NCBI GenBank assembly: GCA_001789205.1
Contig: MFYT01000057.1
Location: 1-45,630 of the forward strand
DNA length: 45,630 bases
Direction of reading: 5' to 3'
Source of the DNA: Candidatus Raymondbacteria bacterium RIFOXYA2_FULL_49_16
GTDB lineage: Bacteria > Fibrobacterota > OXYB2-FULL-49-7 > XYB2-FULL-49-35
Within the stretch, counting starts at the first letter, position 1, and every line of letters starts with the position of its first letter. Below are positions 1 to 45,630 of this stretch, in pieces. The position numbers and the translations under genes are program-made. Under the pieces are notes generated by a model, which saw only the letters and a program-made list of their open reading frames with translations, made no database searches and was not told the DNA's origin.

Positions 1-1
1 C

Positions 2-565
2 AGCCTCAATGTTATTGGCATTGGTTCAAAGAACCATTCTAGTATTACATATACACAGATCGCTTTTACAGACACTGCCACTGCCACACGGGATTTGCAC
101 ATACAGGCTGGTAGTATTGCCCGCAATGCCGGAGCTGATTTAGGTTGTTATTTTGTGACCGATATTGATGGCGGTGTCCGTGTGCAGTGGGACATTGGGG
201 CAGATGGCTATGGCATAGGCATGGCAAAGAGGGCCAGAGAGCAGCAGGCGCCAAAAGAAGAGTATCCCAAGGTATTTGCGTTGCACCAGAATATGCCAAA
301 CCCGTTTAACCCCACCACGATCATTCGGTACGATGTTCCCTTCAGGGAAAGTACTTCAAACAATTATTATACCCGTCTTGCCATTTATGATATCAAAGGC
401 CAGTTAGTCAGAACGCTTCTGGATGAGAAAAAACGACCAGGCTATTATTCAATATTTTTTGATGGCACCTCAAATAACGGGAAATGCCTGGCTTCAGGAA
501 TTTATATTTATAGGTTCCAGTCTGGAAATTATATTAAAGAACGTAAAATGCTTTTGGTCAAATAA
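2..565 (+). CDS. C-terminal part of secreted beta-helix protein with sorting domain (partial)
   Basis: The reading frame is open from the window edge, so the start lies outside. The visible part begins with the end of a beta-helix/'choice-of-anchor' type module (LHIQAGSIARNAGADL, then DIDGG and WDIGADGYGIGM). It closes with a T9SS/FlgD-like sorting domain containing PNMPNPFNPTTII, YDIKGQLVRTL and SGIYIYR, ending in LLVK. It is a close paralogue of the end of the 11986-17856 protein, including a nearly identical stretch of DNA at 188-229. By family analogy it is exported and anchored or released at the cell surface; the catalytic or binding part is not visible. The next gene starts 12 bases downstream on the same strand, so read-through into the polysaccharide genes is possible. 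Confidence 0.85.
   Translation, partial: SLNVIGIGSKNHSSITYTQIAFTDTATATRDLHIQAGSIARNAGADLGCYFVTDIDGGVRVQWDIGADGYGIGMAKRAREQQAPKEEYPKVFALHQNMPNPFNPTTIIRYDVPFRESTSNNYYTRLAIYDIKGQLVRTLLDEKKRPGYYSIFFDGTSNNGKCLASGIYIYRFQSGNYIKERKMLLVK
188..229 (+). repeat. Left copy of a 42-base inverted repeat
   Basis: These 42 bases are repeated in inverted orientation at 12322-12363 with one mismatch (C against G at the 27th base of this copy). Both copies code for the WDIGADGYGIGMAK segment at the same place in two paralogous proteins. The repeat therefore reflects gene duplication or conversion rather than a regulatory site. Confidence 0.8.
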
Positions 566-577
566 TTGGGCAAGCTT

Positions 578-1477
578 ATGCAAAAACAAAACATATTATT
601 TTTATTAATCATTGCTTTCGTTTTACCACTTTTTGCCCGGACAATCAAGACCGGCGACGTGCTCGAGATCACCGTGCCGGGCAACGAGGCCCTGTCGCAG
701 AAGGTGGTGGTGCGCGACGACGGCACTGTCGATTATCCCCTGCTTATGGACCGGAGCGTGGTCGACATGAGCGTGCAGGAACTCATGGACAAGCTCACCT
801 TGGCCGTGGCAAAGGTAGATCCCCAGAACCTGGTGGTGGTAAGCCTCCTTTCCGAGTCAAAACTAAAGGTGCAGGTGCTGGGCCAGGTCATGAAACCCGG
901 CATGGTACTCATCGATAAAGGCGCCTCGCTCCAAGAGGTCTTTGTCTCGGCAGCGGGTTTTACCCCGCAGGCCGACTTGCGATCTATCAAGCTCGTACGG
1001 CAGTCGGACGGCGCGACAACCGAGGAGATTGTTAATCTCGACCGCTTCCTTTCGGACGCGGACCTCTCCATCCTGCCCGATGTCCAGAACGGCGATGTGT
1101 ATATTGTCCCCATGGCCAAAACATCGCGCAACGTGAAGGTCCTGGGCGCGGTCAATCAGCCCGGTTTCTATACGGCCTTTCCCAACGCCAACCTTTTCGA
1201 TCTAATTCAAATGGCTGGCGGCCAGCAGAAAGACGCTGACCTTACTAAGGTGCGCCATATTACCACGTTCGAGGGGAAAAAGGCAGACACAATTATTGAC
1301 CTGCGCAGCTTCTGGGACGAACTGGGCGACACGGAAAAAATCCCCCGGGTGCAGGAAGGCGACATGATCATTGTGTACAAGAAGACCCTTACCTGGTCCC
1401 AGTTCATGGACTATTTGCGGGACTTCGTGACGTTGGTCACCGTGGTCCTCCTGGTGCAGGCCTGGACAACAAACTAG
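578..1477 (+). CDS. Polysaccharide biosynthesis/export protein (Wza-like)
   Basis: A 299-residue protein of the Poly_export/SLBB family, which forms or gates the outer-membrane exit of capsule and exopolysaccharide. The ATG at 578 is preferred over an upstream TTG at 566 because it gives a clean signal peptide (MQKQNILFLLIIAFVLPLFA). The Poly_export domain follows directly (TGDVLEITVPGNEALSQ, DDGTVDYPLL). Two SLBB-like units come next (VLGQVMKPGMV and VLGAVNQPGFY). A hydrophobic helix at the C-terminus (FVTLVTVVLLVQAW) could be the outer-membrane segment. No lipobox cysteine is seen, unlike Wza itself. It is the first gene of a four-gene polysaccharide cluster. The signal-peptide codons are AT-rich while the rest is GC-rich. 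Confidence 0.85.
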   Translation: MQKQNILFLLIIAFVLPLFARTIKTGDVLEITVPGNEALSQKVVVRDDGTVDYPLLMDRSVVDMSVQELMDKLTLAVAKVDPQNLVVVSLLSESKLKVQVLGQVMKPGMVLIDKGASLQEVFVSAAGFTPQADLRSIKLVRQSDGATTEEIVNLDRFLSDADLSILPDVQNGDVYIVPMAKTSRNVKVLGAVNQPGFYTAFPNANLFDLIQMAGGQQKDADLTKVRHITTFEGKKADTIIDLRSFWDELGDTEKIPRVQEGDMIIVYKKTLTWSQFMDYLRDFVTLVTVVLLVQAWTTN

Positions 1478-1489
1478 GGGCGCACGGTC

Positions 1490-3640
1490 ATGGAACACGC
1501 GGGAAAAACATTCAATCTTAAGGACTATGTCACCATTGTCCTGCGGCGCAAATGGAGTCTTCTTGTCATTGTGCTTGCGGTAGTGGCGCCGCTTATCTTC
1601 TACGTGCGCACCATGCCCGACACCTACTTCGCCCAATCCCAGTTGGTCATTGAGGACCTGCGCAATACCAACCCCATGACTCCGCAGATGCTGCGGCCTT
1701 CGCGTTCCTTTGATTTCTACCAGGGCATTTTCAACAGCCGTTCCTTTATCCAGGCGGTCCTGCAAAAAGTAGGCCGGGACACGCTGGCCAAGGCCGCGGG
1801 CGACACTGTCGAGGATAAGCTTGCGGCCTATATCGCCTCGTCCATCTCGCTGTCGCGCGGCGGGTTTGAATCGTTCATCGTCTTATCGGCACGGGCAAGC
1901 CACGCCGGCATGGCGTTCAATCTGGCCCAATCAGCGACCGAGATATTCAAGCTCAAATGCCGCGAAGTGGTGGCCGAAGAAGCGGAGAACACGGTTAAGG
2001 AGACTGAAAAACAGCTCGCTATTATCCGCGACAAGCTTGAGGAGGCCGAACACGCATATCGTCAATACCTCGACAAAACGGGCAATTCCTTCGACGGCGC
2101 CACAACCGAACTCAAGCTGCTCCAGGACAAATATTACGAGATACGGAGCGAATGGGCCTCCAAAGAAGCGATCTACGAGGCCAACCGCCAGTCCCTTGCC
2201 ATGCTTGAGCGAAAGGTGGCGCCCGCCAACACGGATCCCAAAAACGCTGAGCAGTACAACAAAGCCAAGGAGGAACTGCGCAAAAAAGAAAAGGAGAAAA
2301 AGCGGCTCGAGTCCCTGGGCCTGGTCCTTGGCCCTTCATCGCCTATTAACCAGGACATTGACCAGCTCGAGAAAGAGGTGATGAGATACGGGGCAAAAGA
2401 GGAACGGCTCGACGCCAAGGTAGTGGGCCAGTGGCAGAAAATGCGCACCGTGGTCGCTGAAAACGAGATGGAGCTTGACCTGGTGAACAATAAAATGAAG
2501 GTCTACCAGCGCAAGATAGAACAGTACAAAAAGTCCCATCCGGACGAACTGGACCAGTCCCTCGAAGTCTCCCGCCTCGAACGGTCGCGCAAGGTATACG
2601 AGGACACCTATAATATATTGCTTGAACAAGTGGAAGTGGCCAAGATCAAAAAGGCGTCTGAAACCGGCGGGGTCACCGTGGTCGACGCGGTGTATTACCC
2701 CACGTCCGCTGTACCGCGCAAGGAGGCCATTTATTATGTCGTGGGAATCATGGTGGCACTCATGCTGGGCTTCGGGTACATCTTCCTGCGCGAGTTCCTT
2801 GATACCACGGTCAAATCCAACGACGACCTTGAGGCCTACAACATCCCCATCATAGGCACCATTCCCCACATAGACATCGCAAAGTCCGAAGAGATTGAAA
2901 TCCGCAGGCGTAGCAGTTCGTCGTCCTCTAAAGAGGCTGTTACCACCTATCCCAAGGAACTCATCAATTTTTATAAGGACGAGTCCATTGTTGCCGAATC
3001 GTATCGTTCCCTGCGCACCAATCTTTTTTTTACCAGTCCCGATAACCCCCTGCACACGCTTATTGTCACGAGCTCGGGCCCCCACGAGGGCAAGTCGCTT
3101 ACCGCAAGCAACCTTTGCCTTGCCTGCGCCCAGATGGGCAAGCGGACCCTGCTTATCGATTCAGACCTGCGCAGGCCCGTGGTGCACCACCTCTTCCAAC
3201 AGCCGCGGGAAAATGGCTTCACCGACCTTTTCATCGGCAATAGCCTCAAGAGCGTTGTCAGGGAAACAGGACTCGACAATCTTCACGTTATTACCGCAGG
3301 CCGTTTCACGCCCAATCCCTCTGAACTCCTTGCCAGCAAGAAGATTGAGAAGCTCATCGGCGAACTGAAGCTGGAATACGACCTGATAGTCTTTGACACG
3401 CCGCCGGTCATGGCTGTCACTGACGCGCCCCTACTATCGACCAAAGTAGACGGTACGCTTCTTGTCGTCAAGTCCTATTCCACTGACCGGGTCATTCTTG
3501 AACGGGCCATCAATACCATCCAGAACGTGAATGCGAACATCCTGGGGTTTGTCCTCAACGACATCGACCTTTCCCATCGGTACGCGTCGTACGGGTATTA
3601 CAAATATTACTATCACTACTACCGGTCAAAAAAGGACTAA
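1490..3640 (+). CDS. Wzc-like chain-length determinant / bacterial tyrosine kinase
   Basis: A 716-residue inner-membrane protein controlling polysaccharide polymerisation and export. An N-terminal Wzz domain begins after a short cytoplasmic stretch with a first membrane helix near residues 22-38. A long charged coiled-coil periplasmic region (about 170-400) follows, then a second helix near 420-440 (YYVVGIMVALMLGFGYIFL). The cytoplasmic BY-kinase domain has Walker A SSGPHEGKS (K535), Walker A' LLIDSD (D557, D559) and Walker B LIVFDTPP (D636). The last 20 residues contain nine tyrosines, the usual autophosphorylation cluster. Kinase and Wzz parts are fused as in proteobacterial Wzc rather than split as in Firmicutes. 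It starts 12 bases after the export gene. Its phosphorylation probably sets chain length through the export protein; that role is known for the family. Confidence 0.93.
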   Translation: MEHAGKTFNLKDYVTIVLRRKWSLLVIVLAVVAPLIFYVRTMPDTYFAQSQLVIEDLRNTNPMTPQMLRPSRSFDFYQGIFNSRSFIQAVLQKVGRDTLAKAAGDTVEDKLAAYIASSISLSRGGFESFIVLSARASHAGMAFNLAQSATEIFKLKCREVVAEEAENTVKETEKQLAIIRDKLEEAEHAYRQYLDKTGNSFDGATTELKLLQDKYYEIRSEWASKEAIYEANRQSLAMLERKVAPANTDPKNAEQYNKAKEELRKKEKEKKRLESLGLVLGPSSPINQDIDQLEKEVMRYGAKEERLDAKVVGQWQKMRTVVAENEMELDLVNNKMKVYQRKIEQYKKSHPDELDQSLEVSRLERSRKVYEDTYNILLEQVEVAKIKKASETGGVTVVDAVYYPTSAVPRKEAIYYVVGIMVALMLGFGYIFLREFLDTTVKSNDDLEAYNIPIIGTIPHIDIAKSEEIEIRRRSSSSSSKEAVTTYPKELINFYKDESIVAESYRSLRTNLFFTSPDNPLHTLIVTSSGPHEGKSLTASNLCLACAQMGKRTLLIDSDLRRPVVHHLFQQPRENGFTDLFIGNSLKSVVRETGLDNLHVITAGRFTPNPSELLASKKIEKLIGELKLEYDLIVFDTPPVMAVTDAPLLSTKVDGTLLVVKSYSTDRVILERAINTIQNVNANILGFVLNDIDLSHRYASYGYYKYYYHYYRSKKD

Positions 3641-3660
3641 AAAAGTCCGGGAGCGCCGGC

Positions 3661-4260
3661 ATGTATTTTTTTCTCAAGCGTTGTATGGATATAGGGGGCG
3701 GTTTCGCGGGCTGTTGCCTGCTTGCGCTCGTGTTTGTGCCTGTCGCCTTGCTGATCAAATTCACCTCGCGCGGACCGGTCATTTTTTCCCAGGAACGTCT
3801 GACCAAGGGCGAACGTGTTTTCAGGTTTTTCAAGTTCCGCACCATGGCCATTGATCGCGAACTTACCGCTAACGAGCGCAACCGGATTAACGAAATGGGC
3901 GGGCCCATCTTTAAAAGCCGCCTCGACCCGCGCATCACGGCCGCGGGCAGGCTGCTACGCAAGTTCAGCATCGACGAATTGCCCCAGTTCTGGAACGTGT
4001 TTTGGGGAGATATGGCCCTAGTGGGGCCCCGGCCGCCCCTGGTGCATGAGGTCGAATCGTATGAGCCATGGATGCGCCGTCGTCTGACAGTACGCGCTGG
4101 TCTTACCGGATTCTGGCAGGTGATGGGTCGCAGCAACATTGATTTTTACCGCATGATGGAACTTGATATCGATTATGTGGACCATCCCTCCATTTTGAGG
4201 GACATAAAGATACTGCTCCTCACTGTTCCCGCGGTCCTCTCTTCACGGGGGGCCTGGTAA
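3661..4260 (+). CDS. Undecaprenyl-phosphate sugar phosphotransferase, short PglC-like form
   Basis: A 199-residue member of the bacterial sugar transferase family (PF02397). These enzymes move a sugar-1-phosphate from a UDP-sugar to undecaprenyl phosphate and so begin each repeat unit. Visible features are the N-terminal hydrophobic (re-entrant) helix after LKRCMDIGGG, the FRFFKFRTM motif, the catalytic Asp-Glu pair D105-E106 in SIDELPQFWN, LVGPRPPL, and the GLTGFWQV region. The extra membrane domain of WbaP/WcaJ is absent, so this is the minimal monotopic form. The gene sits 20 bases after the kinase gene and 2 bases before the glycosyltransferase. The identity of the sugar cannot be read from the sequence. 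Confidence 0.9.
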   Translation: MYFFLKRCMDIGGGFAGCCLLALVFVPVALLIKFTSRGPVIFSQERLTKGERVFRFFKFRTMAIDRELTANERNRINEMGGPIFKSRLDPRITAAGRLLRKFSIDELPQFWNVFWGDMALVGPRPPLVHEVESYEPWMRRRLTVRAGLTGFWQVMGRSNIDFYRMMELDIDYVDHPSILRDIKILLLTVPAVLSSRGAW

Positions 4261-4262
4261 CC

Positions 4263-5444
4263 GTGCGCATTGGCATGGTGGTATCCGAATACCCGGAGTC
4301 TGGTGCAGGGCACGGCGGTCTTGCCACCTATACCTATTCCATGGCCAATGCCCTTTCCGCAACAGGCAACCAGGTGATCATTCTCCAGAAAGAAGGCATG
4401 CGGGCCGATACGCTCAATCCGGGCGTTTCTGTGCGCGCGATTGCGCCAATGCCCGAGCCCGGACTGCGTGGCCGGCTTTTGCGCCGTCTGTTGCCTGAAA
4501 TCGCGTACCAGCGCGGGTATTCATTTGCCGCGCTCACCCAGTTCAACGCTATTTACAAAGAGCATGGACTCGATGTTGTCCAGATCCCCGAATACAACGG
4601 CGAGGCAAGCACTTTTACCCGGGTGCCCTATGGTCTGGTCGTGCGTCTCCATTCGCCCACGTTTCTCATCGACCGGCTCAATAAGGTGGCCCCCACACTG
4701 CGGCGGCGCGCCTGGTACCGTCTCGAACGCGTTGCGATTGACAATGCCAGGGCCATCACTGCGTCGAGCAACGCCATACGCAGCGAGGTGTGCGCCTATT
4801 GGGGCATTGACGAGAAAACAGTGACAGTCATCCGCAACCCCGTGGACATAGCCCATTTTCATCCCGCACCCCGGGAAGAAGCGCAGGGGCCGGTTAGAAT
4901 CCTGTTTGCGGGCCGTCTGGAGCGGCGCAAAGGGGTCTTTATCATAACCGCGATGGTGAGGGAGCTTTTACGCGCGCACCCGGACGCGCTTTTCACTGTC
5001 GCGGGCGGCACTGCCGGAGATGGCGGCATGGACTATGCCGCGCTTATCCGGGAGGCCGCGGGCAATTGCGCTGACCGCGTTGAATTCCTCGGGCCCTTGC
5101 CGCGCGCGTCTCTTCCGGCAGTGTATCAAAAGGCGGACATTTTCTTTATTCCTTCGCTGTTCGATAATTCTCCCAATACTCTGTTCGAGGCCATGGCCTC
5201 GGGGTGCGCTTGCGTGGGAAGCGACGTGGGCGGCATCAACGAGATGATCGACAATGGGATCAACGGGCTGCTCTTCGACATTACACGGCCAGTGGACGCG
5301 CTGGACAAGTTGGGGTTGCTTATCGCCAACAGGGGCCTGCGAAAGACGCTTGCGGCAGCGGCGCGCAGGAAAATGGAGCAGGAGCACGACCCGGATAGTA
5401 TCGCCGCGCAGACAGTATCTCTCTATCGAACGTTGTCCGCCTGA
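4263..5444 (+). CDS. Glycosyltransferase family 4
   Basis: A 393-residue GT-B fold glycosyltransferase, probably adding the second or a later sugar to the lipid-linked repeat unit. The start is a GTG two bases after the previous stop. The N-terminal acceptor domain begins RIGMVVSEYPESGAGHGGLA. The donor domain contains RILFAGRLERRKGV and the EX7E-like motif, here D301-x7-E309 in FDNSPNTLFEAMASG, so Asp replaces the first Glu. GSDVGGINEMI follows as usual. Its 3' end overlaps the convergent Na/Pi symporter gene by 22 bases, leaving no room for a separate terminator. No flippase or polymerase gene is seen next to it. Confidence 0.88.
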   Translation: MRIGMVVSEYPESGAGHGGLATYTYSMANALSATGNQVIILQKEGMRADTLNPGVSVRAIAPMPEPGLRGRLLRRLLPEIAYQRGYSFAALTQFNAIYKEHGLDVVQIPEYNGEASTFTRVPYGLVVRLHSPTFLIDRLNKVAPTLRRRAWYRLERVAIDNARAITASSNAIRSEVCAYWGIDEKTVTVIRNPVDIAHFHPAPREEAQGPVRILFAGRLERRKGVFIITAMVRELLRAHPDALFTVAGGTAGDGGMDYAALIREAAGNCADRVEFLGPLPRASLPAVYQKADIFFIPSLFDNSPNTLFEAMASGCACVGSDVGGINEMIDNGINGLLFDITRPVDALDKLGLLIANRGLRKTLAAAARRKMEQEHDPDSIAAQTVSLYRTLSA

Positions 5445-7429
5445 AGCAGGCAGAAGTCGAATATACGGTATACGTGGTTGCCGATCTGTTCGTAGGTGCT
5501 GATAAGCTGGAGTAAGTGCTGGCCTGTTTCGGGCGTGTAGGCTGCCTTGCCAATGGCCTCAATGAGCAGCGCCTTTGTCCGTTCCTCGGCCCGGTTGATG
5601 GCGATCTCACGATAGCGTATCTCCGCCTTTGTCAGATATGCCGGGTCGTCGAGGACCGCGCCGAGGTCTTCCATGAAACCGATGATCTTGCCGCTCAGGT
5701 CTTTCACCTGTTTTTCTAGTTCACCAGTCAGGGTCACATTGTGCCGGTCAAGGGTCAATACCGACGTGAGGGCCCTGTGCGCCAGCGAACTGATTTTGTA
5801 GAGTTCCACGACCGTGTACATGGACTGTTCCAGCTTCAGCACATTAACGCTATATCCGCTTATTTTCATGAGACCTGATATTTTCGCGACCACGGCGCCA
5901 TGCAGGTCGCCCATGGATGTCAGGAGCGCCTCCATTTCCCTGAGTCCCGCCTCGGGGCCTGCCGAGAGCATCTGTTCAAGGCGATGCAGCAGCCGCTGGT
6001 CTATCAGCGACATGTCGCGTATCTTCTCCGCTATTTTTTGCAGCGTGGCCCCCTGGTCCCGCACGCCAACGCTTTCCAGTTCCTTCTCGGTCTTTGATTG
6101 TTCGTGCGGATACCATTTCACCGCCAAGCGCTCCAGCAGCCGCAGGAAGGGCAGGGCCGTAAGGGCCGAAAGGAGGTTCAGCGCAAGGAAGGCCACGGAG
6201 ACGTGAAGGCCGATGAGTGGATAAATGATCTTTTTGTCAGGATCGATCAGGTATGGAGAGCCCGGCACCAGGGCGTCCACCAGGCCGGGCAGAAAAGGAA
6301 AGGCCGCCAGCGCGACAACGCTTCCCCAGGTGTTGATCAGAAAATGGCCGCAAGCCGTGCGTTTGCCTGTCACCTCCCCGAAGCGCGCCACGAGGAGCGG
6401 GACCAGGGGCACACCGAAATTGACGCCCATAAGCACAGCCACGCATGAGGGAAGATCAAAGAGCCGCGTGGTCTGCGCAATGCCCACCAGAAGCACGGTG
6501 GCCGCTCCCGAGCTCTGGAGGGCCATGACCAGCAGCGCACCCGCTATAAAGCACAAGGCGAACCCTGTGGGCGTGGCGGCCGAATACGCGGAAAAGAAAT
6601 CAATGACCGCAGGATGGCCCTCGAGCGGGGTAAAGCCGTTTTCCAGGATATGCACGCCATAAAACAGGAAGCCCGCGCCAAGCACGAGATCGGGTAAAAA
6701 CCATTTGTACCGCCTTCCCCGCGAAACAACCGTGAGGGCTGCTCCGGCTGCAATAATGAGAATGGCGTGTTTGGCAATGCCGAACTGGAGGAAAAAGGCG
6801 GTAATTGTTGACCCTATGTTGGCGCCCACAAGCACCCAGAGGCACTTGGAAAGTGTTATGATGCCAGCGTCCGCAATGCCCAGCAGCAGCAGGCCCGCGG
6901 AAGTGGACGACTGCGAGACCGACGAGAGCAGGGCGCCGGTGAGAAAGGCAAGCCAGGGATTGCGCACCATCACGTCGATGATGCGCCGAATGCGGCGGTC
7001 CGTATATTTCCGCAGGCCAGCGGTGAGGGTAAAGACGCCCAGAAGCAGAAAGGCCAAGCCACCGAGCATGAAGCGGATGATTTTGGGCGTATTAAGCGTG
7101 ATCACGGAAATCAGGAAGGGTTTGCTTTTTTCATCGCGGTTGAACACGCGGATCTTGGTCTGCCCTTCGTTGAGCGTATAGGGCAGCTTGATCACCATGC
7201 TGTCGTGGCGCGCAAAAAGCACCTGCGCGGACGCTTTATCCACGGTCACTTGCGCACCTCCGCTGTCTGGGACAAGACCGCTGCCCACTATGGTGACCGT
7301 GGCACCGGCATAACATTCCTCGGGATATACCCGTTCAATAACCGGCCGGAGAATCTCCGCTCCGCCACCAAGTGACCACAGGACAAAAAGCGTGGCAAAA
7401 ACAACAGGAACCATTCGCGAAACGGGCAT
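5423..7429 (-). CDS. Na/Pi cotransporter with N-terminal IPT/TIG domain and C-terminal PhoU-like domain
   Basis: A 668-residue inner-membrane phosphate symporter of the PF02690 family. The ATG at 7429 is chosen because it overlaps the stop of the VTC gene as TGATG and has GGGGA upstream; a further upstream ATG at 7453 is possible. After a signal-like helix comes an IPT/TIG Ig-like domain (VIERVYPEECYAGATVTIVG), predicted to be periplasmic. Two inverted membrane repeats follow with the family hallmarks SVSQSSTSAG plus GANIGST, and ALQSSGAATV plus GVNFG. The last 200 residues form a soluble helical PhoU-like domain. An extracellular Ig-like domain on this transporter is uncommon. It is the last gene of the operon, and its neighbours (porin, polyphosphate polymerase) support phosphate uptake. 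Confidence 0.88.
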   Translation of the reverse strand: MPVSRMVPVVFATLFVLWSLGGGAEILRPVIERVYPEECYAGATVTIVGSGLVPDSGGAQVTVDKASAQVLFARHDSMVIKLPYTLNEGQTKIRVFNRDEKSKPFLISVITLNTPKIIRFMLGGLAFLLLGVFTLTAGLRKYTDRRIRRIIDVMVRNPWLAFLTGALLSSVSQSSTSAGLLLLGIADAGIITLSKCLWVLVGANIGSTITAFFLQFGIAKHAILIIAAGAALTVVSRGRRYKWFLPDLVLGAGFLFYGVHILENGFTPLEGHPAVIDFFSAYSAATPTGFALCFIAGALLVMALQSSGAATVLLVGIAQTTRLFDLPSCVAVLMGVNFGVPLVPLLVARFGEVTGKRTACGHFLINTWGSVVALAAFPFLPGLVDALVPGSPYLIDPDKKIIYPLIGLHVSVAFLALNLLSALTALPFLRLLERLAVKWYPHEQSKTEKELESVGVRDQGATLQKIAEKIRDMSLIDQRLLHRLEQMLSAGPEAGLREMEALLTSMGDLHGAVVAKISGLMKISGYSVNVLKLEQSMYTVVELYKISSLAHRALTSVLTLDRHNVTLTGELEKQVKDLSGKIIGFMEDLGAVLDDPAYLTKAEIRYREIAINRAEERTKALLIEAIGKAAYTPETGQHLLQLISTYEQIGNHVYRIFDFCLLQADNVR

Positions 7430-8208
7430 CAGGTCCCCGCATTTCTGACACATTGGGCGCAGGCCCGGAATTTTGAGAAATCAGACTGAGGAAGATCGCG
7501 CAACGCGCCTGAAAGCCATGCGGGCACCACATCGAGGTATTTGATTTCGAGAATGGTGTTTTTTTCATTGCCCAACGCAGGGGGAAGATGCTCTTTGATA
7601 AGGGCTTTTTTCTCCGCAAAGAGGTCAATGGGCGGCCGGTGAAAGGTGAGGTCTGAATCAAAGGAGATCCGGAGCGTGCCTTCCTGGTCCTGAAATGCGT
7701 CCCGCTGGTAGTTTGCTATAGACGCTGGGGCAATGGTCTGGTCTCCTGTTGTCCGCGCAAGCAGGTCTCTGATTGCCTTGAAAAAATCAACGCACTCCTG
7801 ACTCTGGTTTTCGGCAATGAAGCGCAGCACATCGTTGCACGCTGTTTTGGGTATTTGTACCCTTTTTTTCGCAGTCACATCGTCTGTGCGGCTTTTTATC
7901 TCAAGAAATACATGGGGCGGATATTCGAAGAGCGAGTCAAAATCGCGCGCATGCTCAACCAGTTCAGCGTCGAAATAATAATATTCCTTGGCCCGTATTT
8001 TCGCGTTATGTTTCGGATTGTCCTCGTTTTGCCTCAGGAAAAAGAAATCCGGCGTGTCAAAATAGATGGTTGATACCAGAGTGAGCATTTTTCCAGGGGT
8101 ATGAACATGCCGCGCCAGGTTTTCAGCGACCAGTTTTCTTAAGCGCAATGCGGAGGCGCGGGGCAGAAGGTATTTCAGCTCGTTTCTGTTCCTGGTCAGC
8201 TGGTTCAC
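7429..8208 (-). CDS. VTC-domain polyphosphate polymerase
   Basis: A 259-residue protein of the VTC family (PF09359). In yeast Vtc4 this tunnel-shaped domain makes polyphosphate from ATP. Expected tunnel motifs are visible in order: RNELKYLL, STIYFDTPD, KIRAKEYYY, VFLEIKSR, YQRDAF, RISFDSDL and ILEIKYLDVVPAW. The length is that of the bare catalytic domain; no SPX sensor or membrane segment is attached. The GTG at 8208 is preferred because it begins just before the conserved RNELKY and lies five bases after the lipoprotein stop with AGGGG upstream; a TTG at 8262 would overlap that gene. Bacterial VTC proteins are often next to DUF4956 genes, as here. The protein is predicted to be cytoplasmic, probably membrane-tethered through DUF4956 (inference). 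Confidence 0.87.
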   Translation of the reverse strand: MNQLTRNRNELKYLLPRASALRLRKLVAENLARHVHTPGKMLTLVSTIYFDTPDFFFLRQNEDNPKHNAKIRAKEYYYFDAELVEHARDFDSLFEYPPHVFLEIKSRTDDVTAKKRVQIPKTACNDVLRFIAENQSQECVDFFKAIRDLLARTTGDQTIAPASIANYQRDAFQDQEGTLRISFDSDLTFHRPPIDLFAEKKALIKEHLPPALGNEKNTILEIKYLDVVPAWLSGALRDLPQSDFSKFRACAQCVRNAGT

Positions 8209-8213
8209 CTGCG

Positions 8214-8786
8214 TTATCCCCTGTTGGGCAAGCAGGGTGTGGGAAAACTTTGCTGGCACCAAGTGGGCGCGCCGTCCTGGACCCTGCCATACGACTTGTT
8301 CGTCACCCGTGCCTCGGGTATGGCGCTGAAATCGATGAGGTCGGCTATGGACGTGTCCGCTGTTCGGTAGAGGCCAATGACCTCGCCCAGGCCCGCGGAG
8401 AGGCGGAAGGGCGCATGGTTGGGAAATTCGTTCAAGGAATCATGGTCGCACCAGAGTATGTAAAACCCGCCGGGCTGCAAGACAGTGTCGTCGAGAGCGT
8501 ATTGCAGAGGATCAAGGGTATCATCAGTGACCCACAGGCCGACCAGGCTCATGGCCGAGTCCCCGGCATTGTAAAATTCGATCCAGTCTGCCGCGTCGCT
8601 CTGATCGTCGAGTATTATGGTGTCGGCGCCCAGCTGCCTGTTGCTGGTCATGAATTCATTGATCACGATTTTTCCCGCTTTTCCCTCAGTATCATCGGGC
8701 GTAACCGGTATAGCGTCTTTTCCGCCGCAGTGCAGCAGGCAGAGGCATGCCATTGTTGCAAGCAGGAGCGTAAGCAGTGTACGCAT
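8214..8786 (-). CDS. Lipoprotein with lamin-tail-like domain
   Basis: A 190-residue predicted lipoprotein. The ATG at 8786, preceded by AAGGAG, gives a signal peptide ending in the lipobox LLHC; a longer start at 8837 would hide it. The mature part starts with a linker, then IVINEFMTSN, DWIEFYNAGDSAMSLVGLWVTDD, PGGFYILWCD and FRLSAGLGEVIGLY, which fit the lamin tail domain (LTD, an Ig-like fold). LTD proteins are commonly found beside or fused to CotH kinases. The role is not known: LTDs are thought to bind surfaces or polymers. The gene starts one base after the DUF4956 stop, so the two are translationally linked. Confidence 0.78.
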   Translation of the reverse strand: MRTLLTLLLATMACLCLLHCGGKDAIPVTPDDTEGKAGKIVINEFMTSNRQLGADTIILDDQSDAADWIEFYNAGDSAMSLVGLWVTDDTLDPLQYALDDTVLQPGGFYILWCDHDSLNEFPNHAPFRLSAGLGEVIGLYRTADTSIADLIDFSAIPEARVTNKSYGRVQDGAPTWCQQSFPTPCLPNRG

Positions 8787-8787
8787 T

Positions 8788-9270
8788 TTATCGAACTCCT
8801 TCACTGGGCGCATTGTCCGGTCCGGCAGGTGCGGCATTTTCGCTCTCCACGGTCCTGATTTTGTCCAACACGATCAGGATAACGTATAGAAAGCCCACCA
8901 CCAGCACTGCGGGTACATACATGCCCACGCCCACGGCCATGCCGATCGCGATAAGAATAAAGATGATGGCTGTGTCCATGGCGCTTTTTACCGATGTCCT
9001 GAACCGGATGAAGCTCCCCAACCCAAAGAGGCCAAAGGCCCGCGCCACACTGTTGCCAATGACCAGTATCATGACCGTACCCGCAATGCAGATGAGAATC
9101 TGCGCTTTGGCAATGGTCATACGCTTGGGCTTTTTGCGGATCTTGTCCAAGGCAGTGACGTGGAAGGCTATGACAGCGCCGAGTATCGTGGAAACGCACA
9201 ATTTGAGAATAAAAGCGACCGCGGTCGTTGACTGCGCGGCCTCAGGCAGGGTTTTCAGGAATTCTGGCAT
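8788..9270 (-). CDS. DUF4956 membrane protein
   Basis: A 160-residue membrane protein matching the DUF4956 pattern. It has a first helix (FILKLCVSTILGAVIAFHVT), a basic loop (DKIRKKPKRMT), helices at AQILICIAGTVMILVIGNSVARAF, the conserved FRTSVKSAMDTA segment, then two helices to VILIVLDKI. The ATG at 9270 has AGGAG eight bases upstream; an earlier start at 9309 would overlap the kinase gene more. DUF4956 has no proven activity, but its genes often neighbour VTC-domain genes. A job as membrane anchor or channel partner for polyphosphate synthesis is an inference from that. Confidence 0.8.
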   Translation of the reverse strand: MPEFLKTLPEAAQSTTAVAFILKLCVSTILGAVIAFHVTALDKIRKKPKRMTIAKAQILICIAGTVMILVIGNSVARAFGLFGLGSFIRFRTSVKSAMDTAIIFILIAIGMAVGVGMYVPAVLVVGFLYVILIVLDKIRTVESENAAPAGPDNAPSEGVR

Positions 9271-10939
9271 AGGGAGCGCTCCTTGTCCTTTTGTCCTCTC
9301 GTTCGACAATGCTTTTCAGGAAAAGCCTGTTCTTAAACATCGCTTTTTTCGCCCGCGCAATCCAAGGGTTCTTTTCATAGGTGAAGGCGTTGTAGACAAT
9401 GCCCATGCTGTCCAAGACAAGACTGGGAAAGTTGCCGAACAACCGCGACCTGATCGCGTCAGCCTCGGGACAGGCCATATGTTTCAGGGAATCGAGCACC
9501 TGCGGATAAGCGTCAAGACATTGGTTTCGCAGCGCCCACGATTCCGGATCGTCGCAGAATTTGAGCGACCAGGCCACTGCCTTTGGCGCTTTTTTTATGG
9601 ACTGTTTCCGTTGGGCGTGCGCCGCCTCTGTTTGCAGGCCGGTCAGGCTCAGCAACACAAAGAGCGCATGCGTGTCCTGAAATTTTTCACGCATGTCCCA
9701 TGCAAATTCCGTATCGATTCCCGCAAGCGATTGCAGTAGCGCGTCAGCGTATTTTTTCTTTGCGAGCCGCGACCGCAGTCCAGCCGCGGTATCGGTTTGG
9801 ATACCCGCAAGGGAAATAAGGACTTCTTGCGGATGGTTGTCCAGCCCGCGGAGTCTCAGTTCATGCGCCCAGGACTGGTCAATGCCTTTGAGCGAACGGA
9901 TGACCAGTTCCGGGGTTTTGTTAAAAAGTTCTTGCCGCAGCTTTTGCGATTCTTTAGTGACTATCAAATTGTGCTGGGCCCAGGCCACATGGCGCGGAAA
10001 GGCCTCTTTTAGCCGATGAAAATAGCCAAAGGCCTTTGGATCGACCAAGTTCTTTAAACTATAGAGCAGCATTTCCGGGCTCGTTTTTACCAGGGTCTCC
10101 CGCATGGTATAGGCCTGGTCAGATCCAATACCCTGGAGAAAATACCCAATGAGTTGAGGCGATAGCCCTTCGAGGGATTGGTAAAAGGCCTTAGTCACGC
10201 TCTTCAGGTTTTTTGCGGGTTCGCGTTCTACGCAAGCCAAATGATACGATGAGCCTTTTGCAGGAGCCGGCCGCTTTTGTAATCCGATTTTTTTCGCGTA
10301 TTTTTGCCCTATGACGGCCCAAATCCGGGAAAAGGCCTGGTCCAGGGTCAGACAATCGTTGGGAACAATGGTCCAGGTGCGGTGCTTCTCTCTTGCCAGG
10401 GAAATGAAACCATTACGCACCCTTTGCCTGAGCTCAATGCCTGCAAGCCCTTTTCTGCCAAAATCATCTGGCGCGGTCTCTTTCAGGTATTTCTGGATTT
10501 TTTTTCGCACCTGGCTCGTGGTAATGTCTACATCGCACAGAAAAACCATGTCAGGCTCAATCCCCGAAGTGAGAGGGCGTATCAGACGCTCCATGATTTT
10601 ACGGTCCAGGCCGCGGCCGTGCACGGAAAGGACCAAGTGACTGTAGAAGCAGCGGTCAGTGATGACAAAGACATCTTTTTTCTTCAAGGGAAGGATTGTT
10701 TCCTCGAGCAGCTGGCGTTCGCGGGCAAGATAGAGCAGGGCTTCGGTAAAGTCCCCCATCATTAGATGGTTGGGGTTGCGCGACAGGGTCCGTATTTCCC
10801 GCGAAATGGGCGACTGAAGTTCTCCGCCCGAGCGCGTATGATACACGGCAAGGCCTCTGCGCCGCAGCTCTTCTTCGAGCATTTTGGACAGGGCGGTTTT
10901 GCCGCTTCCGTCAATGCCTTCAAAATCGATCAGGATCAT
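9242..10939 (-). CDS. Thymidylate-kinase-like P-loop protein with C-terminal 28-residue helical repeats
   Basis: A 565-residue two-part protein. Residues 1-215 resemble dTMP kinase: P-loop FEGIDGSGKT (K14), TDRCFYS (DR motif) and a lid-like region near KYLKETAPDDFGRKG. Residues about 250-515 hold nine or ten helical repeats of about 28 residues with the pattern P-x-x-V-x-x-SL-x-G-I-D-x-x-x-A-x-x-LR. Housekeeping dTMP kinases are about 210 residues and have no such tail. Polyphosphate kinase 2 belongs to the same P-loop superfamily, so a nucleotide or polyphosphate phosphotransfer role linked to the VTC enzyme is possible but unproven. The ATG overlaps the porin stop as ATGA. The 3' end overlaps the DUF4956 gene by 29 bases. 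Confidence 0.8.
   Translation of the reverse strand: MILIDFEGIDGSGKTALSKMLEEELRRRGLAVYHTRSGGELQSPISREIRTLSRNPNHLMMGDFTEALLYLARERQLLEETILPLKKKDVFVITDRCFYSHLVLSVHGRGLDRKIMERLIRPLTSGIEPDMVFLCDVDITTSQVRKKIQKYLKETAPDDFGRKGLAGIELRQRVRNGFISLAREKHRTWTIVPNDCLTLDQAFSRIWAVIGQKYAKKIGLQKRPAPAKGSSYHLACVEREPAKNLKSVTKAFYQSLEGLSPQLIGYFLQGIGSDQAYTMRETLVKTSPEMLLYSLKNLVDPKAFGYFHRLKEAFPRHVAWAQHNLIVTKESQKLRQELFNKTPELVIRSLKGIDQSWAHELRLRGLDNHPQEVLISLAGIQTDTAAGLRSRLAKKKYADALLQSLAGIDTEFAWDMREKFQDTHALFVLLSLTGLQTEAAHAQRKQSIKKAPKAVAWSLKFCDDPESWALRNQCLDAYPQVLDSLKHMACPEADAIRSRLFGNFPSLVLDSMGIVYNAFTYEKNPWIARAKKAMFKNRLFLKSIVEREDKRTRSAPYARIPENPA
9395..10185 (-). repeat. Tandem 28-residue protein repeats (nine to ten units)
   Basis: This is the coding region for the repeat array of the kinase-like protein. 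Clear units start PELVIRSLKGIDQSWAHELR, PQEVLISLAGIQTDTAAGLR, YADALLQSLAGIDTEFAWDM and PQVLDSLKHMACPEADAIR. The units are divergent in DNA, so this is an old array rather than a recent slippage product. A two-helix (HEAT-like) solenoid is the simplest reading. Confidence 0.7.
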
Positions 10940-11973
10940 TCTTCTTCCCCGGCGCTGGTTTTTCCGCCCAAGTCAATGCATGGCTGGAAGAGCACACTCA
11001 ACATAAAAGAATCGTCCTCTAGCGTCCGCAAAGACGTGGTGTATCCATTGGAGTGGTTCAGCCGTATCTGCAGTTCTTTGTTCACTATAAAATCAATGCC
11101 CTGCCGCAATGCCACATCTCTGCTATTATCCGGACGCGATATAAGTTCAATACCCAGGGCAAACCGTACGACATATGGCCCTGCATTCCTGGAAAAGACC
11201 TGGTCTGTGACCAGCGCATAGCGCAGGGGATCCACTCCGGACACATAGCGCGCAATACTGTCGCTGCCCCACAAGGCTTCGTAGCGGCCCTTGTACCACG
11301 CCACCGGCTCGTGCGTCAGACCCGCATTGTTGAACACTGCCTGGTATTCCTGGCCCGGCACGCGTTCAATGTCGCTGTAGGCTATGGCATATTCAGCAGC
11401 AAGGATTTTCAGGGGCTTCCACCTGACCCGTGCTGCCGCAAGTTCGAGCAGGTTATATCCGGAAACCAGGTTTGCCCTGTTGTTGAAAATACCTATGCCA
11501 TAGGATGTCTTAAACGGCAGTTTGCCATGGACCATGAGACCATCCTGGTAGCCCGCCATTTGGGCGTCCTTGACCATGCCGGATGAGCGGGAACGGTCTA
11601 CAAAAGCAAGTTTCGCCGGACCGGTGAGCACTTCCATGCCAAAAGGTACTTTAAATCTGCCGATTTTCACTTTAATCTGTTTTTTTAATGTCGCGTCAAT
11701 AAAACAGGTGTTTAAAAAATAGGGCGTACCCGATTCAGTGAAGTCAACTTTTATCTCAGCGTCGTAGGCAAATCCGGCCGCAGCATTCTCCGTAACCAGC
11801 GCGAGCCGCGCCCTTTTAAACCCGAATGCACCGCTGCCGCTGTCTATACCCATGTCAGGGAGCGAACATTCATATATGGGTTGCAGGGTGGCTTCAAGCG
11901 ATGCAGAAAAGAGGGTCATCGGCAAAACGAGGGCTGCCAGGATAATGACGCGTACGGGAAGTAAACGATTCAT
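10936..11973 (-). CDS. Outer-membrane porin, OprP/OprO-like (phosphate-selective type)
   Basis: A 345-residue protein with a signal peptide (cleavage after LFSASLEA) and alternating amphipathic strands typical of a beta-barrel. Segments such as FKRARLALV, YDAEIKVDF, KIGRFKVPFGMEVLTGP and DGLMVHGKL match the OprO/OprP family pattern (PF07396). The protein ends in an acidic tail (TSAGEEE) rather than the usual aromatic last residue, which is unusual for a barrel. The ATG at 11973 has AAGGGG upstream and lies 12 bases after the stop of the protease-like gene. The stop overlaps the kinase ATG. Phosphate selectivity is inferred from the family and from the symporter and polyphosphate polymerase in the same operon. 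Confidence 0.72.
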   Translation of the reverse strand: MNRLLPVRVIILAALVLPMTLFSASLEATLQPIYECSLPDMGIDSGSGAFGFKRARLALVTENAAAGFAYDAEIKVDFTESGTPYFLNTCFIDATLKKQIKVKIGRFKVPFGMEVLTGPAKLAFVDRSRSSGMVKDAQMAGYQDGLMVHGKLPFKTSYGIGIFNNRANLVSGYNLLELAAARVRWKPLKILAAEYAIAYSDIERVPGQEYQAVFNNAGLTHEPVAWYKGRYEALWGSDSIARYVSGVDPLRYALVTDQVFSRNAGPYVVRFALGIELISRPDNSRDVALRQGIDFIVNKELQIRLNHSNGYTTSLRTLEDDSFMLSVLFQPCIDLGGKTSAGEEE

Positions 11974-11985
11974 GGCTGCGACCCC

Positions 11986-14900
11986 TTATTTCACGAGAAG
12001 CATTTTACGTTCTTTGACGTAATTGCCTGCTGTTATCCGGTAGATATACACACCGCTGGCAATTCCCTTGCCCATGTCGGATCTCCCATCCCAGATGGCA
12101 GAATAATAGCCAGGCTTTCTAACCTCATTCACCAGTGTGCGTACCAACTGGCCACGGATGTTATAGATTTCAAGGCGTGTGAAATGGCTATTCTGTAACC
12201 CTGTGCGGTGCGGTATATCGTACTTGATGGTAGTCGTAGGATTAAACGGATTCGGCATGTTCGGATATAGAGCGAATACTGTCGGGTACTGCTCAGTGAG
12301 GGCCTGCTGTTCTTTGGCACCCTTTGCCATGCCTATGCCATACCCATCTGCCCCAATGTCCCAGTTAACCCTTGTGCCGCCATCTATATCCGCAACAAAC
12401 ATAGAGCTCAGATCTGCACCAGCGTTCTTAGCATAACTGGAAGTTTGAATATGCAGGTTTTCTGAACCTGTTGTGGTACTAACAAATGCCGCCTGGGCCA
12501 AAGTCACATTCCCAATGTTCTTTGTCGGGCTGCCAAGGGCAATTATCGAAGCATCTGAGGAAATGTTGTTCGTATCATCAGCCTGTATGGCATTGGCATA
12601 ATTAACGGCAAAATCAGGGTTGTTCTGGATGCACAGGTTATTGATAAGCACATTGGGACCGCTTTCAAGTCGTATGCCCGCCCCACCGCAGTTATAGACC
12701 GTATTATTCACTATTACAGGGGGATCATAGGTCTGTCCACAGCCCGACTCTATACCTCCCTGGCTCATGTTGAAGACGAAATTGTTGTATACACTGTCAT
12801 GGCGGGTGTTGTATACGACAGTTACACCCTTAGCGCCATCATGAAGGACACAATTCCGTACACATGAATAACTACCGGCTAAATATACTCCATAGGAATT
12901 CGTGTTCTTGATCTCAAGGTTGTCTATGGTCGTGTAACTGGTGTAGATGTTCCATGCATCAGCGTTACAGTTAATAGTCACTCCTATGCCTGCAATTCCG
13001 GTATGGCGGTTATTGGGCGCTGCGGTAATGGTCAAACGATGCCCGGCATCAGTTGTCCAGTCGCCAATGGTCTTCTTGGTGTATATGCCGGTGCCGTCTT
13101 TATAGAGAATGGCGATTTCGCTCTGGTCTGCTGATACAAGATTCCGGTTCTGATTTTCCCAAGCATCAAATGTTGAATACCGGCGTTTAATGTAATAGTC
13201 TGTGCCAGCGTAAGATGTTGTGGGATATGTTGTTAGCAATAGAGAGCCATTGGACAACACTGAATCTACCGTGTAACCAGCACTGGAATTTATTACGATG
13301 CTGTCGCCTTTTCCTCTATTGCTGGTAAGCCAGGTTGTTCCTGTGCCTGTAACCATGCGGGAACCTAGCGTAACGGTTATGGTCCCTTCCGCATAGTTTG
13401 AAGCACTTCCAATGGATACATACCGCATGTTCGCAGATGGGGGTTGTGGTATTTCACCATCTTTGTACTCGTCTGCTCCAATGTCCCATGGAACGGTCCT
13501 GACTGAATCGTCTATGTCTTTTTTGAATTTCTGAGACAAATCCAGGCCTGCGTCGCGGGCTATGCTGTTTGGCCCTATATGCAGGTTTGGAGAATTGGTG
13601 GAGGGGTTAGCAAAGGCCAATTGGGTAAGGGTTACGTTGGCGAAATTGTCTGATGAGCCGGTAACCTGGGTAATAGAACCGTCGCCGGATATGTTACGAA
13701 TATCGTCTATACCCAAAGCATTTGACCAGTTTTCTGCAAAGTCCGGGTTGTTACCATAGCAGATATTGTTCACAACTACATTGTTCCCGCTTTCCACTCT
13801 GATGCCTGCACTGTCGCAGTTAAATACGGTATTGTTGGCAATAAAGGGGGGATTGTAGGTTTGGCCGCAGTCTGATTTGATGCCTTCGGCTGACATGTTG
13901 TAGATAGTGTTATTGTAAAGGCTGTCGTGGTTGTTGTTGTATTCGATATAAGGGCCACGGATACCATCTCTGATAATGCAATTACGGATGGTTGTGTAGT
14001 CACCTCCAACATAAATGCCATATCCTCCGGTGTTACGGATATCGAGGTTTTCAATGGTTACGTATGAGGGGTAGAGGTTCCAGGCATTTGCGTTGCAGTT
14101 GAGGACAACACCGGAGCCTTGAACGCCATTGTGTTTGTTTCCTGCTGTGATGGTGAGACGATAATCAGCACTGGTGGTCCAGGTACAGCTGCCGTCCCAA
14201 GTGCCGATACCTTGGGCAATGTGTTCAGAGCCGTCGTTATACAGAATGGCGACTTCGCTTTCCTGGGCAGAAACCAGGTTACGGCATTGGGAGGCCCAGG
14301 CTTGGAAGGTGGGGTATTTTCTTTTAATTACATATGATCCTGAGAATGTTTGCGTAGGGTAAGATGTCAGAACAAGACGTGTCTCTGAGGTTACGGAATC
14401 GATTGTATACCCAACCCCGTTGATTATGATGCTATCTCCCCTCCCGCGGTTTCCCGTGAGCCATAAAGTATTAAAACCAAAAATCTCCTTCTTTGCAGAA
14501 TTGACGGATAATGTGCCCGTTGAGTAATCAACGGCACTTCCTACAGAAACATAATGTGAAGTTGGCCCTTCTTCCTCGATAACATATTGTCCTGGTGGAA
14601 CATCAATTAAACAGGTAATTTTTCCAGACGGGAAAACTGCTTTCACGTCACAATTGATACTATCCGCAAATTTGAAAGTTGCGTAAGGCTGGTAATATCC
14701 AATATTGCCAGACTGACAATTATTGATTGTCGATGCACCTATAATATAATCAGGGTCGCCAAGATGCCCGCTTTGGTATGCATATACCTTCCCGCCTATT
14801 CCACCAACATTACTATAGCCAGCACCATAAGCGTCATATTTACCTCGAAGGGCAATTTTGAAAATTGCAGTTCCAGGCCATTCGTTTTTCAATATTTTGT

Positions 14901-17856
14901 TTCCATGTTGTGCGCTAAAATCACATTTAAACACATCCATTCTATCATGACCATCATTTTCATAGTCCAGTCCTATCGCGATACCAGATGCCTGGCCCCA
15001 CCCAGTAGACATAAACGTATACAGATCATATTGTATATTAGTTGCTGTTGATTTATTTTGATATATTAAATCAACACCTTTTGATGTGGTAAAATAAATA
15101 TCCGGAAGATTATTATTGTCATCATCTAAATTAAAAAACTTACATCCCATTATCATACCACACGTTGAAAGTTCTTCAAGGCCAAACATCGGTAAAAATG
15201 TTTCTGTAATGCTGCTATAGTCCCAAATCATATTCCACGCCAACAACTCCATTTGCCCATCATTATCAACATCGGCCATGTCAAAATCATATGCAAACAC
15301 CCCGTTGACATTGACCCACGTGTCTACACATACCCCTTGATTTTTAAAATGGTACTTGCCATCCACCACATCCTTTATTAATCGTAATACTCTTTTGCCA
15401 CCAGCTGCATCGTCCGTGATAATCCATATTTCAAGCCCATTCCCGATAACATTTTCAATCCTAAGCGCATATGCTACGAAGTTATCAGCAATTACAGAAC
15501 TGGTTATATCGGTAAACTGGTCACTTCCATTATATGAGTAAACACGCAAGCGGCCAACTGACCCACCAACCCCGTCATCATTTGCATTAGCTAAAATCAG
15601 TTCGCATCTCCCGTTTCCGTTAATATCTGCCCATGCGGCAGCCCTTGTATCTGAACCCCCAATAGAAAATGGAGGGTCTTGATACCCATTTACAGAATTA
15701 ACTAATTCAAGCTTCGTTCCATTTAAGTTTTTATAAAGTTGGTCAGGTGCAGCTGGACATCCTTCAGAACAATGTGCGCTAAAATCATTGCACAACAATA
15801 GGTCGTCGTACCCATTTCCATCATAATCAAAAACCAATATGTTTTTAGTGTTATACACATTGTTTAAATCATCAAACACAGCATCGGTTTGCGGAGTTAA
15901 TAAATTATTAGCGCTTACTTTTGTAAAAGCACCATTACTTAAAGAATAAAGTCTATTCAATCCTTTTGATTCTGTGGTCGTTCTAAGCTTATTAATCAAT
16001 ATCATATTCTTCGTAGGTTTAATCGGCCCTTGGTCGACAAAATTACAAAATACAGCTGAAGAACTATAATATTTATCATTCTGTATTCCCGCATTATTTG
16101 TTTTATCCACGAATACTGTCTGATCTGGTGGTATCTTCTCAATTATTTGAGGTGTAAATTCTGGTAATAAAGAAGCTGCAACCGTTAACGAAGGACAAAT
16201 CGTATAAATTGAATTATTTTCTCTTCTAAAAACATAAGCATCTGACAATAATTGAGAGTTTTCAATAGTTATACTACCCACATCCCCATTAATCGCTAAA
16301 GAATGACCATTCAGATCAAGACTGGCTCCAGATTGTAAGCAAACATTTACAGCATTTCTCAAATAAACATCATTAGCTAATATGTTATCCTCATACATAT
16401 ACAAATAATTTGCTTTTGTACTGCTATTGATTTGTGACACTGCATTTTCAAGAGTAGAGAAAAGGCCGTATGTATTGTCACACTGAATACCTTCTGCAGT
16501 ATTCGAGGATGTTGTTAAAGCTTTAACACCTGTGATTTGTGCATTATCTGTTCCACCAAAAGCTTCCTTTAAATTATCATATCCTGTTATATACAAATCG
16601 CGGGCCTCATATCGGCCTCCTGGGCTATAACTTATGGAACTTACTTCCGCTTCCATCTTGATATCATACCCATTTAAGTCAATTGTTACATCATTAGAAA
16701 TAACAAAATTATTCGGAAAAATTACTCCGTTTGAAGAAATTAAATCGGAAGGAAGTGAATAAGTACCAGGCATAAGAATAATATCTTCTGTCTTAGTCTT
16801 AGTTTCACCAAATGCATCTATATAAGGTTCGCCACTATTAAAATAACCATATTGAAAAGCCGTTTGTATGTCATCAAAATAATTCAGATAGGTGCTGGTA
16901 TTATCATAACGTATTACAGGTTTAATGTCAAGACTAACAATGTAAGGTGTCATTGAACCACTTGAATAAAATTTCTGACGTGAATTCATGCCTCCCAATA
17001 AATTTGCTTCACAATAGAGATAATAATCCCATGCTTCTTTAATGGTAATTACAAAATCATCATTGTTCATAATATTATCACAAACAGGCCCATCTAATGT
17101 GGCGTTGGGAAAAACTAGAGTATAGTTATAATCGGATACGAAGTGTTTTTCTCCAGGTGGCGAAAAATGTCCCCTAATCGAACTAAAAAAGTAATATGGT
17201 AATGAAACATGGCCCATATCATATCTATAATAACCAACATCTGCGGTTGGGGCTAGTGACATCGCAATAACATTATCTTTTCCTTGTAGTGCGTCTACAA
17301 AACCACCCCCATAACACATTCCAAACAAACACACTATAGTCCCACAAGTTATTTCATCAATATCATCTCTAAAATTTAATTGACTATAATTACCCGTATT
17401 CATACCGTTCCAGGTATTTAAGTAAGACACTCCATCATCACGATCCCCATGATCACCAAGATATATTAAAAGTAGGTCTTCAAGCTGGACATTGTTTTTT
17501 AAATATATCATCTGATTTCTTATTTCTTCAACAGTGGCTCCACAAGTTAATTCATTCACTCCATCTTCATTAAAATCAGGATCGGTGCTTATATAATTAC
17601 TTGATATAATATCCTGCTGATCATTCGTCGTAACAACTAACCGCTGGTCGTCTTGTGTATTATAACCATCGCTTTCGCAAACTATTATATGTTCCCTATC
17701 AAATCCCTTGCCTAAAAGAGTCGAATAGATTAATGTGATATCTCTATGAAAATGACACGTATTATTTTCTTTGTCGTATCCTCCGTTTACCAATAATGCC
17801 CATTTAGTTGAATATGCAAGATTGAATAATAGAACCACTATTATGACTATTTTCAT
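11986..17856 (-). CDS. Giant secreted mosaic: legumain/caspase-like peptidase, FG-GAP repeats, two beta-helix modules, sorting domain
   Basis: A 1956-residue secreted protein. After the signal peptide (MKIVIIVVLLFNLAYS) comes a caspase-fold cysteine peptidase resembling family C13: WALLVNGG, His136 in IYLGDHGD and Cys181 in CLFGMCYGGG. Residues about 300-630 look like beta-helix. Residues about 670-975 carry FG-GAP/VCBS motifs (FDYDGNGYDDLLL, WADINGNGRCELI, ADVDNDGQMELL, LDYENDGHDRMD). Two homologous beta-helix modules follow (about 1100-1460 and 1477-1839), each starting YVSxGSA and ending in DIGADEY or DIGADGY. A sorting domain ends LLVK. The 5' half is strongly AT-rich and the last third is not, suggesting domain shuffling. 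AAGGAG precedes the ATG. The substrate is unknown. Confidence 0.85.
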   Translation of the reverse strand: MKIVIIVVLLFNLAYSTKWALLVNGGYDKENNTCHFHRDITLIYSTLLGKGFDREHIIVCESDGYNTQDDQRLVVTTNDQQDIISSNYISTDPDFNEDGVNELTCGATVEEIRNQMIYLKNNVQLEDLLLIYLGDHGDRDDGVSYLNTWNGMNTGNYSQLNFRDDIDEITCGTIVCLFGMCYGGGFVDALQGKDNVIAMSLAPTADVGYYRYDMGHVSLPYYFFSSIRGHFSPPGEKHFVSDYNYTLVFPNATLDGPVCDNIMNNDDFVITIKEAWDYYLYCEANLLGGMNSRQKFYSSGSMTPYIVSLDIKPVIRYDNTSTYLNYFDDIQTAFQYGYFNSGEPYIDAFGETKTKTEDIILMPGTYSLPSDLISSNGVIFPNNFVISNDVTIDLNGYDIKMEAEVSSISYSPGGRYEARDLYITGYDNLKEAFGGTDNAQITGVKALTTSSNTAEGIQCDNTYGLFSTLENAVSQINSSTKANYLYMYEDNILANDVYLRNAVNVCLQSGASLDLNGHSLAINGDVGSITIENSQLLSDAYVFRRENNSIYTICPSLTVAASLLPEFTPQIIEKIPPDQTVFVDKTNNAGIQNDKYYSSSAVFCNFVDQGPIKPTKNMILINKLRTTTESKGLNRLYSLSNGAFTKVSANNLLTPQTDAVFDDLNNVYNTKNILVFDYDGNGYDDLLLCNDFSAHCSEGCPAAPDQLYKNLNGTKLELVNSVNGYQDPPFSIGGSDTRAAAWADINGNGRCELILANANDDGVGGSVGRLRVYSYNGSDQFTDITSSVIADNFVAYALRIENVIGNGLEIWIITDDAAGGKRVLRLIKDVVDGKYHFKNQGVCVDTWVNVNGVFAYDFDMADVDNDGQMELLAWNMIWDYSSITETFLPMFGLEELSTCGMIMGCKFFNLDDDNNNLPDIYFTTSKGVDLIYQNKSTATNIQYDLYTFMSTGWGQASGIAIGLDYENDGHDRMDVFKCDFSAQHGNKILKNEWPGTAIFKIALRGKYDAYGAGYSNVGGIGGKVYAYQSGHLGDPDYIIGASTINNCQSGNIGYYQPYATFKFADSINCDVKAVFPSGKITCLIDVPPGQYVIEEEGPTSHYVSVGSAVDYSTGTLSVNSAKKEIFGFNTLWLTGNRGRGDSIIINGVGYTIDSVTSETRLVLTSYPTQTFSGSYVIKRKYPTFQAWASQCRNLVSAQESEVAILYNDGSEHIAQGIGTWDGSCTWTTSADYRLTITAGNKHNGVQGSGVVLNCNANAWNLYPSYVTIENLDIRNTGGYGIYVGGDYTTIRNCIIRDGIRGPYIEYNNNHDSLYNNTIYNMSAEGIKSDCGQTYNPPFIANNTVFNCDSAGIRVESGNNVVVNNICYGNNPDFAENWSNALGIDDIRNISGDGSITQVTGSSDNFANVTLTQLAFANPSTNSPNLHIGPNSIARDAGLDLSQKFKKDIDDSVRTVPWDIGADEYKDGEIPQPPSANMRYVSIGSASNYAEGTITVTLGSRMVTGTGTTWLTSNRGKGDSIVINSSAGYTVDSVLSNGSLLLTTYPTTSYAGTDYYIKRRYSTFDAWENQNRNLVSADQSEIAILYKDGTGIYTKKTIGDWTTDAGHRLTITAAPNNRHTGIAGIGVTINCNADAWNIYTSYTTIDNLEIKNTNSYGVYLAGSYSCVRNCVLHDGAKGVTVVYNTRHDSVYNNFVFNMSQGGIESGCGQTYDPPVIVNNTVYNCGGAGIRLESGPNVLINNLCIQNNPDFAVNYANAIQADDTNNISSDASIIALGSPTKNIGNVTLAQAAFVSTTTGSENLHIQTSSYAKNAGADLSSMFVADIDGGTRVNWDIGADGYGIGMAKGAKEQQALTEQYPTVFALYPNMPNPFNPTTTIKYDIPHRTGLQNSHFTRLEIYNIRGQLVRTLVNEVRKPGYYSAIWDGRSDMGKGIASGVYIYRITAGNYVKERKMLLVK
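12260..14560 (-). repeat. Tandem duplication of a beta-helix module inside the mosaic protein
   Basis: Two copies of a roughly 1120-base coding module lie head to tail: about 13470-14560 and about 12340-13435. Matching landmarks are YVSVGSAVDYSTGT and YVSIGSASNYAEGT, TWLTSNRGKGDSI and LWLTGNRGRGDSI, CGQTYNPP and CGQTYDPP, and LHIGPNSIARDAGLDL and LHIQTSSYAKNAGADL. The 2-565 fragment carries the end of a further copy. Confidence 0.82.
12322..12363 (-). repeat. Right copy of the 42-base inverted repeat
   Basis: This is the inverted, 41-of-42 identical partner of 188-229. It encodes WDIGADGYGIGMAK at the end of the second beta-helix module. Recombination between the two would invert the intervening 12 kb, though 42 bases is short for that. 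Confidence 0.8.
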
Positions 17857-17865
17857 TGTGACTCC

Positions 17866-18219
17866 TTATTTACTTTTAATTAACAGCATTGAATCTATAC
17901 TATACTCCAGAGGCAAATCACCGAGCACAATACTAGTATCATGCAATGTTAGCGTGTCAACAAAAACGTATTTGAAGTTATGAAACATCATTGCGTTTGA
18001 GTACAAATTAATTAAATAAAAATAATACGCTCCATCCTTATTAAATATTACTTGATGCTTATACTTACCATTTATCGAATGATTAACAATAGATGGGTTT
18101 TTATATATTTTATATTTAGAGGTACTGTCTGCCATAGCATTAATCACCATGCTATCCGTTGGAGTAAGCGCGGCTACCGAAACAGTTAACCATAACATTA
18201 TCAGACATAAAACATACAT
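17866..18219 (-). CDS. Small secreted protein of unknown function
   Basis: A 117-residue protein I do not recognise. It has a signal peptide (MYVLCLIMLWLTVSVAA) and a mature part of about 100 residues rich in Tyr, Asn and Ser without cysteines. It ends SIDSMLLIKSK, reminiscent of the basic tails of its secreted neighbours but without a sorting-domain motif. A strong ribosome site (AAGGAG) precedes the ATG. It lies 37 bases after the propeller gene and 9 bases before the protease-mosaic gene, so it is probably co-expressed with both. A role as a partner or inhibitor of the peptidase is only a guess. The DNA is AT-rich like both neighbours. Confidence 0.65.
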   Translation of the reverse strand: MYVLCLIMLWLTVSVAALTPTDSMVINAMADSTSKYKIYKNPSIVNHSINGKYKHQVIFNKDGAYYFYLINLYSNAMMFHNFKYVFVDTLTLHDTSIVLGDLPLEYSIDSMLLIKSK

Positions 18220-18256
18220 AACGCTCTCCTTGATAAATGATCTTGTCTCATTGATT

Positions 18257-19564
18257 TTATTTTATCATCAGGCATCGCTCCGCATTCACTGTATATTGGT
18301 CATTTTTTAATACAATTAAATATAGGCCTGATGTTTGATTTTGGCCAGTCCACGTTGCAAAGTAACTGCCATTATTCATATTCGCATTGACAAGCACCTC
18401 TATTAGTCGCCCTTGGCAATCATATATTGATAAGTTTACTTTCGTTCTGTGAGGTGATTTATATTGAACAGACCCATTATTTATTATGTAATTTATCTGA
18501 GTAGTTCCATTAAATGGATTAGGGCGTATATTTAAATTAAGAGATATTTGTCTTTGAGGGATGTTTTCGTTTGCAACGTACTTCGAAACGTCAAATATTA
18601 AAAGATTGTGGTCCGTAATAAAAGCATTCTGCCCCTGTATGTCAATATAATTAAAATTGGCATCCAAATTAACAAGAAAACTATCTACTATTATTGGTGA
18701 AAGTGGGTTTGCGGCATTAATAACATAGAAACCTTTATCTCGAACTGTTGCAAAAATGTAATTATTGACTATTTTAATATTGCTTACATAACCACCAATA
18801 CGGCAGGTGCTTACAATTGTGGGCGCTGCACTATTTTCTATGTTGGCTATTTGAATACCACTATCTCCATTGGCTAAATATGCATAATTACCATTTACCT
18901 CTATTTTTATCGGAGCTACAGTTGTAGTGCATAAACTACTAAGTGTTGAAGAAGTCGGCGTTTTCACATTAATTATAGCAAAGCCACTAGTAAATAAATT
19001 TTGTATATAATGCGAAATGAATGCATTGGTGTCATTTTGTATAAAAACATCATGAGCCTGGAGCCCAAACATATTATATGTTCCTGTTATAATGGGGTTG
19101 GCGGGATCACTTATATCAACTATTGTTAATCCACTATCGCCTGTCATATATAAATACTTTCCTGATATCTCCATCCCTCTTATCCAGGTGAAAGAACTTG
19201 ATAATTGCCCACTCAATTCTGGAAACAGTGGATTTGAAATATTGATTATTCGTAATGCACTAATTTGCTCATTGTATGCTAAATAGGCATAGTTATTAGA
19301 TATCGCCAAACCATCTGCCACGCGGTGATTTAAGGGTGGACAATAACATGTATACGCAGACACAGATGATGGCGCAGATGGATCACTTATATCGATAATG
19401 TTCAAACAAATACTGTCATTTTGTGTCACATAGGCATAATTACCAACCACTTTAACATTAATCATAATTCCACCGGAAGAATAACTACCTACAAGAGTAA
19501 TTGTATAACCTAAATGAAACATTACAAATAATAGGATTCCAATAAATAGTTTGTATTTAACCAT
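18257..19564 (-). CDS. LVIVD-repeat beta-propeller protein with sorting domain
   Basis: A 435-residue secreted protein with about seven LVIVD-type blades. Examples are NYAYVTQNDSICLNIIDISD, KYLYMTGDSGLTIVDISDP, NYAYLANGDSGIQIANIENS and NYIFATVRDKGFYVINAANP. The blades fill residues about 30-330. The C-terminus has LNIRPNPFNGTTQINYI, SIYDCQGRLIEVL and SGLYLIVL, ending LMIK. LVIVD propellers are surface or adhesion modules with no fixed activity. It is the first gene after a consensus sigma-70 promoter, with GGAGG about 13 bases before the ATG. The coding sequence is AT-rich compared with the polysaccharide and phosphate genes. Confidence 0.85.
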   Translation of the reverse strand: MVKYKLFIGILLFVMFHLGYTITLVGSYSSGGIMINVKVVGNYAYVTQNDSICLNIIDISDPSAPSSVSAYTCYCPPLNHRVADGLAISNNYAYLAYNEQISALRIINISNPLFPELSGQLSSSFTWIRGMEISGKYLYMTGDSGLTIVDISDPANPIITGTYNMFGLQAHDVFIQNDTNAFISHYIQNLFTSGFAIINVKTPTSSTLSSLCTTTVAPIKIEVNGNYAYLANGDSGIQIANIENSAAPTIVSTCRIGGYVSNIKIVNNYIFATVRDKGFYVINAANPLSPIIVDSFLVNLDANFNYIDIQGQNAFITDHNLLIFDVSKYVANENIPQRQISLNLNIRPNPFNGTTQINYIINNGSVQYKSPHRTKVNLSIYDCQGRLIEVLVNANMNNGSYFATWTGQNQTSGLYLIVLKNDQYTVNAERCLMIK

Positions 19565-19644
19565 AAATTTTCAATTACCTCCATCTTTAATATCATTTAG
19601 AAAATGGCCGTATTGCCAAAATACCGTTTAATCGATTAACTATA

Positions 19645-19673
19645 ATTATAGTTCCTATCCTCAACTATGTCAA
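19645..19673 (-). promoter_or_regulatory. Perfect-consensus sigma-70 promoter
   Basis: On the minus strand TTGACA (19673-19668), a 17-base spacer and TATAAT (19650-19645) match the sigma-70 consensus exactly. The promoter points at the propeller gene, with a leader of about 75 bases. No terminator is visible between the following genes down to 5423, so it may drive the whole minus-strand run. Confidence 0.8.
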
Positions 19674-19703
19674 GTTCTTTATTATAGTGTAATCGCCGGC
19701 GAA

Positions 19704-19793
19704 TTGCCTCACAAATAATGTAACCGAAGCCAGGGGGTGCTAAAAAGTCTTTCGATACGTTGCCTCATAATGTATGTAACCCAAGGAAAGGGG
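19704..19793 (+). repeat. Two imperfect direct repeats of 34 bases (possible IS end)
   Basis: Copies at 19704-19737 and 19760-19793 share about 26 of 34 positions. Both start TTGCCTCA, contain ATGTAACC and end in a run of G. They lie just before the transposase-like fragment, where transposase-binding sites at an IS end would be expected. Confidence 0.4.
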
Positions 19794-19803
19794 ACATATA
19801 TCT

Positions 19804-19908
19804 ATGGGAAACGCCGCCAAAAGGGAATATTTACGCAGTATTTTCGAACGCTACCGAAAAGGAGGGCGCAAAGAGAAAAATGGTCTTTCTCTCTTTATAG
19901 TAACATAA
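19804..19908 (+). pseudogene. N-terminal fragment of an IS transposase (remnant)
   Basis: A 34-codon frame starting MGNAAKREYLRSIFERYRKG, with AAAGGGG shortly upstream, resembles the beginning of integrase-core transposases, which often start with K(R)EYL..I..RY. The frame stops after LSLFIVT and no further transposase sequence is seen. It is best read as a broken insertion sequence; a chance small ORF is the alternative. Confidence 0.4.
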
Positions 19909-20001
19909 ATTAGGGTCGTTTCTCACGCTATAATTTCTTTCGTGCGAATCATTTATTCAGCCAGTTCTCCCTTGGATTTCCTTATATTCTTGTAAGAAGA
20001 A

Positions 20002-20044
20002 GCGGGATGGGGAAAGACATTTTCCGTGGATTCCCCCGTCCCGC
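20002..20044 (-). terminator. GC-rich hairpin, possible terminator downstream of the CotH gene
   Basis: Arms 20002-20012 and 20034-20044 can pair over 11 bases with one wobble. On the minus strand the stem is followed by TTCTTCTT. It lies about 330 bases beyond the CotH stop and before the sigma-70 promoter, a sensible place to end that transcript. The T-run is interrupted, so confidence is limited. Confidence 0.35.
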
Positions 20045-20236
20045 AACAACCTTCACAATCCTTTTCAATGTTCTCACTTATCTTTACCACAATTGCGCAA
20101 ATCAGCAATACTTCAATGCATGCGACCCCTGATACCCCGGAAGAGTTAATACGCCTTTATTCCCTATCTCTCACGTATCACTGCTGACTTCGCCTATAAA
20201 ATAGAGGTTCGTCCTCTTATAGCGCCCTTTCAGGCT

Positions 20237-20253
20237 ATCCGCCTCAGGCGGAT
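20237..20253. repeat. 17-base palindrome ATCCGCCT-C-AGGCGGAT
   Basis: This is a perfect 8-base inverted repeat around a single C, of the REP-like kind seen scattered in many genomes. Only this copy was noticed in the window. Confidence 0.45.
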
Positions 20254-20373
20254 CGGGCCGCTTTATCATAGTCCATTTCTGGTCTATGACAGGCCTCGTG
20301 CTAATCGGCTGATAGGTTTTGCCGATACCGGAACTTACATCCGGTTATATCCAAAGAGCTTTAATCCGGACAC

Positions 20374-22872
20374 TTATTTCAGCAGGGTCATCTGTTTTAC
20401 CAGGGTTGTGTTTCCGATTTTTGCCCTGACAATATAAATTCCCGAAGGCATGCCGGATGCGTCCCAGACGAATGAATTACGAATTACGAATTGCGAATTA
20501 CGGTTGTTTTGTGTCACATCACAAACCATTTCCCCTTTTATACTATATATTTTTACATTCGTAATTCGTAATTTTGAATTCGTAATTGTAATTGTTGTCG
20601 TCGGATTAAACGGGTTGGGATACACCTCGAGCATATCGCGCGAGGCCACACCGGGAACGTCATCGACTTTGTCCACCCCTTTGTCCGAACCAATGACCGA
20701 GAAGATCATGTCAAAGACCGCGTCGCTGCTCGATAGGCTGGAGTTGTGCAGTTCGACAGCGAGGATGTTCTCTCCCTGGACAAGAAGATGGTTTGTGTCA
20801 GGCACGTAAAAGAGCGTGTAGGTATCGTTTTCACGTGAGATAAGCGAAGGAGAATCATTTCCAGCCGTGGGAGAGAGGTTGTCGCGCAGCACTTCCCCGC
20901 CGTTCAGATAGACCGCAATGCCGTCATCGTACCTGATGTCGAACCGCAGCCAATCGACCAGTGACGCTGAATCGGGGAAAGTAAATTTTTTCCTGAAATA
21001 TAGGGTGTAGCCCGATGAGTTCAGGGTATTGGTGGTGTTGACGGACCATTCGCCAAAACCCAAAGGCGCTGTTCCCGTGTTCCACGATACGTCAAACGCC
21101 GGGTCGGTTTTCCATGTTACGGCAAGCGGCTGGTGCGCGTCGTTGTATTTCCAGCTCTGGTTCCGCAGCACAAGTTCCCAGGCCATGTCTTTGTTGCGGT
21201 TTATCTTGGTCAGCATCCGGTTGAGCCAGATGGGTCCAACCACCTTGCGCGTCGCAAGAAAAGTGTCTGTGAGCATAAAGGTGGTGTCAAGGTCCCGCAG
21301 CACAGCCGCCTGGTCGCCGGGTTTCCAGCGGTCTATCTCGTAGGACGCAAAGGGCAGGAATTCAGCCTTGTTTTTCGTCAGCACAGCCTTGATTGAGTCA
21401 ATCTGCAAGGCGCCGTAGTGAACCGCCTGCTTCCAGGCATAGTAGAAATGGTTCTGAAAGGGTTCGTATGAAAGAAGTGAGTTGAAAAGACCCCTGATGA
21501 GGTTGGCCTGGATGCCTGCTTCGGTCGTGAAGCTGGCCGGTGGATTGATTCTGTTCTGCCAGACGGGTATGCCGCCTACAACAGTGGGCTGGACGTTCAG
21601 TATCGAGGTCATATAGGCATCGTCGATGCGCCAGTATTCCGAGACCGGCGGCCATTCCCACCAGGTTTGTCCCAGGGTATATTCGCCATCCCAGGGCAAA
21701 AAGCGGAATTTTCCGCCGGTTACGCCCAGTGTGTCGCGCTCGCGCGCCACTACCCAGTTGTTGTTGGGCCAGTCCCAGTTCTGGAGAAAGATGTTGAGCG
21801 TCATGTATTTGCAGAAGAGGCTGATGTCAAGAAGGTTGGAGAGCGAGGCATAGTCGTTTGCGGTCAGCTGTTTGTTGGTATAGGTGATCAACTGGTTGAG
21901 GGCGGTCATGTCTCCGGAAACGATTTCACCCTGGTTGTTGATGTCCCACGCCGGATAGTTGTAGTGGTCGGAAAAGAATTCTTCGTCCATTCTCTCGGCA
22001 ATATTGTATACGCCCCAGAGCGTGGTGTTCAGATAGAGAAGCGCAAAACGGCTGTGCGCGCTCAATTCGCCCATGTTCCGGTACAACTCGCGCTCTACCG
22101 CGTCCCTGATGTATATTGACCGCCGGTTTCGTTCCTCCATGAGCGCGTCAAAGGGCGGATACGACCAGGCATCCGAAAACCCCGCTTTGAGAACCAGTTT
22201 GTCGAATTTTGCCAATGTCATGTCCGGAAAGACCTGATAGCGCAGTTTTGTTGACCCATAGTCTTCGCGGAAATAGAGACGGAATGATTTTTTCGGGGAT
22301 TTCCAGCGCGATGCGCCGCCGTGGATACGGACCCCGGCGTTTTCGGAAAAACCCACGGTATTGCCCGGCTCAAAGAGCGTGACATTGCACGCCCGTTCCC
22401 ACGCGGAACCGTGCAGCATGGAATTGTTGATTGTGGAATCGTTGGCGGCATCGCCGTAGAGGAGGCAGTAGATACCGGAATCGGGGTCCCACAAATTTCC
22501 CGAATCAGTGACAAGCGAAATAATCGGGATGTCCGTGGGAAACCCGTAGAGATAGTTTTTAGTCACTATCCGCGAGTGCACCGTGTTCCAGAATACAGCG
22601 GCCCGGATTACGGTCGTGCTGTTGATGGGAATAGCGCCGGTATAGGTTGTTGACGACATTGTGGGGTTCGAGTAATTGGTCGTGTATTTTATGACTCCTG
22701 ATGGGCAGTCTGTTGTAATAGTCACGGAAATTGCGCTGGTCTTAATGCCCTGTTCCTCGGAAAAGAACACGGCATAGGTCGTATCATAGCTTAAGACCTG
22801 ACTTTGTGCAGCATTGGCGAAAAGTACGAACGCTGTAAAGCAAAATACGTACAGTAGGATGTTTTTTTTCAA
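20374..22872 (-). CDS. CotH-kinase family secreted protein with sorting domain
   Basis: An 832-residue protein from a TTG at 22872, which gives a standard signal peptide (KKNILLYVFCFTAFVLFANA). An ATG at 22968 with AAGGG upstream would add 32 residues and is the alternative. Residues about 40-115 fit a chitobiase-type Ig-like domain (CHB_HEX_C_1). The CotH domain has GVRIHGGASRWKSPKKSFRLYF, ALLYLNTTLWGVYNIAERMD, NWDWPNNNW and FRFLPWDGEYTLG. CotH proteins are atypical kinases that phosphorylate proteins, and often neighbour VTC and DUF4956 genes. A beta-sandwich region and a PNPFNPTTTI sorting domain ending in TLLK follow. The sorting domain carries inserted 7-base repeats. It is transcribed toward the phosphate operon but separated from it. 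Confidence 0.88.
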   Translation of the reverse strand: MKKNILLYVFCFTAFVLFANAAQSQVLSYDTTYAVFFSEEQGIKTSAISVTITTDCPSGVIKYTTNYSNPTMSSTTYTGAIPINSTTVIRAAVFWNTVHSRIVTKNYLYGFPTDIPIISLVTDSGNLWDPDSGIYCLLYGDAANDSTINNSMLHGSAWERACNVTLFEPGNTVGFSENAGVRIHGGASRWKSPKKSFRLYFREDYGSTKLRYQVFPDMTLAKFDKLVLKAGFSDAWSYPPFDALMEERNRRSIYIRDAVERELYRNMGELSAHSRFALLYLNTTLWGVYNIAERMDEEFFSDHYNYPAWDINNQGEIVSGDMTALNQLITYTNKQLTANDYASLSNLLDISLFCKYMTLNIFLQNWDWPNNNWVVARERDTLGVTGGKFRFLPWDGEYTLGQTWWEWPPVSEYWRIDDAYMTSILNVQPTVVGGIPVWQNRINPPASFTTEAGIQANLIRGLFNSLLSYEPFQNHFYYAWKQAVHYGALQIDSIKAVLTKNKAEFLPFASYEIDRWKPGDQAAVLRDLDTTFMLTDTFLATRKVVGPIWLNRMLTKINRNKDMAWELVLRNQSWKYNDAHQPLAVTWKTDPAFDVSWNTGTAPLGFGEWSVNTTNTLNSSGYTLYFRKKFTFPDSASLVDWLRFDIRYDDGIAVYLNGGEVLRDNLSPTAGNDSPSLISRENDTYTLFYVPDTNHLLVQGENILAVELHNSSLSSSDAVFDMIFSVIGSDKGVDKVDDVPGVASRDMLEVYPNPFNPTTTITITNSKLRITNVKIYSIKGEMVCDVTQNNRNSQFVIRNSFVWDASGMPSGIYIVRAKIGNTTLVKQMTLLK
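20474..20593. repeat. Two blocks of 7-base CGAATTA-type repeats in inverted orientation inside CotH
   Basis: Block 1 (20474-20502) is four units of GAATTAC with one variant. Block 2 (20557-20593) is the reverse-complement type (TTCGTAATTCGTAATT and more). The blocks could form a large hairpin. They are translated as RNSQFVIRNSF and NSKLRITNVKI inside the sorting domain without breaking the frame. Confidence 0.8.
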
Positions 22873-22994
22873 GGACCACCTTGCTTTTTTTGTTTGTATG
22901 AGGATGCCGCTACTAGACACGGGTATAATGCGAGGAACGGCAGTCGCATAGCCTGCAGATGATTGCATTTCTGATCCCTTCCCCACCCATGTCC

Positions 22995-23012
22995 CAGGTT
23001 TTTTGAAACCTG
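22995..23012. other. 7-base-stem hairpin between CotH and the Cys-rich gene
   Basis: CAGGTTT-TTTG-AAACCTG forms a perfect stem. It lies just downstream of the 23078 stop on the minus strand, but no T-run follows in that direction. It may be a weak transcript end or an RNA-stabilising hairpin. Confidence 0.3.
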
Positions 23013-23077
23013 TGATAAAAAAATAACCGTTCAAGCGGGACAATACAAGATAATAAGCGGAGGATTTTTTGGATGGT

Positions 23078-23413
23078 TCAGGTCGTGCCTGGCTTTGACC
23101 TGCCCTGGTCCAGTAGATGAAGCAGCGCAAGAAAGGGGTGTCTCAAAAGCATCCTTGGCCCTGCGTAGCGCATGACTGCGCGAACGCTCTCGCGCATCTC
23201 CGGTGAGAAGCAGTGGACCCTGCACTTGGAACAGGCTGGTTTGTTTTCTCCAAAGGGGCATTTCTCAATCTGTTTCAGGGCATAGTCTTGAAGCAAAGCG
23301 CAGTCCGGGCAAAAGGCATGGCGCTGGTTGTGATTGTCCTGGCAATACAGGCTGACCATTGCCCGTATTGTTTTTGCCTCTCGTCTTTTCCTTGGAGACA
23401 ATGCAATATTCAA
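23078..23413 (-). CDS. Cys-rich protein of the 'nitrous oxide-stimulated promoter' family (PF11756)
   Basis: A 111-residue protein with the family's signature: RKRREAKTIRAMVSLYC, CPDCALLQDYAL, KCPFGENKPACSKCRVHC and AVMRYAGPRMLLRHPFLALLHLLD. Seven cysteines suggest a metal site, and the family has no settled function. The TTG at 23413 overlaps the permease stop as TTGA; the longer frame to 23623 lies inside the permease gene and is rejected. There is no clear ribosome site, so translation probably depends on coupling to the permease. Its place at the end of a sugar transport operon is unexpected. Confidence 0.82.
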   Translation of the reverse strand: MNIALSPRKRREAKTIRAMVSLYCQDNHNQRHAFCPDCALLQDYALKQIEKCPFGENKPACSKCRVHCFSPEMRESVRAVMRYAGPRMLLRHPFLALLHLLDQGRSKPGTT

Positions 23414-24264
23414 TATTTGTTTGCGCCCATGGTAATGCCGGAAATTATGAATTTCTGTAAAAACAGGTAGAGCACAATGATTGGAAAGATGGCCATGATG
23501 GAGACCGCGACGATATTGCCAATGGCAATGCCTGACTGCTGCTGGAACATGGAGACGCCGAGCGTGATAGTGTACATGTCCTGGTTGAGGAGCACCAGAT
23601 ACGGCCAGAGAAAATCGTTCCATGTCCCTAGTGCAATGAGTACCGTCAGCGTGGCCAGCACGGGTTTGCAGAGGGGCATGATAATAGTGAAAAATATGCG
23701 GAATTCCGAGGCGCCGTCCATTCGCGCTGATTCGAGCAGGCTGTCGGGCAGGGTCTTCATATATTGGGTGCAGAGAAAGACGCCGTATGCGCTCTGCATG
23801 GACGGCAAAATGAGCGCCCAGTAGGTGTTGACCAGGCCGATTTTGTTCATCATGAGATAGAGCGGAATCATGTAAAGTTGAAAGGGGATCATCATGGTGG
23901 CCAGGAAGACAAGGAATATCTTGTTTTTCCCCGTAAACTTTCCTTTACCAAAGGCGTATCCTGCCATGCAGCAGGTGGAAACCTGGAGCGCTATGATCGC
24001 AATGGTCACGCAGACCGTGTTGAGATAATACCTGAAAATCGGGATATTGGCGGCCGCGTTTAGGTAGTTGAACACGCCGAAACGTTCTATGTTGAACCAG
24101 AGCGAGGGCGGCATGGGAAGCCCTGCCTGGTTTATACCGTTGTCAAAGCTCGAAATGATCATCCACCAGAACGGACAGCAGACAAGCGCGGCGCCACCGA
24201 GCAGGATGATGACCCTGGCAGGGGAAAGCGCGTGTTTAGCGACTACGGATTTGAAGTGCGTCAA
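23410..24264 (-). CDS. Sugar ABC transporter permease (MalG-like)
   Basis: A 284-residue inner-membrane permease with about six helices, of the carbohydrate uptake (CUT1) type. The EAA loop appears as LLESARMDGASEFRIFFTIIMP near residues 173-195 and contacts the ATPase. The start is a TTG at 24264: it overlaps the previous stop as TTGA and has AAGGAG eight bases upstream; longer frames lie inside the upstream gene. It pairs with the fused binding protein/permease encoded just before it. No ATPase gene is present, so a shared ATPase (MsmX/UgpC type) encoded elsewhere is expected. Confidence 0.9.
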   Translation of the reverse strand: MTHFKSVVAKHALSPARVIILLGGAALVCCPFWWMIISSFDNGINQAGLPMPPSLWFNIERFGVFNYLNAAANIPIFRYYLNTVCVTIAIIALQVSTCCMAGYAFGKGKFTGKNKIFLVFLATMMIPFQLYMIPLYLMMNKIGLVNTYWALILPSMQSAYGVFLCTQYMKTLPDSLLESARMDGASEFRIFFTIIMPLCKPVLATLTVLIALGTWNDFLWPYLVLLNQDMYTITLGVSMFQQQSGIAIGNIVAVSIMAIFPIIVLYLFLQKFIISGITMGANKY

Positions 24265-26594
24265 TTTTTTTGCTCCTTGTGCAGCATGAACCGGTAATTG
24301 ACCAGCGTTATGGCCAGTATTATGAAAAAGAGCACATATGCCGCTGCCGATGCGGTACCGAAACGGAAGGTGCCGAACGCCTGCTCGAAGATGAACGCGA
24401 CCACTGTCTGAATGGAACGGGCTGGCGAACCAGCGGCGCCACCGAGAGTGTAGACGTCCTCGAACCGCTTGAGCGCGCCAATGCACCCTGTCATGAACAG
24501 GAAGACAAACGTGGGCCGCATGTTCGGCAGCGTGATGTGCCACCACTTCTGCAAGGGGCCAGCGCCGTCAATGGCCGCTGCCTCGTACATGGAGTCTGGA
24601 ATGGTCTGCAGGCCGGCAAGGCAGATCAGGATGGTATAGCCTGCGCCATGCCATAACGCAAAAAAAACCACCACGAATTTGGCTGTTGCAGGATCATTGA
24701 GCCAGAGCAGCTTTGATGTGTCAACGCCCAACACGTGAAGATAATAGTTGATTGGTCCGCAATTGGGGTCGAACAGGTATTTGAATACGATGGACGCGGC
24801 AATGACCGAGGTGACCATGGGCATGAAATAGAGGATTTTGAAGGCCGCGGTTGCCTTGCGCTGGCTGTTGATGAGCGAGGCGAGGATAAAACCGATGGGA
24901 ATGCCTAGTGTCAAGTTGAGAATGCCGATGTATAGTGTGTTGTACAGGGAATTCCCAAAGACCGGGCTGGACATGACTTCCTTGAAATTGTCGAGTCCGG
25001 CGAACGCTTCCAGAAAGCCGTTGGACTTGAAAAAACTGAGCCGGAACGATTCGGCAAGGGGATAGGCGAGGAAGAGCGCGAACGCGGTGAAACCCGGAAG
25101 CAGGAACATGTACCAGACCCAGTATTTCCTGATGTCTTTCCGGTAGATGATGATGACCGCGGCAACGAAGAGGAACATGACGATAAAGAGCGGAAACCCG
25201 AACCGCCTCATGGCAAAGGGTCTCATGCGCGCAAGCGGTATCTTTTTATCCCCTTGCAGCCATGTATCGGTCTGCGCTTGTACGGCCTGCATGCATTCAG
25301 CCGCAATGACGCGCACCTGCGCTGTGTCGTATACGCACGCATTGGCCCTGCTGACCGCCTTTTCAACCTCGCTCTGTATAATGAAACGCGGTGGCGCCCC
25401 CATCCACGGATATCGCGGGGCAGAGGTCTCCATCTGGCCGATAATAGTGTTGGAAAGGTCCCCAATTTGGTTTTCGGGCCAGTTTTTACTTGCGCGTATG
25501 ACAGGAACACCGTTGTAGTTTTGCAAACACCACTTCTGCGCCCATTCGTCCTGTGACAGCCATTTCATAAAGCGCCAGGCCTCTGCTTTGTGCTTGCTTG
25601 AACGGGCCAGGGACAACGTGCTTCCGCCAAAGAGACCGCCCTTTCCCTGCATGTCCTTAAACGTCTGGCTGTATCCGAACCGCAGGCGCCCGTTTTCGAA
25701 GAATACCCCTTTCCTGTAAGGAAGATCGTAGATGACATTGGACCCCTGGTCCAACCTGATCGCGATATTATTGTTTGGGGTCTCCCAGACCATTGCTGCT
25801 TCAGCCCCGGTCAGGAACGATTTGGGCGCATATTTGCTGATATTGATCACCCACTGCATGGCCCGTACGTTCTCCGGGGTGTTCCACTGGTAGACATGTT
25901 CGCCATCGGCGCCGCTATGGCCCCATGATCCGCCGAAACCCTCGATGGCGTTCATGGTGACGAACACATTGTATTTGCCGTCAAAGAAGATCCCGTAGTT
26001 CATGTGGCCTGTTTTGGGATTTTTCCCGGTCATACGGCCGGCTTTTTCCATGATCTCAGCGGGTGTGGGATTCTCAGAAAGATACTCGACCCCCCAGTCG
26101 TCGAATATTTTTTTATCGTATCCGATCAGCCGGCTCCCGGAAATGTACGGTATACCGTAGGGGACGAATTGTTTTCGCGCGGGAATCCATGTGAACCATC
26201 CCTCGTAGATCCCGGCAAGGTATTGAGAGGTGTCGAACGAGGCGTCATTCGATATCCGCGGGCCAAGGTCATCGATCACCTCCTGCCGGGCGAATTCATC
26301 GGAAATGGGCATTTCCAGCACATCAACGCCTTCGCTCAGGAGCAGCGCACGCGTCTTTGAGATATATCCTTGCGAACTGCTTCCCCACTGCGCGGGCAGG
26401 ATCTCAATTTTAATGTCTGGGTTTTGGCGCTCGAATTCCGCAAAAAGCCCAAAGACGCTTTTGTAAGGCCTGCCGGTCATGGGCGATGCGCCATCGTACA
26501 GAGGTGTGCCGATGAGCATGACTTTGATCGTTGTTTGCGGCGCCGCCATGAGGCACGCACAAATCAGAAGGACAAAAGAAATAAGCGGTTTCAT
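24261..26594 (-). CDS. Fusion of sugar-binding protein and MalF-like ABC permease
   Basis: A 777-residue protein joining two transporter subunits normally made separately. From the ATG at 26594 there is a signal peptide (MKPLISFVLLICACLMA), then an extracellular solute-binding protein family 1 domain to about residue 455 (FAEFERQNPDIKIEILPAQW, GGLFGGSTLSLARSSKHKAEAWRFMKWLS). An extra helix near 465-482 (PLFIVMFLFVAAVIIIY) brings the chain into the cytoplasm. A six-helix permease follows with EAA loop MYEAAAIDGAGPLQKWWHITLPN near 667-690. This tethers one binding protein to each transporter. The 3' end overlaps the second permease. The substrate is unknown; the secreted polymer-attacking enzymes nearby suggest oligosaccharides. 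Confidence 0.9.
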   Translation of the reverse strand: MKPLISFVLLICACLMAAPQTTIKVMLIGTPLYDGASPMTGRPYKSVFGLFAEFERQNPDIKIEILPAQWGSSSQGYISKTRALLLSEGVDVLEMPISDEFARQEVIDDLGPRISNDASFDTSQYLAGIYEGWFTWIPARKQFVPYGIPYISGSRLIGYDKKIFDDWGVEYLSENPTPAEIMEKAGRMTGKNPKTGHMNYGIFFDGKYNVFVTMNAIEGFGGSWGHSGADGEHVYQWNTPENVRAMQWVINISKYAPKSFLTGAEAAMVWETPNNNIAIRLDQGSNVIYDLPYRKGVFFENGRLRFGYSQTFKDMQGKGGLFGGSTLSLARSSKHKAEAWRFMKWLSQDEWAQKWCLQNYNGVPVIRASKNWPENQIGDLSNTIIGQMETSAPRYPWMGAPPRFIIQSEVEKAVSRANACVYDTAQVRVIAAECMQAVQAQTDTWLQGDKKIPLARMRPFAMRRFGFPLFIVMFLFVAAVIIIYRKDIRKYWVWYMFLLPGFTAFALFLAYPLAESFRLSFFKSNGFLEAFAGLDNFKEVMSSPVFGNSLYNTLYIGILNLTLGIPIGFILASLINSQRKATAAFKILYFMPMVTSVIAASIVFKYLFDPNCGPINYYLHVLGVDTSKLLWLNDPATAKFVVVFFALWHGAGYTILICLAGLQTIPDSMYEAAAIDGAGPLQKWWHITLPNMRPTFVFLFMTGCIGALKRFEDVYTLGGAAGSPARSIQTVVAFIFEQAFGTFRFGTASAAAYVLFFIILAITLVNYRFMLHKEQKN

Positions 26595-26631
26595 TATAAT
26601 CAAAATCCTCTCATACCAAGCCAATTTGTAA

Positions 26632-26736
26632 AAAATAACTCTTCCGGATCGCGAAAACAAGAAAACAAGATTGTCCGCAAAGAATGTCCATGGCGGCAAT
26701 TATCAGGTTGGTTTCCCGGCTTGGAAGAGTTATTTT
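26632..26736. promoter_or_regulatory. 14-base inverted repeat in the divergent control region
   Basis: AAAATAACTCTTCC at 26632-26645 is repeated as its exact reverse complement at 26723-26736. Each copy therefore reads GGAAGAGTTATTTT toward the gene it precedes, about 38 bases before the transporter ATG and 22 bases before the membrane-protein ATG. The paired, gene-facing layout suggests a shared regulator site or duplicated leader element. Confidence 0.5.
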
Positions 26737-26757
26737 CTTTCATAACGGACGGCCATT

Positions 26758-27699
26758 ATGAACCAGCATATCGCTATTCCAGGCACGGCCATTGCCTTGT
26801 TCCTCGCATGCGCAATGGCCCTTGTCCTTACCAAACAGCACATTGATATGATTGACGCGCCTTTTTATCAGGAGCAGCGGGTCCTGCATGATCAGGTCGT
26901 GTCGCATACCGCGTCTTCCCCCTATCAATACCGGGTCCTCCAGCCTGCGTTTGTCCAGGGTCTGCTCCATATGGCGCCCGTTTCATCGGCAAAGGCCCGG
27001 AAACGGATTTTTATGGCCGGGTATGCCGCAATCCGCTGGATCTCGATTGTTGCCCTGCTTTTTTTTACCTACCGTGCGCTCGCGACTTCTTTCTCCCCGG
27101 GCATATCGCTCGCTGGCTGCCTTTTCATCGTCTTTTTTCTTCCATTTACCTACCGGTATTATTATTTCCAGCCAACTTCGATACTGGAGCTTGCCTGTTT
27201 TGGCATTGCCCTCTATGCGGCCATGACCCGGCGTCCGGGCATTCTGGTCCCGCTGGCGCTTGCGGGAACATTGAACCGCGAAACCATGGTCTTCATCCCC
27301 TTGGTATATTTTTTGTATTGGATGCCGGATCTGAAGCGGATTGAATGGGCGCATATGGGCGCGGCGGTCTTATGCTGGGCAGCGGTCTTTTTCGGTCTCC
27401 GCCTGCTCTGGCCTGCGTCCGCAGGCCTGTTGGATATCCGGCAGTATGTCCTGGCGAACACACAAGTAATGCGCCAGCAGATCGATGTGGCGCTCATATT
27501 CGCGCCGTTTCTCGCGGTTTTTCTGGGCAAGGCGCTGCCCACGCGTTTCTTTCGCTTAGCGCTTTTTTTCCTGCCCTGGACAGCGTTGCACTTTTTCACC
27601 TCGCAGTGGTGGGAGGTCAGGTATTATTTGCCCGCGCTTGTCTGTGCGCTGCCCGCACTCGCCTGCCGGTTCGAAAACAACCTCATGAAATTTCGCTGA
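26758..27699 (+). CDS. Polytopic membrane protein, possibly GT-C-like
   Basis: A 313-residue protein with about eight predicted membrane helices. Short motifs resemble those of uncharacterised polytopic proteins related to GT-C glycosyltransferases: an extracytoplasmic SPYQYRVLQPAF segment after the first helix, FTYRYYYFQPTSILELACFG, and LNRETMVFIPLVYFL. The DXD-like catalytic signature of GT-C enzymes is not clear, so the function is left open. It is divergent from the sugar transporter and shares its control region. Its last 17 bases overlap the convergent aminotransferase gene. Confidence 0.7.
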   Translation: MNQHIAIPGTAIALFLACAMALVLTKQHIDMIDAPFYQEQRVLHDQVVSHTASSPYQYRVLQPAFVQGLLHMAPVSSAKARKRIFMAGYAAIRWISIVALLFFTYRALATSFSPGISLAGCLFIVFFLPFTYRYYYFQPTSILELACFGIALYAAMTRRPGILVPLALAGTLNRETMVFIPLVYFLYWMPDLKRIEWAHMGAAVLCWAAVFFGLRLLWPASAGLLDIRQYVLANTQVMRQQIDVALIFAPFLAVFLGKALPTRFFRLALFFLPWTALHFFTSQWWEVRYYLPALVCALPALACRFENNLMKFR

Positions 27700-28960
27700 A
27701 TACCGCGTTGAGGGTTTCCAATACCCTTGTTGCCTGTTCCTCTGAAATGATAAGCGGCGGTTGAAGACGAAGGACATTGGCAAAGACCCCGCCAAGGCCA
27801 ACAAGAACGCCGTGTTCCCTGCACAGTACCCGGGCTTTTTTTGCCTTGTCGGCCGCGGGAGTTTTTTCCGTATTGCTGATAAGTTCAATTCCCATCATAA
27901 GGCCTTTTCCGCGTACATCTCCTATAAGAGGGTATTTTTCTTTGAGCGCATGCAGTCCCTTCATTAACTGTTCACCCCGCTGAAACGCGGCATCAGGCAG
28001 TTTTTCTGAGAGCATAACCTCAATGTTCGCCAGGGCAGCTGCGCATGAAACAGGATTGCCGCCAAAGGTCGATAAATGATCGCCCGGGGTGAATGCCTGC
28101 GCTATCGCATCTTTTACAATGAAGGCGCTTAAAGGAAAACCGTCCGCAATTCCTTTTGCCATGCACATGATGTCCGGCTCAACGTCATACTGTTCTATGG
28201 CGAACATGGTGCCAGTCCTGCCAAAACCGGTCTGCACCTCGTCGCAAATGAACACGCCACCGTCTTTTTTTATGATATCAACGGCTATTGTGTAATATTC
28301 CCGGGGAGGGACGATAATGCCGCCTTCGCCCAGCACAGGCTCTGCCACAAACGCGGCAACATCGCCGGCTGTCTGGTATTTCAAAACATCATCAAGATAG
28401 TGGGCGCATGCGCACCCGCATGCAGGATACGTGAGCCTGAAGGGACAGCGGTAGCAATAGGGCGCTGGCGCAAAGGCGATGCCCGAAAGATAGGGGCCTG
28501 CGCCTTTTTTTCTGCCTCTGTTGCCGGTAATGGACAGCGTACCCGCAGTCCTCCCATGAAACGACATGCTCAGGGCGACAAGCTCCTTCCGCTTCGTGTG
28601 CTGTTTTGCGATGCGCATTGCCCCTTCAATGGCCTCAGCGCCGCTGCACGAGAAGAAACTTTTTGTCAGGTCTCCGGGTGAAATTTCAGAAAGTTGTTTG
28701 GCCAGCTCAGCGGTGCGGGGGCTGTAATACACGTACGAGCAGCAATGGACCAGCTGCTCCATCTGTTTTTTCGCGGCCGCAATCACCTTGGGGTGGCCGT
28801 GGCCCGCGTTGCACACGGCAATGCCGCTGAAGCAGTCGATGTATTCCTTGCCGTCGGCCCCGGTCATGACGCAGCCAAAGGCCTTTTCCGCGATGACCGG
28901 TTCAAACCCGGCCACCATGGAGGTTATAAGATATTTTTCATACAGTTTTTGCGTGTCCAT
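27683..28960 (-). CDS. Class III PLP-dependent aminotransferase
   Basis: A 425-residue fold-type I aminotransferase of the omega-amino-acid group (GabT, beta-alanine:pyruvate, AGXT2-like). Key points are SCSGAEAIEGAMRIAK (PLP phosphate binding), FHGRTAGTLS, the ICDEVQTGFGRTG motif, the PLP lysine K269 in MAKGIADG, and STFGGNPVSCAAAL. A cysteine-rich insert (YCYRCPFRLTYPACGCACAHY), common in some members, lies near residues 175-195. AAAGGA precedes the ATG. Lying 18 bases after a semialdehyde dehydrogenase gene, it probably makes the semialdehyde that enzyme oxidises, for example from beta-alanine or 3-aminoisobutyrate (inference). Confidence 0.9.
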   Translation of the reverse strand: MDTQKLYEKYLITSMVAGFEPVIAEKAFGCVMTGADGKEYIDCFSGIAVCNAGHGHPKVIAAAKKQMEQLVHCCSYVYYSPRTAELAKQLSEISPGDLTKSFFSCSGAEAIEGAMRIAKQHTKRKELVALSMSFHGRTAGTLSITGNRGRKKGAGPYLSGIAFAPAPYCYRCPFRLTYPACGCACAHYLDDVLKYQTAGDVAAFVAEPVLGEGGIIVPPREYYTIAVDIIKKDGGVFICDEVQTGFGRTGTMFAIEQYDVEPDIMCMAKGIADGFPLSAFIVKDAIAQAFTPGDHLSTFGGNPVSCAAALANIEVMLSEKLPDAAFQRGEQLMKGLHALKEKYPLIGDVRGKGLMMGIELISNTEKTPAADKAKKARVLCREHGVLVGLGGVFANVLRLQPPLIISEEQATRVLETLNAVFSEIS

Positions 28961-28978
28961 GATGTTTCCTTTCGAGTG

Positions 28979-30463
28979 TTATTTGCCCCAGATGCTTCCA
29001 GTGCCGCCGCTGCCAGGCCACCGGTCGATAACGGTCTTTTTCTTGGTATAGAATTCCACTCCATCGGGGCCGTGCGCCCTAAGATCGCCGAAAAAGCTGT
29101 TTTTATGGCCTCCGAACGAGAAAAAAGCCATGGGCGCGGGTACACCTGTGTTAATGCCAAGCATGCCGCACTGAATGACGCTTCTGAATCGCCGCGCAGC
29201 GCCTCCCGAAGAGGTAAAAATTGACGCCCCATTGCCATAGGCGCTGCCATTGGCTATTGCCAGCGCTGCGTCCAGATTGGGAGCGAACATGGCGCATAGC
29301 ACTGGCCCGAAAATTTCTTCCTGCGCGATACGCATGGAAGGCGCCACATTGCTGAAAATAGTAGGACCTATGAAGAAGCCATTGGGCAATCCCGCGGCCT
29401 TTTGACCCCGGCCGTCGAGCAGCAGGCGGGCGCCTTCCTGCTCTCCGATGGCAATATAGTGTTCCACGCGCGCCTTGTGTTCCGCTGATATGACCGGTCC
29501 CATATCAGAGTGCTGGTCAAGCCCGTTTCCCAGCGTGAGGTCCTTTGCCGCTGCCGCCACATCGCTGAGCATGCGCTGCGCATCACCGACAAATAACGCG
29601 ATGCTCGAAGCCATGCACCGTTCACCCGCGCACCCGAAACTTGAACTGATGATGGCCTTCACTGTTTCCTTTGGGTCAGCGTCAGGCATGACAATGATAT
29701 AATTCTTGGCCCCGCCCAGTGATTGCACGCGTTTGCCCGCAACGCCTGCTCTTTCCCATACGTTTTTTGCCGCTGGTGTTGATCCGACAAAAGAGATTGC
29801 GCGGACGTCAGGATTGTCTATGAGCGCCTCAAAGGTCTCACGGCCGCCGTGGACAACATTGAGCACGCCCGGAGGGATGCCCGCTTCAAGCGCTATTTCC
29901 ACGAGATATGCGGCTGACAGGGGGCATTTTTCCGATGGCTTGAGGACAAAGGTGTTGCCGCAGGCAATGGCCACGGGAAACATCCACAGGGGTATCATGA
30001 CCGGGAAATTGAACGGACACGCGCCCGCGACCACGCCCAGAGGTTCGCGGTATATGTAGCCATCCACGTTTGCCGCGATGTCTTCGATGAAATCCCCCTT
30101 CATAAGCGATGGCATGCCCGCGGCGAATTCGACCACCTCGATTCCTCTCCGCAATTCACCCTCAGCCTCGGACAACAATTTGCCGTTTTCCCGCACGATC
30201 ATTTCAGCGATTTGCCCGCTTCTCTGTTCGAGCAGCTCCTTGTAGTGGAACAGGATCCGGCACCGTTTTACCACCGGGGTGTCTTTCCATGCGACAAAGG
30301 CCTCGCGGGCAGCGGTGACCGCATCAGCGGTATCGCTGGCAGAGGAGCTGGCAAACTCAGCCAGAATTGTTTTTCCATCAGCGGGATTCACTACCGTGTA
30401 TCGTGTAGCGCCGTTCTGGGGCTGCTTGTTTCCGCGGACGATATTATTCAGTTGTTCGGCCAT
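28979..30463 (-). CDS. mmsA: Methylmalonate/malonate-semialdehyde dehydrogenase (CoA-acylating)
   Basis: A 494-residue aldehyde dehydrogenase of the MmsA/IolA group, which converts methylmalonate or malonate semialdehyde with CoA and NAD+ to propionyl-CoA or acetyl-CoA plus CO2. Hallmarks are PFNFPVMIPLWMFPVAIACGN, FVGSTPAAKNVW, the catalytic Cys283 in GCAGERCMAS, EEIFGPVL, and the group-specific C-terminal FFGDLRAHGPDGVEFYT. Length and motifs are complete. AGGAG precedes the ATG. It lies 27 bases after the ornithine-cyclodeaminase-like gene and 18 bases before the aminotransferase gene. Together they suggest degradation of a beta-amino acid. Confidence 0.92.
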   Translation of the reverse strand: MAEQLNNIVRGNKQPQNGATRYTVVNPADGKTILAEFASSSASDTADAVTAAREAFVAWKDTPVVKRCRILFHYKELLEQRSGQIAEMIVRENGKLLSEAEGELRRGIEVVEFAAGMPSLMKGDFIEDIAANVDGYIYREPLGVVAGACPFNFPVMIPLWMFPVAIACGNTFVLKPSEKCPLSAAYLVEIALEAGIPPGVLNVVHGGRETFEALIDNPDVRAISFVGSTPAAKNVWERAGVAGKRVQSLGGAKNYIIVMPDADPKETVKAIISSSFGCAGERCMASSIALFVGDAQRMLSDVAAAAKDLTLGNGLDQHSDMGPVISAEHKARVEHYIAIGEQEGARLLLDGRGQKAAGLPNGFFIGPTIFSNVAPSMRIAQEEIFGPVLCAMFAPNLDAALAIANGSAYGNGASIFTSSGGAARRFRSVIQCGMLGINTGVPAPMAFFSFGGHKNSFFGDLRAHGPDGVEFYTKKKTVIDRWPGSGGTGSIWGK

Positions 30464-30490
30464 GACAGTCTCCTGTTGTAAGTGTGGATA

Positions 30491-31495
30491 TTATGAAAGC
30501 ATGTGCGGCAGTGCGCCTTCGGCGAGCGTCAGTGTTTGTCCAATACCAAGGGCCGCGGCCTTCCTGAGCACGCCGGCCGCCATGGCGATATCGTGGATGG
30601 CCATGCCATAATTAAAGTTCACGATGAGTTCGGAGGAACTTTCGCGCCCGGGTTTTTTGCCAAGGACTATGTCGCTGAGTTCGGCGTAGAGCGGAGGAAG
30701 CGGATGGTAGTACCCGCCGGGCAGACCCATGTTGGTATTAAACTGCTGCCAGTCGTCCACAATGAATTTTTTTGCATGATGCAGAAGCCCTGGTTCCCAT
30801 CCTTTGCTGTGGACCGGAAGCACAAGCGCGCCGGTCTTTACCCACGCCTCCTTGAAAATGGGTTTGTCCAGTACGCCGGTCGCGGTGACAACAACGTCGG
30901 CGTCCCGTATGGCCTGTTCCGCCGAACCGCAGATTTCAATGGTAAAAGGAAACGCGTTGCTATAATCATCCTTGAATTTTTTCAGGATGTTCTCGTTACG
31001 GTCGAAGATTTTGACCACTTTTAAACGGGTGAGCACTTCTTTGATAAAGAGAAGGTTGTACCGTCCCTGAATGCCGGCCCCGGCAATACCGAGCGTTTCG
31101 GCGTTTTTGTCAGCAAGATGTTTTGCCGAGATCGCCGATACCGCGGCAGTGCGCAAAGCCGTAATATAGGCCGCATCCATGACCGCGATGGGAAACCCCG
31201 TGTCCGCGTCGTTCAGGACAATAATGCCTGTTGCCGCGGGAAGGCCCTTTTCGGGATTTGATGAAAAGACGCTTATCCATTTCATACCCGTGGCTTTTGT
31301 CCGGGTAAAATAGGCCGGCATGGCATGGATGAATGCGTCGGTATGCGGGTGAACGCCCGGCTTGGGGGGGTTCTCAATGTTTTTTAGGCCGTGCTCTTTT
31401 AGCACCTCCTCGATTATCGCTATGGTTTCTTTAAGAGATAGTCCTGTTTTTATTATATCGCCCTGAGATAGAAAGGTAAGCGTGATGGGATGCAT
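30491..31495 (-). CDS. Ornithine cyclodeaminase / mu-crystallin family protein
   Basis: A 334-residue NAD(P)-binding protein. The N-terminal substrate half has GMKWISVFSSNP (K72) and DAAYITALRTAAVSAISAKHL (R115). The Rossmann half has LGIAGAGIQG (139-144) and DADVVVTATG. Family members include ornithine cyclodeaminase, alanine dehydrogenase (archaeal type), ketimine reductases and amino-acid racemase-like enzymes, and sequence alone does not decide among them. A perfect AAGGAG precedes the ATG, 13 bases after the stop of a secreted beta-helix protein, so it may be co-transcribed with it. The neighbours point to catabolism of an unusual amino acid. Confidence 0.87.
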   Translation of the reverse strand: MHPITLTFLSQGDIIKTGLSLKETIAIIEEVLKEHGLKNIENPPKPGVHPHTDAFIHAMPAYFTRTKATGMKWISVFSSNPEKGLPAATGIIVLNDADTGFPIAVMDAAYITALRTAAVSAISAKHLADKNAETLGIAGAGIQGRYNLLFIKEVLTRLKVVKIFDRNENILKKFKDDYSNAFPFTIEICGSAEQAIRDADVVVTATGVLDKPIFKEAWVKTGALVLPVHSKGWEPGLLHHAKKFIVDDWQQFNTNMGLPGGYYHPLPPLYAELSDIVLGKKPGRESSSELIVNFNYGMAIHDIAMAAGVLRKAAALGIGQTLTLAEGALPHMLS

Positions 31496-31508
31496 TGCTA
31501 CTCCTTAC

Positions 31509-33020
31509 TTATTTTGTATAGGTGACTTTCGCGGTCTTGCTTGTTTCGCCAACAGTGACCGTAACAACATAGACCCCGGTTGAAACGGGCGTTCCGGCGT
31601 CATTCCGTGCGTCCCATACAAGTGAAAAACTGCCCGCTCCCGCATGCCCATCCCTGAGCGTCCGGATATGTTTCCCGTCGAGGGACAGGACATGGACACG
31701 GACCGGCAAACCGGCCATGGCCGCGGGAACGCTGTATCGCATGACTGTCGCGGGATTGAATGGGTTGGGGGTTGCTTTACAAAGAAAAATATCGTTTTTC
31801 GGCAGGTTGGCGAATTCGGCAAGATCTATTGGCGGGTTATTGGAGAACTCATCGGCGCCGATGTCAGGCAGCGAATCACGCGCACGGCCGTCCCAATCAT
31901 CCGTTACGCTAGGCAGGACCATGCCTTTGTCCACTGGTCCGCACGTGTCAGATTGCATGTGCAGGTCCCCTTTTGATAGATCGCCGAACCAGCGCGCCGC
32001 GACTGTTTTCTGGTTTCGCGTTAAAATGATATTATTCGCCGTGTCCGGGTAGGTGCCTCCGGTCACTGATATTCCGCCGGAGATGATGTTGTTCCGTATC
32101 TCACAGCCGCTTGATCCGCTGAATGTAAATGCGCCATTCCCGCTATCGGCTGAAAAAGAGGTGTTGTTGAACAGTTTGATGCCAATGGAATTGTCGATGC
32201 GCGCTCCCAGGTTCGCTCCGGCGACAATCATGTTGTTTTTAATGGTCCCCTCTGTCACGGTCGCCCAATAGCAAATCGCCTTGTCGTTGCCGATAAACGT
32301 GTTGCGGTAGGTGTCCATATTGGTGCTGTTGTTCCAGGTAAATACCGCGCCGCGGCCGTCGCCAGTCGCGCCTTTGATATTCATGAAAACGTTATCATGG
32401 ATCTGGAAACTGTCGCAGTACATGAGGTCCATGCCCGCGATGTAATTTCCGCCGGCAATATCGTCGGGCCGGTTGACTGCGGGGATTTTGGTGTTCTCGA
32501 AATGGCAGTAACGGATCTCCCATGCGCGCGAATAAATGTTCCCCGGATTGGGCGCTTTGATCATACGTTCGCCGATGTTATAGAACCGGACGTTATGGAG
32601 CAGACAGTTGTTGTTTCCCATGGACTGCAGTTTAACGCAGTTTCCCCTGCATTCTGACAGCGTCAGGTTCGCGAAAGTCGTGGCGCTGGCATAGAGCTGG
32701 AACATTTCTTCATCGCCAAGATACTCGAACCCCTTGCCGGTCAGCACCACGTCAGACGGGTCTTCGGCGGAACCCCGGATCGAAAGATTGTTTACCGATA
32801 TGCGGAGAGGTTCAAACGCGGTGACATCATAGATGCCGGGAGAGATGAGGATGGTTTGGCCGGCCTGCTGGTTTCGGATGGCCATGTACAGCTGGCTCAC
32901 ATTCGCCACAATGACGGTAGTGGCCGGGTCTGGGAGCGTCGGCACCTCCTTTCCATCGAAGGTTACATAACCGAATGCAATAGAGGCGCTGAAAAGCAAA
33001 AGAATACATGACTGAAGCAT
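31509..33020 (-). CDS. Secreted right-handed beta-helix protein (A) with sorting domain
   Basis: A 503-residue protein with a signal peptide (MLQSCILLLFSASIAFG). An N-terminal pectate-lyase-like start (VIVANVSQLYMAIRNQQAGQ, then ILISPGIYDV) leads into beta-helix rungs to about residue 370. Strong segments are ERMIKAPNPG, WEIRYCHFENT, GATGDGRGAVFTW and YRNTFIGNDKAICYW. It then has DLHMQSDTCGP, DIGADEF, and a sorting domain with ATPNPFNPATVMRY ending TYTK. The fold is shared by polysaccharide lyases and some hydrolases (PL6 is one candidate); the activity is not assigned. It is clearly paralogous to the 37910-39406 protein. AGGAC precedes the ATG; a GTG three bases earlier is equally possible. 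Confidence 0.85.
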   Translation of the reverse strand: MLQSCILLLFSASIAFGYVTFDGKEVPTLPDPATTVIVANVSQLYMAIRNQQAGQTILISPGIYDVTAFEPLRISVNNLSIRGSAEDPSDVVLTGKGFEYLGDEEMFQLYASATTFANLTLSECRGNCVKLQSMGNNNCLLHNVRFYNIGERMIKAPNPGNIYSRAWEIRYCHFENTKIPAVNRPDDIAGGNYIAGMDLMYCDSFQIHDNVFMNIKGATGDGRGAVFTWNNSTNMDTYRNTFIGNDKAICYWATVTEGTIKNNMIVAGANLGARIDNSIGIKLFNNTSFSADSGNGAFTFSGSSGCEIRNNIISGGISVTGGTYPDTANNIILTRNQKTVAARWFGDLSKGDLHMQSDTCGPVDKGMVLPSVTDDWDGRARDSLPDIGADEFSNNPPIDLAEFANLPKNDIFLCKATPNPFNPATVMRYSVPAAMAGLPVRVHVLSLDGKHIRTLRDGHAGAGSFSLVWDARNDAGTPVSTGVYVVTVTVGETSKTAKVTYTK

Positions 33021-33064
33021 CACAAACGTCCTTTTCTAAGAAATATAAATTATCGTGGGCATAA

Positions 33065-35452
33065 TTATTTCACCAGAAATATCTTTTTGGTGATCGATCT
33101 GTTGCCCGCGATCAGCCGCGCAACAAATACACCGCTGGGCAACGCGCGCGCGCCGTCCTTGCCGCTGTTCCAGACAACGCGCACTTCCCTGCCTTTTTCA
33201 CTGGTAATGTCCATTGAATGGACCAAGCCGCCTTTTAGATCATATATGGCGAGAGACGCGGGACCATGGATACTGGCCGGGACAAAAAAGGTGATGTTCA
33301 CATCCGGGTTTGCGGGCACCGGGCTTATTTCGAGGGCAAGGGCTGTTGATTGCGCGTCAATCGCGCTCTCCACCGCCACGGTCCCATATTCAGGGTTTGA
33401 CGCAATATCGGTCAGCAGAACGCTTCCAGGCACTTCCATTATGATGCAATTGTTCGGATCGTGCAACAGCGTCGTACCCGCGGGAATATCAACTGAATAT
33501 TGGACAATACCGTTGTTTGAGGAGAGTGCGGCGGCAATCTGGGCCGCGGTAATGTTCACGGTCGCGGAACCCTGCGAACTGTCGGTTTTGTTCCATATGT
33601 GGGTAATGGTCATATCATTGAGATAATCTTTGCTCAAATTATTTATATAATACTGCGCATAGGCCGATATCCCATGGCAATACGTCGAAGCATTGGGCCC
33701 GTTGTAATAGAATTGGAAATAGCCGTCCTGGCCTGGATTGGATATTTTTTTGCGCGGTACGCCCACGCTGGTCCAAGGCATTGAAAAGCCCCATTGGGAG
33801 GGCTTCATCAGCCCCATGGTGGTCTGCGACGAATTCTGGTGCAAGGTATTATGGCCCACGGAGACAAACCCGGAATTCATGGCATTGCTCAGACGTATTT
33901 GCGCTGAGTTGGTTTCCGTCCAGTTTGCCCTGGTTGTCAAGAATGTCTGGTGCAGGTCGTTCCGGTAGAAAAACGCGTATCCTGCTGCGCCAACCACCTG
34001 TCCGCCTTGCGGGCCAGGCAGTTTGAGGGTAAGATACGAGCCTGGTCCGCCGGTTGAGGACTGACCGTAATTCGGGAAATACGCATAATCTCCCGGCGTT
34101 TGCGCGGACCCATAGCTAAAACCGGATTGAGCGACCACATATTTGTTGAAATTCGTCGCAGTGCTCCAGTTCGGATGCATGGTCAGGGTTTCGTCATTAT
34201 CATACATCTGGAGCTGGCATGCATTGGTCCCTTCGCGCAGGCGCGGCAGCGCGCCCGGATGCAACAGCGTCACTGTTTCTATTTTCAGGCCAGTGAGCGT
34301 GGAGCCATTGGCTATCTCAACCTTCAGAAGATAATCGTATAGTTCCTGTACGTCAGCGGAATCAGCGTACGCATACCAGGTGATGCCCATGTCCGGCGAA
34401 TATTTTCTGGTTAGACCGCTGCCGGTTGTGGTTACCTTTGAAAATACAATGGGATTTCCCGACCTTACCGCCCATGTTGCATACGCCCCGGTCCCGGTTG
34501 CCTGCACGCCATTTGCCACCTGCTGCACATTGCTCATCTCATAGACGCCGTCAAGAAAGTCCGCATAAGCGCTCCCCAGGTTGGGCTCATAGGTAATCCG
34601 GCCATTGCCAAAGGCCTTAAGATTGTTGAATACTGGAATATTGCCAAAAGACCAGGCTTGGTTGATTGGGTTCCAAAACCGCTCCAGCTTTTCGCCAATG
34701 CGTAGACACATGCTCATATCCGCTCCCATGGGCGCATAGCCAAACCACATATAGTCCGGACTTTTCATGGCATTCTGTATCCAGGCCTTTGCACCGGCGT
34801 ATGACCAGAAATACTTAACCGTCATAAACGATGTCTGGGTATAGGGAAGGGTGAAATAGGTGTCGACATTCTGCATGATCCAGTCAAGGCCATAGGTGGT
34901 GCCGGCAGTGTTCCAGCCAAAACCGCCCTCGTCAAGGTCGAAAAAATGCCAGCCATTATTATAGTACATGTCCGTAATGGCATGGCCGCCGTCCAGAATA
35001 TTGAAACTCCGGGCCTCAATGCCTAATTGCGTGGCCATGCTGATAAGACAACCAGCCATGATATTGCAATAGCCGTCGCCAAGAGTATTGACCCATTTTG
35101 TCCAATCCATACACTGGGTGCCGTGTTCGCGGTAATAATTGATGTCGTGGTGGGAATAGCCGTTTTTAATGCAATATTCCCGTTTCTTGTTGAAGTCCAC
35201 AAAAAAGTTGCCTGCAGATCCGTCCCTGTGCTCCCAGACCATCATATGGCCTATGAGTTGCTTGAAAAATGAATCAGGGTCAGCGGGATTAAACCGGGGA
35301 AACGAGGGATAGCTGATGTTGGTGGCGGCCATTTTTTCCGGACTCCATAAGTTGAGCTGCTTGTCAACAACTACCCAGGGATTTCGCAGGCGTGCGTCCG
35401 CAATGCCCGCGATAATGCAAATGACCCAAACGGAAAGCACGAGGTGTTTCAT
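33065..35452 (-). CDS. Secreted transglutaminase-like protein (A) with sorting domain
   Basis: A 795-residue protein with a signal peptide (MKHLVLSVWVICIIAGIADA). Residues about 105-180 fit the transglutaminase/cysteine protease-like fold: Cys129 in LGDGYCNIMAGCL, His157 in DGGHAITDMYYNNGWHF and Asp172 just after. The large middle (200-690) is probably beta-sandwich and is not recognised. The C-terminus has a degenerate sorting domain (LEISPVPANPDVNITFF, AIYDLKGGLVHSM, SGVFVARLIAG) ending FLVK. Proteins with this core can cleave or cross-link peptide or amide bonds, so attack on a glycopeptide or protein matrix is possible. AAAGGA precedes the ATG. Its paralogue is encoded 24 bases upstream. 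Confidence 0.78.
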   Translation of the reverse strand: MKHLVLSVWVICIIAGIADARLRNPWVVVDKQLNLWSPEKMAATNISYPSFPRFNPADPDSFFKQLIGHMMVWEHRDGSAGNFFVDFNKKREYCIKNGYSHHDINYYREHGTQCMDWTKWVNTLGDGYCNIMAGCLISMATQLGIEARSFNILDGGHAITDMYYNNGWHFFDLDEGGFGWNTAGTTYGLDWIMQNVDTYFTLPYTQTSFMTVKYFWSYAGAKAWIQNAMKSPDYMWFGYAPMGADMSMCLRIGEKLERFWNPINQAWSFGNIPVFNNLKAFGNGRITYEPNLGSAYADFLDGVYEMSNVQQVANGVQATGTGAYATWAVRSGNPIVFSKVTTTGSGLTRKYSPDMGITWYAYADSADVQELYDYLLKVEIANGSTLTGLKIETVTLLHPGALPRLREGTNACQLQMYDNDETLTMHPNWSTATNFNKYVVAQSGFSYGSAQTPGDYAYFPNYGQSSTGGPGSYLTLKLPGPQGGQVVGAAGYAFFYRNDLHQTFLTTRANWTETNSAQIRLSNAMNSGFVSVGHNTLHQNSSQTTMGLMKPSQWGFSMPWTSVGVPRKKISNPGQDGYFQFYYNGPNASTYCHGISAYAQYYINNLSKDYLNDMTITHIWNKTDSSQGSATVNITAAQIAAALSSNNGIVQYSVDIPAGTTLLHDPNNCIIMEVPGSVLLTDIASNPEYGTVAVESAIDAQSTALALEISPVPANPDVNITFFVPASIHGPASLAIYDLKGGLVHSMDITSEKGREVRVVWNSGKDGARALPSGVFVARLIAGNRSITKKIFLVK

Positions 35453-35476
35453 AGGATTTCCTTTATGTTGAGTTCG

Positions 35477-37825
35477 TTATCGTACCAACGCAATCGCCCG
35501 CGTATGCATTCCTTGGCGTGTCCGGACTTTTATGTAATATACACCAGCAGGCGCGGCTGACGCATCCCACGTGACTGTCCCGTGGGCCATATATGGCGTC
35601 AAATCGGCAACACACCGGCCTGACACAGTATAGAGCGCCACGTGCATAGGCGTCTCCTTGTTTGTTCGTATGGAAATAGTGACAGCCGGGTTAAACGGGT
35701 TTGGAAAAACAGCCACGGTCATCAGGTCAGGGTTGTTTTTTTTCCCGCCAGTGACAATGCCGCTGGCGCCGCTTGAAGGAACCGCGATCTCTACCCACCT
35801 GTTCTGTATCACCCCGCTTAATACTTCGGTATGGGTCGCGCCGCTGTCCGCGTCAAACGAGAATGTGCGCTCAAGGCCGTCCTGATCGAAGCAGTAGGTC
35901 ACACGGACCTGGTCTTCAGGGATCATGACACTGTCCTCATAGTGCGCATAGAGAAACAGGCGATCGTAGCCGCCGCTTCCACTTGTATGATACCGAACAT
36001 ACAATTCATCGCTATAATCGCTGAGATCCACTGTTTTGTTCATAGTGGCGTTCCAGTGGTTTCCCGCAATGGGCTGATAGACTGCGACATCAGTGAAGTT
36101 CGAGGCTGTTTTGGAAACGCCGAAGGTGTAGTCATAGGCCTGGTTCCAACCGCCATACATAAACGAGCCAATAGAACACCATTTCATTTTTGAGCCTGCC
36201 GGACCCGCGGCCTTAAGGACCACGTCGCCGTTCTGCATTTTTTTGAGAAGAACATAGGGGTTGTACGCGGCCATGGTATTTGAGACAATCGTCCGGTTTG
36301 CGGCCGCGGAATCGGATATGTCAATATGCAGGTTGACAGGCGTTGTTTTAAATCCGCGCACGTCGCTGGTTGTATAGGTCATGACATTTGACCCTTCCTT
36401 CAGATAGGGAAGGGACATGGGGGCCACGGAAACCATGGTTTGCGTTTCGAATGCGGCAAGGCCCGCGGCATCCGCGGACCCGGTGAACACAAATTTCACC
36501 AGATATCCGTACCTGCCGTATATTTGCACTGAAAGGTCCTTTTGCGCATCAAGGTCCGAACCGGTCTCGATGCTGTACCAGGAGGCCCCATTGTCTTTTG
36601 AGATAAACACCTCTGTGTTGCCCGCGGTTGTATATTTCAGAAGCGCGCCTTCAGTATCATCGGTCCTGGTCTGCACATCGTTCGCTTTGGCAATAATGAC
36701 ATAGGGGGTATAGGTCTTGAAAATGACGTATCCAGACCCGTTTGCCGAAAGCATGATGCCCTGGTTCCGTTGGACCACATTGCTGTCAGCATACACGCCG
36801 TCGGTATAATCAGCGCACAAACCTGTGAGGTCGGGTTTGTAGGTGATAATACCGAATCCCGTGGTATTGGCGCTGCCCGAAAGACCTGTTTCCCATGATT
36901 TTGGACCAAACGGGTCCCTGTTGAAATTCGGCCAATACTGGGTCGCGACCCCCGACCAATAGGCGCCGGCTGTTGCGGCATTCCGGTCCCATTGTTCGAT
37001 GGCGCAATAAAACCTGCCGCTGTCAGACCGCCAATACCGCCGTATCGATTCTCCTTTTCTCAGAACGTAATCCATGGTATGGCATAGCACATGGTTGGAG
37101 ACCGACTGCTCATGAAAACTTGAGTTGAGGCGCGTACTGTCGGCGAACGCTTTTATCGTGCTCAGCGAAAGCATGCCTGGTCCCTGCGCATTGGCGGGGA
37201 AAGGAAAATAGGGAGTGATGGCGAATGAATTCGAGTCAAAAAAGTTAGAGTGCTGGGCCAGCATTAACCAGGACGGGATAACGCCGCTGGACAGTTTGAC
37301 GTATCCGCGCTGGTCAGCGTCGATATAGTGCCAGGAACCGTTAAAAAAGATCTCTGAAAACTTGTGATAGGTCCGCATGGTGCCGGTCCTGACCGGAAAC
37401 CCAAGGGCGTTCATGACCCCGTTAAAGCATTGGGAATTGTGGAAACACAGACCGTATCCATGCACATTATACGCAAGGACAGGGTCGCGGGCAAGCCAGA
37501 ACTCGATCCGGTCGCCGTAATTACCCGCGGCCTCTTGCCCCGCCCTGATGGTTGTATTTTCCCAGCCGCTGTATTCGGCACGGACATCGAATGAGTGATA
37601 GAACCCGGTGATCGTATCGGTCAAATACGAGAAGACAGCTTCCGCGAGCGCTTGGTCTGTCTTGCCCTGGAACAAGGGGAAATGTTTAAAATTGTCCCAG
37701 TTACCGCTTAGGTCTGCCGCATGCTGGGTAAGCACTTTCGGGGAATAGACCTTTGCATGCAACGTGTCATGGAATGGAAGGAAGCATGCAATGCAAAAAA
37801 GTATGCCGTGTTTCAGTGAGGGCAT
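35477..37825 (-). CDS. Secreted transglutaminase-like protein (B) with sorting domain
   Basis: A 782-residue relative of the 33065-35452 protein. The signal peptide is MPSLKHGILFCIACFLPFHDTLHA. The catalytic-like triad is Cys133 in HNSQCFNGVMNALGFPVRTG, His154 in YHKFSEIFFNGSWHYIDAD and Asp169. Both proteins share an FxDGVY or YTDGVY segment and a following beta-rich part. The end is a sorting domain (MTVAVFPNPFNPAVTISIR, SGRCVADLTPY, AGVYYIKVR) finishing ALVR. AAGGA precedes the ATG. A GC-rich hairpin lies between it and the preceding beta-helix gene. Having two divergent copies side by side suggests different substrates rather than recent amplification. Confidence 0.78.
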   Translation of the reverse strand: MPSLKHGILFCIACFLPFHDTLHAKVYSPKVLTQHAADLSGNWDNFKHFPLFQGKTDQALAEAVFSYLTDTITGFYHSFDVRAEYSGWENTTIRAGQEAAGNYGDRIEFWLARDPVLAYNVHGYGLCFHNSQCFNGVMNALGFPVRTGTMRTYHKFSEIFFNGSWHYIDADQRGYVKLSSGVIPSWLMLAQHSNFFDSNSFAITPYFPFPANAQGPGMLSLSTIKAFADSTRLNSSFHEQSVSNHVLCHTMDYVLRKGESIRRYWRSDSGRFYCAIEQWDRNAATAGAYWSGVATQYWPNFNRDPFGPKSWETGLSGSANTTGFGIITYKPDLTGLCADYTDGVYADSNVVQRNQGIMLSANGSGYVIFKTYTPYVIIAKANDVQTRTDDTEGALLKYTTAGNTEVFISKDNGASWYSIETGSDLDAQKDLSVQIYGRYGYLVKFVFTGSADAAGLAAFETQTMVSVAPMSLPYLKEGSNVMTYTTSDVRGFKTTPVNLHIDISDSAAANRTIVSNTMAAYNPYVLLKKMQNGDVVLKAAGPAGSKMKWCSIGSFMYGGWNQAYDYTFGVSKTASNFTDVAVYQPIAGNHWNATMNKTVDLSDYSDELYVRYHTSGSGGYDRLFLYAHYEDSVMIPEDQVRVTYCFDQDGLERTFSFDADSGATHTEVLSGVIQNRWVEIAVPSSGASGIVTGGKKNNPDLMTVAVFPNPFNPAVTISIRTNKETPMHVALYTVSGRCVADLTPYMAHGTVTWDASAAPAGVYYIKVRTRQGMHTRAIALVR

Positions 37826-37860
37826 GAGATATGTTCCTTTCAGCTATCCAGAAAAGCAGC

Positions 37861-37895
37861 GTCCGGGCCTAAGGGGGGAGGGAGAAAGCCCGGAC
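37861..37895 (-). terminator. Hairpin between beta-helix B and transglutaminase-like B genes
   Basis: GTCCGGGC and GCCCGGAC pair perfectly over eight bases around a purine-rich 19-base loop. On the minus strand the stem is followed by GCTGCTTTTC. It could be a partial terminator or an mRNA processing/stability element lowering expression of the downstream genes; the T-run is short. Confidence 0.4.
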
Positions 37896-37909
37896 ACTGC
37901 CATCAAAAA

Positions 37910-39406
37910 TTATTTTAATAACACTGCTTTCTGAGTGTAGCTCCTGGCGCCAATCCGGGCATAAATATAATATATGCCTGACGGTATTCCTTGGGTGTCC
38001 CATAGCACGGAATACGAAGATGGCGATGAAATGGGTTGGGAACCGGTCAGGTCCTTGACCAGTTTTCCGCCAACAGAGCATATCTTCACCGCTGTCCACG
38101 GTTCATTGTTCTCCGGCGCCCGAAGAGTGATCATTGTTTTTGGGTTGAATGGATTCGGATGCACAGAGATTGCACCGTGTACCGAATCCATGGCCGGACT
38201 GGTTCTCTCTATTCTGGTTGATCCGAATTCGTCAGCGCCGATATCGCACATTCCATTGGTGCGTCCATGGCCGTCCCAGTCGTCAACGACCAGGTCCCCT
38301 GTTCCCGCATCAATGGCCTGGGTCGCGGACGCTGTGAGATGAAGGTCCGCAATGGCGCGGGCGGCAAACCAGTTGGTGTTCGCGTCCGTGGATAAGGTTT
38401 TACTGATATTATTGGACATGGTCTGGACGCTGCCATTTATGGCGCCGAAAATGATATTGTTCCTGAATTCGTTGCCCGCCCCGTTTGTTCCGAAATATAC
38501 TGAACGGAAATATGTCGAATTGGAACTATAGAGGGTGTTGTTGTATATCTTGATGTTCGCGGAATTTTCCATCTCAATGCCGATGCCGTATCCCCGGACA
38601 ATGAAATTGTTCCGTATGACGCCGCTGTCCACATCATTGGTGCCTGAAGGGTTGCCGTAGCAAATGGCGCGATCGCATCCAATAAAGGTGTTCCGTTCGG
38701 CCACCATGTTCTTGCAACCGCTCCAGAAGAAAATGGCGCCTCTGCCGCCGCCGGTCGCGCCCTGGATGTTCCGAAAAACATTGTCATGGACCACCCAGGA
38801 ATCGGCGCGCATGATGTCCATACCCGCGACGTAATTGCCATTGTCATCGGCCTCGCAGATGGTTGCGGGCACCTTTTGGGTGTTTTCAAAATGGCAGTAT
38901 CGTATCTCCCAGTTCAGCGAGGATGGAACACCGGGACCCTTGATCATGCGTTCGGCGATATTTATAAAACGAACATTATAAACAAGGCAATTGTGATTGG
39001 CGCCGGACTGGATTTTCAGGCAGTTTCCCCGCACGTCTGACAGGGTGAGGTCAGCGATGGTAGTATGGGTCCCATTTAGTTTGATCATCTCTTCGATGGG
39101 GCAGCTGAGGAATCCTTTACCGACCAAAATGACGCTGGCAGGGTCTCCGGATTCTCCGCGGATGGTGATGTCGTTTGAATCGATCATAATGGGCTCAAAA
39201 GGGGCGACATTATAGGTGCCGTCTTTTATACTGATGGTTGTTCCCATACGCTGGGTACGGATTGCCATGAACAACTGGGCTGAGGTGGAACAAATGACCG
39301 CCGTTCCGCTTTGCGGAAGCGGCGGTACCATCTTATTGTCCCAGGTGGTGTACGCCTGGCAGATCAATGGCAGGCACACAAGTGCTGCAATGACGCTTTG
39401 TACCAT
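37910..39406 (-). CDS. Secreted right-handed beta-helix protein (B) with sorting domain
   Basis: A 498-residue paralogue of the 31509-33020 protein. It shares CLVYNVRFINIAERMIKGPG, WEIRYCHFENT, GNYVAGMDIMRADSW, GATGGGRGAIFFW and ERNTFIGCDRAICYG with matching spacing. The signal peptide is MVQSVIAALVCLPLICQA, from the ATG at 39406; the TTG at 39418 is less likely. After the helix come DLHLTASATQAIDAG, DIGADEF and a sorting domain (VHPNPFNPKTMITL, SGIYYIYARIG) ending VLLK. The conserved charged face around the rungs is where a lyase or hydrolase site would sit, but no catalytic set can be named with confidence. It follows the CBM9-like gene by 32 bases. Confidence 0.85.
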   Translation of the reverse strand: MVQSVIAALVCLPLICQAYTTWDNKMVPPLPQSGTAVICSTSAQLFMAIRTQRMGTTISIKDGTYNVAPFEPIMIDSNDITIRGESGDPASVILVGKGFLSCPIEEMIKLNGTHTTIADLTLSDVRGNCLKIQSGANHNCLVYNVRFINIAERMIKGPGVPSSLNWEIRYCHFENTQKVPATICEADDNGNYVAGMDIMRADSWVVHDNVFRNIQGATGGGRGAIFFWSGCKNMVAERNTFIGCDRAICYGNPSGTNDVDSGVIRNNFIVRGYGIGIEMENSANIKIYNNTLYSSNSTYFRSVYFGTNGAGNEFRNNIIFGAINGSVQTMSNNISKTLSTDANTNWFAARAIADLHLTASATQAIDAGTGDLVVDDWDGHGRTNGMCDIGADEFGSTRIERTSPAMDSVHGAISVHPNPFNPKTMITLRAPENNEPWTAVKICSVGGKLVKDLTGSQPISSPSSYSVLWDTQGIPSGIYYIYARIGARSYTQKAVLLK

Positions 39407-39438
39407 ATTTCCCCCCAATCGCTAACAGTTTCCGCGCG

Positions 39439-40452
39439 TTATCTGACCAGCAGTATCCTGGTTGTTTTTGTGGTATGCGCATTGCGCAAGAGGACCAGAT
39501 ACATGCCGGTTGAAACCGGATTGCCCTTTGCGTCCCTTCCGTCCCATGCGTATGAATCCTTGCCCGCACACCCCTTGATCGACGTGATCAGGCTTCCTTC
39601 AGTCGTATAAATGGAAAGGTCGCCGGTCCCCTGCAAAGAGTACCGGATGGTTGTCGAAGGATTGAAGGGATTTGGGGCGGCTGTCAGTGATATTCCGTCT
39701 GGACCCTGCGGCGGATTTTTCTGCGCCGCGACGCTGTCAGGATATTGGTCAAGAAACTGCACTACCGGATAGAACGCTGAATTGTCCCAGGGATTTGTGG
39801 CGCTGACCAGGGGATCGTCGGTCATGACCGCCCTTAAGCCCAGAAACGCGGCTTTCATACCGGTGGTCAGTGAATCGTCATAGTCCTCGGTACCGAAACT
39901 CATCAGGGCGAATGGAGGGTTTACCATGGGATAATACCGTGGCAGATCGTCCTTGAGTATCCGGATTTCGTATGTTGGAAGAGGGCCGGGGGTCGTACCC
40001 GCCACATATTCATATGCGTACGCGAGGGTCCGTGGATTGCTGTCCTGGATCACTGGCCCGTTGAACAGATACAACCAGTCATCCTTTGCGCCGAAACTCA
40101 ACCGGATGCAATCATGCGTGCAACATCCATTGCCTACCAGGGAGATATCGTCGACCAGCACCTGCCATCCGAGGTATAGGTATGTGCCGTCGTGGGCCAG
40201 GTATATCTTTGCCTGGTAATCAACATCAAAACCTTCCCAGCTTGCCCAGTCGTGATTTCCAAGGTAGTAGATGTTTTGGGAATCCGTGAATCCTCCCACC
40301 GCGTAGGCCTCCTGCCAGTCGGACAGGTCGCCATTCATCGCGGGCAAGCCAATGGTATTGTCTATCTTGTAAACTTGCAATGTGTCGCGTGACGTTGCGA
40401 GCGTCCACAGGCACAGGCACATGGTCATGATTAATGGCGCTTTCTGTAACAT
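39439..40452 (-). CDS. Secreted CBM9-like carbohydrate-binding protein with sorting domain
   Basis: A 337-residue protein from the ATG at 40452 (AAAGGA upstream); the frame runs to 40482 but without a better start. After the signal peptide a single domain to about residue 245 shows the CBM9-like pattern: GDLSDWQEAYAV, then AKIYLAHDGTYLYLGWQVLVDD and DCIRLSFGAKDD. Such domains bind sugars or occur in enzymes acting on them. A sorting domain follows (LTAAPNPFNPSTTIRYSL, TGMYLVLLR) ending LLVR. With the beta-helix and esterase neighbours it points to a carbohydrate-rich target, though no catalytic residues are seen. Confidence 0.72.
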   Translation of the reverse strand: MLQKAPLIMTMCLCLWTLATSRDTLQVYKIDNTIGLPAMNGDLSDWQEAYAVGGFTDSQNIYYLGNHDWASWEGFDVDYQAKIYLAHDGTYLYLGWQVLVDDISLVGNGCCTHDCIRLSFGAKDDWLYLFNGPVIQDSNPRTLAYAYEYVAGTTPGPLPTYEIRILKDDLPRYYPMVNPPFALMSFGTEDYDDSLTTGMKAAFLGLRAVMTDDPLVSATNPWDNSAFYPVVQFLDQYPDSVAAQKNPPQGPDGISLTAAPNPFNPSTTIRYSLQGTGDLSIYTTEGSLITSIKGCAGKDSYAWDGRDAKGNPVSTGMYLVLLRNAHTTKTTRILLVR

Positions 40453-40497
40453 ACGGTCCTTTCTTTTATTGGTTTTGGTCACTCATTCCAATACGGT

Positions 40498-42210
40498 TCA
40501 TTTCATCAGGACCAAGCGGGCGCTTTTAACCTGATTACCCATTGCTATTTTGACAATATACGTTCCCGATGGCATGGCCGCAGCGTCCCACGTAACACCA
40601 GCGGATAGCTGGCGGCTGGTCGCTGGAATGCTTTGGACCAGTTTTCCATGAATCGAGTAAATGGTTATTTGCGCTTTTTCGCTGCCAACGGCCTGCCAGT
40701 GCGCCGTTATCCGCGTCAGGGGATTAAAGGGATTGGGAAACACCGCAATGCCCGCGGACGCATCATTGGCAGCCGTGGCGGCCTGTTCACTTGCCGTGGT
40801 GTATCCAAAGATTGTCTTCCGGGTATTGTCCAATATCTGCCAGAGCAGACCGACGATTTTTGCATCAGAGCCTGTCCCAGGGTTTACCGTCACAGTGACC
40901 CTGAATCCCGCGGTCCCATTATAGAGCGTATCAGTACCATGGACAATCTTCACCGGTTTTGCCATATCGACCAGTTGGTCGCTCAGGTAAAAGTCAAATC
41001 CCTGGATCCTTTCGCCATGCTGCAGCAATGTGATCTCAATGATATTGCTGTCTTTTGCTTCAACACGGTATTGGGGATACACAGTGCCATCGGTTACAAG
41101 AAGCTTGGCGTTTGTCCAAAAGGCGCGCGAGTACCGGGGATGTTCCACGGTGTGCAGTACCACCTTGGGGTAGGGGTTCATGGTGGCTTTGTCGCAGAAA
41201 CCAATGAGCAGCGCAATGCTGTCGCGGAAGGGCTTGTCAGCCGTGTGGCCATTGCCGTCAATATATTGTTCGACCGGGCACCCTGAAGCGAGCATGAAAT
41301 GGTACATGGTATCACGCGGAAGATTGTTGTAGTAATAATCGTCGCCGCTTCCGTGCTCAAGGAGCGTTGGCGTGTTGATCAGGTTCCCGAGGAGCGGCCA
41401 CTGCATTGGGAAATTCGCCACCATGAAATCATTGTGCACGGATATCAGACCAGCGAACCAGTCCTGGTATCTGAAACCGAGTTTGAGGGTTTGCTGCCCG
41501 CCTTTTGAGAACCCCGTGGCAAAGATGCGGAAGGGGTCGACATTCAGGTCCTTGGCAATATCAACAATGATCTCCCTGTTTTTTATCTCCTCCTTGACAT
41601 CATTGTTCTGGTATCCTTTTTTAAAACTCCGGACAAGGATATAGGGTGTTTCCTGGACAAGATTGTCGGTGGGGTTGTCCTGGCTCGATATGATCAATGG
41701 GCTTGATATTGCGGGATCGTAGGTGATGGGGGCCCGGCTGGTGTATTCGCACATTTGGTTCCAGGTGTATCCAAGCCAGAATACCTTGGGCATATACATT
41801 CCCCGCACGGCAAAATCTGGACTGACCCCCCGTTTCAGCCGGGTAATATAGAAATTCATATCAGTCTGAAGGACGCCCAGGCATTCGGTCGCGGTAAAAT
41901 CCGCGGCTTCATACGCGGAACGGTTGTGATCAAGGTTGTATTCATTGTACAACATAATCACATTCTCTTTGAGCTGAGGAAGAATGCGTTTAACAATGGC
42001 CAGGTCTTGGTCAAGGGAATCGTCAATGTCGTGCTGATAACCATCAATGAGGGTCTTGATCTGGGCATCGGTCAATGTCAGGGGAGTCTGGTTTAATTTT
42101 GCTCCAAGGGTCAGCGGTACCCATGATGATGGGGTCACTGTCTGTGAAAACAGGGTGCTGCCAAAGCAGAATAGGCCAAGTATGGTCAGGTAGGCTATTC
42201 TTGCATGCAT
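40498..42210 (-). CDS. Secreted esterase-like alpha/beta hydrolase (A) with sorting domain
   Basis: A 570-residue protein with a signal peptide (MHARIAYLTILGLFCFGSTLFS). An N-terminal helical region of about 110 residues precedes the hydrolase domain. The nucleophile elbow is Ser235 in ATGFSKGGQQTLKLGF. The acid and histidine candidates are in LEHGSGDDYYYN and DGNGHTADKPF. The pattern fits secreted esterases of the feruloyl/PHB-depolymerase-like kind. A further beta domain and a sorting domain (VFPNPFNPLTRITAHW, SGTYIVKIA) ending VLMK follow. A purine-rich GAAGAGGGGGAAC precedes the ATG, and a 15-base palindrome lies 36 bases upstream. Confidence 0.82.
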   Translation of the reverse strand: MHARIAYLTILGLFCFGSTLFSQTVTPSSWVPLTLGAKLNQTPLTLTDAQIKTLIDGYQHDIDDSLDQDLAIVKRILPQLKENVIMLYNEYNLDHNRSAYEAADFTATECLGVLQTDMNFYITRLKRGVSPDFAVRGMYMPKVFWLGYTWNQMCEYTSRAPITYDPAISSPLIISSQDNPTDNLVQETPYILVRSFKKGYQNNDVKEEIKNREIIVDIAKDLNVDPFRIFATGFSKGGQQTLKLGFRYQDWFAGLISVHNDFMVANFPMQWPLLGNLINTPTLLEHGSGDDYYYNNLPRDTMYHFMLASGCPVEQYIDGNGHTADKPFRDSIALLIGFCDKATMNPYPKVVLHTVEHPRYSRAFWTNAKLLVTDGTVYPQYRVEAKDSNIIEITLLQHGERIQGFDFYLSDQLVDMAKPVKIVHGTDTLYNGTAGFRVTVTVNPGTGSDAKIVGLLWQILDNTRKTIFGYTTASEQAATAANDASAGIAVFPNPFNPLTRITAHWQAVGSEKAQITIYSIHGKLVQSIPATSRQLSAGVTWDAAAMPSGTYIVKIAMGNQVKSARLVLMK

Positions 42211-42245
42211 AGTTCCCCCTCTTCAATTATTTGTTTTATCAGTTC

Positions 42246-42260
42246 TGATAACTGTTATCA
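42246..42260. promoter_or_regulatory. 15-base palindrome upstream of the esterase gene
   Basis: TGATAAC-T-GTTATCA is a perfect 7-base inverted repeat around one T. It lies 36-50 bases before the ATG at 42210 in an AT-rich, gene-free 278-base gap, where an operator would be expected. No convincing -35/-10 pair was found beside it. Confidence 0.4.
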
Positions 42261-42488
42261 TGGAATAAAATGCAACTATTATGCCATTTTACAAACAGTT
42301 GATATTAATTGAGATAGGCGGGGTTTGATCAGGACTAAAAAAGTGTAATAATAATAATAAATTTATAAGTTATTGATATTATTTTTAATCCGGAAAAATT
42401 CACTCTTAATAATAATATGGGACTTTTCAAATAAATAGTAAACAATTATATTTGTTAAAATCTTCCACCTTTTTAGTTATTTGGCCGT

Positions 42489-44456
42489 TTATCGCAACAA
42501 TATCATTTGTTTTGTAAGCACGCCGCTGCTGGTGACAACTTTTATAATGTAAACGCCTGAAGAAAAGGCCGTTGCGTTCCAGATGGCAAAACCATCACGC
42601 ATTACCAAATTTGTCAGATGCCGGCCGGAAATATTGTATATGCCGGCATTGAGGGCTGGTCCATGGACCTGGCCAATGGAAATAGTTGTCGTTGGATTAA
42701 AGGGGTTAGGGCTTACTGATAAACAAGGCATGCCTGGCTTTTCCCGGAGCTTGTTGACCATTCCAATGTTGCTCCAGCCATCAGGGGTCAGGATGAGCCT
42801 GCTGCCTGCTGTGGTGATTGACAGCTGCGGTACTGTGACCAGGCCATTTGCGTCAGCGGTGACGGTACCTGAATCAATATGCGCCAAGGACTGTTGATCT
42901 AAATTTCTCCAATGTACCAAGGCGTTTGCCGGCGCCTTGAAATGCTGGGCATTCCTGATGGTCACGTCCGCGCTGGCGTCAGCGCCTGATAATGACTTGA
43001 AACTCATCTTGAATATGTCCGCTGAATCAATCACGTTATCCTGGGCGTCACTAGGCAACAGGTCGTGAAGGCTTGAACTCCAGTCCAAATAGAAATTCCG
43101 CTGGCCCTCCTGGATCGAGAAGGAGTCGCTATTCGAAGCGTTGGAAAAGGCCGGATAGGCCTCGTTTTTCCTGAACCTGAAATAGGCGCATTGTCCGGTG
43201 GTGTAATAGAATTCGCTGTGCCCGCCGTTCATCCAGCGCGAGACATGGAAGTATTTTTTCTCTTCAGTCTGCTGGAGAAGTTCCGGATAATCCGCAGGAC
43301 TGACGGTATTGTCATCCTTTCTGAAGGTATGTATTATGGGTGGCAGCAACTCTGGTTCTGTGTTGACCACCCAGGTCATGTCCTGCCAGTTCCACCAGGC
43401 AGGCCCGCCAGTGCTGTTGACACGCATTGAGTCCCCGGGAGCGCCAAACATGCCGGACCAATTGCCGCTGGCCCACATGTGCGGATTGACCCATCCGATG
43501 CTGGGGGCTGCGGCGGCAAAGACCTGGGGATTATGATAGGCTATATGCATGGAACCCCCTCCTCCCATGCTCCCGCCGGTCACGTATACCCTTGTCGTGT
43601 CGATCCTGAATTTCAGCTCAGCTTTCACCAGATTGATGTACCTGACACAGCGGCGTTCAGTGTAGTTGATGGCAAGACCGTTTGTGGAATATCCGAACCA
43701 TCCGGAATAGAAGCGTCCACTCTGCGTGTAGGGATCGAGCAGGCCATATACATAGCAAAAATCCCGGGGAATGATATATACCCCGTTCGGAACGCCAACA
43801 TAGGTACCAGGCTCAGCATATCCGTTTGTTCCAGCGCCGTGCACTTTCAGTGTGAGCGGATACATCTTGGTTGTGTCCAAAGGCAAACGTTCTGAGACCA
43901 CGTTGAACCTGTTTCCGTAATATCCCTTGGTATGGTCCCATGTTGTATAGTCCTCCCAGGCAAAATAAGGCGTTACGGACGCGCCTTCCCCATTCACCGT
44001 TACTGGACCTATCTGCACGGCCCCGGGCACATCGAGCCTTGTTTCTTGCACGGGCTGTGAGAGCGTATTGACGCCCGCGGTTATTGAGCTGTCCAGAGAA
44101 TTGGTGACAGCGTAATAATACGGGCCGTCCGTATTGCATGTATACACAAGAAGTCCATACCCTGCGGGCAGCGGCGTTCCCGTATCGGTTACGACAAATC
44201 GTGCGCTGGTATATAGATTGGTCCCGGAGTTTTGGGCAAGGACCGCGATAGGGGATAACCCTGAAATTTCTGTTATGGGGTTATCACTCTTATACACATC
44301 GTAAGTGACGCCGCTGTCAGGGATTTCCTGGAAAGTGATGAAGACCTGGCCTTTGCTGTACCGGGCGATCAAATCAGTGACCGTTGCCGCGTTGACAATA
44401 TATGCCAGACAAAAGACAGCAATGACGAAACAAGAGAAAGGACGCGTGTTTTTCAT
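42489..44456 (-). CDS. Secreted esterase-like alpha/beta hydrolase (B) with sorting domain
   Basis: A 655-residue protein. The signal peptide (to AYIVNA) leads into a fibronectin-III-like domain (DLIARYSKGQVFITFQEIPDSGVTYDVYKSD). The hydrolase domain starts near residue 170 (YPLTLKVHGAGTNGY) with Ser296 in VYVTGGSMGGGGSMHIAY. A histidine candidate is in WMNGGHSEFYYT and an acid in HTFRKDDNTVS. The pattern resembles secreted polymer esterases. A beta domain and a sorting domain (SVSPNPFNPTTTISIG, SGVYIIKVV) ending ILLR close the chain. GGGGGC lies four bases before the ATG. It is separated by 278 bases from the other esterase, so it may be a separate unit. Confidence 0.83.
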   Translation of the reverse strand: MKNTRPFSCFVIAVFCLAYIVNAATVTDLIARYSKGQVFITFQEIPDSGVTYDVYKSDNPITEISGLSPIAVLAQNSGTNLYTSARFVVTDTGTPLPAGYGLLVYTCNTDGPYYYAVTNSLDSSITAGVNTLSQPVQETRLDVPGAVQIGPVTVNGEGASVTPYFAWEDYTTWDHTKGYYGNRFNVVSERLPLDTTKMYPLTLKVHGAGTNGYAEPGTYVGVPNGVYIIPRDFCYVYGLLDPYTQSGRFYSGWFGYSTNGLAINYTERRCVRYINLVKAELKFRIDTTRVYVTGGSMGGGGSMHIAYHNPQVFAAAAPSIGWVNPHMWASGNWSGMFGAPGDSMRVNSTGGPAWWNWQDMTWVVNTEPELLPPIIHTFRKDDNTVSPADYPELLQQTEEKKYFHVSRWMNGGHSEFYYTTGQCAYFRFRKNEAYPAFSNASNSDSFSIQEGQRNFYLDWSSSLHDLLPSDAQDNVIDSADIFKMSFKSLSGADASADVTIRNAQHFKAPANALVHWRNLDQQSLAHIDSGTVTADANGLVTVPQLSITTAGSRLILTPDGWSNIGMVNKLREKPGMPCLSVSPNPFNPTTTISIGQVHGPALNAGIYNISGRHLTNLVMRDGFAIWNATAFSSGVYIIKVVTSSGVLTKQMILLR

Positions 44457-44680
44457 AAAAGCCCCCGTTTTCAGCGTATGGTTTGGTCAGGCAATAAAAT
44501 TTCTTAAAATATAACCGCAAGAACAAATCCGAAGCAAATTGTGCGAAGGGGGCAAGCCTTTCCAGCATGGCGCGCCATTGTAACACTTTTAATTCCTTAA
44601 TGCTTTTGGGGGCGCTGCAAAAAACAAGAACAGGAAGAAACGTCGTCTATTCCTGGCTCTAGCGCGAGCAGAGCGCCGGA

Positions 44681-45630
44681 TTATCTGATCAGCAGCGCTT
44701 TTAAAACCGTTGATTGCTTCCCCAGCTGGCAACGGATAAAATATACGCCGCTCGCAATGGAGTTTCCCTTATTGTCCGTTCCGTCCCAGTGTACTCGTTC
44801 CATTGCTTTTCCAGAATAGAGTTCCCGGACTGACCTGCCGGTCAGATCAAATATTTCAATGTTCAGTTTTCCCTGCTTTTGCCAATTGCCGCTAAGTTGG
44901 ATATTCAGGCTGGGATTGGCTGGAAGCGGAAACACGCTAAAAGTAATGTTTGGGCTGTTTCCCGGGTCCTCAGCATATGTTGTAGCTGAAGGGATGGCGG
45001 TGTCCGCGGCAAGACTCATGTTAAACACAAGGTCTGGGGATATTGCCGTGTTTCCGGATGGATCTCTTGCGGATATTCTATAATGATACGTTTGAGTTGC
45101 ATTCAGGCCCTGGATTGTCCGTTCATATTGGCGCGCGAGGAAATAGTCCCTTTGGGTCTCTTCTTTCCAGCTGCCATTTACGCTGTCCCACCCAATTTCA
45201 AATTCGACGCTATTATCATACGCTACGGTTGCGCCGTATTCTATTTTGTATTGCGCCACATCAACAAGTTTGTCGTCATCGCCATCAGCCAGGTTGATTA
45301 TTATCCTGCGGCTGGTGGTGGAATTCGCGGGCCTTTTAGTCATGACCAGTCCAAATTCAGGCGGGGTATTGTCCATCTGTTTGCTTCCGCGGAATGGCGC
45401 ATAGAGGGGGTCCCCATAATAAACGATCATCCAGCGCGTTCCATAATACACCGAGTTGTAGCTCGATTCTGCAAAATCAAGACCTTTTCCAATAGGATAA
45501 AAAAACAGGTCTCCGTATTGGATGCCAGCGGAAGACGGTTCACTCACAGCCTTAACGATTAGGGTGGGTTGCCAGGGATGGGCCACCTTTCCATTTTTCG
45601 CGCTTTCCCCTATGGGTAAAGTCTGCCCTT
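44681..45630 (-). CDS. C-terminal part of a secreted protein, TIGR03790- or C25-peptidase-like (partial)
   Basis: The frame is open to the right window edge; the GTG at 45586 is only an internal codon. The visible part begins IGESAKNGKVAHPWQP and contains GTRWMIVYYGDPLYAPF, a YGDPLY motif seen near the end of TIGR03790 proteins and of gingipain-type C25 peptidases. A fibronectin-like domain follows (YKIEYGATVAYDNS, YHYRISARDPSGN). The end is a degenerate sorting domain (FSVFPLPANPSLNIQL, IEIFDLTGRSVREL, SGVYFIRC) finishing LLIR. The catalytic region would be outside the window, so the family stays uncertain. Confidence 0.6.
   Translation of the reverse strand, partial: GQTLPIGESAKNGKVAHPWQPTLIVKAVSEPSSAGIQYGDLFFYPIGKGLDFAESSYNSVYYGTRWMIVYYGDPLYAPFRGSKQMDNTPPEFGLVMTKRPANSTTSRRIIINLADGDDDKLVDVAQYKIEYGATVAYDNSVEFEIGWDSVNGSWKEETQRDYFLARQYERTIQGLNATQTYHYRISARDPSGNTAISPDLVFNMSLAADTAIPSATTYAEDPGNSPNITFSVFPLPANPSLNIQLSGNWQKQGKLNIEIFDLTGRSVRELYSGKAMERVHWDGTDNKGNSIASGVYFIRCQLGKQSTVLKALLIR

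Follow-up and report, generated by a model that had tools for sequence, protein, structure and literature searches.

Does a compact, phosphate-themed gene set in Candidatus Raymondbacteria bring phosphate in for storage, or does it make polyphosphate and send it out? The set lies in a 45,630-nucleotide stretch of the genome (hereafter the window) and encodes a porin, a kinase-repeat protein, a DUF4956 protein, a lamin-tail-domain (LTD) lipoprotein, a VTC-domain polymerase and a TIG-Na/Pi transporter. The first-pass annotation had described these genes as one tight transcription unit serving phosphate uptake and polyphosphate storage. With refined starts, all six ORFs are on the minus strand, packed between positions 11973 and 5423, and their named families score above curated cut-offs (Table 1). 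Neighbouring genes overlap or are spaced by 1-5 bp. The porin and kinase-repeat genes overlap by 4 bases (ATGA) and the kinase-repeat and DUF4956 genes by 29 bases. One base separates the DUF4956 gene from the LTD lipoprotein gene, five separate the latter from the VTC gene, and the VTC stop shares one base with the TIG-Na/Pi start (TGATG). Most of the starts are preceded by purine-rich, ribosome-binding-like sequence. This packing supports the single transcription unit. Upstream lies a gene for a 1956-aa secreted protein, separated from the porin start by 12 bases. With so little space between them, the transcript may start further up, and the secreted protein gene is possibly co-transcribed with the operon.

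Table 1. Features of the window, with refined starts for the operon genes.
Feature	Positions	Strand	Length	Matches and remarks
Porin (Porin_O_P-family outer-membrane barrel)	10936..11973	-	345 aa	signal peptide; PF07396 41.1 bits
Kinase-repeat protein	9242..10939	-	565 aa	PF02223 77 bits; TIGR00041 92.7 bits
DUF4956/MgtC-like inner-membrane protein	8788..9270	-	160 aa	PF16316 39.1 bits; PF02308 31.9 bits
LTD lipoprotein	8214..8786	-	190 aa	signal ending LLHC; PF00932 39.7 bits
VTC-domain polyphosphate polymerase	7429..8208	-	259 aa	GTG start; PF09359 104.4 bits
TIG + Na/Pi transporter	5423..7429	-	668 aa	PF02690 118 bits; PF01833 30.8 bits
Secreted protein	11986..17856	-	1956 aa	weak C13-peptidase-like N-terminus, FG-GAP, repeated beta-helix, FlgD/T9SS-type tail
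CotH kinase with T9SS-type sorting tail	20374..23130	-		PF08757 82.6 bits; PF18962 42.8 bits
YgbA_NO family protein	23078..23623	-		144.8 bits; ~77 aa ahead of the domain
ABC transporter genes	23410..26699			
Fused solute-binding and ABC permease protein	24261..26699	-	812 aa	single ORF; extracellular solute-binding domain + ABC permease domain
Class III aminotransferase, aldehyde dehydrogenase, ornithine cyclodeaminase/mu-crystallin	27683..31495	-		consecutive
Exopolysaccharide cluster	566..5444	convergent to operon		export protein, Wzc-like, sugar transferase, glycosyltransferase

The VTC protein consists of the VTC domain alone (PF09359 cut-off, 23 bits) and has neither a transmembrane segment nor an SPX domain. 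It keeps the tunnel columns that are invariant in the family: R8, K12, R72, E103, K105, K114, R169, R180, D184, E221, K223, S245 and K246. R72 and E221 are equivalent to R264 and E426 of yeast Vtc4, and K74 stands at the position of R266, a conservative change. Catalysis is impaired in the yeast complex when Vtc4 carries R264A/R266A/E426N (PMC9911596). When used as a PDB query, the window VTC sequence alone gave no relevant match; the VTC family profile matched Vtc4 (3G3Q, E = 1.5e-15). As far as sequence can tell, the window VTC has a tunnel lined like that of a polyphosphate polymerase and would have that activity. Tunnel metalloenzymes are diverse (PMC4641920), and the window VTC combines a long branch with the R266-to-K change, so it might instead be a tunnel enzyme of other activity, such as a tripolyphosphatase or another triphosphate enzyme. 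We regard this as very unlikely given that, of the tunnel-enzyme families in Pfam, the protein matches VTC alone, and that no solved structure is closer to the family profile than Vtc4.

VTC and DUF4956 are each encoded once in the genome, and side by side. The linkage of these two families, which the first-pass annotation had given as known, is borne out by their neighbours in the phylum, probably Fibrobacterota: DUF4956 is present at 28 of 29 VTC loci. Among 14 control genomes, the three with VTC matches are also the three with DUF4956 matches, an agreement expected by chance 1 time in 364. Only locus L048 lacks DUF4956; its VTC gene (2668-3432), the second in genome G025, follows genes for a calcineurin-like phosphoesterase and a beta-helix protein. 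Neither PPK1 nor PPK2 was found in the Raymondbacteria genome. When 61 genomes were compared (this one and 60 relatives), 33 encoded VTC without PPK1, 12 encoded both, 12 encoded PPK1 without VTC and 4 encoded neither. These counts indicate that genomes with VTC tend to lack PPK1 and vice versa (Fisher p = 0.001, kinship uncorrected).

The window DUF4956 protein is short and diverged. It exceeds the PF16316 cut-off of 30.6 bits, and its hydropathy profile has three or more hydrophobic segments. In the alignment it retains the FGLFGLGSFIRFRT motif, and the conserved R(F/Y)R, as part of (I/L)R(F/Y)R, lies beside the transmembrane helices. The chain stops at residue 160, without the C-terminal soluble domain of its relatives.

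We compared the surroundings of the 29 VTC loci, typing neighbours by Pfam on representatives and by phmmer on the others. An outer-membrane conduit is present at 26 of them. Eighteen loci (type I; L031-L045 and L057-L059) have the layout [CotH]-DUF4956-HlyD adaptor-TolC/OEP channel-VTC-LTD. HlyD and TolC/OEP occur in all 18, and LTD was not detected in one, L037. The type I loci are mutually related and therefore represent far fewer independent events than 18. Ten further loci (type II) have the layout [CotH or Cthe_2159]-VTC-DUF4956-Porin_O_P-like barrel, with the barrel in 8 of the 10; the porin scores of type II representatives, 18.4-25.0 bits, straddle the Pfam cut-off of 20.9. The VTC tree separates the two types (support 99/98). 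Genome G021 holds one of each, L037 with HlyD/TolC and L055 with a porin, and an eCIS_core domain protein (104 bits; L055:3175-5412) adjoins the latter.

The window fits neither layout exactly. Its VTC falls on the type I side of the tree, where its placement is unsure because the branch is long, and its DUF4956 scores best with type I. For its porin and LTD protein, the best match is type II locus L055 (phmmer E = 7.5e-17 and 1.7e-19, respectively). Judged by these similarities, the window adds a third layout, a mosaic that is type I-like in VTC/DUF4956 and L055-like in porin/LTD, with the porin where type I has HlyD/TolC. To the first-pass annotation, the combination of VTC and DUF4956 with a porin, a symporter and a kinase-repeat protein seemed new. 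The kinase-repeat and Na/Pi genes are beside VTC in 0 of the 29 loci; the porin and LTD genes are no novelty there, as they recur beside VTC/DUF4956, best at L055. No other genome of the phylum shows the exact order of the six genes, an outcome that the annotation itself had named as one that would refute its reading. This comparison covers the phylum only, and the same six genes may recur in other phyla.

Because HlyD adaptors and TolC channels normally work together in export, we favour polyphosphate synthesis that is coupled to transport outward, much as yeast VTC feeds the vacuole. In yeast, VTC moves the chain across the membrane as it makes it: the nascent polymer enters a basic membrane channel via basic transmembrane residues (PMC9911596). 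We tentatively propose, at somewhat less than an even chance, that the products of the operon form a polyphosphate synthase-translocase that has its outlet in the outer membrane. Building on the observed families, catalytic-residue conservation, gene linkage and recurring outer-membrane partners, we infer the following route. Cytosolic VTC would convert ATP to polyphosphate, and DUF4956, as inner-membrane partner, would probably guide the chain over the inner membrane, like the yeast Vtc1/TM1 helices. The porin would provide passage through the outer membrane in the position held by HlyD and TolC in related operons, although its family is a general one and passage of a polyphosphate chain through it is putative. 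The LTD lipoprotein would work at the envelope, perhaps binding the polymer or its partners. The TIG-Na/Pi transporter may balance phosphate across the inner membrane, by import or export, and the kinase-repeat protein would probably act in the cytosol, feeding or gating VTC as a phosphotransferase or regulator.

A plasmid search with VTC gave one distant match, a VTC-DUF4956 pair in Acetoanaerobium (Bacillota), with no HlyD/TolC or porin partner at the locus. That such a pair exists without a channel partner counts against the export reading; it is also what one would predict were the extra genes devoted to the outer membrane. The matching record (L106, NZ_CP154629.1) is labelled a plasmid, is 2.6 Mb long with 4 annotated features, and is probably a mislabelled Acetoanaerobium chromosome.

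We found no paper that gives a cellular role for bacterial VTC and DUF4956. That HlyD/TolC or a porin repeatedly accompanies the pair yields a specific proposal, namely that bacteria may export polyphosphate by the synthesis-coupled logic with which yeast fills its vacuole. A bolder generalization, possible but doubtful, would make the VTC-DUF4956 pair of bacteria a machine dedicated to polyphosphate secretion. It would link chain synthesis to passage over the inner membrane and, where there are two membranes, to an outer-membrane outlet (HlyD-TolC or porin) recruited at least twice, so that polyphosphate would end up at the cell surface. The window would then be a third version, one that includes its own kinase-repeat protein and phosphate transporter. 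Polyphosphate export of the proposed kind would explain why the module is found at exopolysaccharide and surface loci, and VTC genes in genomes would be reread from storage to surface chemistry.

The opposite direction, uptake and storage, would have the porin and the Na/Pi symporter import phosphate and VTC make cytosolic granules, assisted by DUF4956, LTD and kinase proteins. Several features fit. Phosphate porins are among the members of the Porin_O_P family, and, with no PPK in the genome, VTC could be the storage enzyme. The transporter belongs to the Na/Pi family (NF037997, 105 bits, above cut-off) and has two intact QSS motifs, QSSTSAG at 173 and QSSGAAT at 305. A possible C-terminal PhoU domain scores 13.8 bits, below the cut-off of 23.5. 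Most aligned homologues start near window residue 116, and the N-terminal TIG part therefore lies outside the shared region. This transporter family is present in 133 of 168 genomes of the phylum, but is absent from the 29 VTC loci compared. The porin match, above its cut-off of 20.9 bits, covers residues 49-167 only (~120 residues), and membership of a general porin family would not imply phosphate selectivity. The PHO box suggested for the operon was absent just upstream of both the porin gene and the 1956-aa gene; 7 weak PHO-box-like sites were found against 3.0 expected, using a gammaproteobacterial consensus that may not apply here. PstB is encoded elsewhere in the genome, which therefore has a separate Pst system. 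Finally, the relatives pair VTC-DUF4956 with HlyD/TolC and not with uptake genes. We consider uptake and storage quite unlikely. From that earlier proposal the polymerase tunnel residues and the DUF4956 linkage stand, whereas the inward direction is disfavoured by the HlyD/TolC or porin of the relatives.

The kinase-repeat and Na/Pi genes are outside the conserved module. They may be passengers that arrived by chance or for the sake of expression, with no polymer role, beside a conserved VTC-DUF4956-porin-LTD module; this is compatible with export. The kinase-repeat protein has a thymidylate-kinase domain (residues 1 to ~215) followed by ~300 aa of 27-28-residue repeats. The domain passes TIGR00041 (cut-off, 83.25 bits) with an intact P-loop, GIDGSGKT. 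The dTMP kinase substrate motifs are lost, with RSGGE for REPGG and SHLVLSV for SxxAYQG, and a canonical tmk (183 bits) is encoded elsewhere in the same genome (C5). From its motifs, the protein is best classed as an extra, diverged dTMP-kinase relative. No match to PPK2 (PF03976) was obtained, and a search of 84,980 species genomes, by a method reaching close relatives only, returned ordinary dTMP kinase alone. Autocorrelation of the repeats peaks at lags of 27 and 55, exceeding all 300 shuffles. The repeat region matched no Pfam family, and in the 167 other genomes of the phylum (168 in all) nothing rose above weak noise as a convincing relative (best E = 0.002). An AlphaFold model of the protein, made with no alignment, had a pLDDT of 34 and was discarded. 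The restricted occurrence of the repeat region and the absence of both genes beside VTC elsewhere favour passengers. Against this, the overlapping starts and stops (ATGA, TGATG) suggest co-translation, and both genes are phosphate- or phosphoryl-related. On balance, a passenger status for the pair is somewhat unlikely.

The surroundings of the operon raise another possibility, that the VTC, DUF4956 and LTD proteins act together with CotH on a layer of exopolysaccharide or secreted protein, modifying or regulating it, with polyphosphate as a modifier or co-factor and not the end product. Gram-positive pel operons are adjoined by CotH, polyphosphate polymerase and DUF4956 genes, CotH being the usual third partner (PMC7112168). 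In Streptococcus intermedius, deletion of the MgtC/ACT-like membrane gene or of the CotH gene changed Pel level and aggregation; for deletion of the streptococcal VTC gene no such change was reported (PMC12345266), a point that also counts against the export reading. The window offers a convergent exopolysaccharide cluster and a CotH kinase that ends in a T9SS-type tail, as do many of its secreted proteins. The CotH gene shares the strand of the operon but lies outside the tight set, 8 kb distant. Pel families were absent from the Pfam matches of the window. In the relatives, the conserved VTC neighbours are DUF4956, a channel, LTD, and CotH or Cthe_2159; polysaccharide genes were not systematically sought there. 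A matrix-helper role of this kind, modelled on streptococcal and clostridial Pel loci, seems unlikely to us. Between the CotH and ABC transporter genes lies a YgbA_NO family gene, and the gene row directly upstream of the transporter genes resembles an operon for the breakdown of amines or amino acids.

How does the proposed synthase-translocase compare with known systems? The twisted-stalk cluster (PMC8250860) was considered as a relative and rejected; it shares CotH only, and VTC is absent from the text of that paper. The yeast VTC complex (Vtc1/Vtc3/Vtc4) resembles the window in its tunnel domain with matching catalytic positions and in joining a polymerase to a small membrane protein. Its catalytic subunit, however, has SPX and fused transmembrane domains, both missing from the window VTC, and the window partner is DUF4956, not a Vtc1-family protein, in a double-membrane cell with a porin. 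The Gram-positive pel accessory set (PMC7112168, PMC12345266) shares VTC, DUF4956 and CotH with the window. Here, though, CotH is non-contiguous and has a T9SS tail, no pel genes are adjacent, and porin, LTD, kinase-repeat and Na/Pi genes are added. The VTC/DUF4956/CotH trio was sought outside Pel loci and not found (PMC12345266); relatives of the window within the phylum do have the trio, accompanied by channel genes. Type I loci share VTC, DUF4956 and LTD with the window, whose VTC and DUF4956 are closest to theirs, but the gene order differs, and the window has a porin in the absence of HlyD and TolC together with the extra kinase-repeat and Na/Pi genes. Type II locus L055 (VTC-DUF4956-CotH-porin-LTD) is without those two extra genes and has VTC and DUF4956 of another clade; what it shares with the window is a homologous porin and a short LTD lipoprotein.
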